The translations under genes were made by a program, and so were the position numbers. Positions 1-41,066 of a stretch of 41,066 nucleotides of DNA are shown piece after piece. Position 1 is the stretch's first letter; every line of letters starts with the position of its first letter. The stretch comes from Vulcanimicrobiota bacterium (GTDB taxonomy: Bacteria; Vulcanimicrobiota; Vulcanimicrobiia; Vulcanimicrobiales; Vulcanimicrobiaceae), in contig JAQBPM010000347.1 of assembly GCA_028287525.1 (NCBI GenBank), positions 1 to 41,066 on the forward strand, given 5' to 3'. The notes below the pieces were generated by a model. The model made no database searches. It saw nothing but the letters and a program-made list of their open reading frames with translations, and was not told the DNA's origin.

Positions 1-2
1 TC

Positions 3-275
3 GGCGACGATCTTTACGTCGAGGTTCCGGTGCGCGCGTACGATCTCGTGCTGGGCGGCGAAGTGCGCGTGCCGACGATGACGGGTACCGTGCAGATGCG
101 CATTCCGCCGGGAACGCAGAACGAGCAACTGCTCCGCCTCCCCGGCAAAGGGATGCCGAAGCCCGGCGGCGGGTACGGCGACGAATACGTCCGCGTGATC
201 GCGCGTCTCCCGCAGCAGCTCAGCGAGAAAGAACGCGAGCTGTTCCGCGAGCTTGCCGAAATGCGGCCCGCGTAG
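3..275 (+). CDS. dnaJ: DnaJ/CbpA-type co-chaperone, C-terminal fragment (5' truncated)
   Basis: The window opens inside this gene; the frame is open from base 3 and ends at TAG 273-275. The visible 90 residues begin GDDLYVEVPVRAYDLVLGGE and continue with the peptide-binding C-terminal beta domain of Hsp40 proteins, including PTMTGTVQMRIPPGTQ, LRLPGKGMPKPGG and GDEYVRVIARLP. In the family this domain delivers unfolded clients to DnaK. The J-domain and any zinc-finger region lie outside the window, so DnaJ and CbpA cannot be separated. The last residues (LSEKERELFRELAEMRPA) form the usual C-terminal helix. The stop is only 3 bp from the stop of the convergent cobS, leaving no room for a terminator between them. 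Confidence 0.9.
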   Translation, partial: GDDLYVEVPVRAYDLVLGGEVRVPTMTGTVQMRIPPGTQNEQLLRLPGKGMPKPGGGYGDEYVRVIARLPQQLSEKERELFRELAEMRPA

Positions 276-278
276 CGC

Positions 279-1013
279 CTAGGCGCGGTACCCTTCGGTT
301 GCGGCGAGCGAAACCAGGGCCGCGACCTCGGCGACCGTGATCGCGAAACCGTAGACGTCGCCGGCGCGAACGCCGCCTAGCCGCGATTCCGCCCACAGCA
401 TGCAGATCGCGGCGCTCGCGATCGCGACCGCCGCGGCGATCGCGCCGGCGATGCCGAGCGGTACGGCAAGGATCACCGTCAACGCGAACCCGAGCGCGAG
501 CACGGCGAGCGGCGGCCGATCCGCGCGCGCGGCGAATTCCGGAATGCCGCGCACGAACGGAAGCCGTACTGCGTGAACGACGGCACCCCAACGCGCACTC
601 GCACCCGCGAGCGCAAGCGCAGCCGGCAGGCGCGCCGCGGAAAGCGACGACAATGCCGCGACCCAGACGACGACGAGCACCGCCGCACCGGCGACGGCGA
701 ACGTTCCGTGGCGCGGGTCCTTGAGGATTTCCCGTCGCCGCTGCGCCGTCACGCTCGCGAAGAACGCGTCGCATCCGTCGAGAAACCCGTCGAGGTGGAT
801 GGCGCCCGTCAAGACGACGCCGGCGCCGAAGGCTGCGGCGACGGCGAGCGCCGGCGGCGCCGTGTGCGAGACCGCGAGCGCGAGCGACCCGGCGATTCCA
901 CCGACGGTCGCGCCGACGAACGGAAGCCATGCGATGGCGGCAGAATCGACCGGAGCGGCGACGCCGCCCGGAAGGATGCTGAAATACGAGAGTGCGGCGC
1001 GCAGCGACCTCAC
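279..1013 (-). CDS. cobS: Adenosylcobinamide-GDP ribazoletransferase (cobalamin synthase) CobS
   Basis: Joins adenosylcobinamide-GDP to alpha-ribazole(-phosphate), the last assembly step of adenosylcobalamin, in the cytoplasmic membrane. The 244-residue product matches the usual family length. It shows the CobS metal-binding signature at about residues 70-82 (GAIHLDGFLDGCDAF), the KDPRHGTFAV segment, and several hydrophobic helices. The GTG start at 1013 was chosen because it overlaps the cobT TGA by 4 bp (GTGA), the coupling used throughout this operon; the frame stays open further upstream only as an antisense-like Arg-rich extension. It is the last gene of the riboswitch-led cobalamin operon. 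Confidence 0.93.
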   Translation of the reverse strand: MRSLRAALSYFSILPGGVAAPVDSAAIAWLPFVGATVGGIAGSLALAVSHTAPPALAVAAAFGAGVVLTGAIHLDGFLDGCDAFFASVTAQRRREILKDPRHGTFAVAGAAVLVVVWVAALSSLSAARLPAALALAGASARWGAVVHAVRLPFVRGIPEFAARADRPPLAVLALGFALTVILAVPLGIAGAIAAAVAIASAAICMLWAESRLGGVRAGDVYGFAITVAEVAALVSLAATEGYRA

Positions 1014-2071
1014 CGAACCGATTCCGTCGCCACGCCGGCCTCGGAGAACGTGCGCATCTCGTGCACCATCCGCGCTGCGGCGGAGATCAGCGGGAGTGCC
1101 AGCGTCGCCCCCGTCGCTTCGCCGAGCGCGAGGTCGAGATCGAGCAGCGGAACCAGGCCAAGCGCGTCGAGTGCGAGCGAATGCGCGGGTTCGCGCGAAC
1201 GGTGGCCGGCGATGCAGTAGTCGATCGACGCCGGTGCGATCGCGCCGGCGAGCAGCGCCGCGGCTGTCACGATCGAACCGTCGAGGACGACCGCGACGCG
1301 CGCGCGCGCGGCGGCTAGGATGACCCCGGCCAAGCCGACGATCTCGAAACCGCCGACCTCGCTCGCGATGCGCCGCCACGAGTGCTCTCCGATCCGGGCT
1401 AGCCCGGATTCTATCGCGGCGATTTTGCGTGCCAGGCGCCGATCGTCGATGCCGGTTCCGCGTCCGGCTGCGTTCGCCGCCGGCGTATGCGTGAACGCGG
1501 CCACGATCGCCGCCGCCGCCGTCGTGTTGCCGATCCCCAAGTCGCCCAACGCCAGCGTGTCGAACGCCGCGCGCGCGCGGAGCGCCTCGAACGCGGCGAC
1601 GCCGGCGTTTACGACGGCTTCGACACGCTCGGCGGCGATCGCGGGACCCTCCGCCAAGTTTGCGGTCCCCGCTCCGCAGCGCACGTCGATCAAACGGTCG
1701 TGCGCCGGCGACGGCGTTCGAACGCCGAAATCGGCGACGTACACGTCCGCGCCGACCGCCCGCGCGAATGCGTTGGCGGCCGCGATCCCACCGAGCAGAC
1801 CGAGGACCATCTGCGCAGTGACCTCGGAGGGATAGGCGCTCACGCCGTACTCCGCGACGCCGTGATCGGCGGCGGCGATCAGCAGTGCGCGCCGCTCGAA
1901 CGCGTGCGCCGGAATCCCGCCCGCGATCGCGCACAGCCGGACGGCCAAATCCTCGATGCGCCCGAGGCTACCGCGCGGCTTCGTGAGGTCGTCGATCCGG
2001 GCTCGTGCCGCGGCGGCGACGGCCGGTTCGGCGGGTGCGATCTGCTCGCGCCATTGCGACTCATAGTTCAC
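1010..2071 (-). CDS. cobT: Nicotinate-nucleotide--dimethylbenzimidazole phosphoribosyltransferase CobT
   Basis: Activates the lower-ligand base (normally 5,6-dimethylbenzimidazole) to alpha-ribazole 5'-phosphate using nicotinate mononucleotide. At 353 residues it is full length. Visible signatures are KPRGSLGRIEDLAVRL near residue 31, AADHGVAEYGVSAYP, LALGDLGIGNTTAAAA, and LDLDLALGEATGATLALPL near the C-terminus. The Glu of LGEATG, at about residue 318, lines up with the catalytic Glu of characterised CobT. It starts with GTG at 2071, overlapping the end of cobU by 11 bp, and overlaps cobS by 4 bp. Confidence 0.95.
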   Translation of the reverse strand: MNYESQWREQIAPAEPAVAAAARARIDDLTKPRGSLGRIEDLAVRLCAIAGGIPAHAFERRALLIAAADHGVAEYGVSAYPSEVTAQMVLGLLGGIAAANAFARAVGADVYVADFGVRTPSPAHDRLIDVRCGAGTANLAEGPAIAAERVEAVVNAGVAAFEALRARAAFDTLALGDLGIGNTTAAAAIVAAFTHTPAANAAGRGTGIDDRRLARKIAAIESGLARIGEHSWRRIASEVGGFEIVGLAGVILAAARARVAVVLDGSIVTAAALLAGAIAPASIDYCIAGHRSREPAHSLALDALGLVPLLDLDLALGEATGATLALPLISAAARMVHEMRTFSEAGVATESVR

Positions 2072-2654
2072 GAGTTTCTCCTTCGAGCGGGTGTCCGATT
2101 GCGCGCAGATCCACGGCGTAGCCGGCGACGACGAGCTCGACGCGGTCGACGACGCGCGCGATGCGCTGGACGAGGCGGCCGAGCGTATCGCGAAAGACGC
2201 GTCCCTGCGCGCTCGCCGGGACGACGCCCCAGCCGACTTCTTCGGCGACGATCACGACGTCGGCGCGTGCGGCGGCGACCGCGTCGGCGAGCTCGTTTCC
2301 GGCGCGTTCGAGCGCGGCCGGGTTCGTGACCGAGCCGTCCGCCGTCGCGCGCTCCAAGTCGAACATGATCGCGGCGATCCACGTGCCGAGCGCATCGATG
2401 ATGACGCACTCGTGCGGACCGGCTTCCCGCAGCAGCGCAACGAGCGAGGGTCCCGCAGGCGCGGCGGTTTCGACGACCCGCCACGATGCCGGACGGTCGG
2501 CGCGATGACGTGCGACGCGCTCCGCCATCTCCTCGTCGGCGGGGTCGACGGCGGCCGTCGCCGCGAAGATCACGCTCTTTCCGCAGGACCGAGCGAGGGA
2601 AGCGGCGCGAGCGCTCTTGCCCGAACGGACCGGCCCGAGCACGAGCGACCTCAC
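2061..2654 (-). CDS. cobU: Bifunctional adenosylcobinamide kinase/guanylyltransferase CobU
   Basis: Phosphorylates adenosylcobinamide and transfers GMP to it, giving the substrate of CobS. The 197-residue product has a P-loop at residues 7-14 (GPVRSGKS) and the family segment ARHRADRPASWRVVE around residues 48-62, which carries the nucleotide-acceptor histidine region of CobU/CobP. The C-terminal part has VIVAEEVGWGVVPASAQGR and FRDTLGRLVQRIA, both typical of the family. It starts with GTG at 2654 in a 4-bp GTGA overlap with cobD. Confidence 0.95.
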   Translation of the reverse strand: MRSLVLGPVRSGKSARAASLARSCGKSVIFAATAAVDPADEEMAERVARHRADRPASWRVVETAAPAGPSLVALLREAGPHECVIIDALGTWIAAIMFDLERATADGSVTNPAALERAGNELADAVAAARADVVIVAEEVGWGVVPASAQGRVFRDTLGRLVQRIARVVDRVELVVAGYAVDLRAIGHPLEGETREL

Positions 2655-3754
2655 GCGCCGGACCTCTGCGGCCGCATGACGTTCGTGAAGGCTTCGGCAA
2701 CGCGAGCGTTCCGTGCGTCGTCGAGCACGGCGACGCGCACGAAGCAGCCGTCCGGCAAGCCGCGGTAATCGTCGCAGGAGCGCACGAGAACGTGCTCGAG
2801 CGCGAGCAGGTCGGCGCGAAGCGTTCCGGACGTGCCGTGATACCGCGCGCCGGCCTCGCAGAAGAGGAAATTCGTGACCGACGGGAATACGCGCAATCCG
2901 GCGCGGCGCAGAAGCGACGCGAGCACTTCGCGCCGCCGGTCGTTGCTCGTGCGCCGTTCATCGCAGGAGCTCCCGGTGAGAACCGCTTGCGCGATCGCAG
3001 CGTCGGCCGCACCGACGGACCAGGACGGAATCATGCGGCTCATAGCGTCGGTAGTCGCAGAGTCGCTCACTGCGTAGCCGACTCGCACGCCGGGTATCGC
3101 ATGGAACTTCGTGATCGAGCGCAGGACGACCGTGCCGTGGGGAAGCCGGTCGAGCGGCAGGGCGGCACTCGGCGCGTAGTCGACGAACGCTTCGTCCACG
3201 ATCGTGCGTACCCCGACGCGCTGGAGCCGATCGACGAGATCCAGCATGCGTTCCGCGGGCAGCGCGCTGCCGGTCGGATTGTTCGGATTGGCGAGGACGC
3301 AGCACGCCGGCGCGAGCGTTCGCGCGCGCTCGACCAAGGCCGGCACGTCCGGGAGGAACCCGTCGTCCGGGTGCAGCGGTACCTCGAGACTCGGCATCTC
3401 CAGCGTGGCGAGTGCCTTTCGGTACTCGCTGAACGACGGCACCGGCAGGATGCACCGCGCCGCGTTCGTCGCGCGAAGCGCGCTCGCGATGAGCGCCGCG
3501 GAGCCGTTGGCGACCACGACGCGGTCGGCGCCCACGCCTGCGTGGTTCGCCGCCGCCGCCTGCAACTCGCGATAGTGCGGGTCGGGATAGCGCGAGAACG
3601 CCGCCGGGTCCGAGGCCAAGGCTCGCAGCACGGCCGCCACTTCACCCGGTGGACCTTCGGGGGCGATGTTGGCGCTGGCGTCGATGAGCGCGTCGAGGGA
3701 GAGGTGAAGGTCGCGCGCCGCCGCGCGTGCGTCACCGCCGTGAACGACGTGCAT
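2651..3754 (-). CDS. cobD: PLP-dependent threonine-phosphate decarboxylase CobD (histidinol-phosphate aminotransferase fold)
   Basis: Likely makes (R)-1-amino-2-propanol phosphate from threonine phosphate for the nucleotide-loop linker. The 367-residue protein has the fold-type I aminotransferase pattern: SRYPDPHYRELQAA near 54, NPNNPTG at 156-162, VDEAFVDY at 186-193, and SITKFHAIPGVRVGY with the probable PLP lysine at K216. Start ATG 3754 (MHVVHGGDAR) matches the family N-terminus; a longer upstream frame would run into cbiB antisense-like sequence. It overlaps cbiB by 23 bp and cobU by 4 bp. Sequence alone does not fully separate CobD from HisC, but its place between cbiB and cobU decides the call. 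Confidence 0.9.
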   Translation of the reverse strand: MHVVHGGDARAAARDLHLSLDALIDASANIAPEGPPGEVAAVLRALASDPAAFSRYPDPHYRELQAAAANHAGVGADRVVVANGSAALIASALRATNAARCILPVPSFSEYRKALATLEMPSLEVPLHPDDGFLPDVPALVERARTLAPACCVLANPNNPTGSALPAERMLDLVDRLQRVGVRTIVDEAFVDYAPSAALPLDRLPHGTVVLRSITKFHAIPGVRVGYAVSDSATTDAMSRMIPSWSVGAADAAIAQAVLTGSSCDERRTSNDRRREVLASLLRRAGLRVFPSVTNFLFCEAGARYHGTSGTLRADLLALEHVLVRSCDDYRGLPDGCFVRVAVLDDARNARVAEAFTNVMRPQRSGA

Positions 3755-4661
3755 GCGACGTGACGAGTGCGGTGACGATGAGTGCCGCGGCGACGGCGCG
3801 TCCGAGGTGCAGCGCGCGACGCAGGTCGCGCGCCTGCGGTGCGGCGCCGGATCCGAGATGCGCGCGCACGATCGGCGCACCGCCGTACGTCGCCGGTCCG
3901 CCGAGGCGAATGCCGAGCGCACCCGCCATCGCCGCTTCGGGCCAGCCGGCGTTGGGGCTGGCGTGCCGGCCGGCGTGACGCAGCGTCGAAAGTGCGCGCC
4001 GCACATCGCCGCCTGCAAGGGGGGCGCACAGAGCGATCGTGAGCGCGACGAGGCGGGCGGGGAGGTAGTTCGCGACATCGTCGGCTCGCGCGGCAAAACT
4101 GCCGAACCACGTGTACGGCGCTTCGCGATGACCGATCATCGAGTCGAGCGTGCTCACGGCTTTGAAGCCGAGCGCCGCTTCGGTCCCGAACGCCGCCAGC
4201 AAGAGCAGCGGCGTCGCAACGCCGTCACAGAGGCTTTCGGCGAGCGATTCGATCGCCGCCGCGGCGATCGCGCCGGCATCGAGGTCGTCGACGTCGCGCC
4301 CGACGATCTCCCCCAACGCGACGCGCGCAGACGGGACGTCGTCGCGCTCCAGCGCCGCGAGCACGGTCGAAACCGACTCGTCCAGGCTGCGCACCGCGAT
4401 CGTCGAGGCCGCGAGGACGGCGAGCGCAACGGTGCCGCCGACGCGGCGCACGGCTGCGGCGAACAGAACGGAGGCCGTCACGAGCGCGATCGTGAGCGTC
4501 GCGCCGGCGACGAGCTCGACCGCGGCGGGACGCCGGCGCCGCAGCGCGACGCGCTCGGCGCATGCGATCGCCGCGCCCATGAAACGCACGGGATGCGGAA
4601 GCCCCGGAGGATCGCCGATGGCGAGGTCGAGTACGACGCCGGCCAGCACTTCGGCCATCAT
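3732..4661 (-). CDS. cbiB: Adenosylcobinamide-phosphate synthase CbiB
   Basis: Membrane enzyme that attaches aminopropanol (phosphate) to adenosylcobyric acid. The 309-residue product starts MMAEVLAGVVLDLAIGDPPG and carries the CbiB landmarks LPHPVRFMGAAI, ESLAESLCDGVATPLL, KAVSTLDSMIGHR, RADDVANYLPARL and SPNAGWPEAAMAGALGIRLGG. There are several hydrophobic helices. The first ATG (4661) forms an ATGA overlap with the cobQ stop; a second ATG follows at once, at 4658. It overlaps the downstream cobD start by 23 bp. Confidence 0.95.
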   Translation of the reverse strand: MMAEVLAGVVLDLAIGDPPGLPHPVRFMGAAIACAERVALRRRRPAAVELVAGATLTIALVTASVLFAAAVRRVGGTVALAVLAASTIAVRSLDESVSTVLAALERDDVPSARVALGEIVGRDVDDLDAGAIAAAAIESLAESLCDGVATPLLLLAAFGTEAALGFKAVSTLDSMIGHREAPYTWFGSFAARADDVANYLPARLVALTIALCAPLAGGDVRRALSTLRHAGRHASPNAGWPEAAMAGALGIRLGGPATYGGAPIVRAHLGSGAAPQARDLRRALHLGRAVAAALIVTALVTSHARRSRR

Positions 4662-6175
4662 GCGCGCGTGACCGCGCGCGCGGTGAAGTCGCCCAGCACG
4701 CGGTCGACGTCGAGATGGGCCGCGACGTGCGCCGCCCACCGGTCGATGCGCGCGTCCAGCGTCGGACGCCGCACCAGGTCGCGCGCGGCCTCGAGTCCGC
4801 GCGACGCGCGCCACGATCGAACGAACGCGTGCCGCAGCGCGTCGACCGCGAAGAGATCGTGAACGTACGTGCCGACGATCAGCCCGTCGGCCGAGACCGC
4901 GCCGTCGTCCCACGACTCCGCCGCCGATCGCAGGCGCGCAAACGGCAGTTCGCGCGTCCGCGTCACGCCGAAGTGGATCTCGTACCCCTCGAACGCAGCT
5001 GAAGCATCCGGCGCTCCCAGCGTCGTACCGTGCACGCGGCGCGTCGTCTTGCGCGCGTTGAGCGCGGTGGAAGCGTCGAGCAACCCGAGTCCCTCGCCGC
5101 TCTCCGCGCCTTCGACGCCATGCGGATCGTCGATCGCGCGGCCGAGCATTTGATAGCCGCCGCACAGGCCGACGATCGGCCGCTGCCGCTTCGCGAACTC
5201 ACGGATCGTCGCTGCCAGCCCGGCCTCGTGCATCCAACGCAGATCCGCCAGCGTCGATTTGCTGCCCGGCAAAATGACGACGTCGGCGTCGCGGAGGGCC
5301 TCCGGGTGCCGGACCATCCGAAGCGCCAGCGACGGCTCGCGCCGAAGCGGTTCCGCATCCGATAGGTTGGAGCCGTGCGGAAAATCGAGCACCGCGATCC
5401 GCAAGCGGCGCCGTGCACCCGTCTCGTCGTCCCAGGCTGCCGGCCACGGCTGCGCAGCGTAGCGGTCCTCATCCTCGATGTCGAGGTCGGCGAGCCACGG
5501 GATCACGCCGGCGCACGGGACGGCCTCCCTGCGTTCGATCGCTGTGACGCCCGGCGCGAGCAGCGCCGCATCGCCGCGGAACCGGTTGAGCGCGAACGCG
5601 ACGATGCGCGCGCGCTCGAGGGGCTCCAAGAGCGCGAGCGTGCCGACGAGCGCGGCGAACGCACCGCCCCGGTCGATGTCGGCGACGAGCAGACACCGTG
5701 CGTTCGCGGCCTCGGCCATGCGCATGTTGACGATGTCGCCGTCACGGAGGTTGATCTCGGCCGGCGAGCCGGCGCCCTCGATCACCATCACGTCGGCATC
5801 GCGCGCGAGCCGGCTGTACGCGTCGAGGACCACGGGGAAAAGCTCGGCGGTGCGCCGCCGGTGATAGTCCCACGCATCTTCGTCGCCGAGAACGCGGCCG
5901 AGCAGGACGACTTGCGAGCGGCGCTCTCCGGTCGGCTTGAGCAAGATCGGATTCATCTCGGCAACCGGCGTGCGCCGCGCGGCGCAGGCTTGCACGAACT
6001 GTGCGCGGCCGATCTCGGCGCCGTCCGGCGTGACGGCCGCTTCGAGCGACATGTTCTGCGCCTTGAACGGCGCGACACGCAAGCCGCGATCGGAGAGAAT
6101 GCGGCACACCGCCGCAGCGATCAGCGACTTGCCGACGCTCGAAGCGGTGCCCAACACCATGACCGCGGGCGTCAC
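4658..6175 (-). CDS. cobQ: Cobyric acid synthase CobQ
   Basis: Glutamine- and ATP-dependent amidation of four side chains of adenosylcobyrinic acid a,c-diamide. The synthetase domain begins with a P-loop at residues 9-17 (GTASSVGKS), followed by FKAQNMSLEA, EMNPILLKPTGE and VIEGAGSPAEINL. The class I glutamine amidotransferase domain has the nucleophile Cys in GLCGGYQMLG (about C338) and the catalytic His in GTYVHDLF (about H439). Start GTG 6175 gives 505 residues, close to characterised CobQ, and makes a 4-bp GTGA overlap with pduO; an in-frame GTG at 6190 is an alternative. Its presence implies supply of cobyrinic acid diamide, although no corrin-ring genes are nearby. Confidence 0.95.
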   Translation of the reverse strand: MTPAVMVLGTASSVGKSLIAAAVCRILSDRGLRVAPFKAQNMSLEAAVTPDGAEIGRAQFVQACAARRTPVAEMNPILLKPTGERRSQVVLLGRVLGDEDAWDYHRRRTAELFPVVLDAYSRLARDADVMVIEGAGSPAEINLRDGDIVNMRMAEAANARCLLVADIDRGGAFAALVGTLALLEPLERARIVAFALNRFRGDAALLAPGVTAIERREAVPCAGVIPWLADLDIEDEDRYAAQPWPAAWDDETGARRRLRIAVLDFPHGSNLSDAEPLRREPSLALRMVRHPEALRDADVVILPGSKSTLADLRWMHEAGLAATIREFAKRQRPIVGLCGGYQMLGRAIDDPHGVEGAESGEGLGLLDASTALNARKTTRRVHGTTLGAPDASAAFEGYEIHFGVTRTRELPFARLRSAAESWDDGAVSADGLIVGTYVHDLFAVDALRHAFVRSWRASRGLEAARDLVRRPTLDARIDRWAAHVAAHLDVDRVLGDFTARAVTRA

Positions 6176-6750
6176 CAGGCGCGCGACCACGGCGGCCCCG
6201 GGTGCGCTTCGTCGCGCAAACGCGCATCGACGCCGATTCGCGCCTCTACCTTGCGCGCACAGAGCCACAGAACGTCGGAGAGCCGGTTGAGATACTTGAG
6301 CACGTTGACCTGGATCGGCTCGCCCGCGGTGACGAAACGGACGACGTTGCGCTCGGCGCGACGCGCGACGGTTCGGGCGAGATCGAATGCCGCCGATCGG
6401 CGGTCCTCCCCGGAGATGGACCAGTCGCGCAGGATCCCCGGCTCCGCCTCGAGTCGCGCGACGGCGTCGTCGAGCCGCTGCACGAAGGCGTCGCCGATGA
6501 CGGGAATCTCGCGCCGGCTGCCCGGCTTCGTCGAAACCGCCGAGCCGATCGCGAAGAGGTCGCGCTGAATCGCCCGCGCGAGCGCAGCGACTTCCGCGTC
6601 GTCGCAGAACGCGCGGGCCAGTCCGATCGCCGCGTTGAGCTCGTCGATCGACCCGTACGCTTCGACGCGAGCATCCGCTTTGCTGGTACGGCTTCCGCCG
6701 CCCAGCCCCGTGCTGCCGTCGTCCCCGCGACGCGTAGCAATGCTTTTCAT
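6172..6750 (-). CDS. pduO: PduO-type cob(I)alamin adenosyltransferase
   Basis: Transfers the 5'-deoxyadenosyl group of ATP to cob(I)alamin or other reduced corrinoids. The 192-residue protein has the PduO ATP-binding N-terminus (ATRRGDDGSTGLGGGSRTSK), the VEAYGSIDELNAAIGLAR motif, and the C-terminal ARRAERNVVRFV and VNVLKYLNRLSDVLW signatures. It is a single-domain member without a C-terminal GlcG-like (DUF336) domain. ATG 6750 overlaps the btuD stop as ATGA. It sits between import (btu) and late assembly (cob), the logical point for adenosylating imported corrinoid. Confidence 0.94.
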   Translation of the reverse strand: MKSIATRRGDDGSTGLGGGSRTSKADARVEAYGSIDELNAAIGLARAFCDDAEVAALARAIQRDLFAIGSAVSTKPGSRREIPVIGDAFVQRLDDAVARLEAEPGILRDWSISGEDRRSAAFDLARTVARRAERNVVRFVTAGEPIQVNVLKYLNRLSDVLWLCARKVEARIGVDARLRDEAHPGPPWSRAW

Positions 6751-7532
6751 GCGAACGCCTCCTCTCGTTGAAAAACCGGTGCGATCAGCAGCGCTCCGGG
6801 CGCGTGCTCGACGACCTGCATCGGCACGCCGTAGCATGCGGAGAGGTGCTCGGGCGTCAGCACCTCCGCCGGAGTTCCGGCGGCACGAGCCGAGCCCGCG
6901 CCGAGCAGAACGATGCGGTGCGCGAACGCCGCCGCGAGGTTGAGGTCGTGCAGCACGACGACGACGAGCTTTCCGCCCTCCGCCGAGCGGCGCAATCCTG
7001 CCAGCAGCGCCGCGGCGTTGCGGACGTCGAGATGACTGGTCGGTTCGTCGAGCATGATCGCCGGCGTCGACTGCGCGAGCGCCATCGCGATCCACACGCG
7101 CTGCTGTTCGCCCGTGGAGAGCGTCGCGGTGTCGCGCGCCGCAAGCGCGACGAGTCCCATCACGTCGAGCGCGCGGTCGACTTCGTCGAGGTCCTCGCGG
7201 CGCGAGCGGGTCAGCCACCACGGCCGGTGCGCGAGGCGGCCTTGCAGGACGACCTCGCGCACGATCATCGGCTCGCCCGTGACGTCGTCGGCCGGCAGAT
7301 ACGCGAGACGCAGCGCGCGCCGGCGCGCGCTCAGCGCGTGAACGGAAGCGTCGTTCACGAACACGGTTCCCGCCAGCGGTGCGATTCGGCCGGCGAGCGT
7401 CGCGAGCAGCGTGCTCTTGCCGACGCCGTTGGGACCGATGATCGCGACGAGGCTGCCTGGAGCGAGCAGCATGTCGGGGACGTCGACGAGCGGTGTTCGC
7501 CGCCCCGCGACGAGCGCTTTGGTCTCGATCAC
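6747..7532 (-). CDS. btuD: Vitamin B12 ABC importer, ATP-binding protein BtuD
   Basis: ATPase of the corrinoid importer at the inner membrane. The 261-residue protein has Walker A GPNGVGKST at 33-41, a signature helix TLSTGEQQRVWIAMALAQ, Walker B AIMLDEPTSHLD and the H-loop VVVLHDLNLA. Spacing fits FecCD/BtuCD-type importers. It starts with GTG 7532 in a GTGA overlap with btuC. The metal-chelate ABC family also serves siderophores and haem, so substrate is assigned from the B12 riboswitch and neighbouring cob genes. Confidence 0.92.
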   Translation of the reverse strand: MIETKALVAGRRTPLVDVPDMLLAPGSLVAIIGPNGVGKSTLLATLAGRIAPLAGTVFVNDASVHALSARRRALRLAYLPADDVTGEPMIVREVVLQGRLAHRPWWLTRSRREDLDEVDRALDVMGLVALAARDTATLSTGEQQRVWIAMALAQSTPAIMLDEPTSHLDVRNAAALLAGLRRSAEGGKLVVVVLHDLNLAAAFAHRIVLLGAGSARAAGTPAEVLTPEHLSACYGVPMQVVEHAPGALLIAPVFQREEAFA

Positions 7533-8509
7533 GCGATGCGCGTCGTGCGGCCGACGATGGCGAGGAACGCGGGAACGCCGACGATCGAGAGCAGGATCCC
7601 GACGGGAAGTTCGATCGGCGGCGCGGCTCCGCGCGCGACCAGGTCGGCGAGCACGACGACGAGCCCGCCTAGCGGCGCGGATGCGGCCGCGACCCACGGT
7701 ACGCTTCCCCCGACGAGCCGGCGCGCGGCGTGCGGCACGAGCAGTCCGACGAAGCCGATGACTCCGGAGACGCTCACCGCACCGGCGGCGAGCAGCGAGC
7801 TTGCCACAACGACGACGAACTGGGTTCGCATTACGTCGACCCCGACGCCGGCGGCGCGTTCCCGGCCTAAGCGCATCGCGTCGAGCGAGGGCGCGACCGC
7901 CAGCGTCAGCGCGAGTCCGGCGGCGGCCGTGAGCGTCGCCCAACGGACGTCGGGCCAACCGTGCCCGGTCAGGCTTCCGCCGAGCCACGACAAGATGCTC
8001 AGCGACATCCCCGCATGCGGCGCCATCAAGATCGCGAGCGTCGTCAACGCCGCGCACAACGACGATACGCCGACGCCCACGAGGATCAAGCGGTGCTGCG
8101 ACGACGTTCCGGCTCCGCGAGCGACGGCAAGCGACACCGACGTCGCAGCGATCGCGCCGCCGAACGCGGCGAGGGTATACAGCGAAGCCGGCGCGCCGGC
8201 GAGAATCGCGAGCGCGACCGCGAGCCCCGCTCCGCCGCTCGCGCCCATCAGATACGGATCCGCCAGCGGGTTGCGCAGGGCCGTCTGCAGCAGTGCGCCC
8301 GCCGTTCCGAGCGAGCATCCGACCAAGATGCCCGCCGCGATGCGCGGCGCGCGCAGCTCGCGCACCACGTACGCGCCGACGCCCTCGCCGTGCCGAAGGG
8401 CGCCGAGGGCGTCGCTTCCCGAGACGTGTACAGCGCCGATGGTCACGCTTACCGCCGCCGCGGCGACGAGCGCGGCAGCGAGAAGCGACACGGTCGCCGA
8501 GCGCGTCAT
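7529..8509 (-). CDS. btuC: Vitamin B12 ABC importer, permease BtuC
   Basis: FecCD-family permease of 326 residues made mostly of hydrophobic helices, expected to form the corrinoid channel with BtuD. Family landmarks are LRAPRIAAGILVGCSLGTAG, ALLQTALRNPLADPYLMGAS, LSWLGGSLTG, GVIGFVGLLVPHAARRLVG and the C-terminal IELPVGILLSIVGVPAFL. ATG 8509 overlaps the btuF stop as ATGA; longer upstream frames are antisense-like. The substrate assignment rests on operon context. Confidence 0.93.
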   Translation of the reverse strand: MTRSATVSLLAAALVAAAAVSVTIGAVHVSGSDALGALRHGEGVGAYVVRELRAPRIAAGILVGCSLGTAGALLQTALRNPLADPYLMGASGGAGLAVALAILAGAPASLYTLAAFGGAIAATSVSLAVARGAGTSSQHRLILVGVGVSSLCAALTTLAILMAPHAGMSLSILSWLGGSLTGHGWPDVRWATLTAAAGLALTLAVAPSLDAMRLGRERAAGVGVDVMRTQFVVVVASSLLAAGAVSVSGVIGFVGLLVPHAARRLVGGSVPWVAAASAPLGGLVVVLADLVARGAAPPIELPVGILLSIVGVPAFLAIVGRTTRIA

Positions 8510-9267
8510 CGCCACCGTGCAGCTCCGGCGACAAGCATCTCCAACACGTCCGCGACGCGCGGGCCCGGCCGCAGCAGATCGTCTTCGTCGATCTCGACGA
8601 TGCGTCCGGCGCGGACGGCGTCGATCCGCTCCCACGGCGCACCGAGCAGCGCAGGGTGCGGGTTCGGCAACACGAGGATCTCCGGGTGCACGGCGACCAG
8701 ACGCTCCTGCGAATATTGCGGCCACAACAGCGGCAGGTCGCCTGCTACGTTGCGAAGATTCGCCATGCGCAACAGATCGTCGATGTACGTGCCCCGGCCC
8801 GCGGTGCGCAAGTCGCTGATGCCGACCGCTACGAACGCGCTCGCCGTGCGGCTGCGCGCGGCCTGCGCGGAGAGACCGGCCAACCGGCGCTCGATGACGC
8901 GATGAAGGGCGCGCGCCTCGCGAGCGTGTCCGCTCAGCACGCCGAGCCGCTCGATCGCCGCGAAGTCGCCGCGCAGATCGCTCACGTCGAGCCGTTCCGT
9001 CCGCACTCCGGCGCGCGTCAAGTCGGCCAGGATCCGGTCCTCGTACGGGATGCCGACGACGACGTCGGGATGCAGCGCGAGGACGGCCTCCGCGCTCACC
9101 TCACGCATTCCGCCGACCCGAGGCAGCCGCGCGGCGCCGGCGGGCCGATTGCTGTTGGCGTCGACGCCGACCACGGCCGGTCCGGCGCCGATCGCGAAGA
9201 GATCCTCGGTCAACGCCGGTGCCAACGAGACGATGCGCAGCGCGAGAACGAGCGAAAGGCAGATCAC
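8506..9267 (-). CDS. btuF: Corrinoid-binding periplasmic protein BtuF
   Basis: Class III solute-binding protein that would deliver corrinoid from the outer-membrane receptor to BtuCD. The 253-residue product has a short hydrophobic N-terminus (MICLSLVLALRIVSLAPALT), the family opening RIVSLAPALTEDLFAIGAG, then VVGVDANSN and LPRVGGMREVSAEAVLALHPDVVVG. The export signal is short and merges with the domain start, so the mature N-terminus is uncertain. Start GTG 9267 overlaps the btuB stop as GTGA. Confidence 0.9.
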   Translation of the reverse strand: MICLSLVLALRIVSLAPALTEDLFAIGAGPAVVGVDANSNRPAGAARLPRVGGMREVSAEAVLALHPDVVVGIPYEDRILADLTRAGVRTERLDVSDLRGDFAAIERLGVLSGHAREARALHRVIERRLAGLSAQAARSRTASAFVAVGISDLRTAGRGTYIDDLLRMANLRNVAGDLPLLWPQYSQERLVAVHPEILVLPNPHPALLGAPWERIDAVRAGRIVEIDEDDLLRPGPRVADVLEMLVAGAARWR

Positions 9268-11108
9268 CGGGTGCCGAATTCGATTTCGAACGTGCGGCCC
9301 GGCGCGGGATAACCGAGGATCGGCATGGAGCGCTCATCACCGATGTCTCGCGAGCGCAGCGTCAGCACGCCGCCCGCGACGTGCGCGCGAACGAAGCCGT
9401 CGACGAGGGTCTGCCCACCGCGCAGGCCTGCGGACTCGCGGTGCGGCCCTTGCACGCGCGCGGAAACTCCCACGCCGACGCCGGTGCTCCGCAGTGGGCG
9501 CTCCATCGAGAGCACCACGTCGAGCACGGGCACGTACGCGAGCCGGCTCGGTTGCGTGCCGGGCGAGAGGTTCTGCGCGCGATACGTGTCGACCACGCTC
9601 ACCGACGAGGTGACGCCGCTGTGCGCTTCCGGCGCGGTGCGGGCGTCGAAGCGCAAGCCGCGGACTGCCGCGCGAGCGACGTTCGCCGGAAAGAATCTCC
9701 CGTTCAGCGAGAGCGTCTGGATCAGGTTCACCGAGTCGCGCGCGAAGTATCCGGCGCTGACGTTTGCCGCGGCTCCCGTCGCGATCGAGGCATCCGTTGC
9801 GACCGAACGCTCGGGGAGCAGCGCGGGATTGGCGAATCCCGGATAGAACAGCTCGTTGAGCGTAGGGACCCGGAACGCCGTCGCATGCGCGGCGCGCAGC
9901 CGCAGCGCGCCGCTTCTCGCGACGAAGCCGAGCGACGGCAGAAGCGCCGAGCCCTGGCCGCCGTCGTTCTCGCCGCGCAAGCCGCCCTCGAGCGAGAGAT
10001 GCCCGCCGAGCGTCGTCTCGAACTGCCCGTACAGCGCGACGCTGCTCGCGCGCGCGCCAATTTGCGTGGCCGGAGAGGGAGCGATGAGCGCACTGTCCGC
10101 TGAGGCATCGAGGCCGAGCAGCACCGTACCGCTGCCCGCGGTTGAGAGACGCTTGAGCGCCAGCCGCGAGCGCGACGTATTCGTGTCGCTTTCCGGGCCG
10201 GACGACGGATCGTCGTAGAGCAGTCGACGCGTCACGACCGACGCGGTGAGCGACGTGTCGGCGGCGACGCCGGTGCGCTGCAGCGTTACGGACGCCGTGA
10301 GCCGCGATGCGTCTTGCCGCGCGTTGGGAGATGGGAACTTGAGGCTCCCGGGGACGCCGAGCGCGGCGCTGTCGATGGACAGCCGCGTCTCCGCCTGGAG
10401 CGCAGCCGGTTCACCGATGCGATAGGCGACGGTCGCCGCGTTCGTGCGCGCGTCGGCGTTCCGCCGAACGCCGGCCGGGAAACCGTCTTGTTTTGGATAC
10501 GCGAACGCGTTCTGCGCGGTGTGCTCTTCGACGCTCGCCTGCAGCCGCGCTCGCGTCACGCTTGCGCGCACGTCGCGATTCGCGAAAGACCCCTCGCCGA
10601 TCGAAACGGCCGACGGCGCGCCGGTAACGATGTTGATGATGCCGCCGACGGCGGATGAGCCGTAGAGCGTCGAGCCTGCCGATTCGACGATTTCGACGCG
10701 GCGCACGTCCACGGTGGAAAGTGTCGCGAGATCGGCGCTGCCGCTGGTCGGATCGGCGATCGGGATGCCGTTGACGAGAACGAGCGTCTGCGACGAACTG
10801 GTGCCGAGGATGCCGTAGTTCGTTTGCGCGCCGAACGCGCCGTACCCGAACGTCAGGACGCCGGGTACGAAGCGCAGGACGTCCGCCACCGTGCGCATGC
10901 CGTACGACTCGATCGCCGCGCGATCGACGACGTACGTGCGCTTCGGCGTTGCGTCGGAGGGAACGTCGTGGCGTTCCGCGGTGCTTACCCGTCCGATCTC
11001 CGGGACCGGACTGGCTGATGGGGTGGAAACGCTCTGCGCGAAGGCGGGTGCCGCCAACGCGAGCGCACCTGCGGCAGCGATGCCGAAGGCTCGACCGAAA
11101 CGAAACAA
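9264..11108 (-). CDS. btuB: TonB-dependent outer-membrane corrinoid receptor (BtuB-like)
   Basis: The 614-residue protein has a signal peptide (cleavage near APAFAQS), then an N-terminal plug domain with YVVDRAAIESYGMRTVADVL, VNGIPIADPTSGSADLATL, VEIVESAGSTLYGSSAVGG and IINIVTG, followed by a long beta-barrel-like region. It ends in an aromatic-containing strand (RTFEIEFGTR), suitable for BAM recognition. The TTG start at 11108 is supported by AGGAG nine bases upstream. As first gene of the operon directly under the cobalamin riboswitch, corrinoid transport is the most likely role; receptor sequence alone would not exclude other metal chelates. Confidence 0.92.
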   Translation of the reverse strand: MFRFGRAFGIAAAGALALAAPAFAQSVSTPSASPVPEIGRVSTAERHDVPSDATPKRTYVVDRAAIESYGMRTVADVLRFVPGVLTFGYGAFGAQTNYGILGTSSSQTLVLVNGIPIADPTSGSADLATLSTVDVRRVEIVESAGSTLYGSSAVGGIINIVTGAPSAVSIGEGSFANRDVRASVTRARLQASVEEHTAQNAFAYPKQDGFPAGVRRNADARTNAATVAYRIGEPAALQAETRLSIDSAALGVPGSLKFPSPNARQDASRLTASVTLQRTGVAADTSLTASVVTRRLLYDDPSSGPESDTNTSRSRLALKRLSTAGSGTVLLGLDASADSALIAPSPATQIGARASSVALYGQFETTLGGHLSLEGGLRGENDGGQGSALLPSLGFVARSGALRLRAAHATAFRVPTLNELFYPGFANPALLPERSVATDASIATGAAANVSAGYFARDSVNLIQTLSLNGRFFPANVARAAVRGLRFDARTAPEAHSGVTSSVSVVDTYRAQNLSPGTQPSRLAYVPVLDVVLSMERPLRSTGVGVGVSARVQGPHRESAGLRGGQTLVDGFVRAHVAGGVLTLRSRDIGDERSMPILGYPAPGRTFEIEFGTR

Positions 11109-11117
11109 CTCGGTTCA

Positions 11118-11122
11118 CTCCT
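11118..11122 (-). promoter_or_regulatory. Shine-Dalgarno for the TTG start of btuB
   Basis: On the minus strand AGGAG lies nine bases before the TTG at 11108. It decides the non-ATG start and is the element expected to be masked or exposed by the upstream riboswitch. Confidence 0.7.
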
Positions 11123-11148
11123 GCCCTTACGCGGGGCTGGTGCGTGCT

Positions 11149-11325
11149 CGTCGTAGTCTCGGTATCCTGACTTGCGGATCGTGGCTTGTGCCGGGCCTTC
11201 CCAGTCCGAAGACCAGTGACCGACGGCGACTCCCCGCTTACAGTGGCGCGACCGTTCCGGATTCTCACCGGATTCCCGCGCTACGACGCCGACCAGCTTC
11301 CCGTCCGGCATCGAGAGTCCTCCGG
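11149..11325 (-). ncRNA. Cobalamin (AdoCbl) riboswitch in the btuB leader
   Basis: Reading the minus strand, the canonical conserved blocks appear in order: GGGAATCCGGTGAGAATCC, then GCGCCACTGTAA, then CACTGG followed by CTGGGAAGG, and finally AGTCAGGATACC (B12 box, complement of 11161-11172). An 8-bp outer helix pairs CGTCGTAG (complement 11281-11288) with CTACGACG (complement 11149-11156). The 5' border is uncertain because a competing helix may extend to about 11320. It lies 40 bases before the btuB start, so it probably controls btuB translation and, through coupling, the operon. Binding of a corrinoid would be expected to lower expression. Confidence 0.95.
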
Positions 11326-11365
11326 CCGAAAGTGTCTCGCGGTTCGCGGCGAACGGAGCGCTGAA

Positions 11366-12202
11366 ATGACTCACATCGTGCGTCGGGCCGCGCATCTCGT
11401 GTTTGCGCTGGGCTTCCTGCTCCTCCCCGCGGCTGCATACGCCGCGCCGTCGGTCGTCCTGGCGACGACGACGAGTACCCAGGACACGGGCCTGCTCGAC
11501 GTGCTCGTTCCGGCGTTTACGCAGGCGTCCGGCTATCAGGTGAAGACCATCGCCGTCGGCACCGGCGCAGCCCTCGCGATGGGCGACCGCGGCGATGCGG
11601 ACGTTCTGCTCGTGCACGCGCCGAGCGCCGAGAATGCGTACATGGCGAAGGGGCGCGGTCTCTCGCGCGCGATCGTCATGCACAACGCGTTCGTCGTGGT
11701 CGGACCCGCTGCGGATCCGGCTCACGTGCGCGGCGCGGCGACCGCCGAAACGGCGTTCGCCGCGATCGCCCGCGCCGGCGCGCCGTTCGTCTCGCGCGCG
11801 GACGAGTCCGGAACGAACGTCAAGGAGCTGGCGCTGTGGAAGGCCGCGTCGGCGACGCCGGCGGCGCCGTGGTACGTGAAAACCGGCAGCGGCATGGCCG
11901 ACACGCTGCACGTCGCCTCGCAGAAGGCCGCGTACACGCTGACCGACGACGGAACGTTCCTCTCGCAGCGCGCGACGCTCGCGCTCGTGCCGCTGGTGGA
12001 GGACGCGCGCGACCTGCGCAACGTCTATCACGTCATCGTCGTCAAACCGCTGGAAGGCCGCGTCTCGAACGAGCCGGGCGCGCGCGCGTTCGCGGCGTTC
12101 GTGATCTCGGCCGCCGGTCAAGGCATTATCGCGACGTACGGCCGCGAGCGGTTCGGCCGGCCGCTCTTCACGCCCGACGCCGGCACGGAGATGGGACACT
12201 AG
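11366..12202 (+). CDS. tupA: Tungstate/molybdate ABC importer substrate-binding protein TupA
   Basis: Periplasmic oxyanion-binding protein of 278 residues with a signal peptide ending near AAAYAAPS. The mature start VVLATTTSTQDTGLLDVLVP contains the TTTS oxyanion motif (residues 34-37) of the TupA/WtpA-like group. VGTGAALAMGDRGDADVLLVHAP, FVSRADESGTNVKEL and WYVKTGSGMADTL are also family landmarks. ATG 11366 has GGAG seven bases upstream. It is transcribed away from the cobalamin operon and heads a three-gene importer. Similarity favours tungstate, but molybdate cannot be excluded. Confidence 0.92.
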   Translation: MTHIVRRAAHLVFALGFLLLPAAAYAAPSVVLATTTSTQDTGLLDVLVPAFTQASGYQVKTIAVGTGAALAMGDRGDADVLLVHAPSAENAYMAKGRGLSRAIVMHNAFVVVGPAADPAHVRGAATAETAFAAIARAGAPFVSRADESGTNVKELALWKAASATPAAPWYVKTGSGMADTLHVASQKAAYTLTDDGTFLSQRATLALVPLVEDARDLRNVYHVIVVKPLEGRVSNEPGARAFAAFVISAAGQGIIATYGRERFGRPLFTPDAGTEMGH

Positions 12203-12203
12203 G

Positions 12204-12833
12204 TTGGTCGAAATCGCGGCGCTCTCCGTCGCGATTTCGGCGGCCGCGACGGCGCTCGCCGCCGTCTTCGCGATACCCGGCGCCGTGTGGATCGTTCACG
12301 GTGCTTCGCGCTGGCGGACGATTCTGCTCGCGCTCTTCACCGCGGGCTTGGGACTGCCGCCGGTCGCGGTCGGACTCGCGGTCGCGTTCGCATTCTGGCG
12401 CAGCGGTCCGCTCGGCGCGTTCGACCTGCTCTACACGCCGGTCGCGATGGCGATCGCGCAGACCGTCATCGTGACCCCGCTGGTCGGCACGCTGGCGGTC
12501 ATCGCGCTGCGCACGTCCGATACGTCGCTCGCGCAGCAGCTCGCGGGCCTCGGCGTTCCGGCCCGGCGGCGGTTCGCACTGCTCGCGCGCGAAGTGGCTC
12601 CGGGGCTCGCCGCGGCGCTCTTGGCCGGCTTCGGGCGCGCGCTGGCCGAGGTCGGCGCCGCGCAGATGTCCGGCGGAAACATCGAAGGGCAAACGCGCGT
12701 GCTGACGACCGCGACGATGCTGGCAGTTGGGAAAGGCGAGTTCGGCGCGGCGTTCGCATCGGTCGCCGTGCTGCTCGGCATCATGGCGGTCGCCGCGGGG
12801 ATTGCGATGACGCTGCAGCGCCGATGGGCCTGA
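12204..12833 (+). CDS. tupB: Tungstate/molybdate ABC importer permease TupB
   Basis: Inner-membrane permease of 209 residues with about five hydrophobic helices. The coupling segment reads QLAGLGVPARRRFALLAREVAPG followed by FGRALAEVGAAQMSGGNI, which fits the EAA loop of molybdate/tungstate permeases, including the conserved RALAEVGA. The start is TTG 12204, one base after the tupA stop; no other in-frame start keeps the first helix intact. It shares one base with tupC through TGATG. Confidence 0.9.
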   Translation: MVEIAALSVAISAAATALAAVFAIPGAVWIVHGASRWRTILLALFTAGLGLPPVAVGLAVAFAFWRSGPLGAFDLLYTPVAMAIAQTVIVTPLVGTLAVIALRTSDTSLAQQLAGLGVPARRRFALLAREVAPGLAAALLAGFGRALAEVGAAQMSGGNIEGQTRVLTTATMLAVGKGEFGAAFASVAVLLGIMAVAAGIAMTLQRRWA

Positions 12834-13519
12834 TGATCGCACGCGGTCTCCTCGCGCGGCGCGGACGCTTCGTCCTCGACGTCGCCGCGTTCGCGGCCGA
12901 TGCCGGCGGGACGGCTGTGCTCGGACCGAACGGCGCCGGCAAGACGACGCTGCTGCTGGCGCTGCAGGGATTGATCCCGGCGCACGGCGAGGTCGAGCGG
13001 CCGGCGCGCACGGCGGCGGTCTTCGCGCGGCCGGCCGTGCTGCGCGGCAGCACACGCTGGAACGTCGCGGTGATCGCGGAGTCGGTCCTCGGGCGTGCGG
13101 CCGCGCAAGCGCGCAGCGCAGCGCAGGCCGCCCTGCACGACGTCGGGCTCGAGGCCGTTGCCGAGAACGATGCTCGCACGCTCTCGACCGGCGAGCGGCA
13201 ACGCCTCGCGCTGGCGCGAGCGCTCGTCGCCGAACCGGAGCTGCTGCTGCTCGACGAGCCGTTCGCGAACGTCGATGCCGACGCGCGGCCGGCGCTGCGC
13301 GCGCTCGTCGCCGCCTACGTTGCGCGCACCGGCTGTGCGCTCGCACTCGCCACCTCGTCGCTCGCCGACGCCGCGTTGTTGTGCGCCGATGCCGTCGTGC
13401 TGCGCGGCGGGCGCGTCGTGCACGCCGGTCCCGTCGCACGGCTGGGTGCGGCGGGAGACGCGTACGTCGAGGCGCTGATCTCCGAGGCTAGCCTGCGGGC
13501 CGCCGACCCGGCTCGGTGA
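12833..13519 (+). CDS. tupC: Tungstate/molybdate ABC importer ATP-binding protein TupC
   Basis: ABC ATPase of about 228 residues with Walker A GPNGAGKT at 31-38, signature TLSTGERQRLALARAL and Walker B LLLLDEPFANVD. ATG 12833 overlaps the tupB TGA (TGATG); an in-frame ATG at 12824 would add three residues. It lacks the C-terminal TOBE/MOP domain found in ModC, agreeing with TupC. Its last 32 bp overlap the convergent TetR gene, so the two transcripts are antisense to each other at their 3' ends. Confidence 0.9.
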   Translation: MIARGLLARRGRFVLDVAAFAADAGGTAVLGPNGAGKTTLLLALQGLIPAHGEVERPARTAAVFARPAVLRGSTRWNVAVIAESVLGRAAAQARSAAQAALHDVGLEAVAENDARTLSTGERQRLALARALVAEPELLLLDEPFANVDADARPALRALVAAYVARTGCALALATSSLADAALLCADAVVLRGGRVVHAGPVARLGAAGDAYVEALISEASLRAADPAR

Positions 13520-14084
13520 ACGAGCCGATCAGCGCGGTGAGAAATTTGCGGTCGGCCGCTTCGGTCGGCCGATCGTCGAACATCAAGTCGTGAAACGCGC
13601 GCGCGAAACACGTGCCGACCAGGGCCTCGGTGATCACGGCCGGATCGGCGTCCGCGGCGATTCTTCCGGCACGCTGCTGGTGCCGTACGTACTTGAGCAG
13701 CGGCGGGGAGACGCGTGGAGCGTCATGTTTGCGCAAGATCAGCGCGCGATATTTTTTGAGCAGGTCCGGCTCGGCGAACAGTCCGGCGAGAAAGGCCGCG
13801 TTCTCGCGGTGGAACCGCAAGAACTCCAAGCACACGTCCAGCAAGACCGCCTGCGGATCGGGGCGTTCCGCACGCTCGGAGAGCCGCTGCAGCGCCGGCA
13901 GCGCGGCGACCAAGCGACGTTCGAAGAGCGCGAGAAACAGCTCGGCGCGGTCCGCGAAATACCGGTATAAGGTCCCCTCTGCGCACCCGACTTCGGTCGT
14001 GATCGCGCGGGTGGTCGTCCCGGAGAGACCTCGTTTGCGCAGCACACGTTCCGCAGCGTCCAGGAACTCGTCGCGCCGGTCCAT
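13488..14084 (-). CDS. TetR-family transcriptional repressor
   Basis: The 198-residue protein (MDRRDEFLDAAERVLRKRG) has a TetR helix-turn-helix at about residues 22-48: TTRAITTEVGCAEGTLYRYF. This is followed by a helical ligand/dimer domain with LLDVCLEFLRFHRENAAFLAGLF. A longer frame from 14120 would run through the operator region and is unlikely; no strong ribosome site marks ATG 14084. It is divergent from a small membrane gene with two tandem palindromes between them. A third identical-type site occurs before the SDR gene, giving a probable three-site regulon. The inducer is unknown. Confidence 0.9.
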   Translation of the reverse strand: MDRRDEFLDAAERVLRKRGLSGTTTRAITTEVGCAEGTLYRYFADRAELFLALFERRLVAALPALQRLSERAERPDPQAVLLDVCLEFLRFHRENAAFLAGLFAEPDLLKKYRALILRKHDAPRVSPPLLKYVRHQQRAGRIAADADPAVITEALVGTCFARAFHDLMFDDRPTEAADRKFLTALIGSFTEPGRRPAG

Positions 14085-14085
14085 C

Positions 14086-14114
14086 TTGACACACCCTGTT
14101 TGCCGTGCGAATAT
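14086..14114 (+). promoter_or_regulatory. Candidate sigma70-like promoter for the membrane protein at 14160
   Basis: TTGACA at 14086-14091 is followed 17 bases later by GAATAT at 14109-14114. The -35 is a perfect match and the -10 is weak. The two palindromic operators overlap or directly follow the -10, as expected for repression. Confidence 0.45.
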
Positions 14115-14145
14115 GAGCACCTGCTCATAATGAGCAAGTGCTCAT
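14113..14145. promoter_or_regulatory. Two tandem TetR-type operators (ATGAGCA-N2-TGCTCAT)
   Basis: Two 16-bp palindromes with perfect 7-bp arms stand at 14113-14128 (spacer CC) and 14130-14145 (spacer AG), with centres 17 bp apart. They lie between the TetR gene and the divergent membrane gene. A third copy with spacer GG is at 18404-18419. The identical arms, the non-conserved spacers and the position beside a TetR gene make autoregulation the simplest reading. Confidence 0.85.
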
Positions 14146-14159
14146 TTCGGGAGAACAGC

Positions 14160-14609
14160 ATGACGACGCCGGCGGCCCTGCTCATCGCGGCCCACGCAAT
14201 CTGCACGACGCTCGGCTACGGCGGGCTGATCGTCGGGAACGTTGCGCTCGCTTTCGTGGCGCGCCGAGGGGAAACGCAGGCGACGGCCGCCGCGTTCGGG
14301 GCCGTCGTTGGGATCGAACGTCTTTTCGGCCCGCTTCTCGGCGTCGGCGTGCTGCTCGGGATCGGAACCCTGGCCGCATTGCACCTGCCCGGCTCCGCGC
14401 CGTGGCTGATCGTGACCTACCTCGTGATCGTTGTCGGACTCGTGCTTCAAGGGGCCGTCGCGGTCCCGTTTCATCTGCGCTATCTGCGTGCTTCGGAGAA
14501 CGGTGCCGTGATGCCGGACGAACACGCGGCGCGCACCGCGACGTGGATCGCGGCTGCCTTCGCCGCGATGTTCGTTGTGCTGGTAACGCTGATGGTCGCG
14601 CGGCCGTAG
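14160..14609 (+). CDS. Small integral membrane protein, DUF2269-like
   Basis: The 149-residue protein has four predicted transmembrane helices, roughly residues 5-27, 47-70, 79-103 and 127-147. A conserved His sits in helix 1 (LLIAAHAICTTLGYGG) and GIERLFGPLLGVGVLLGIG in helix 2, both resembling DUF2269/YozB-like membrane proteins of unknown function. ATG 14160 has GGGAG about seven bases upstream. The promoter contains twin TetR operators, so it is probably induced when the neighbouring regulator is released. A role in stress or solvent/drug response is inference from that control only. Confidence 0.75.
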   Translation: MTTPAALLIAAHAICTTLGYGGLIVGNVALAFVARRGETQATAAAFGAVVGIERLFGPLLGVGVLLGIGTLAALHLPGSAPWLIVTYLVIVVGLVLQGAVAVPFHLRYLRASENGAVMPDEHAARTATWIAAAFAAMFVVLVTLMVARP

Positions 14610-14619
14610 TCGCTCTAGC

Positions 14620-15519
14620 TCACCCTTGGCCGAGGTTGATGCGCGCCCAGAGCCCGGTTTCGTCGGCCGCGAGGCACAGGCCGCGAACCATGTGGCGCAG
14701 CCGCCGGCCGGCGGTAAACCCGCGCGCGATTAGGAGCCGCGCCGCATCGGGCTGCTGCGTCGGGACGCAGACGCGCAGCGCGGCGCCGGGCCGCACGGCG
14801 AGCGCGGCGTCGAGCAGCGCTTCCGCGTGCACCGCGTCGCTCGCCACGAGCGGTCCGATCGTATCCGGCTGCGCGACCGCGTAGGAACCGTCGTCGCCGG
14901 CGATGACGTGGTTGTCGCGGCAATCGAACAGCGGCTCGAGGACCGGCCGCCGATTCGCTCCGAACACCGCGCGATCTCGCGCGAGCAGCGCGCTGCGCTG
15001 GGGCTCCGTTATTGCAGGCGGCGCGAGGGGCGTGCTGCCGGGCATCGCCGGGCGGGTGAACACGACGGTCTCGCCGTCGTCGACGAAGCCCGCCCGCTCG
15101 TAGAGCGGCGCACCGGCAGGCGTCGCGTCGAGGTGGAGCGAGCCGATCGCGCACTCATCGGACCACGTGATGAGCGCGTCGAGCAGCGCGCGCCCGACGC
15201 CGCGGCCCTGCGCGCGCGGATTCACGCCCATCAGTGAGACCTAGGCCGCCGCGCCGTAGTCGATTCCGAACACGCACCCGAGCGGCACGTCGTCCTCCGC
15301 GGCGACGAACGTCGCGACCGCCGGCGTGTCCAGGTACGAGCGCAAGCGCGCCGCGTACGACTGCTCCCCGTACGCCGCGCGCAGCGCGAGGTCGAGCGGT
15401 TCGACGTCCGTCGGATCCAGGAGACGAATCGTCAGCCGGTCGTGCCGTCCGATGCCGTGCGTCATCACCCACCAACGTTCGCTGGCGGCGGCGCTCATCC
15501 GTTTCGTGGCCGCGTTCAC
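14620..15519 (-). pseudogene. Two-domain GNAT acetyltransferase interrupted by an in-frame TAG
   Basis: Read on the minus strand this is one continuous frame of 300 codons broken by a single TAG at 15243-15241. Upstream of the stop is the first half of a GNAT fold (TIRLLDPTDVEPLDLALRAA, PLGCVFGIDYGAAA). Four codons downstream come MGVNPRAQGRGVGRALLDAL, the acetyl-CoA pyrophosphate-binding motif, and then PAGAPLYERAGF and a second GNAT-like C-terminal domain. Homologues normally read straight through this point, often with an aromatic residue where the stop lies. The GTG at 15519 overlaps the MFS stop as GTGA. The second half could be made separately from ATG 15231. A sequencing error, a recent nonsense mutation or readthrough are all possible. 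Confidence 0.8.
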
Positions 15520-17018
15520 GTTCGTGCCGCCGCACGGTCACGGCGCAGCAAAAACGGCAAGGGAATCGAGACTGCCGCCACGATCGCGATCAAACGGATC
15601 GCGTCGGCGTACGACAGCACCGCGGCTTGCTGGCCGACCAGCTGTGCGAGCGCGTGCAGTCCCGGTCCCGTGTGGCGTGCGAGGAACTCCGCGACGGGCG
15701 GATTGCTCAGCACGGTCGCGTCGCGCAGCGCGTCCTGGTGGTGCGCGAACGAACGGTCCGCAAACGTGACGACGCCCGCCGTCGCGACCGAGCCGCCGAT
15801 CTGCTGCGCCAGCCGCACGATGGCGAGGGACGGCGGAATTGCGGCCGGCTCGAGCGCGCGCAGCAGCGACACCTGCAGCGGAACGAAGATGAGCGCCAAG
15901 CCGATGCCGCCGAGAATCTGCGTGGGGACCTGCGATTCGAAGCTCGCCGTCGTGGTCATGACGTTCGCCTGCAGCCACGACGCGACCGCGTAGAGCGCGA
16001 GTCCGGCCGCCGTCGCGGCGCGCAGGTCGAGCCGCGGTCGTGAGACGATCCAGGCGGTGAGCGGGAAGAGCGCGAGGATCGTGCCGGCTCGCGTCATCAC
16101 CATGAGCCCCGAGAGCGTCGTCGTGTAGCCGAGCGAGCTCTGCGAGTACTGCGGCTGGATAACGAAGACGCCGTAGAGGCCGAAACCCACCGCGAAGCTG
16201 ACCAGCGCACCGGCCCAGACCGTGCGATTTCGCAGCACGCGCAGCGCCACGGCCGGCGTGCGCGTTCCGCGCAGCTCCCACAGCGCGAAGAGCGCGAGCC
16301 CGACGACGGCGACGACCGCGATGACGCGGATGCCGTCGTCGGCGAACCAATCGCGACGCTCGCCCTCTTCGAGCACGTACTGGAATGCTCCGAGCCCGAC
16401 GGCGAGCAGCGCGATCCCGGGCAGGTCGACCGGCGCGCGCGGCTCTTGCGTCGGATTGCGCACGTAGCGCAGCACGAGCACCGTGGCGAGCATTCCCGGG
16501 ATGAGGTTGATGAAGAAGATCCAGCGCCACGAGAGCGCGTCGGTCAGGACGCCGCCCAGCGTCGGCCCGATCGTCGGTCCGATGGTGGCGGCAAGCCCGA
16601 AGAGTGCCTGGCTCAAGCCGAGCTTCGCGGGCGGAAACGCGTCGCGAATGATCTGCTGCGCCGGTACCATCAAACCGCCGCCGAACGCGCCTTGCACGAA
16701 CCGGAACGCGATCTCGGTCGGCACGTCGGTCGCGATGCCGCACAGCAGCGAGGAGAGCGTGAAGCCGGCGATCGAGAGCGCGAAGTACTGCTTGCGCCCG
16801 AGCAGCGACGAGAGCCACGGCGAAAGCGGGATGATGATGACGTTGGCGATGATGTAGGCGGTGATGAACCACGTGCCTTCGTCGACCGACGCGCCGAGGT
16901 TCCCGTCGATCGTCGGCAGCGAGACGTTCACGATGGTGGTGTCCGCCAACTGGAGGACGGCAGCGAGCATCACCGCGGAGACGACGACGATGCGGCGCAA
17001 GCCGTACTCGGCGGTCAT
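15516..17018 (-). CDS. DHA2-family MFS drug exporter (EmrB/QacA type)
   Basis: The 500-residue protein has the length and 14-helix pattern of drug:H+ antiporter-2 transporters. Landmarks are LQLADTTIVNVSLPTI in helix 1 (motif D1), WFITAYIIANVIIIPLSPWLS, LLGRKQYF (motif A) and FVQGAFGGGLMVPAQQIIRDAFPP (motifs B and C). ATG 17018 (MTAEYGLRR) follows GAGG and was preferred to an in-frame TTG at 17042. It is divergent from an HxlR regulator across a spacer rich in inverted repeats, and is translationally coupled to the GNAT gene. Substrate unknown. No membrane-fusion partner (EmrA) is adjacent. Confidence 0.92.
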   Translation of the reverse strand: MTAEYGLRRIVVVSAVMLAAVLQLADTTIVNVSLPTIDGNLGASVDEGTWFITAYIIANVIIIPLSPWLSSLLGRKQYFALSIAGFTLSSLLCGIATDVPTEIAFRFVQGAFGGGLMVPAQQIIRDAFPPAKLGLSQALFGLAATIGPTIGPTLGGVLTDALSWRWIFFINLIPGMLATVLVLRYVRNPTQEPRAPVDLPGIALLAVGLGAFQYVLEEGERRDWFADDGIRVIAVVAVVGLALFALWELRGTRTPAVALRVLRNRTVWAGALVSFAVGFGLYGVFVIQPQYSQSSLGYTTTLSGLMVMTRAGTILALFPLTAWIVSRPRLDLRAATAAGLALYAVASWLQANVMTTTASFESQVPTQILGGIGLALIFVPLQVSLLRALEPAAIPPSLAIVRLAQQIGGSVATAGVVTFADRSFAHHQDALRDATVLSNPPVAEFLARHTGPGLHALAQLVGQQAAVLSYADAIRLIAIVAAVSIPLPFLLRRDRAAART

Positions 17019-17039
17019 TTCCGCCTCGCTTGCGGAAAG

Positions 17040-17087
17040 CAAGTGACCATGAACCGGAATATACCTCAGTCACTTGTAAAAAACAAG
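17040..17087. promoter_or_regulatory. Candidate HxlR operator region (inverted repeats)
   Basis: Between the divergent MFS and HxlR genes, CAAGTGAC (17040-17047) is repeated inverted as GTCACTTG (17069-17076). CTTGT (17073-17077) also forms an inverted repeat with ACAAG (17083-17087) around five A residues. Three CACTTG/CAAG-type half-sites thus occur in 48 bp, a layout suited to a dimeric winged-helix regulator controlling both genes. Confidence 0.55.
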
Positions 17088-17115
17088 CCACTATGCTACT
17101 ATCCACCACGGAAGA

Positions 17116-17577
17116 ATGGCAAAAGTCGATCTTAGCTCGATGCCCTGTTCCATCGCCCGGTCGCTCGACGTGATCGGCGAGGGCTGGACCATTTTGGTGC
17201 TGCGCGACGTGTTCCGCGGGATCCGGCGCTTTGATGAACTGCAGCGCGACCTCGGCATCGCGACGAACGTGCTTACGGCGCGGCTGAAGCGGCTCGTCGA
17301 TGAGGGCCTGCTGGAGCGGCGGCGCTACGAGCAGCGGCCGCCGCGCTACGAGTACCACCTCACCGCGAAGGGACGCGATCTTTTCCCGGTGCTGATCGCG
17401 CTCGTCAATTGGGGCGACAAATATCTCGCCGGCTCGAGCGGTCCGCCGCGGGTGATGATCCACGAAGCCTGCGGAAAGCCGACGAGCCCTATCCTGGTGT
17501 GTTCGGAGTGCGGAGAGGCCGTGGGTCCGGGCGCCTTACGCCTTCTTACGCGCGAGGAACCCTCGAAGAGCGCATAG
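17116..17577 (+). CDS. HxlR-family winged-helix transcriptional regulator
   Basis: The 153-residue protein has the HxlR core: CSIARSLDVIGEGWTILVLR with its conserved early Cys (C11), then RRFDELQRDLGIATNVLTAR (recognition helix), LKRLVDEGLLERRRYEQRPPR and YHLTAKGRDLFPVL (wing). The C-terminal tail has a His/Cys cluster (HEACGKP, then CSECGE), seen in longer family members and possibly metal-binding or redox-sensitive. GGAAG precedes ATG 17116 by three bases. It most likely regulates the divergent MFS-GNAT pair. Confidence 0.93.
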   Translation: MAKVDLSSMPCSIARSLDVIGEGWTILVLRDVFRGIRRFDELQRDLGIATNVLTARLKRLVDEGLLERRRYEQRPPRYEYHLTAKGRDLFPVLIALVNWGDKYLAGSSGPPRVMIHEACGKPTSPILVCSECGEAVGPGALRLLTREEPSKSA

Positions 17578-17609
17578 CCGGCAACGGACGCCCGTGAGAA
17601 CGGTGTCGT

Positions 17610-18371
17610 CTAGGCGTTCGCGATCGTCTTGCCTCCGTCGATCGGAATCACCGCGCCGGTGATGAAATTCGCTCCCGCGGAGCAGAGCCACGCCACCGTT
17701 CGGGCGACGTCGCCGGGATCGCCGAGCCTTTTGAGCGGAATCGCGCGCATCATGCTCGCGCGGGTTTCCTCGGGAATCTGCTGGAGGCGATGGGTGAGAA
17801 TCGGCCCAGGGGCCACGGCGTTGACCCGAATGTTCTCGCCGCCGTAGTCGAGCGCCGCCGCCCTCGTCAAACCGATGACGCCGTGCTTCGCGGCACAGTA
17901 CGCCCCCATGCGCGGCGCCGCCTGAATCCCGGCGGACGATGACATGTTGACGATCGCGCCGCCGCCGTTGTTCGACATCGCTTGAATCTCGCGGCGCATG
18001 CACAAGAACGTGCTGCGCATGTTGCCGCGCACGGAAGCATCGAAATCGTCTTCGGATAATTCCGCGAGGGGCTTCGGCATGTGGCCGCCGCCCGCGTTGT
18101 TGAAGGCTGCATCCAAACGGCCGTAGATCCGCAGCGTTTCTTCGACGAGGTGATCGACCTCCGCCGCGTCGGCAACGTCGGTCCGAACGGCCGTTGCCGT
18201 ACCGCCGGCCGCTTCGATGTCCTCCGCGACGCGCACGAGATCGCTTTCGGTACGGGCGGCGAGCACGACGCGCGAACCGCATTCGGCGAAAAAGCGCGCG
18301 GCCGCTTCACCAATTCCTCGGCTCGCACCCGTAACGATGACGACCTTGTCTCGAAGCTGATAGTCAGGCAT
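17610..18371 (-). CDS. Short-chain dehydrogenase/reductase (SDR)
   Basis: Classical SDR of 253 residues. It has the cofactor motif TGASRGIG at 14-21, NNAG at 91-94, the catalytic Ser in NMSSSAGI near 145, and the YCAAK catalytic pair at Y158 and K162. VNAVAPGPI and the C-terminal FITGAVIPIDGGKTI complete the fold. A basic residue in the first turn (ASRG) suggests NADP(H), but this is weak. ATG 18371 is used; an in-frame GTG four codons earlier is possible. A TetR-type operator lies 33 bp upstream, linking it to the regulator at 13488-14084. The substrate cannot be told from the sequence. Confidence 0.93.
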   Translation of the reverse strand: MPDYQLRDKVVIVTGASRGIGEAAARFFAECGSRVVLAARTESDLVRVAEDIEAAGGTATAVRTDVADAAEVDHLVEETLRIYGRLDAAFNNAGGGHMPKPLAELSEDDFDASVRGNMRSTFLCMRREIQAMSNNGGGAIVNMSSSAGIQAAPRMGAYCAAKHGVIGLTRAAALDYGGENIRVNAVAPGPILTHRLQQIPEETRASMMRAIPLKRLGDPGDVARTVAWLCSAGANFITGAVIPIDGGKTIANA

Positions 18372-18403
18372 TTCCGGTTTCACCGCCAATGGCAAGAGAG
18401 AAA

Positions 18404-18419
18404 ATGAGCAGGTGCTCAT
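18404..18419. promoter_or_regulatory. Third copy of the TetR-type operator (ATGAGCAGGTGCTCAT)
   Basis: A perfect 7-bp inverted repeat with spacer GG, identical in both arms to the pair at 14113-14145. It lies between the divergent SDR gene (start 18371) and the unknown gene (start 18452), equally far from both, and could control both. Confidence 0.8.
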
Positions 18420-18451
18420 TTCACCATCTTCGAACGTCCGAGTCAAGCGAA

Positions 18452-19111
18452 ATGCTGAAACGGTGGCAGGCGGCGCATGGCGAAATGGACCGGATGACGA
18501 GTCCTTTGGTACCGCCGGCGAGCAGCGCACCGCCGCTGGTTCGCGCCTTGCGGAGCGGACTGCTGTTCCGCCAACCGTCGCTCGCCGCGGCAAACCTGCC
18601 GGAGTCGCTCTTCATGGAGACCGCGGTGCGCTGCGACGCGGCCGATCGGACGTACCGCGCCGCGATCGAGGCCGTGCTGGCTCCGGCGGACGCGCGCGAA
18701 GTGCTCGGAACGATGAGCGCGTTTCGCGCGCACGTGCGCGACGTGCGATCCGCCGCCCGGACAGAGATTGCCGCCCTGATCGCGCGCGTCGTCCGGGAGC
18801 CGCCGGACTTCGATCCGCTCGACGTCGCCGCGCCGCGGATCGAGGGACTCTCCCACGTCGACGGCGTGCGGTTGGCCGACCTCTCCGACCGCGCGCGTCT
18901 GCGCGTCGACGCGCTGCGTGCCGAAGCGAATGCGCGCATCGCACCGCATCTCTCGGACGCGGCGCGCGAAGCGCTGGCCGCGGCGAAACGCGCGCGCGTC
19001 GCCGCGTTCACCGGCGCGGTGCACGCGGAGCTAGCGCCGTTGTCGGCGTCGTTGGAACGCTTCTCGGCAACGGTTGAAGCCCTCTCGACGCTCGCCGACG
19101 GGTGGTATTGA
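18452..19111 (+). CDS. Hypothetical alpha-helical protein under a TetR-type operator
   Basis: The 219-residue product (MLKRWQAAHGEMDRMTS) is not recognised. It is rich in Ala, Arg and Leu with long amphipathic helices such as TYRAAIEAVLAPADAREVLG and LSDAAREALAAAKRARVAAF. There is no signal peptide, membrane segment or Cys motif. Starts at 18452, 18485 and 18494 are all in frame; none has a strong ribosome site, and 18452 was chosen because it leaves the operator outside the gene. The frame is long and clean and diverges from the SDR gene across the operator, supporting a real gene. Function unknown. Confidence 0.6.
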   Translation: MLKRWQAAHGEMDRMTSPLVPPASSAPPLVRALRSGLLFRQPSLAAANLPESLFMETAVRCDAADRTYRAAIEAVLAPADAREVLGTMSAFRAHVRDVRSAARTEIAALIARVVREPPDFDPLDVAAPRIEGLSHVDGVRLADLSDRARLRVDALRAEANARIAPHLSDAAREALAAAKRARVAAFTGAVHAELAPLSASLERFSATVEALSTLADGWY

Positions 19112-19140
19112 GCAGCGTGCGGGGTCACGCTCGACTCCGC

Positions 19141-19308
19141 TCGCGTAACGACGGGGGCCGCTCGACAAGCTCGCGATGACATAGCCCCGTCATTCCGAGC
19201 GCCTTTAGCGGACAAAGGTCGCGCGCAGCGCGAGCTTTGGCCGATAAAGGCTGTCGAGGAACCCTCGTTTCGGCGCGAGCGCGGTCGAGCGCCGAGCCGT
19301 CATCGCGA
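19141..19308. repeat. Repeat-like intergenic element
   Basis: The spacer between the convergent unknown gene and the RND gene is not coding. TCGCGATGAC at 19171-19180 is repeated inverted as GTCATCGCGA at 19299-19308. The middle has the form GTCATTCCGAGCG ... GTCGAGGAACC, resembling dispersed intergenic repeats of GC-rich genomes, with a strong hairpin inside (listed separately). Dispersal across the genome cannot be tested from one window. Confidence 0.5.
19203..19249. terminator. 47-nt hairpin, possible bidirectional terminator
   Basis: Arms CTTTAGCGGACAAAG (19203-19217) and CTTTGGCCGATAAAG (19235-19249) pair at 13 of 15 positions. The inner arms TCGCGC/GCGCGA pair perfectly around loop GCA. 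It stands between two converging genes but lacks a T-run, so termination is inferred from position and stability. Confidence 0.5.
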
Positions 19309-19332
19309 CCGCCTTACACGCCCGTAGCGGCT

Positions 19333-22300
19333 TCAGTCGCCGGCGGGCCGTTCACCCAGCGTAGCGATGCGGACGGTGCGGCGGTCGCCGTTGGAACCGC
19401 TGACCGCAAGAAGCGTGCCGTCGGATGCGAACGCCATGCTTGCCGCGAGCAGCGTCTCTTCGTCGTACCGCCGCACCTTCGGGTGAACCGCTTTCGAGCG
19501 ATGGAGCCGCTCGCGCAGCCGCTCCACGACGACGTAGAGCACGGGCACGACGATGAGGTTGAGCAGCGTCGAGAGGATCATCCCGCCGAAGAGCGCCGTA
19601 CCGAGCGAGTTGCGGCTCGCGCTTCCGGCGCCGGTCGCGGTGACGAGCGGAACGATCCCGAAGACGAACGCGAGCGACGTCATCAAGATCGGGCGCAGCC
19701 GCGTCCGCGCGGCTTGCTGCACCGCGTCCGCCGCGTCGCGCCCGCCGGCTCGCAGCTGATTCGCGAACTCGACGATCAGGATCGCGTTCTTGCTGGCGAG
19801 TCCGACCAGCATGACGAAGCCGATCTGCACGAACACGTCGCTCGAGAGGTGGCGCAGGTTTACCGCCCACAGCGCGCCCAAGATCGCGAGCGGCACCGCA
19901 AGCAGGATCACCAGCGGGTCGAGGAAGCTCTCGTACTGCGCGGCCAGCACCAGGAACACCATGAAGACGCCCAAGCCGAAGATCAGCGCCGCGGCGCTGC
20001 CGCCTTCGATCTGATCCAGCGTCAAGCCGGTCCACTCGAAACGCGTTCCGGACGGAAGGCGGCTCTGCGCGACGTTCTCCATCGCGGCGATCGCGTCGCC
20101 GGAGCCGACGCCCGGTTTGGGTTGGCCGTCGATCTCGATCGAACGGAACAGATCGTAGTGGGTGATCGTCGGCGGTGCCTTCGTGCTCGTGACGCGCACC
20201 AGCGTGCTCAGCGGCACCATGCCGCCGGCGCTCGTGCGGACGTACGCCGACGCAAGATCGTCCGGCCGGGAGCGAAATTGCCGGTCCGCCTCCACGTAGA
20301 CGCGGTAGGAGCGGTTGAGGTAGTCGAAATCGTTGACGTACTGCGATCCGAAGTACGCCTGCATCGTCCCGAAGACGTTGTCGATCGGCACGTGCAAGGC
20401 CTGAATTTTCTGGCGATCGACTTCGAGCGCCAACCGCGGAGAGTCGGCGCGGAACGTCGTGAAGACGGCGCTCAGCGCGGGGTCGGCGTTTGCCGGGCCC
20501 AGCAGTCCGTACGTGCTTGCGGTCAGCGCCGAGATCCCGACATTCGCGGTATCGAGCACTTCGAATTGAAAACCGCCGAAGTTCCCGACCCCTTGGATCG
20601 CGGGCGGGTTGAAGATGTACGCCGATCCGCCCGGCACGCCGAAGTAGAGCGGCTGCAGGCGCGCGATGATCGACGCATAGGTGTGGTCGCGCCCCGCGCG
20701 GTCGCCCCACGGACGCAGCGGCAAGAAGATCAGCGAGTGGTTCGACGCCGGGCCGAAGAAGTTGAACCCGTCGATCTGGAAGGTGCCTTCGATCTCCGGC
20801 GCGTTCGCGCGGGCGATCGCCGCGATCCGGTCGGCAAAGCGCCGTTCGCCTTCGATCGAGGTCCCTTCCGGCGTCTGAATCATCGTGACGAGATAGCCTT
20901 GGTCTTCGTCCGGGATGAAGCCGGTCGTCGTGGTCTTGAACGTGTACGCCGTGAGCGCTAAGGCGGCGACGAAGACGCCGAGGACCACGAATCGCCACGC
21001 CACGATGAGCGGAAGCACGCGGCGATACAGCCGGCGCACCGATTCGATGGCGGCTTCGACCGGCCGCAGGAAACGCGGCGGCGCGTCGACCGGCCGCGAG
21101 AGCAGCAGGGCCGAGAGCGTCGGCGTGAGCGTGAGCGCGATGAAGAGGGAGATCGAGATCGAGGCGGCGATCGTCAGCGCGAACTGTTTGTAGAGCAGCC
21201 CAGTCGATCCCGGGAAGAACGCGACCGGCACGAACACGGCCAGCAGCACGAGCGAGGTCGCGATGACGGCCCCGGTGATCTCGCGCATCGCAGCCTCGGC
21301 GCCTTCGAAGGCACCCATCTTCTTGTCTTGCACGAAGCGGGCGATGTTCTCGATGACGACGATCGCGTCGTCGACGACGAGCCCCGTCGCGAGCGTGAGT
21401 CCGAAGAGCGTCAGCGTGTTGATCGAGAAGCCGAGCGCCTTCATCAGCGCGAACGTCCCGATGAGCGAGATCGGGATCGTCATCAGCGGGATCAGCGTCA
21501 TCCGCCAGTTCTGCAGGAAGAGAAAGATGACCAGGACGACCAGCGCGATCGAGACCGCAAGCGTGATCGTGACTTCCTTGATCGACTCGGTAACGAACAG
21601 CGTCGGGTCGAACGGGATCACGTAGTGCACGCCCGGAGGAAACGTCTTCGAGAGCTCGTTCAGCCGCGCGCGCACGGCGTGCGCGCTCTCGAGCGCGTTT
21701 GCGTCGGGCTGCTGCGTGACGCCCATGCCGATCGTCACGGCGCCGTTCCAGCTGGTGAACGTCGAGTAGTCTTCGGCACCGAGTTCCACGCGGCCGACGT
21801 CGCGGACGCGCACGGCTCCGCCGTCCGGGTCCGAGCGCAGAACGATGTTGCGAAACTGCTCCGGATTGCCTAGGCGTCCGGTCGCGCTCAGGCCGATCTG
21901 AAACGGCTGCGTCCGGCTCGTCGGCGACGCGCCCAGCGCTCCGGCCGCGACCTGGACGTTCTGGGAGCTCAGCGCCGCGACGACGTCGGGCGCGGTGAGA
22001 TTGTTCTGCGCGAGCCGGTGCGGATCGAGCCATAGTCGCATCGCATACTTGCGGCTGCCGAAGAGCAGGACGTTACCGACCCCCTTGACGCGTTTGATCG
22101 CGTTGAGCACGTGGATCTCGGTGAAGTTGCTGAGCCAGCCGTAGTCGTATTGCGGGTTGTCCGAGACCATGCCGATGCCGAGGATGAACGCGGAGCTGCT
22201 CTTCTGGACGACGACGCCGGTGCGCTGCACCTCGGCGGGAAGCCGGCCGGTCGCGCTGAGGACGGCGTTCTGGACGTCGGCCTCCGCGAGGTCGATGCTT

Positions 22301-22593
22301 TTCGCAAGATCGAAGGTGGCGGTGATCGTGACCGATCCGTCGGCGTTGCTGCTCGAGGTGATGTACCGCAACCCGGGCACGCCGTTCACCGCCTCTTCGA
22401 GCGGTGTCGTCACTGATGCTTCGACGGTGGCGGCGTCCGCGCCGAGGTACTGCGCGGTCACGGTGATGACCGGCGGAGCGATCTTCGGATACTGCGAGAT
22501 CGGGAGCGTCGGAATCGCTACGAGCCCCGCGGTGAAGATGATCAGGGAACAAACCGCCGCGAAGATCGGACGGCGCAGGAAAAATCCAATCAT
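19333..22593 (-). CDS. RND-family multidrug efflux pump inner-membrane transporter (HAE1/AcrB type)
   Basis: The 1086-residue protein opens with MIGFFLRRPIFAAVCSLIIF and shows the AcrB-like layout: IPTLPISQYPKIAPPVITV, two large periplasmic loops, and the proton-relay aspartates in GLTLATGLVVDDAIVVIENI near residue 405. FPGSTGLLYKQFALTIA and GLASKNAILIVEFANQLR are further family landmarks. Twelve membrane helices are expected. The pump core ends near VVERLRERLHRSK; the remaining 45 or so residues form an extra tail resembling one WD40 blade (MAFASDGTLLAVSGS then RRTVRI). No adaptor or outer-membrane factor gene is adjacent. It is divergent from a MarR regulator, the probable controller. Substrates unknown. 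Confidence 0.95.
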   Translation of the reverse strand: MIGFFLRRPIFAAVCSLIIFTAGLVAIPTLPISQYPKIAPPVITVTAQYLGADAATVEASVTTPLEEAVNGVPGLRYITSSSNADGSVTITATFDLAKSIDLAEADVQNAVLSATGRLPAEVQRTGVVVQKSSSAFILGIGMVSDNPQYDYGWLSNFTEIHVLNAIKRVKGVGNVLLFGSRKYAMRLWLDPHRLAQNNLTAPDVVAALSSQNVQVAAGALGASPTSRTQPFQIGLSATGRLGNPEQFRNIVLRSDPDGGAVRVRDVGRVELGAEDYSTFTSWNGAVTIGMGVTQQPDANALESAHAVRARLNELSKTFPPGVHYVIPFDPTLFVTESIKEVTITLAVSIALVVLVIFLFLQNWRMTLIPLMTIPISLIGTFALMKALGFSINTLTLFGLTLATGLVVDDAIVVIENIARFVQDKKMGAFEGAEAAMREITGAVIATSLVLLAVFVPVAFFPGSTGLLYKQFALTIAASISISLFIALTLTPTLSALLLSRPVDAPPRFLRPVEAAIESVRRLYRRVLPLIVAWRFVVLGVFVAALALTAYTFKTTTTGFIPDEDQGYLVTMIQTPEGTSIEGERRFADRIAAIARANAPEIEGTFQIDGFNFFGPASNHSLIFLPLRPWGDRAGRDHTYASIIARLQPLYFGVPGGSAYIFNPPAIQGVGNFGGFQFEVLDTANVGISALTASTYGLLGPANADPALSAVFTTFRADSPRLALEVDRQKIQALHVPIDNVFGTMQAYFGSQYVNDFDYLNRSYRVYVEADRQFRSRPDDLASAYVRTSAGGMVPLSTLVRVTSTKAPPTITHYDLFRSIEIDGQPKPGVGSGDAIAAMENVAQSRLPSGTRFEWTGLTLDQIEGGSAAALIFGLGVFMVFLVLAAQYESFLDPLVILLAVPLAILGALWAVNLRHLSSDVFVQIGFVMLVGLASKNAILIVEFANQLRAGGRDAADAVQQAARTRLRPILMTSLAFVFGIVPLVTATGAGSASRNSLGTALFGGMILSTLLNLIVVPVLYVVVERLRERLHRSKAVHPKVRRYDEETLLAASMAFASDGTLLAVSGSNGDRRTVRIATLGERPAGD

Positions 22594-22632
22594 GCCGCAG
22601 CCTCCGGAGCGAAGTCTTCAATGTTACTGATT

Positions 22633-22647
22633 GTCAGCATGTCTGAC
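22633..22647. promoter_or_regulatory. Candidate MarR operator (GTCAG-N5-CTGAC)
   Basis: A perfect 5-bp inverted repeat with 5-bp spacer lies 40 bp before the RND start and 85 bp before the divergent marR start. It is the clearest palindrome in this spacer, but short. Confidence 0.4.
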
Positions 22648-22731
22648 GGTCTATCACCCTGAACGTCAGCGCAAGGTTGCGTCGAGCCGGCGTAAGGTGA
22701 ATCCCTCGGCGGGCGGGAAAGAAAAGGGCGC

Positions 22732-23295
22732 ATGACACAGCGCCGGACGCAGGAGGTGCGAGACCGCTGCTGCGCCGAGGGGTACCCCGAGGCGCTGATT
22801 ACCTGCCCGGATTTCGTGCTCTCGACCCTGGCCGTGTCGGTCACGCACCTCGTCGAGACGGCGATCGAGCCGCTCGGCTTGCGCATGCGGCACTATCGTC
22901 TCTTGCGGATGCTGCTCGGCAGCGGCCCCCAGCGTCAGAGCGCCGTCGGCGCGGCGCTCGGCATCGACCGCACGTCGGTGGTTGCCTTGATCGACGAGAT
23001 CGAAGCCGGCGGCTTGGTGCGGCGCGAGCGCGACCCGGAGGACCGCCGCGCATACGTCGTCGTGCTCACCGCGAAAGGACGGCGCGCCGCGCAGCGAGCC
23101 GTTGAGAGCGTTTCGGTCGCCGAGGCGGCGATGTTCGGCCCGCTCACCGTGACGGAGAAGAACAACCTGCAAAACCTCGCGACCCGTCTGCTCGCCGAAC
23201 GCGGGCCGATCGCGGACCGCCACCGTGAAGAGTCGCTCTCGCTGCGCGAACGCGGCTCAGCCCCGCCGCGCGGGCGCCGCCGGCCGCGCGGGTAA
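22732..23295 (+). CDS. MarR-family transcriptional regulator
   Basis: The 187-residue protein has a MarR winged helix: LRMRHYRLLRMLLGSGPQRQ, SAVGAALGIDRTSVVALIDE (recognition helix), then VRRERDPEDRRAYVVVLTAK with the family DPEDRRA wing, and AQRAVESVSVAEAAMFGPLT for dimerisation. It has N- and C-terminal extensions; the tail is Arg/Pro-rich (SAPPRGRRRPRG). It is divergent from the RND pump with a palindrome in the spacer, so control of the pump is likely. Ligand unknown. Confidence 0.93.
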   Translation: MTQRRTQEVRDRCCAEGYPEALITCPDFVLSTLAVSVTHLVETAIEPLGLRMRHYRLLRMLLGSGPQRQSAVGAALGIDRTSVVALIDEIEAGGLVRRERDPEDRRAYVVVLTAKGRRAAQRAVESVSVAEAAMFGPLTVTEKNNLQNLATRLLAERGPIADRHREESLSLRERGSAPPRGRRRPRG

Positions 23296-23374
23296 GTCCG
23301 ACCTCGGCGCCCCCGTGAGGCGCGGGCGATTTCGGGTACGAGATCCGTCACGATTTGGTGAGGGCTCCCCCGAA

Positions 23375-23989
23375 ATGTCTGTTCCCAGGATGACGCGCCG
23401 GCGCTTCTTGCGCCGCGCGGCGCTTCCCACGATCGCGGCAAGTCTCGGACTCGGCGAACCGCGGCTGAGCGCCGCGGCCGCTGCGGTCGCGTCGATCACG
23501 GTTCTCCCCGCGCAGGGGCCGGGAGCGATTCCGGTCGCGCTCACCGTCAACGGGCGCGTGTACGAGCTCCGCATCGAACCGCGGGTTACGCTGCTCGACA
23601 CACTGCGCGAGCGGTTGGCTCTGACGGGGACCAAGAAGGGCTGCGATCAGGGAACGTGCGGCGCGTGCACGGTGCTGGTAGACGGGCGGCGCACCAACGC
23701 CTGTTTGACGCTCGCCGTGATGGTGCAAGGGAAAGCGGTCACGACGATCGAGGGGCTCGCCGACGGCAACCGGCTCCATCCGATGCAGGCGGCGTTCATC
23801 GAGCACGACGGGTTCCAGTGCGGCTACTGCACGCCCGGGCAGATCCTCTCGGCGGTCGCCCTACTGAGCGAGAAACGGCCGACGGACGAAGCCTCGGTGC
23901 GCGAGTGGATGAGCGGCAACATCTGCCGCTGCGGCGCATATCCGAACATCGTCGCGGCCGTTCGGTCCGTCGCCGGACAAAACGCATGA
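23375..23989 (+). CDS. paoA: Periplasmic aldehyde oxidoreductase, 2Fe-2S subunit (PaoA-like)
   Basis: Small iron-sulfur subunit of a xanthine-oxidase-family molybdoenzyme, 204 residues. The N-terminus has a Tat signal (MTRRRFLRRAALPTIAAS), as in E. coli PaoA and unlike cytoplasmic homologues. The plant-type cluster uses C90, C95, C98 and C110 (CDQGTCGACTVLV); the second cluster uses C149, C152, C184 and C186 (CGYCTPGQ, CRCGAYP). The complex would be folded in the cytoplasm and exported with its partners by hitchhiking. ATGA overlap with the FAD subunit. Confidence 0.93.
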   Translation: MSVPRMTRRRFLRRAALPTIAASLGLGEPRLSAAAAAVASITVLPAQGPGAIPVALTVNGRVYELRIEPRVTLLDTLRERLALTGTKKGCDQGTCGACTVLVDGRRTNACLTLAVMVQGKAVTTIEGLADGNRLHPMQAAFIEHDGFQCGYCTPGQILSAVALLSEKRPTDEASVREWMSGNICRCGAYPNIVAAVRSVAGQNA

Positions 23990-24972
23990 ACGCCTTTCGG
24001 TACGCGCAGGCGCACGACGCCGCGTCGGCGCTGGCAACGATGGCGTCGGACCCGGGCGCCGCGTATATCGCCGGCGGGACGAACGTGGTCGACCTGATGA
24101 AGGACGACGTCGTGCGGCCGACGCTGCTCGTCGACATCACGCGACTTCCGATGCGCGGAATCGACACGCTGCCGGACGGGGGCGTGCGCCTCGGGGCGCT
24201 CGCCACGATGAGCGAAGTCGCCGATCATGCGGCCGTCGCCGCCCGTTTTCCCGCCGTGGCGCAGTCGCTGCTCCTGAGCGCGTCGCCGCAGCTGCGCAAC
24301 ATGGCGACGATCGGCGGAAACGTCATGCAGCGCACGCGCTGCGCGTACTTCCGCGACGTCTCGCAAGCGTGCAACAAGCGCGTGCCGGGCAGCGGCTGCG
24401 CGGCGATCTCCGGCGTCAACCGGCAGCACGCCGTCGTCGGCGGCAGCAAGCAGTGCATCTGCACGCATCCGTCCGACCTCGCCGTGGCGCTGCTGAGCGC
24501 CGACGCGATCGTGCACGTGCGCGGCCGGTCGGGCGATCGAGCGATCCCGATCGACCGGTTTCACGTTCTTCCCGGCACGACCCCGCAGCGGGAAACCGTG
24601 CTCGAACGCGGCGACCTCATCACCGCCGTCGAGCTGCCGGCCACGGCGTCGGCGCGAACGTCGTTTTACCTCAAAGTGCGCGATCGAGCGTCGTACGAAT
24701 TCGCGCTGGTCTCCGTCGCGGCGTCGCTCGACGTGCGCGCCGGAACGGTTCGCGCGGCGCGCCTCGCGCTGGGAGGCGTCGCGCCGATTCCGTGGCGGTC
24801 GCACGACGGCGAGCGAGCACTGGTGGGGAAGCCGGCGAACGCGGGGACCTTTGCGGCCGCCGCGCAGGCGGCGACGCGTGGGATGCGCGGGTACGGTCAG
24901 AACGATTTCAAGATCGCGCTGGCGCAGCGCGCGATCGTGCGCGCGCTCTCGCAGGTCGGAGCACCGTCGTGA
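23986..24972 (+). CDS. paoB: Aldehyde oxidoreductase FAD-binding subunit (PaoB-like, with extra Fe-S cysteines)
   Basis: FAD subunit of 328 residues, with the FAD motifs AGGTNVVDLMK (29-39) and TIGGNVMQRTRC (108-119). Cysteines C119, C129, C138 and C157 in the loop between the FAD segments match the four-Cys insertion that binds a 4Fe-4S cluster in PaoB-type subunits. No separate signal peptide is seen, agreeing with co-export through PaoA. It starts with ATG 23986 in ATGA overlap and ends in a GTGA overlap with the molybdenum subunit. Confidence 0.92.
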   Translation: MNAFRYAQAHDAASALATMASDPGAAYIAGGTNVVDLMKDDVVRPTLLVDITRLPMRGIDTLPDGGVRLGALATMSEVADHAAVAARFPAVAQSLLLSASPQLRNMATIGGNVMQRTRCAYFRDVSQACNKRVPGSGCAAISGVNRQHAVVGGSKQCICTHPSDLAVALLSADAIVHVRGRSGDRAIPIDRFHVLPGTTPQRETVLERGDLITAVELPATASARTSFYLKVRDRASYEFALVSVAASLDVRAGTVRAARLALGGVAPIPWRSHDGERALVGKPANAGTFAAAAQAATRGMRGYGQNDFKIALAQRAIVRALSQVGAPS

Positions 24973-27092
24973 GCGGGCTGGTCGGGGCGCCGATCGATCG
25001 CGTCGATGGGCGCCTCAAGGTAACCGGCGCGGCGACGTATTCGGCGGAAGTGCAGGTGCCCGGGCTGGTGTACGGCGTGATGGTGCTGAGCACGGTCGCC
25101 TCGGGCAGCGTTGCGCGGGTCGATGCGGATGCCGCCCGCAAGGCGCCGGGCGTGATCGAGGTCATGACCTCGGCGAACGCGCCGCGCGTCGATACGAAGG
25201 GAACGGGCGGCGGCGATCGCACGCTGATGGCGCTGCAGGACGACACGGTCCGGTACGATCGCCAGCCGGTCGCCGTCGTCGTCGCCGACACGTTCGAACG
25301 AGCCGTCGACGCCGCGTCGCTGGTTCGCGTTCGCTACGTTCGCGCTCCGGCCGCGACGAGCTTCGAGCGGGAACCGGACTATCAGCCGCAATCCGCGCTC
25401 GGCGCGGACCGGCACAAAGGCGATGCCCAAGCTGCACTCGCGCAGGCCGCCGTCAAGATCGACCAGACGTACGTCGTTCCGGCGGAACATCACAATCCGA
25501 TGGAACCGCACGCGACCGTCGCGCATTGGGAGGGCGACCGGCTCACGGTGTATGACGCGACCCAAGGGATCATGCAAGCTCGCCGCAAGCTGGCCGCGGC
25601 GTTCGGCGTCCCGGAGACGAACGTGCGCGTGATCTCGAAGTTCATCGGCGGCGGGTTCGGCGGCAAAGGTTCGCTCTGGCCGCATGCCGTGCTGGCCGCG
25701 ATGGCGGCGAAGCTGGTGGACCGGCCGGTCAAAATCGTGTTGAGCCGCCCGCAGATGTTCGGCTCGGTCGGATTCCGGCCGCATACGATGCAGCGCGTTG
25801 CGCTCGGTGCCGCGCGCGACGGACGCCTCACGAGCATCATCCACCAGTCGAGCGCGCAGACGTCCGTCTTCGATGAGTTCATCGCGGGCACGGGGATGCT
25901 CTCGACCGTGCTCTACGGTACGCCGAACCTGCTCGTGACGCACCGCCTGCGAAAGCTGAACGCCGCGACGCCGACGTTCATGCGCGCGCCCGGAGAAGCG
26001 TGCGGCTCGTTCGCTCTCGAATCGGCGATGGACGAGCTGGCGTACGCGACGGGGATCGATCCGGTGCAGCTGCGGCTCATCAACGATACGAACACGGACG
26101 CGGAGGGGCGGCCGTTCTCGAGCCGCTCGCTGCGCGAGTGCCTGCGCGTCGCAGCCGAGCGGTTCGGATGGAGCCGGCGCGATCCGCGGCCGGCATCGAT
26201 GCGCGACGGTCGTCTTCTCGTCGGCCTCGGTATGGCGGCGGCGACGTACCCGACGCATCGCAGCGCGGCCGCCGCGCTCGTCCAGGTTCGCGCCGACGGC
26301 AGCGTGGTGGTGCGCAGTTCCGGCGTCGACATCGGTACCGGTGCGTACACGGTGTTCACGCAGGTGGCGGCCGAGCAGTTGGGGCTGCCGGTGGAACGCG
26401 TGACGATGGAGCTCGGCGACAGCACCTATCCGAACGCGCCCAACGCGGGCGGTTCGCAGCTCACCGCGAGCGCCGGATCGGCGATCAAACTCGCCGCGCT
26501 CGACGCTCGCGCGAAACTGCTCGCGCTCGCCGGCGGCAACGCGGCGTTGCTGCGCGGCGGTCCCGAGGCGATCGCCGCGCTCGTGCAGCGCGCGGGCGTC
26601 GCCGCCGTCGAGGGGACGAGCGATGCGAAGCCCGGTGAGGAACAGAAGACGTTCGCGCAGCATGCGTTCGGCGCGCAATTCGTCGAAGTTCGCGTCGACG
26701 CCGATCTCGGGACGGTGCGCGTGGTGCGCTTCGTCAACGCCTTCGCCTGCGGCCGCATTCTCAACGAGAAGACTGCCAAGAGCCAGTACCTGGGCGGCGC
26801 CGTCTGGGGGATCGGCATGGCGCTGTTGGAGCATACGCGCTTCGACGAACGTTCGGGCCGCATCATGAACGCGAATCTTGCCGAGTACCTCGTGCCGGTG
26901 AACGCGGACGTCCCCGCGGTCGAGTCGATCATCGTGCCGGAGGACGATCCGCACGTGAACGAACTCGGCGTGAAGGGGATCGGCGAGATTGGGATCGTCG
27001 GAGCGGCCGCAGCGGTCGCGAACGCCGTGTACCACGCGACGGGAAAGCGCGTGCGCGACTTGCCGATCACGCCGGAGAAGCTGCTGGCGTAG
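24969..27092 (+). CDS. paoC: Aldehyde oxidoreductase molybdenum-binding subunit (PaoC-like)
   Basis: Catalytic subunit of 707 residues, the length of PaoC rather than full XdhB. It has FIGGGFGGKGSLWPHAVLAA and TFMRAPGEACGSFALESAMD, both cofactor-binding motifs, and GVKGIGEIGIVGAAAAVANA near the C-terminus with the probable catalytic Glu at about residue 673. The enzyme probably carries molybdopterin cytosine dinucleotide and oxidises aldehydes or N-heterocycles. The maturation factor XdhC/PaoD is not in this window. Start GTG 24969 overlaps the FAD subunit by 4 bp. Confidence 0.93.
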   Translation: MSGLVGAPIDRVDGRLKVTGAATYSAEVQVPGLVYGVMVLSTVASGSVARVDADAARKAPGVIEVMTSANAPRVDTKGTGGGDRTLMALQDDTVRYDRQPVAVVVADTFERAVDAASLVRVRYVRAPAATSFEREPDYQPQSALGADRHKGDAQAALAQAAVKIDQTYVVPAEHHNPMEPHATVAHWEGDRLTVYDATQGIMQARRKLAAAFGVPETNVRVISKFIGGGFGGKGSLWPHAVLAAMAAKLVDRPVKIVLSRPQMFGSVGFRPHTMQRVALGAARDGRLTSIIHQSSAQTSVFDEFIAGTGMLSTVLYGTPNLLVTHRLRKLNAATPTFMRAPGEACGSFALESAMDELAYATGIDPVQLRLINDTNTDAEGRPFSSRSLRECLRVAAERFGWSRRDPRPASMRDGRLLVGLGMAAATYPTHRSAAAALVQVRADGSVVVRSSGVDIGTGAYTVFTQVAAEQLGLPVERVTMELGDSTYPNAPNAGGSQLTASAGSAIKLAALDARAKLLALAGGNAALLRGGPEAIAALVQRAGVAAVEGTSDAKPGEEQKTFAQHAFGAQFVEVRVDADLGTVRVVRFVNAFACGRILNEKTAKSQYLGGAVWGIGMALLEHTRFDERSGRIMNANLAEYLVPVNADVPAVESIIVPEDDPHVNELGVKGIGEIGIVGAAAAVANAVYHATGKRVRDLPITPEKLLA

Positions 27093-27135
27093 GGGAGAAA
27101 GGTTCGAACGGCCTCACGGAAAAACGGCCGGGACG

Positions 27136-28338
27136 ATGCCGTCATCTCGCCGTTCGTTTCTCGCCGGTTCCGCGGCCGCCGTGCTGGGCGGAGCCCTTGC
27201 CGCTCCGGCGTCCGCGCAGCAGATGGTCCGCGGGGTCTTCGCCAACGGCGATCGGCCGCTGATCGCCTTTCCGCAGAAACGCCCGCTCATGGTGCTCACG
27301 CCGCGGCCGCCGCAGCTGGAGACGCCGTTCGCCGTGTTCGACCAGGGCGCGTTCACGCCGAACGACGCGTTCTTCGTGCGCTGGCACCTCGCCGAGATCC
27401 CTGCCGGCATCGATGCGGCGACCCATCGTATTCGGGTCAGCGGCGCCGTAGGCAAGCCGTTCACGCTCTCGATGGCCGATCTGCAGCGGATGCCCGCGGT
27501 CGAGATCGCCGCGGTGAACCAATGTTCCGGGAACAGCCGCGGCTTCTTTGAACCGCGTCCGGCGGGCGGCCAATGGCAGGACGGTGCGATGGGCAACGCG
27601 CTTTGGCGCGGCGTGCGGCTCAAAGACGTTCTCGACCGCGCGGGCCTCGCCGCCGGTGCGAAGCAAGTGCAATTCAACGGGCTGGATAAACCGACGCTAC
27701 CGGGCACGCCCGATTTCCTCAAATCGCTCGACGTCGACGTCGCGCGGGGCGACGACGTCATCGTCGCGTACGCGATGAACGGCAAGCCGCTGCCGCTCCT
27801 CAACGGTTTCCCCGTGCGTCTCGTCGTGCCGGGCTGGTACTCGACATACTGGGTCAAGATGCTCAGCGACATCACGGTGCTCGACCACGTCGACGATCAG
27901 TTCTGGATGAAGACGGCGTATCGCATCCCGGATACGCCGAACCACTCCGTCGCGCCGACGGAGGGCGGCTTCGCAACGATCCCCATCAACCGGATGGTCG
28001 TGCGATCCTTCGTCACCAACATCGCCGACGGAGCGTCGCTGAAGGCTGGCCGCACCGCCGTTCGCGGAATCGCGTTCGACGGCGGAAGCGGGATCGAGTC
28101 GGTCGAGGTCTCGAGCGACGGAGGCACGACGTGGACGCCGGCGGCGCTGGAAACCGACTACGGCAAATACTCGTTCCGGCGTTGGAACGCCGCGGTGAAC
28201 CTCGATGCGGGCAAGACGTACGTGCTGGCGTGCAGGGCGTTCGGCAACGATGGCGGCGCGCAGACGGCGACGCCGATCTGGAATCCCGGAGGCTACATGC
28301 GCAACGTGATTCAACAGTACAAGGTGTCGGTCGCGTGA
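27136..28338 (+). CDS. sorA: Sulfite-oxidase-family molybdoenzyme (SorA-like), Tat-exported
   Basis: The 400-residue protein has a Tat signal (SSRRSFLAGSAAAVLGG), then the molybdopterin domain with the molybdenum-ligand Cys in AVNQCSGNSRGFFEPR (C130), GNALWRGVRLKDVLDRAG and NGFPVRLVVPGWYSTYWVK. It ends with a dimerisation domain (about 290-400; GIAFDGGSGIESVEVSSDGG). No haem domain is fused, so electrons must leave through a partner, which fits the overlapping cytochrome gene. It follows paoC by 43 bp. Sulfite is the known SorA substrate, but many homologues act on unidentified compounds. Confidence 0.9.
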   Translation: MPSSRRSFLAGSAAAVLGGALAAPASAQQMVRGVFANGDRPLIAFPQKRPLMVLTPRPPQLETPFAVFDQGAFTPNDAFFVRWHLAEIPAGIDAATHRIRVSGAVGKPFTLSMADLQRMPAVEIAAVNQCSGNSRGFFEPRPAGGQWQDGAMGNALWRGVRLKDVLDRAGLAAGAKQVQFNGLDKPTLPGTPDFLKSLDVDVARGDDVIVAYAMNGKPLPLLNGFPVRLVVPGWYSTYWVKMLSDITVLDHVDDQFWMKTAYRIPDTPNHSVAPTEGGFATIPINRMVVRSFVTNIADGASLKAGRTAVRGIAFDGGSGIESVEVSSDGGTTWTPAALETDYGKYSFRRWNAAVNLDAGKTYVLACRAFGNDGGAQTATPIWNPGGYMRNVIQQYKVSVA

Positions 28339-28652
28339 AGATCATCGCATTCGCGGCATTCGCCGCGCTGGTCCCGCTCGTCGCGGCAGGAGCGACGCCC
28401 TCGAAGGTCAGTGTTACGATGCCGGGCGATCTGTCGTTCGCCTTCAAGCCCGGCCCGGGTTCGCAAGCGGCGACGACGTACTGCCTGATCTGTCACTCGT
28501 CAGCCTATGTCTCGACGCAGCCGCCGCTCGATAGAGCGCACTGGGATGCCGAAGTGACGAAGATGCGAAAGGCGTTCGGTGCGACGATTCCCGACAAGGA
28601 TGCAGCGGAGATCGTCGATTACCTCACCGCGAGCTACGGAAAGGCTCCGTAA
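28335..28652 (+). CDS. sorB: Periplasmic monohaem cytochrome c (SorB-like)
   Basis: The 105-residue product has a signal peptide ending near VAAGATPS and one haem-binding CLICH motif (C50, C53, H54). M77 is a possible distal axial ligand. DKDAAEIVDYLTASYG near the C-terminus is the usual terminal helix of small cytochromes c. GTG 28335 overlaps the SorA-like stop by 4 bp, so the two are translated together and the cytochrome is probably its electron acceptor. Confidence 0.92.
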   Translation: MKIIAFAAFAALVPLVAAGATPSKVSVTMPGDLSFAFKPGPGSQAATTYCLICHSSAYVSTQPPLDRAHWDAEVTKMRKAFGATIPDKDAAEIVDYLTASYGKAP

Positions 28653-28689
28653 AGACGCTCGGCGCCTCGGCAAGACGGACAGGCGAGCG

Positions 28690-28719
28690 CGATCGGCCGA
28701 AAAGTTCGTCCGATCGGCC
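28690..28719. promoter_or_regulatory. Direct repeat (CGATCGGCC x2) upstream of the AraC gene
   Basis: CGATCGGCC occurs at 28690-28698 and 28711-28719, 21 bp apart (two helical turns), upstream of a weak -10-like TACACT at 28745-28750. Direct repeats with this spacing suit an AraC-type activator. The 204-bp spacer from 28653 to 28856 holds no gene. Confidence 0.3.
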
Positions 28720-28844
28720 AGTGCCGCCGCACCGGGGTACCTGCTACACTCACGCTCGATCTCCCAGTCGGCCCCCCTGCCCGAGCCGAGCTCTGCGCCG
28801 CGGACGTGGGCGCGGCCGGCCCATCGCACGGAAACGAGCACGAT

Positions 28845-28849
28845 AGGAG
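28845..28849 (+). promoter_or_regulatory. Shine-Dalgarno supporting the TTG start of the AraC gene
   Basis: AGGAG lies seven bases before TTG 28857. It is one of the best ribosome sites in the window and decides this start over upstream in-frame codons. Confidence 0.7.
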
Positions 28850-28856
28850 TCTTTGC

Positions 28857-29747
28857 TTGAACGCGACAGCTTGCGTCGAAACCGGCCGGTACTTGAGTGT
28901 ACCACGTGCGACCGAGTGCGCGTTTGCGGTAGCGGGGCTGACGTATTCGGTTCACTCGGCGTTGTATCGCGACGTCGTCGAATCAGAGATCCTCTTGCCG
29001 CGCCATGCCTTCATCTTCGTGCTGGAGAGTGACGGCGAACTCATGGTCGAGGAATCGTGGGATGCACTTCGCCGCGGCCCGCGGATCGCGCTCGGCGCCG
29101 GGACCTGCACGGTGTTGCCCAGAGGGCGACGCTACGCAGCGAGAATCACCGGCCGCGCTTCACTGCGATACATGTTCTGTCAGGTCGAACACTCCACGTT
29201 CGCGCGCGTGCTCGGAGATGGACTCGGCGACTTCGACCTGCGGCCGCAGAGCGGCCCGAACCCGATGGCACCAGGCCTCGTGGAGCGCCTGGCGTCGCTG
29301 TGCGGAGCTCCCGACGGCTTTCCCTTCGCCTATGCCGAGTCGCTGGCGTCGATGCTGATCGTCGAGATGTTCCGCGCCAGCGCGACGAAACCGATTCCGC
29401 CCGAGCTCATGGCAAACGTGGGATCTGCGCGGTTCAAGCCCGTCATCGACTTCGTGGAAGACTCTTTGGATCGTGAGATCGGTCTGAACGAAATGGCGTC
29501 GCTGGTCGGACTCAGCCTCACGCATTTTTCCCACGCGTTCAAGACGACGTACGGCGTCTCTCCGTATCGGTATATCCTGCAGCGCCGCATCAAGCGCGCC
29601 GGGACGCTGCTGCGCACGACGAACGACACCGTCGCCACGATCGCCGGTCGCGTCGGATTTTCAAGCCAGAGCCGATTCAGTCAGGCGTTCGCGAGCCTCG
29701 TTGGTTCGGCTCCATCCGCGTACCGCTCCAGCGGCAACGACGGGTGA
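28857..29747 (+). CDS. AraC-family transcriptional regulator
   Basis: The 296-residue protein has an N-terminal cupin-like sensor half and a C-terminal double helix-turn-helix from about residue 195. The latter reads LNEMASLVGLSLTHFSHAFK, TTYGVSPYRYILQRRIKRAG and VATIAGRVGFSSQSRFSQAF, with the usual conserved Gly/Phe/Ser positions. The start is TTG 28857 with a strong AGGAG. It is followed after 6 bp by the PEBP gene on the same strand. It may control the PEBP gene or the preceding molybdoenzyme cluster; neither is shown by the sequence. Confidence 0.92.
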   Translation: MNATACVETGRYLSVPRATECAFAVAGLTYSVHSALYRDVVESEILLPRHAFIFVLESDGELMVEESWDALRRGPRIALGAGTCTVLPRGRRYAARITGRASLRYMFCQVEHSTFARVLGDGLGDFDLRPQSGPNPMAPGLVERLASLCGAPDGFPFAYAESLASMLIVEMFRASATKPIPPELMANVGSARFKPVIDFVEDSLDREIGLNEMASLVGLSLTHFSHAFKTTYGVSPYRYILQRRIKRAGTLLRTTNDTVATIAGRVGFSSQSRFSQAFASLVGSAPSAYRSSGNDG

Positions 29748-29753
29748 ACGACG

Positions 29754-30182
29754 GTGCTGTTGCCGCTGGTGCTCGCGTTCGCGCTGTCGAGCCCGGATCT
29801 CAAGGACGGTACGATGATCCCGAAAGCGTTCGCCTGGAACAAGGACGGATGCGGCGGCGAGAATCGCACGCCGCGCGTCGCATGGGACGCGGCTCCGGCC
29901 GGGACGCGCACGTTCAACCTGACGGTCGTCGATCACGATGCGTCAAAGCCCGGCGGCTGGACGCATTGGGCCGTGCTTCACATCCCGGCGAGCACGCGCA
30001 CGCTCGGCGACGGCCCGGTGAGCGGCGCGGTGATCCTGCGCAACAGTTTCGGCACGCTCGGCTGGGGCGGTCCGTGTCCGCCGCCGGGCTCTCTGCACCA
30101 TTACACGTTCCAGCTGCGAGCGCTCGACGCGCGCAATCGCACCGTCGGATTGGCAAAGATTGTGCCGGTCTACTCGCGCTGA
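29754..30182 (+). CDS. YbhB/YbcL-type phosphatidylethanolamine-binding (Raf kinase inhibitor-like) protein
   Basis: The 142-residue protein has the bacterial PEBP layout: GGENRTPRVAWDAAPAGTRT, FNLTVVDHDASKPGGWTHWA (ligand-pocket Asp/His cluster), NSFGTLGWGGPCPPPGSLHH and YTFQLRALD. The first 12 residues (MLLPLVLAFALS) look like a short signal or anchor. GTG 29754 follows the AraC stop by six bases. The biochemical role of bacterial PEBPs is not established. Confidence 0.88.
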   Translation: MLLPLVLAFALSSPDLKDGTMIPKAFAWNKDGCGGENRTPRVAWDAAPAGTRTFNLTVVDHDASKPGGWTHWAVLHIPASTRTLGDGPVSGAVILRNSFGTLGWGGPCPPPGSLHHYTFQLRALDARNRTVGLAKIVPVYSR

Positions 30183-30200
30183 TCCTAGAACGATGCTCCG

Positions 30201-31340
30201 TTACGGAGTCGGAGTCGGAGTCGGAACCGCTGTGGGCGTGGGCGTTGCCGTAGGCCGGGGTGTCGGCGTCGGCGTCTGTTTGCGGACCGGACTCAACACG
30301 GGAGCTCCCGCGGGTCGGGTCGGTTTCGGTGTCGGGCTCGGCGTCGGCGATGCGGTCGGGGTGGCGGTCGGTACCGGCGTCGGTGTCGGCGTCGGCGTCG
30401 GCGTCGGCGTCGGTTCCGGCGTCGGCGAGGGAGACGGAGTGGGTAGCGGCGAGCGTCGCCATACCGGGATCGAGGACATTGCCGGATCGTCGCCGGTGAA
30501 CGAAAATGTCGCGACGTACGGTGCCGAGAGCGGTTTCCCGTTCTTCGTCGCCGGCGCGTATGTCGACGATGCCGCCGTCTCGAGAGCAGCCCCGGTGAGC
30601 TCGCGGTCGGTGACCGAGACGATCGTCGCTTGCTCGGGCCTTCCGTCCGCTGCCACGGTCACCCGAACGCGTGCAACGCCGCTGTGACCGATCGCGAGAT
30701 TCGACGTCCCGCGGGTCAGCAGACGGGGCGGCACATCGGGAACGGGTGCCGGCGTCCCTGGCGGTGACGCAGACGTCCTCGGGGCTGGGCGAGGCGTGTA
30801 CGACGGACCAGGCGTTGCGCGTTGAGTTGGGGCCGGCGTCGGCGTCGCGGGGCGAGGGGACGGCGCGGGGGTGCGAGGTGCGGGTGTCGGCTGCGGCGTC
30901 GCAGCGCGATCGCGCGGAAGCGCGCCGTTGAAGGCAGCTGCGATCCGGCGCACTTCGTCGTAATCGTCACCGGGGATCGCGGCGATCTCTCTTCTCCCCG
31001 AGGCGCAGGCCGCGGTGCGGTTGTGCTTCAAGCGAATGAGAAACCACACGCTTCCGCCGGTTCGATACGCCGACGCCTGCTGGACGTCGCTCAAGGCGGC
31101 GCGGCAGGTTTCGATGACGATGTTTTTCCCTTGCAACGGAGCGGTGTACGACCAGGAGATGCCGCTCGGCCCGATGTCGACCGTCGACTCGGCGTTCACC
31201 GGCGGCGCATTCGCGACGCGCAGAATATGGTGCCAGCGCCACGTTTCGGCGCGGGCGGCGACGGTCGTCACGAGCATCACGCCGAGCAAGACGGGAACAA
31301 TCCGGAGCAAGAAGCGCAGCGGCGCAGACAAAACCGGCAA
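30201..31340 (-). CDS. Secreted TonB C-terminal-domain-like protein with two Pro-Thr-rich regions
   Basis: The 379-residue protein has a signal peptide (to about residue 31, VAARAETW) and an N-terminal domain of unknown family (31-140). A Pro/Thr/Ala linker follows (148-201). Next is a TonB-C-like domain at about 202-283: [20 protein letters not shown], then [20 protein letters not shown] and ATFSFTG. A second Pro-Thr tract fills residues 299-379 to the C-terminus. In true TonB the domain is C-terminal, so this order is unusual. The start is TTG 31340 with AAGGGG upstream. There is no ExbB/ExbD nearby. An energiser role is uncertain; a cell-envelope adaptor is equally possible. Confidence 0.75.
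30376..30411. repeat. Hexanucleotide tandem repeat (GGCGTC)6 inside the TonB-like gene
   Basis: Six head-to-tail copies of GGCGTC, one with a single mismatch (GGTGTC), within a broader degenerate GTCGGC-rich tract (about 30200-30450). On the minus strand it encodes the alternating Pro-Thr tail. Gain or loss of units would keep the frame and only change tail length. Confidence 0.8.
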
Positions 31341-31542
31341 CGAGACCCCTTATCCCCAACCCGGCTTGCCGGTATGCGTCACGGCCGGAGGCGCTTCCGC
31401 CAGCGTTGTATTCCGACTATCCGTCGGCGCGCTTGCCCGCTCCCAAGCGCGCGCGCGCTCGCGCAGGGGTGCGATTCAGACTTCCTTCATGCTTGCGTTC
31501 TAGCGTGACCGCCATTCCGGTGGAACGCGCGAGGTGATCGCC

Positions 31543-32754
31543 ATGACGTCTCGGTTCGGGTTCGGTACGGCGCAGGTCCTAACGGTCGGAGCTGCCGTGT
31601 GTGCGCTTGCTGCCTGCGGAGGAGGAGGAGGAGGTTCGTCCGGGACGATGGGTGCGCCGTCGTCGATGGGTGGGCCGCCGGGCGCCGCAACCGCTGCCCC
31701 GATGGCGGACCTGCGGCAGTTTGCCGCGGCCGATCGCGCGCAAGATGATGCGGACCGCTCCGATGCGACTGCGGAGATGCCGCGCCTGCGTCATATCAAG
31801 ACGATCGGATCGACGGTCGATCCGCAGAACGGCGACCAGAACCCGTACGGCTTAGACGTGGCGAAAGTCGACGCCGGGCTTCTGCGCAGCGGCGATCTGG
31901 TCGTGTGCAACTTCAACAATGCCGCGAACGTGCAGGGCACGGGAACGACGATCGTGGCGCTGCACCCCCACCCGAACGCTGCGCCGCTTCGCATCGCGCA
32001 AAACGCGGCGCTGCTCGGCTGTGATGCGCTCGCGCTCGCGCCGACCGATACGATCTGGGCCGCAGCCTTCGCCGCCAACGACAACCCGATCGTCTCGTCG
32101 TCGGGCGCTTTGGTCAACGCCCTGGCCGGCGGACCGTGGCACGGTCCGTTCGGAGAGACGTTCGCACCCGCGCACCCGCCGTTCGTCGCCGCCTTCTACG
32201 CCAGCAACGCCGGTGACGGATCGATCGTGCGGGTCAACATCCGCCCGAGCGGCTTCACGTTCGATGTGATCGCGACCGGGTTCGCGGTGAACAACGGCGC
32301 GCCCGGCGGTATCCTCGGGCCGTCGGGCCTGCAGTACGACAACAGCCGCGACGCGCTCTACGTGATCGACGGCCAAGACAACAGCGTCACCGTGCTGCGC
32401 CACGTCTCGTTCATTCCGGCCGGGGGGCTCGCGTTCAAGAACGGCGTCGCTTCGGGCGTCGCCGCCTTCCTCGCGCGGCGGATCTTCCAAGGGCCGCCGC
32501 TCAACGGGCCGATCAGTTCCGCACTGCTCCCCGACGGACACCTCATCATCGGCAACACCCTCGATCCGGCGGGAACGAACTTGCTCGTCGAGATCACGCG
32601 CGGCGGCCGGCTGGTCGCGACGAAGAACGTCGACACCGGCGCCGCCGGCGCGCTCTTCGGGATGGTCGCGACCGGCACCAGCGACGACGACGCACAGCTG
32701 TACTTCAACGACGACAACGACAACACGGTCAAGGTGCTGACGATCGACAACTGA
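31543..32754 (+). CDS. Lipoprotein with beta-propeller-like repeats, function unknown
   Basis: The 403-residue protein has a lipobox LAAC with acylated Cys at C25 and a Gly/Ser-rich linker. The domain beyond residue 100 looks like a beta-propeller: it repeats blocks such as SGLQYDNSRDALYVIDGQDN, GHLIIGNTLDPAGTNLLVEI and AQLYFNDDNDNTVKVL. ATG 31543 is preferred over GTG 31534 because GAGG lies eight bases before it. The protein is divergent from the TonB-like gene across a 200-bp spacer in which I see no other gene. It should sit on a membrane surface; no ligand or enzyme motif is recognisable. Confidence 0.8.
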   Translation: MTSRFGFGTAQVLTVGAAVCALAACGGGGGGSSGTMGAPSSMGGPPGAATAAPMADLRQFAAADRAQDDADRSDATAEMPRLRHIKTIGSTVDPQNGDQNPYGLDVAKVDAGLLRSGDLVVCNFNNAANVQGTGTTIVALHPHPNAAPLRIAQNAALLGCDALALAPTDTIWAAAFAANDNPIVSSSGALVNALAGGPWHGPFGETFAPAHPPFVAAFYASNAGDGSIVRVNIRPSGFTFDVIATGFAVNNGAPGGILGPSGLQYDNSRDALYVIDGQDNSVTVLRHVSFIPAGGLAFKNGVASGVAAFLARRIFQGPPLNGPISSALLPDGHLIIGNTLDPAGTNLLVEITRGGRLVATKNVDTGAAGALFGMVATGTSDDDAQLYFNDDNDNTVKVLTIDN

Positions 32755-32805
32755 ACGCTCGCCCTCTCCCTGGGGCGTTCCAAAGCGGCTGCGAAGAACC
32801 GGGCG

Positions 32806-33615
32806 ATGAGCTCGCTATCCGGGCTTCCGGCTCCGCTGATGTATTTCGCAGCCGTGGGTATCGCTGTCGCCGTCGCGTGCGTCGGGCAGATCGCCGTTCA
32901 GCGGCGCTATAGGACGGCGCAGTTCGCGATGCACAACGAGGTGGCGGGATTCATCGTGAGCGTTGCTGGGACGCTCTTCGCCGTCGTTCTCGGATTCGTG
33001 ACGGTCGTGGTGTGGGAGCAGTACCGAGGAACGCAGGAGCGTGTATCGGTCGAGACCTCCGCGGCCGGCGACACGTGGCACGTCGCGGTTGGGCTGCCGC
33101 CGGCCATCCGTACGCGTGTGCGCAAGGACATGCTGTCCTACGCGCAGCTGATGGTCTCCGACGAGTGGCCGTTGATGCGGAGCGGACGTTTCAGCCCCCG
33201 CGGGGACCTCCTGATCATGGACGCGACCGACGCCGTGGGCAGTTTCGCGCCGCCCGGTGCGCGCGAATCGAACGCCCAGGTCACGACGCTGACCAAGCTG
33301 GCCGACCTGCACGATGCGCGATCGCGCAGGCTGGCGAGCAACAAGGCCGGCGTCTCCGCGTTCCAGTGGGGCGTGCTCGTGGTCGGGGCCTTCGTCGTGA
33401 TCGGATTCTGCTGGCTATTCGGCGTTCCGAATCGGCGCGTGCACCTGTTGATGACGTCGGCGGTCGCGATCATCGTCGCATCGATGTTCGTCTTGATCTT
33501 CGAGCTGCAGTATCCGTTCCGCGGCGGTCTTGCAATCGCGCCGACGGCGTGGACCGGATTTCTCGATCACGTCCGGTACATGGACACGAGCGGCATGCCC
33601 AACATGCGGATGTAA
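32806..33615 (+). CDS. DUF4239-like integral membrane protein
   Basis: The 269-residue protein has four predicted membrane helices: about 8-28, 46-69 (AGFIVSVAGTLFAVVLGFVT), 188-206 and 212-233. A soluble, charged loop of about 115 residues sits between the second and third helices. The layout and the segments LGFVTVVVWEQYRGTQERVS and LIFELQYPFRGGLAI match DUF4239 (bestrophin-like) proteins, whose function is not established. Confidence 0.8.
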   Translation: MSSLSGLPAPLMYFAAVGIAVAVACVGQIAVQRRYRTAQFAMHNEVAGFIVSVAGTLFAVVLGFVTVVVWEQYRGTQERVSVETSAAGDTWHVAVGLPPAIRTRVRKDMLSYAQLMVSDEWPLMRSGRFSPRGDLLIMDATDAVGSFAPPGARESNAQVTTLTKLADLHDARSRRLASNKAGVSAFQWGVLVVGAFVVIGFCWLFGVPNRRVHLLMTSAVAIIVASMFVLIFELQYPFRGGLAIAPTAWTGFLDHVRYMDTSGMPNMRM

Positions 33616-33624
33616 CGACTGCTT

Positions 33625-33648
33625 GCCGCGCCCTTCCGGGACCGCGGC
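33625..33648. terminator. Hairpin between convergent genes
   Basis: GCCGCG-CCC (33625-33633) pairs with GGG (33638-33640) and CGCGGC (33643-33648) around a TTCC loop, with a 2-nt bulge. It fills the 33-bp gap between two convergent stops, so it may end transcription from both sides. There is no T-run. Confidence 0.55.
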
Positions 33649-33972
33649 TCAGTCGTTCGCGAGACGATCGCTTGCGGTGACTTCCCCGACCATACGAGGC
33701 GCGTAGCAATTCGCGACGTCGGCCGGAAGCAGATAGAAGTAGCCGCGCGGACGTTCTCGGCGCTGGGGCCAGAGCGAGACGGCGAAGCGGCGCAGGTACT
33801 CGGCATCATCGATGTCCAGCACGATCCCGCAGTCACCGTCTGCCCGCTCGGGTTCTACCTCAAAATAAATACCGTGACGCAGGGGAGCCGACGCGCCGTC
33901 GCGGCCGTCGTGAAATCCTCGCAGCATGATCGCCAGGGCACGCACGACGGGCGCGGCGTGATATAACGTCAT
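33649..33972 (-). CDS. Small hypothetical protein
   Basis: The 107-residue product (MTLYHAAPVVRALAIMLRGF) is not recognised. It appears soluble, mixed alpha/beta, with acidic LDIDDAEYLRRFAVSLWPQR and ending ASDRLAND. ATG 33972 is preceded by AGGCGAG; an in-frame ATG at 34008 would add 12 residues with several Cys. It shares a strand with the ABM and basic-protein genes and may be in their transcript. Confidence is limited because GC-rich DNA gives many open frames. Confidence 0.5.
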   Translation of the reverse strand: MTLYHAAPVVRALAIMLRGFHDGRDGASAPLRHGIYFEVEPERADGDCGIVLDIDDAEYLRRFAVSLWPQRRERPRGYFYLLPADVANCYAPRMVGEVTASDRLAND

Positions 33973-34056
33973 CGCGCGCTCGCCTGCGCAGCAAGAAGTT
34001 TGCAGCACATAAGCGTGCCGTAAACGTCGTGCGGGTCGAAAAAGTCTCGCCGATTC

Positions 34057-34386
34057 TCAGTCGCCGCTCGCGGCCGGCGCGACCTCGCCGCCGATCATCT
34101 CCGTTTCAATGATTTCCAGCGGCACGGCGAGCGCCTCCTGGAGCCGCTGGACGAGTTCGCGGATGTGCGGCTGCTGCATGTGGTTTTCGAAGCCCGCTTT
34201 TCCGCTCCATTGCTCGTAGAGGAGGAAGAGACGCGGGTCGGTTGCCGCCTGGTGAACGGCATAGCCCAAGTTCGCCTCCTCCAGCAGCGTCGGCGGCATC
34301 GCTTCCAGCAGAGCCGTGCGCACGTGACCTTCCCACCCAACGTTCGCCCGCATGCGGGCGAACACGACCAATCCCGGGACGCGCAC
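34057..34386 (-). CDS. Antibiotic biosynthesis monooxygenase (ABM)-domain protein
   Basis: The 109-residue protein fits the small ferredoxin-like ABM/YgiN fold. Visible are VVFARMRANVGWEGHVRTAL, LLEEANLGYAVHQAATDPRL, FLLYEQWSGKAGFENHMQQP and HIRELVQRL. The pattern YEQW-x7-HMQQPHI is typical of the family. Members include quinol monooxygenases and cofactor-free oxygenases, so the substrate is open. The start is GTG 34386, six bases after the stop of the basic protein gene. Confidence 0.85.
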   Translation of the reverse strand: MRVPGLVVFARMRANVGWEGHVRTALLEAMPPTLLEEANLGYAVHQAATDPRLFLLYEQWSGKAGFENHMQQPHIRELVQRLQEALAVPLEIIETEMIGGEVAPAASGD

Positions 34387-34392
34387 GCTCCG

Positions 34393-34719
34393 CTACTCGG
34401 AGTCGAGACCCAGATCGCGCGCGCGGACGCGGGCCAACCCCGGAATCTTCGCGATGTCGGCGTCGGTGATATCGGATCGGGCCTGCGGCGGCTTCGGCGA
34501 GAGCGACTCACCCTTTTCCGCGGCACGCAGCCGCGACGACGCGCGTTTCGTCGGCTTGCGAAGGGAATGCTTCGGACTCTCCGGTCCGACGGGCTCGGCA
34601 ACGGGCCCATGGTGCCGAGTGCGCGGTACCGTTGGGGCGCCTTTGCGCAACGCGGTTTTGCGCTTACCGGCGGTCCCGCTCCGTTTCTTGCTGAGGGATC
34701 GCTTACGTGGAGATGCCAT
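34393..34719 (-). CDS. Small Lys/Arg-rich basic protein
   Basis: The 108-residue protein begins with a strongly basic region (MASPRKRSLSKKRSGTAGKR, continuing to about residue 40). It ends in an acidic segment (ITDADIAKIPGLARVRARDL, then GLDSE). No family is recognised; the basic low-complexity half suggests nucleic-acid binding, which is inference. No clear ribosome site precedes ATG 34719. The ABM gene follows six bases downstream, suggesting one transcript. Confidence 0.55.
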   Translation of the reverse strand: MASPRKRSLSKKRSGTAGKRKTALRKGAPTVPRTRHHGPVAEPVGPESPKHSLRKPTKRASSRLRAAEKGESLSPKPPQARSDITDADIAKIPGLARVRARDLGLDSE

Positions 34720-34828
34720 GGTGAACCGTACCCCGCGATCGCGGACGCGCTCTCTGCGTTGAGGGGCTCTACGAGGATCGCTTGCCGATCCGGGATGCGA
34801 GGATGCGTTCGAAGCGAAAACGATAGTC

Positions 34829-35371
34829 ATGCAAAGATTCCTCGTCCTCGTCGCGGCACTGTTAGCAACCGTCGCACCGTCGCCGGGCGCAGCCGATGCG
34901 CGAGCCGTTACCGCCGTGGTGCCGCTCGCAGCCGCGGATTCGGGCATGCCGTACGGGCTGCTCCCGTCGCGGTCCGAACTAAACGTCATGACGACACAGC
35001 TTCGGGCCGGTTTGGGGAACGGCGGCATCTCGCTCATCGCGCCCGAGCGGGTGACGCGAGCACTCGCTTCGGCAAACTTCGATCAAACGTCGCCGAGCCG
35101 CTCGTGCGCGAGCGCCGAATGCGCGCGCCGAATCGGGCGTGCGGTGCGTGCGGACACGGTAGTGGTCGGCGCGGTCACGCGCGCCATGGCGGTCGTCTGG
35201 AGCACGGACTTCTTGATCGTCGACGTCGGCACGGGCAAGGTCCTCGGCGAACCGCGCGTCGGCTACAAAGGCGATGTGCAGGCCATGGAATTCGGCGAAC
35301 GAGACGCCGGAGGCTGTATCGCCCGCGTCATTAGGGGAGAGAAGCCGTGCCCGCCGGATCCGGGCTGGTAA
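34829..35371 (+). CDS. Secreted DUF3280/DUF2380-like protein
   Basis: The 180-residue protein has a signal peptide (MQRFLVLVAALLATVAPSPG, cleavage near ADA-RA). The central region has SCASAECARRIGRAVRADTV, then VVGAVTRAMAVVWSTDFLIV and DVGTGKVLGEPRVGYKGD. This resembles the DUF3280/DUF2380 group, periplasmic proteins of unknown function with a TolB-like N-terminal fold. Four or more Cys residues could form disulfides (CASAEC; GGC; KPC). It is divergent from the basic protein gene. Assignment is by pattern memory only. Confidence 0.65.
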   Translation: MQRFLVLVAALLATVAPSPGAADARAVTAVVPLAAADSGMPYGLLPSRSELNVMTTQLRAGLGNGGISLIAPERVTRALASANFDQTSPSRSCASAECARRIGRAVRADTVVVGAVTRAMAVVWSTDFLIVDVGTGKVLGEPRVGYKGDVQAMEFGERDAGGCIARVIRGEKPCPPDPGW

Positions 35372-35394
35372 ACTCGTGATTTGAGGGTATCAAG

Positions 35395-35422
35395 CTCCCC
35401 ACTTGCTCCGGCCGATGGGGAG
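35395..35422 (+). promoter_or_regulatory. Hairpin overlapping the Shine-Dalgarno of the esterase gene
   Basis: CTCCCCA (35395-35401) is perfectly complementary to TGGGGAG (35416-35422), with a 14-nt loop. The 3' arm contains GGGGAG, the likely ribosome site of ATG 35431. The structure could hide that site until melted or bound. Confidence 0.4.
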
Positions 35423-35430
35423 ATCTTCGG

Positions 35431-36543
35431 ATGTATCAGCGCGTTCGCTTCGGACTAGCTCTTTGCGCGATGGCGAGCCTTTTTGCGACCGGCTGCGCGG
35501 GGGGCGCGATGTTGCGCGTCGCCCCGGCCCCCTCGACGGATGCCGCGTCGCGGGCGCCGGCTGACGCTGCCGCCGCTGCCGCCGGCGGCGGCGTCGCCGC
35601 GCTCGGCAGCTACAACATCGATCCGGCGAAGGTCTTCGTCGCCGGAATCTCCTCGGGAGGCTTCTTCGGCGTGCAGATGCACGTCGCGCACTCGAGCACC
35701 TTCAAAGGCGCCGCGATCTATGCCGGCGGCGTCTATTACTGCGCGCAGGACAACATCGGCATTGCGCTGGGCGCTTGCGGCGGTGAGGGGCTGTATCAGA
35801 GCACCCTTGCCCTGTCCGAGACGTATCTCGATCAGCAATCGGCGGCCGGTACGATCGATGCGGAGGGCAACTTGCGGGGTGCGCCGATCTATCTCTGGTC
35901 GGGCACGCAGGACACGATCGTGAAGCCGCAAGAGATGAACGATCTCCAGACCGAGTACGAACACTACGGCGCGAACGTGTTCAAATACGACAACGCGTAT
36001 CCGGCGGGTCATGGCTGGGAATCGCCCGACGGCGAGCTCGCGTGCGGGACGCAGGCCAGTCCGTATATGATCTCGTGCCCTTCAGGAAGCGGAGCCTACG
36101 ATTCCGAGCAGACGTGGCTGAACGCGTTCTTCGGGAAGCTCAAGCCGCGCAACAACGGAACGCTGACCGGCACGCTCGTCCGTTTCGACCAAACCGCCTT
36201 CGGCGCAGCGGCGAGCAACTCGATGGACACGAACGGCTACGTCTTCGTACCCAAGGACTGTGCGTCGGGTCACCCGTGCGGCGTGGTCCTGGCCCTCCAT
36301 GGTTGTCTGCAGACGCAGGCCGACATCGGGACGAAGTTCATCACCGAGTCCGGGATCGATGCGTGGGCCGACCGCAACAGCATCGTGGTCCTCTATCCGT
36401 ACGCCGTGAAGTCGTCGACCGTTCCGCTCAATCCTAACGGCTGCTGGGACTGGTGGGGATACGACGATGCGAACTACGCCCTCAAGAGCGGGACGCAGAT
36501 CTCGATCGTCTACAAGATGGTGCAGCGCTTGATGGGCCGCTGA
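35431..36543 (+). CDS. Exported poly(3-hydroxyalkanoate) depolymerase-like esterase, type II (permuted) order
   Basis: The 370-residue protein has an N-terminal export signal with lipobox-like ATGC (C22). It carries an alpha/beta-hydrolase triad: Ser in GISSGG (S74), Asp in SGTQDTIV (D161) and His in AGHGWES (H194). The oxyanion block ALHGCLQTQADIGTKF (H290), LYPYA and NPNGCWDWWGY comes after the triad, whereas in ordinary PHB-depolymerase-family esterases it comes before the lipase box. This matches the type II, circularly permuted catalytic domain of extracellular PHB depolymerases. No separate polymer-binding domain is seen. GGGGAG precedes ATG 35431. Activity on a polymer versus a small ester is not decided by sequence. 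Confidence 0.85.
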   Translation: MYQRVRFGLALCAMASLFATGCAGGAMLRVAPAPSTDAASRAPADAAAAAAGGGVAALGSYNIDPAKVFVAGISSGGFFGVQMHVAHSSTFKGAAIYAGGVYYCAQDNIGIALGACGGEGLYQSTLALSETYLDQQSAAGTIDAEGNLRGAPIYLWSGTQDTIVKPQEMNDLQTEYEHYGANVFKYDNAYPAGHGWESPDGELACGTQASPYMISCPSGSGAYDSEQTWLNAFFGKLKPRNNGTLTGTLVRFDQTAFGAAASNSMDTNGYVFVPKDCASGHPCGVVLALHGCLQTQADIGTKFITESGIDAWADRNSIVVLYPYAVKSSTVPLNPNGCWDWWGYDDANYALKSGTQISIVYKMVQRLMGR

Positions 36544-36622
36544 ACGATGGGACGGCAAAGGCGCGTCGAAAGAAATATCACCGGCTGAAGAACCGTGGGC
36601 GCCGTGGCGGCGTAGACCGATC

Positions 36623-36982
36623 ATGAAGTCCCTGCCGGTCCTAGCCGCGACGGCCCTGGTAGTCGCGGCGTTCGGTCACGAGAACCCCGTCGCGGCGCAG
36701 GCGACCGCGGCCCCCAAGGCCGCCACGGTCACCGTCAAAAACGATGCCTTCATGCCGGCGATCGTCCACGTGCGTGCGGGGCAAACGGTCACCTTCGTCA
36801 ACGGCGACGACGAAACGCACACGGTCACGTCGGACACGGCAGTGTTCGACTCCAAGAACGTCGACGCGAACGGACGCTTCGCATACACGTTCGCGAAGCC
36901 CGGGAGCTATCCGTATCACTGCGCGATCCATACATTCATGAAAGGTACGGTCATCGTGGATCCGAGCGGAGCTGCACCATGA
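36623..36982 (+). CDS. Periplasmic cupredoxin (plastocyanin/amicyanin-like)
   Basis: The 119-residue protein has a signal peptide (cleavage near VAAQATA) and a single type 1 copper domain. The copper ligands are visible: H66 in DDETHTV, then C100, H103 and M106 in YHCAIHTFMKG. The short ligand loop (C-x2-H-x2-M) is the amicyanin type. It probably carries one electron in the periplasm; its partner is unknown. It overlaps the following phosphatase gene by 4 bp (ATGA). Confidence 0.92.
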   Translation: MKSLPVLAATALVVAAFGHENPVAAQATAAPKAATVTVKNDAFMPAIVHVRAGQTVTFVNGDDETHTVTSDTAVFDSKNVDANGRFAYTFAKPGSYPYHCAIHTFMKGTVIVDPSGAAP

Positions 36983-37587
36983 TCGCGGTCCTCCGCGCCG
37001 CCGTCGCGGCGGCGTTCGTGTTCGTTCCCGCAGCGTCTTGGGCGCAGCAGGCTGCTCCGCTGCGCGGCGCCGCCCTGGTCGATGCGCTGCGCGGCGGCGG
37101 CTACGTCATCCTCATGCGCCATGCGGCGACGGAGGCGAAGGTCGATGCGCCGACGGTCGATGTCGCCGACTGCACCACCCAGCGGAACCTCTCCCCAGAA
37201 GGCCGAGCGACGGCGCGAGCGATCGGAGCGCGCGTGACCGCGTTGGCGCTCCCCATCGCCGACGTCAAGGCGAGCCCGTTCTGCCGCGCTCTCGAATCGG
37301 CACGTTTGATCTTCGGTCGGGCGGACCCGGTCGCGGGTCTGCACGAGTTTGCCGTGAAGGATGCGGCGGCCAGCGCCGACGCCGCCGCGGCATTACGGCC
37401 GCTGCTCGTTGCGTCACCGCCCGCGGGCAAAGACACCGTGGTCGTGACGCACGGCTTCAACGTGAAGTCGGTCACCGGGCTCGACGTGCTCGAAGGCGAA
37501 GCGGTTGTCGTGAAACCGGACGCGCACGGCGGCTACACCATCGTCGGCGACATCAAGGCTGACGACTGGAGCACTTTCACCACCTGA
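36979..37587 (+). CDS. Exported histidine phosphatase superfamily protein
   Basis: The 202-residue protein has a signal peptide ending near SWAQQA and the branch 1-like phosphatase motifs: ILMRHAATE (R47, H48 nucleophile), SPFCRALESARLIFG (R103) and VVVTHGFN (H158). The Ala after RH replaces the usual Gly, common in periplasmic members. The export signal argues against alpha-ribazole-phosphate phosphatase (CobC), which is cytoplasmic and missing from the cobalamin operon. It is co-translated with the cupredoxin. Substrate unknown. Confidence 0.88.
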   Translation: MIAVLRAAVAAAFVFVPAASWAQQAAPLRGAALVDALRGGGYVILMRHAATEAKVDAPTVDVADCTTQRNLSPEGRATARAIGARVTALALPIADVKASPFCRALESARLIFGRADPVAGLHEFAVKDAAASADAAAALRPLLVASPPAGKDTVVVTHGFNVKSVTGLDVLEGEAVVVKPDAHGGYTIVGDIKADDWSTFTT

Positions 37588-37596
37588 CGCTCGGCT

Positions 37597-39126
37597 TTAC
37601 GGCGGCGGAGCGTTCTGCCGCAGGAGCGGGGTGATAGCGAGGGCCGCGATCGTCAGTCCACCGAGGATCAGCCACGCTTCGTTGAAGGCCACCGTCAGCG
37701 CCGCGCGTTCGACCAGCGGACGTGCGAAGGCCAATTGCGCCGGGCCGACGCCGTGCAGCGGCGTTCCGCGGAAGAGCGAGGTGGGAAGACCGACGAACGC
37801 GGCCGCATCTCGATTCCCTGCCAGCAGCATCGTCGTCAAGTGCGACGCGATTGCGGGCGGCCTCACGTTGATGACGGTATCGACGATCCCGATGCCGATC
37901 GCTCCGCCGAGATTGCGCATGAGGTTGAGGAGCGCGCTGGCGTTGGCGAGCTGACCCTGCGGCTGAGGATCGAGCGCCGCGGTCGTGAGCGGGAGAATGC
38001 AGAACATCGCCGCGGCGCCGCGCAGCACTTGCGGCCAGAAGAGCGCGGCGGCGTCGCTTTCCGGAGTCGAGAAGGCGTTGAGCACGAGGCCGGCACCGAA
38101 GAGGGCGAGGCCGACCGCCGTGAGCCAGGCCGCTGAGAACCGCTTCGAGGCCAGCGTTGCCAGCGGAGCCGCGATGAGCTGCGTCGCGCCCATCACGGTC
38201 ATGATCAGACCGATCTCGAGCGAGGAGTGTCTGCGAACGAATCCCAGAAACAGAGGCAGAACGTACACGCAGCCGTAGAGGGCGCTCCCGACGACGAAGT
38301 TCAGCGCACATGCCGCCGCGAAGCTGGTGCTCTTGAGCGGCGTCAAGTCGACGAGCGGAAGTCGCGCCCCGACGGAGCGAGTCACGAAGACGGCGCCGGC
38401 CAGCACCGTGCCGCAACACAGACCGAGGTCGCGCCAACTCCGCCAATGATCGCCTGGGGCGAGCTTCAGGAGCACTTGCAGCATCGTCAGGCTTCCCGCA
38501 AGCCCGAGCAGCGCCGGCAGGTCGATCGCCTTCCACGCTCGAGGATCGGGCTCGTCGACGTGAACGGCGGCGTACGCCGTCGCGGCTACGACGATGCCGG
38601 TCGGGACGTTGATGAGGAACACCCAATTCCACGAGAGCCGCTCGCCGATGAAGCCGCCCACGAGCGGGCCCAGCGACGGCGCAAGCATCGCGACACCGCC
38701 TGCGAGCAGCAATGCGCGCGCCTGAAGCTGCTTCGGGAAGATGCGATAACCGGCGGAGAACACCGTCGGGATGATGACCCCGCCGCAGAGACCCTGTATG
38801 GTGCGCCAGACGACGAGCGAAGCGAAATCGGATGACGCGGCGCAGCCGGCGCTTGCGATGACGAAGCCGATCGTCGCGGCGCTGAAGGCGCCCGTCGTTG
38901 AGAGCGCGCGAGAGAGTCGCCCGCTGAGCGCGACCGCGATGACCTCGCCGGTCAAGTACGCGGTTTGAATCCAGCTCAGGCGGTCGAGCCCGGTGTGAAG
39001 GGCAGAGCCCATCGCCGGCAGGACGGCGGAGACGACCTGGATGTCGAGGAGCGCGACGAACATCCCGACGCACATCGCGCCGAAGCCGAGCCAGTCGCGA
39101 ACGGCCCCGTTGGAGCGCGCCTTCAC
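37597..39126 (-). CDS. DHA2-family MFS exporter in the type III PKS operon
   Basis: The 509-residue protein has 14 predicted helices and DHA2 landmarks: FVALLDIQVVSAVLPAMGSA (helix 1), WIQTAYLTGEVIAVALSGRL, RTIQGLCGGVIIPTVFSAGY, LAPSLGPLVGGFIGERLSWN and WVFLINVPTG. Start GTG 39126 forms a GTGA overlap with the YceI gene; the upstream frame is antisense to YceI. As the last gene of a PKS-YceI-MFS operon it may export the polyketide product. Substrate is inferred from context only. Confidence 0.92.
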   Translation of the reverse strand: MKARSNGAVRDWLGFGAMCVGMFVALLDIQVVSAVLPAMGSALHTGLDRLSWIQTAYLTGEVIAVALSGRLSRALSTTGAFSAATIGFVIASAGCAASSDFASLVVWRTIQGLCGGVIIPTVFSAGYRIFPKQLQARALLLAGGVAMLAPSLGPLVGGFIGERLSWNWVFLINVPTGIVVAATAYAAVHVDEPDPRAWKAIDLPALLGLAGSLTMLQVLLKLAPGDHWRSWRDLGLCCGTVLAGAVFVTRSVGARLPLVDLTPLKSTSFAAACALNFVVGSALYGCVYVLPLFLGFVRRHSSLEIGLIMTVMGATQLIAAPLATLASKRFSAAWLTAVGLALFGAGLVLNAFSTPESDAAALFWPQVLRGAAAMFCILPLTTAALDPQPQGQLANASALLNLMRNLGGAIGIGIVDTVINVRPPAIASHLTTMLLAGNRDAAAFVGLPTSLFRGTPLHGVGPAQLAFARPLVERAALTVAFNEAWLILGGLTIAALAITPLLRQNAPPP

Positions 39127-39740
39127 GGCAGAGCTGATGCGTTTGCTCCCAAACCGTGGACTTGGCCGGCCGCAGTGACGTCGATGGCGACGGTATTGCC
39201 CACGTGCAAGAAGAACGTACTCGGATCCCGCATCCCCCATTGCACGTAGGGGACGGAGAACTGTGCGTGCGCCGTCATGCTTGCACCATTCCCCTCGAGC
39301 GTGACGTGCAGGGTCATCGCGTGGCTGCCGCCGTGAATCGCGAGCACGCCGTCGACGTCCAGTGCCGAGGGCTTGCCGTTCGCCAGCTGCACCTGCACGC
39401 GGCTCGGGGTAAACACGGCCAACGGATAGGTTTGCACCTGAAGGACGTTGTTTCGCATGTTGGCATCGCGCTTCGCATCGCCGCTCTGGCCGCTCGCGAG
39501 ATCGACGACGACGGTTCCTGACGCCTGCCCGGTCGCCGGATCGAAGCGGATCGTTCCCTGCTTGAATGCGAACGTGCCCTTCACCGTGTGCAGCGTCGCC
39601 CCGAGCGTGAATTCCACCGTCGAGTGCGCCGGATCGAGGTCGAGCGACAGGGTGTCGGCGCGCGCTGCTTCGGGCTGTGCCGTCGCAAAGAAGCAGAAAG
39701 CGGACAGGACGACGGGCGCGAGCTTCCGCAGCGACATCAT
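39123..39740 (-). CDS. YceI-family periplasmic lipid/isoprenoid-binding protein
   Basis: The 205-residue protein has a signal peptide (cleavage near AARADTLS) and a YceI beta-barrel: LDLDPAHSTVEFTLGATLHT, VKGTFAFKQGTIRFDPATGQ, GDAKRDANMRNNVLQVQTYP and LAIHGGSHAMTLHVTLEG. YceI barrels bind polyisoprenoid or other long hydrophobic molecules. The start (ATG 39740; second ATG at 39737) comes one base after the PKS stop, and the stop overlaps the MFS start. This tight coupling suggests it carries or protects a hydrophobic PKS product in the periplasm. Confidence 0.93.
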   Translation of the reverse strand: MMSLRKLAPVVLSAFCFFATAQPEAARADTLSLDLDPAHSTVEFTLGATLHTVKGTFAFKQGTIRFDPATGQASGTVVVDLASGQSGDAKRDANMRNNVLQVQTYPLAVFTPSRVQVQLANGKPSALDVDGVLAIHGGSHAMTLHVTLEGNGASMTAHAQFSVPYVQWGMRDPSTFFLHVGNTVAIDVTAAGQVHGLGANASALP

Positions 39741-39741
39741 C

Positions 39742-40794
39742 TCACCAACGCAACAGCACGAACTCGGAGCAGAAGCCTGGCCCCATCGCGCCCAGCAGCC
39801 CGTACGTCCCCGGCGGCGGCCGTCGATCCCGCATCACCGTATCGAGGACGGCGATCACCGACGCCGACGAGAGATTTCCCATCTCGCGCAAGCAGTCCCA
39901 TGACGCGGCAAGCGCGTCATCGGGAAGGTCGAGCGCCGCAGCGAGCGCTTCGAGAATCTTCGGGCCTCCGGTGTGCAGGACCCACGACCCGATGTCGCCG
40001 CGCGTCAGCCCGCCCTCGGCGAGAAACGCATCGACGTCGGCACCGAGATGCGTGCGAACGAAGCGCGGAAGCTCGGCGGACAAGACGATCTTGAAGCCGC
40101 TCTCGGAGATCTCCCAGCCCATCACGTGCTCGGAGTTGGGATAGAACACCGAGCGCGTAGCGAGCACTGCCGGCCCGGCGGCCCGCACCTGCGAGCCGGC
40201 GATCAGGACCGCGCCGGCTCCGTCGCCGAACAATCCGCTCGAGATCAGATTCGCCACCGAGACGTCGTCGCGCTGAATCGTAAGCGAGCAGATCTCGACG
40301 GCCAGCACCGCTGCGACCTCGTTCGGAAACGCCAGAACGTAGTCTGCCGCTCGTGCCAAAGCAGCGGCGCCTGCGACACAGCCCAAGCCGAAGATCGGAA
40401 CCCGTTTGATCGTCGGCGCGAGACCCATTCGATTGACGAGCCGCGCGTCGATCGAAGGACTGGCGATCCCCGTGATCGACGTAAAAAATAACGCGCCTAA
40501 GTCCCTCGGCGCCATTCCGGCGCGGGTGAGCGCGCTCGAGAGGGCGCGTTCCCCGAGCTCCTGCGCGAGCGCGATCCACTGGTCGTTCGCCTCTCCCCAA
40601 GACGTCAGACGCGCGTACGCCTCGATCGGCAACGCCAAGTGACGAGCGCTAACTCCGGCGCGTGCATGGAGGCGCCGCAGCGCGGCTTCGCTAGGGAGCT
40701 TCGTGCGCCAGAAGCTCTGCAGCTCGCCGACGATCGCGTCTTGCTCGTACCGGTGTTCCGGTAAGGCGAGTGCCGCGCTTGCGATGCCGCTCAT
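39742..40794 (-). CDS. Type III polyketide synthase (chalcone/stilbene synthase family)
   Basis: The 350-residue protein shows the type III PKS catalytic triad: C139 in FGLGCVAGAAA, H274 in VLHTGGPKIL and N307 in REMGNLSSASVIAVL. FGDGAGAVLIAG and the C-terminal GAMGPGFCSEFVLLRW are also diagnostic. It condenses malonyl-CoA with a starter acyl-CoA; bacterial relatives make alkylresorcinols, alkylpyrones or tetrahydroxynaphthalene, and the starter here is unknown. ATG 40794 is preferred over an in-frame GTG at 40803; neither has a clear ribosome site. It heads the operon with YceI and an MFS exporter. No methyltransferase or oxidase partner is adjacent. Confidence 0.95.
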   Translation of the reverse strand: MSGIASAALALPEHRYEQDAIVGELQSFWRTKLPSEAALRRLHARAGVSARHLALPIEAYARLTSWGEANDQWIALAQELGERALSSALTRAGMAPRDLGALFFTSITGIASPSIDARLVNRMGLAPTIKRVPIFGLGCVAGAAALARAADYVLAFPNEVAAVLAVEICSLTIQRDDVSVANLISSGLFGDGAGAVLIAGSQVRAAGPAVLATRSVFYPNSEHVMGWEISESGFKIVLSAELPRFVRTHLGADVDAFLAEGGLTRGDIGSWVLHTGGPKILEALAAALDLPDDALAASWDCLREMGNLSSASVIAVLDTVMRDRRPPPGTYGLLGAMGPGFCSEFVLLRW

Positions 40795-40824
40795 GCAGCG
40801 CACGGGTTCGGGGAACGGTGGGTC

Positions 40825-40830
40825 ATTGTA
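40825..40830 (-). promoter_or_regulatory. Candidate -10 element of the PKS operon
   Basis: On the minus strand TACAAT lies 30 bp before the PKS start. No good -35 is seen at the right distance; an A/T-rich stretch (TTTTAAAA, 40853-40860) is further upstream. Confidence 0.35.
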
Positions 40831-40971
40831 TCGGAAGCCTACCCTGCGGTTCTTTTAAAATCATGAAATTGGGACGAGGCTGGTCCGAGAAGCAGGTTAC
40901 AGGAAAATATCGTTCATCACTCGTTCGGGCTCGGCCGCCGTGGCGCGAGCGCCTGCCTGGCCGTTGCGCGA

Positions 40972-40990
40972 TGTCAACTCAGGGTTGACA
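40972..40990. promoter_or_regulatory. Inverted repeat TGTCAA-N7-TTGACA with embedded -35
   Basis: TGTCAA (40972-40977) and TTGACA (40985-40990) are perfect inverted copies. The right arm is a consensus -35 facing the truncated frame at 41024. A regulator bound here would cover the -35. Confidence 0.4.
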
Positions 40991-41023
40991 GACACTTCAC
41001 ACGCCGGATGCTAGTGTCTCGGC

Positions 41024-41066
41024 ATGATCTCGCAACTTGGTGCGACCGCGTACGGATCGCCGTTGG
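41024..41066 (+). CDS. Start of a truncated reading frame
   Basis: ATG 41024 opens a frame (MISQLGATAYGSPL) that runs off the end of the window. Support comes only from the promoter-like sequence upstream. No Shine-Dalgarno is visible, and 14 residues do not allow identification. Confidence 0.35.
   Translation, partial: MISQLGATAYGSPL

Follow-up and report, generated by a model that had tools for sequence, protein, structure and literature searches.

Introduction

Does a type III polyketide synthase (PKS), whose gene is followed almost without a gap by those of a YceI-family protein and an MFS exporter, share a pathway with them, or have the three come to lie side by side by chance? For most YceI proteins the natural ligand has yet to be settled, and a YceI clade genetically tied to one biosynthetic route names a specific candidate. 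Among 5.39 million open-access papers none mentions "type III polyketide synthase" together with "YceI", subscription papers lying outside the scope of this search. The locus comes from a soil-type bacterium of the family Vulcanimicrobiaceae whose draft assembly is 81% complete and has 502 contigs; the window, meaning the whole stretch of DNA analysed (41,066 nucleotides), is its contig C210.

Organisation of the operon

The three genes form an operon on the minus strand, in the order type III PKS, YceI and DHA2/EmrB-type MFS exporter, with the following features:

39742..40794, minus strand: type III PKS of the alkylpyrone/alkylresorcinol synthase type, 350 aa from the ATG, 353 from the GTG at 40803
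40378..40380, minus strand: codon of catalytic Cys139 (read in the sequence; invariant column)
40114..40116, minus strand: codon of Trp227, putatively the resorcinol-versus-pyrone position of ArsB/ArsC
39973..39975, minus strand: codon of catalytic His274 (read in the sequence; invariant column)
39874..39876, minus strand: codon of catalytic Asn307 (read in the sequence; invariant column)
39741..39741, minus strand: lone nucleotide separating the PKS stop from the YceI start; relatives have an FAD hydroxylase gene (about 1.1 kb) at this site
39123..39740, minus strand: YceI-family protein, predicted to bind lipid, 205 aa with signal peptide (PF04264, model, clade)
37597..39126, minus strand: DHA2/EmrB-type MFS exporter, 509 aa (TIGR00711, 272 bits)

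The PKS frame opens with an ATG, has an in-frame GTG upstream, and closes with a TGA at 39744-39742. The YceI gene runs from an ATG at 39740 to a TGA at 39125-39123, which overlaps in a GTGA with the GTG start of the MFS gene at 39126; the latter ends at 37597. Coordinates together with Pfam and NCBIfam matches confirm this layout as originally predicted, except that the span then assigned to the whole unit, 39742-40794, is that of the PKS alone and leaves YceI and MFS outside. Just 263 bp remain upstream of the PKS, the window being the whole contig, and within them starts a divergent ORF (ATG at 41024, MISQLGATAYGSPL) that runs off the contig, so that the operon probably begins with the PKS. 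On the downstream side a histidine-phosphatase gene (36979-37587) converges with the operon. A promoter and terminator scan found none, and no ORF for an EmrA-type adaptor stands beside the MFS gene. Neither a methyltransferase nor an FAD hydroxylase is present in the operon, which is thus not an alkylquinone operon of the srs/pkq type.

The contig is probably binned correctly, since the closest match to its CobT comes from the same genus (70%) and the operon agrees in GC (0.669) and tetranucleotides with the rest of the host genome. A mis-binned contig was rejected on the CobT match, and a recent transfer from an Acidobacterium on the composition; any transfer is therefore old. Elsewhere in the window are found cobalamin-related genes (1010-12199: CobT, CobQ-like, adenosyltransferase, ABC ATPase, TonB receptor) and an AcrB-type RND efflux pump (19333-22593).

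The type III polyketide synthase

The PKS is matched by both Chal_sti_synt domains of Pfam, N (5.1e-16) and C (3.4e-17). Its catalytic triad is intact, as had been proposed: Cys139, His274 and Asn307 can be read in the sequence and occupy columns that are invariant in an alignment of 158 PKSs (residues are numbered from the ATG; alignment numbers are 2 lower, the match there starting at residue 3). Its closest relative of solved structure is M. tuberculosis Pks11 (4jao; phmmer 336.8 bits, E 1.3e-99), with full-length similarity (residues 1-350 over 1-352), the same active-site motifs and a Trp at the same position. Pks11 is a long-chain alkylpyrone synthase (PMC6274091), and by analogy the product of the window PKS is probably long-chain and oily.

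The choice between resorcinol and pyrone is set at a position represented by W281 in ArsB and G284 in ArsC (PMC6274091). Trp227 was tentatively mapped to this position by an RppA-type alignment, where it faces a Tyr of 1u0m, and by a nine-residue spacing to Met293 of ArsC (PMC6274091). The Trp is shared by the window PKS (as in ArsB) and by Pks11, a pyrone synthase, and for this reason does not settle resorcinol versus pyrone. Chalcone synthase numbering was also used to place Trp227 at the resorcinol-directing Trp of ArsB. We know of no YceI or exporter partner of Pks11.

The YceI protein and the exporter

The second protein matches PF04264 at 3.5e-26 (92.8 bits against a cut-off of 23.7). 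The signal peptide claimed for it is evident at the N-terminus as a basic start, a hydrophobic run and ARA|DT; no lipobox was found there on reading the sequence. Its AlphaFold model (pLDDT 84) has TT1927b of Thermus, BcnA of Burkholderia and E. coli YceI as the nearest solved folds and matches the lipocalin-like barrels 1wub, 5ixh and 1y0g. Octaprenyl chains or ubiquinone-8 are bound by YceI proteins (PMC9113575); by analogy, a resorcinol or a lipid quinone would suit the window protein as ligand.

The exporter matches MFS_1 of Pfam (2.2e-35) and efflux_EmrB of NCBIfam (the TIGR00711 score above, against a cut-off of 230). Homologues 53-56% identical occur in 5 of the 98 other genomes of the family (6 of 99 with the window). 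Four of these six MFS-bearing genomes, namely the window's own, G433, G028 and G434, have the exporter adjoining a type III PKS, and in two of the four it is divergent from a PKS-ICMT pair. Loci of this divergent kind (L064:10869-12927 and L324:2328-4392), where the PKS-ICMT pair is native, continue with a secreted thioredoxin-like protein.

Conservation of the locus

The exact PKS-YceI-MFS trio occurred nowhere besides the window genome in all surveys. Ten genomes of the same genus contain neither a close PKS nor a homologue of the neighbouring histidine-phosphatase gene; the stretch may therefore be accessory, and no empty site can be aligned within the genus because the phosphatase gene is missing there as well. 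Across the 99-genome family a close PKS is found, besides the window, in G433 only. Other type III PKSs of the family are 30-43% identical and, in those examined, are followed by an ICMT-type methyltransferase; the more distant PKSs of the Acidobacteria class (36-42%) likewise have a PKS-ICMT order.

A scan of 84,980 species genomes retrieved 19 PKS loci at 53-63% identity, 7 of them, mostly in Acidobacteria, with the order PKS - FAD hydroxylase - YceI. The window differs from this same-strand Acidobacteria unit in having the PKS and YceI genes and not the FAD gene. With 80 further loci from a 299-genome Acidobacteria-class sample included, the set comprises 87 loci: 26 PKS-FAD-YceI (all three on the same strand, with FAD and YceI domain matches 18-218 bp apart), 16 PKS-FAD, 39 with neither and 6 too short to judge. 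YceI near the PKS is thus missing in 55 of the 81 loci with sufficient downstream sequence. In one Acidobacteria-class genome, G315 (L337:2644-3938), YceI comes immediately after a PKS truncated at the contig end, with no FAD gene between them. Conserved adjacency, on which the original prediction was to be judged, accordingly fails for the exact trio, which is unique, and holds for the recurrent link of PKS and YceI.

The YceI subfamily of the window is present in 106 of the 299 Acidobacteria-class genomes, more precisely in 82 of the 143 with a PKS at E<=1e-60 and in 24 of the 156 others (Fisher p 2e-14, uncorrected for relatedness). Among 17 further YceI loci, one of which is cut by a contig end, 12 of the 16 assessable have the FAD gene beside YceI, one of these also with the PKS; in the other four, YceI adjoins the PKS directly without FAD once (the G315 locus) and neither gene three times. 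Furthermore, all five examined genomes with a close PKS elsewhere (G362, G079, G351, G307 and G236) keep the FAD-YceI pair.

The YceI clade

The YceI tree places the window protein in a single clade (98/95) with every FAD- or PKS-linked Acidobacteria protein, to the exclusion of 40 ordinary YceIs, among them those of the family to which the window belongs. Inside the clade, linked members are mixed with unlinked ones, which indicates that the operon has been rearranged repeatedly. An ordinary YceI placed beside a PKS by chance is ruled out by the clade position and the repeated linkage. The functional link of PKS and YceI that had been proposed gains from these results: the linkage is conserved and the window YceI falls in a clade associated with PKS and FAD genes, and a shared pathway is therefore likely.

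A different role is suggested by BcnA-type YceI proteins, which scavenge antibiotics and, with cytochrome b561, serve in lipid peroxide defence (PMC9113575). Given that the MFS protein falls in the multidrug EmrB subfamily, YceI and MFS could be a general envelope-stress or drug-sequestration pair that follows the PKS by chance, ubiquinone or lipid peroxides being the YceI ligand. BcnA and LcoA (YceI with cytochrome b561) do have the same fold as the window protein, but their operon partner is another: no b561 gene adjoins the window YceI, which lies outside the ordinary clade, and the conserved partners in relatives are the FAD hydroxylase and the PKS. We consider such a pair unlikely, and favour the shared pathway.

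The sister locus and the history of the operon

The nearest PKS relative is found in the Candidatus Eremiobacterota (Vulcanimicrobiota) genome bog_1502, the same locus as G433 above and of the window's family; in the PKS tree its PKS and that of the window are sisters (support 99). The order there is PKS, FAD, YceI remnant, MFS (56% identical to that of the window) and thioredoxin-like protein, the last without a Pfam match. The tail of the FAD reading frame holds the start of a YceI, with a signal-like stretch and the first strand (E 1e-4), which then degenerates, through an apparent frame change and internal loss, directly before the MFS gene. This remnant (L034:3262-3452) thus seems to continue the FAD frame.

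From this gene order the window operon most likely derives from a PKS-FAD-YceI-MFS unit that has lost FAD. The simplest and most likely history, as judged from the sequences, has such an ancestor, from which the window lineage lost FAD while YceI degenerated in that of bog_1502. It is well supported, but draws on two loci, in either of which a draft-assembly error is possible; the direction of the FAD change, a loss, we infer. Neither FAD nor YceI strictly needs the other, since the window has YceI without FAD and bog_1502 has FAD without an intact YceI. The original prediction was right in that the usual partners are absent from the operon, and went too far in taking this for a different architecture, as FAD is a member of the unit conserved in relatives and has most likely gone missing only here.

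The FAD protein of relatives is related to ubiquinone hydroxylases and geranylgeranyl reductases and, by analogy with alkylquinone pathways (PMC9927152, PMC10896814), probably hydroxylates the ring. An FAD hydroxylase elsewhere in the assembly was sought and rejected, the best candidate, on C359, being only a 31% homologue and a broad GG-reductase-like flavoprotein. With a draft genome the gene could lie in the missing ~19%, or have been removed by an assembly error, and the operon would then be a normal PKS-FAD-YceI-MFS quinone unit. This we think very improbable, given a clean one-base junction at which the ends of both PKS and YceI are complete, a divergent ORF flanking the PKS upstream, and an assembly in which no close FAD homologue was found.

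If FAD was indeed lost, YceI could be a leftover, belonging to the FAD hydroxylase (quinone) branch and having no present role for the PKS product. The persistence of FAD-YceI pairs apart from the PKS and the missing FAD gene would agree with this, but the window YceI is full length, keeps the columns invariant across 20 homologues and stays tightly packed between PKS and MFS, and a second PKS-YceI pair without FAD exists in G315. A leftover YceI is therefore distinctly unlikely, and a YceI in present use with the PKS is the reading carried forward.

Proposed function

We lean, with limited assurance, towards one operon that would make a long-chain phenolic lipid, bind it in the periplasm and export it, and from which the FAD gene of an ancestral four-gene unit has been lost. 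The best reading of the pathway is one related to polyketide-quinone pathways; product class, YceI ligand and MFS cargo we infer as follows. The PKS would lengthen a fatty acyl starter by malonyl-type units before cyclising the chain to an alkylresorcinol or alkylpyrone, the DHA2 exporter would carry this compound, or one derived from it, over the inner membrane to the periplasm, and the YceI barrel would keep the oily molecule there, either to hand it on to the outer membrane or to shield it as a redox or antioxidant lipid. In the ancestral PKS - FAD hydroxylase - YceI - MFS unit, the hydroxylase may have turned the ring towards a hydroquinone or quinone. With FAD lost from the window operon, the ring of the product is probably left unhydroxylated, unless it is modified in trans by another enzyme.

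A broader proposal, which we put forward tentatively and with more doubt than confidence, is that across Acidobacteria and Eremiobacterota the YceIs of the linked clade specialise in carrying type III PKS lipids (resorcinols, pyrones or polyketide quinones) in the periplasm, YceI replacing the EmrA-type adaptor. If true, diderm bacteria would possess a route by which phenolic lipids or non-isoprenoid quinones are made, carried and exported. The genetic tie of this YceI clade to one biosynthetic route also suggests how poorly soluble phenolic lipids or polyketide quinones get to the Gram-negative envelope and could carry the polyketide-quinone theme beyond Actinobacteria.

Relation to known systems

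Operons of PKS, methyltransferase and hydroxylase make alkylquinones (PMC9927152). The srsABC and pkqABC operons of this kind have a related type III PKS, which makes a long-chain resorcinol that is passed to modifying enzymes; the window, in contrast, lacks methyltransferase and hydroxylase and has YceI and MFS, and its relatives have FAD and YceI without a methyltransferase. The hidABC (hierridin) cluster and planctomycetal methyltransferase-oxidoreductase-PKS operons resemble the window in being compact around an alkylresorcinol-type PKS, but have methyltransferases upstream of the PKS, and an MFS partner is not described for them (PMC10896814). In 'Saltatorellus ferox', a lipoprotein and a lipid/isoprenoid-binding protein, the latter neither called YceI in the text nor analysed further there, are encoded upstream of the methyltransferases and PKS (PMC10896814). 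In a Planctomycetota locus of our set (L042:6328-7995) the PKS is immediately preceded by a weak match to YceI and by ORFs resembling a lipoprotein and an ICMT; it resembles the arrangement in 'Saltatorellus ferox', and the pattern may therefore recur. A larger cluster at L043:1657-7297, with L044 and L045 similar, has the order PKS - ICMT - ORF - acyl-carrier-like protein - AMP ligase - FAD, which suggests dedicated starter loading.
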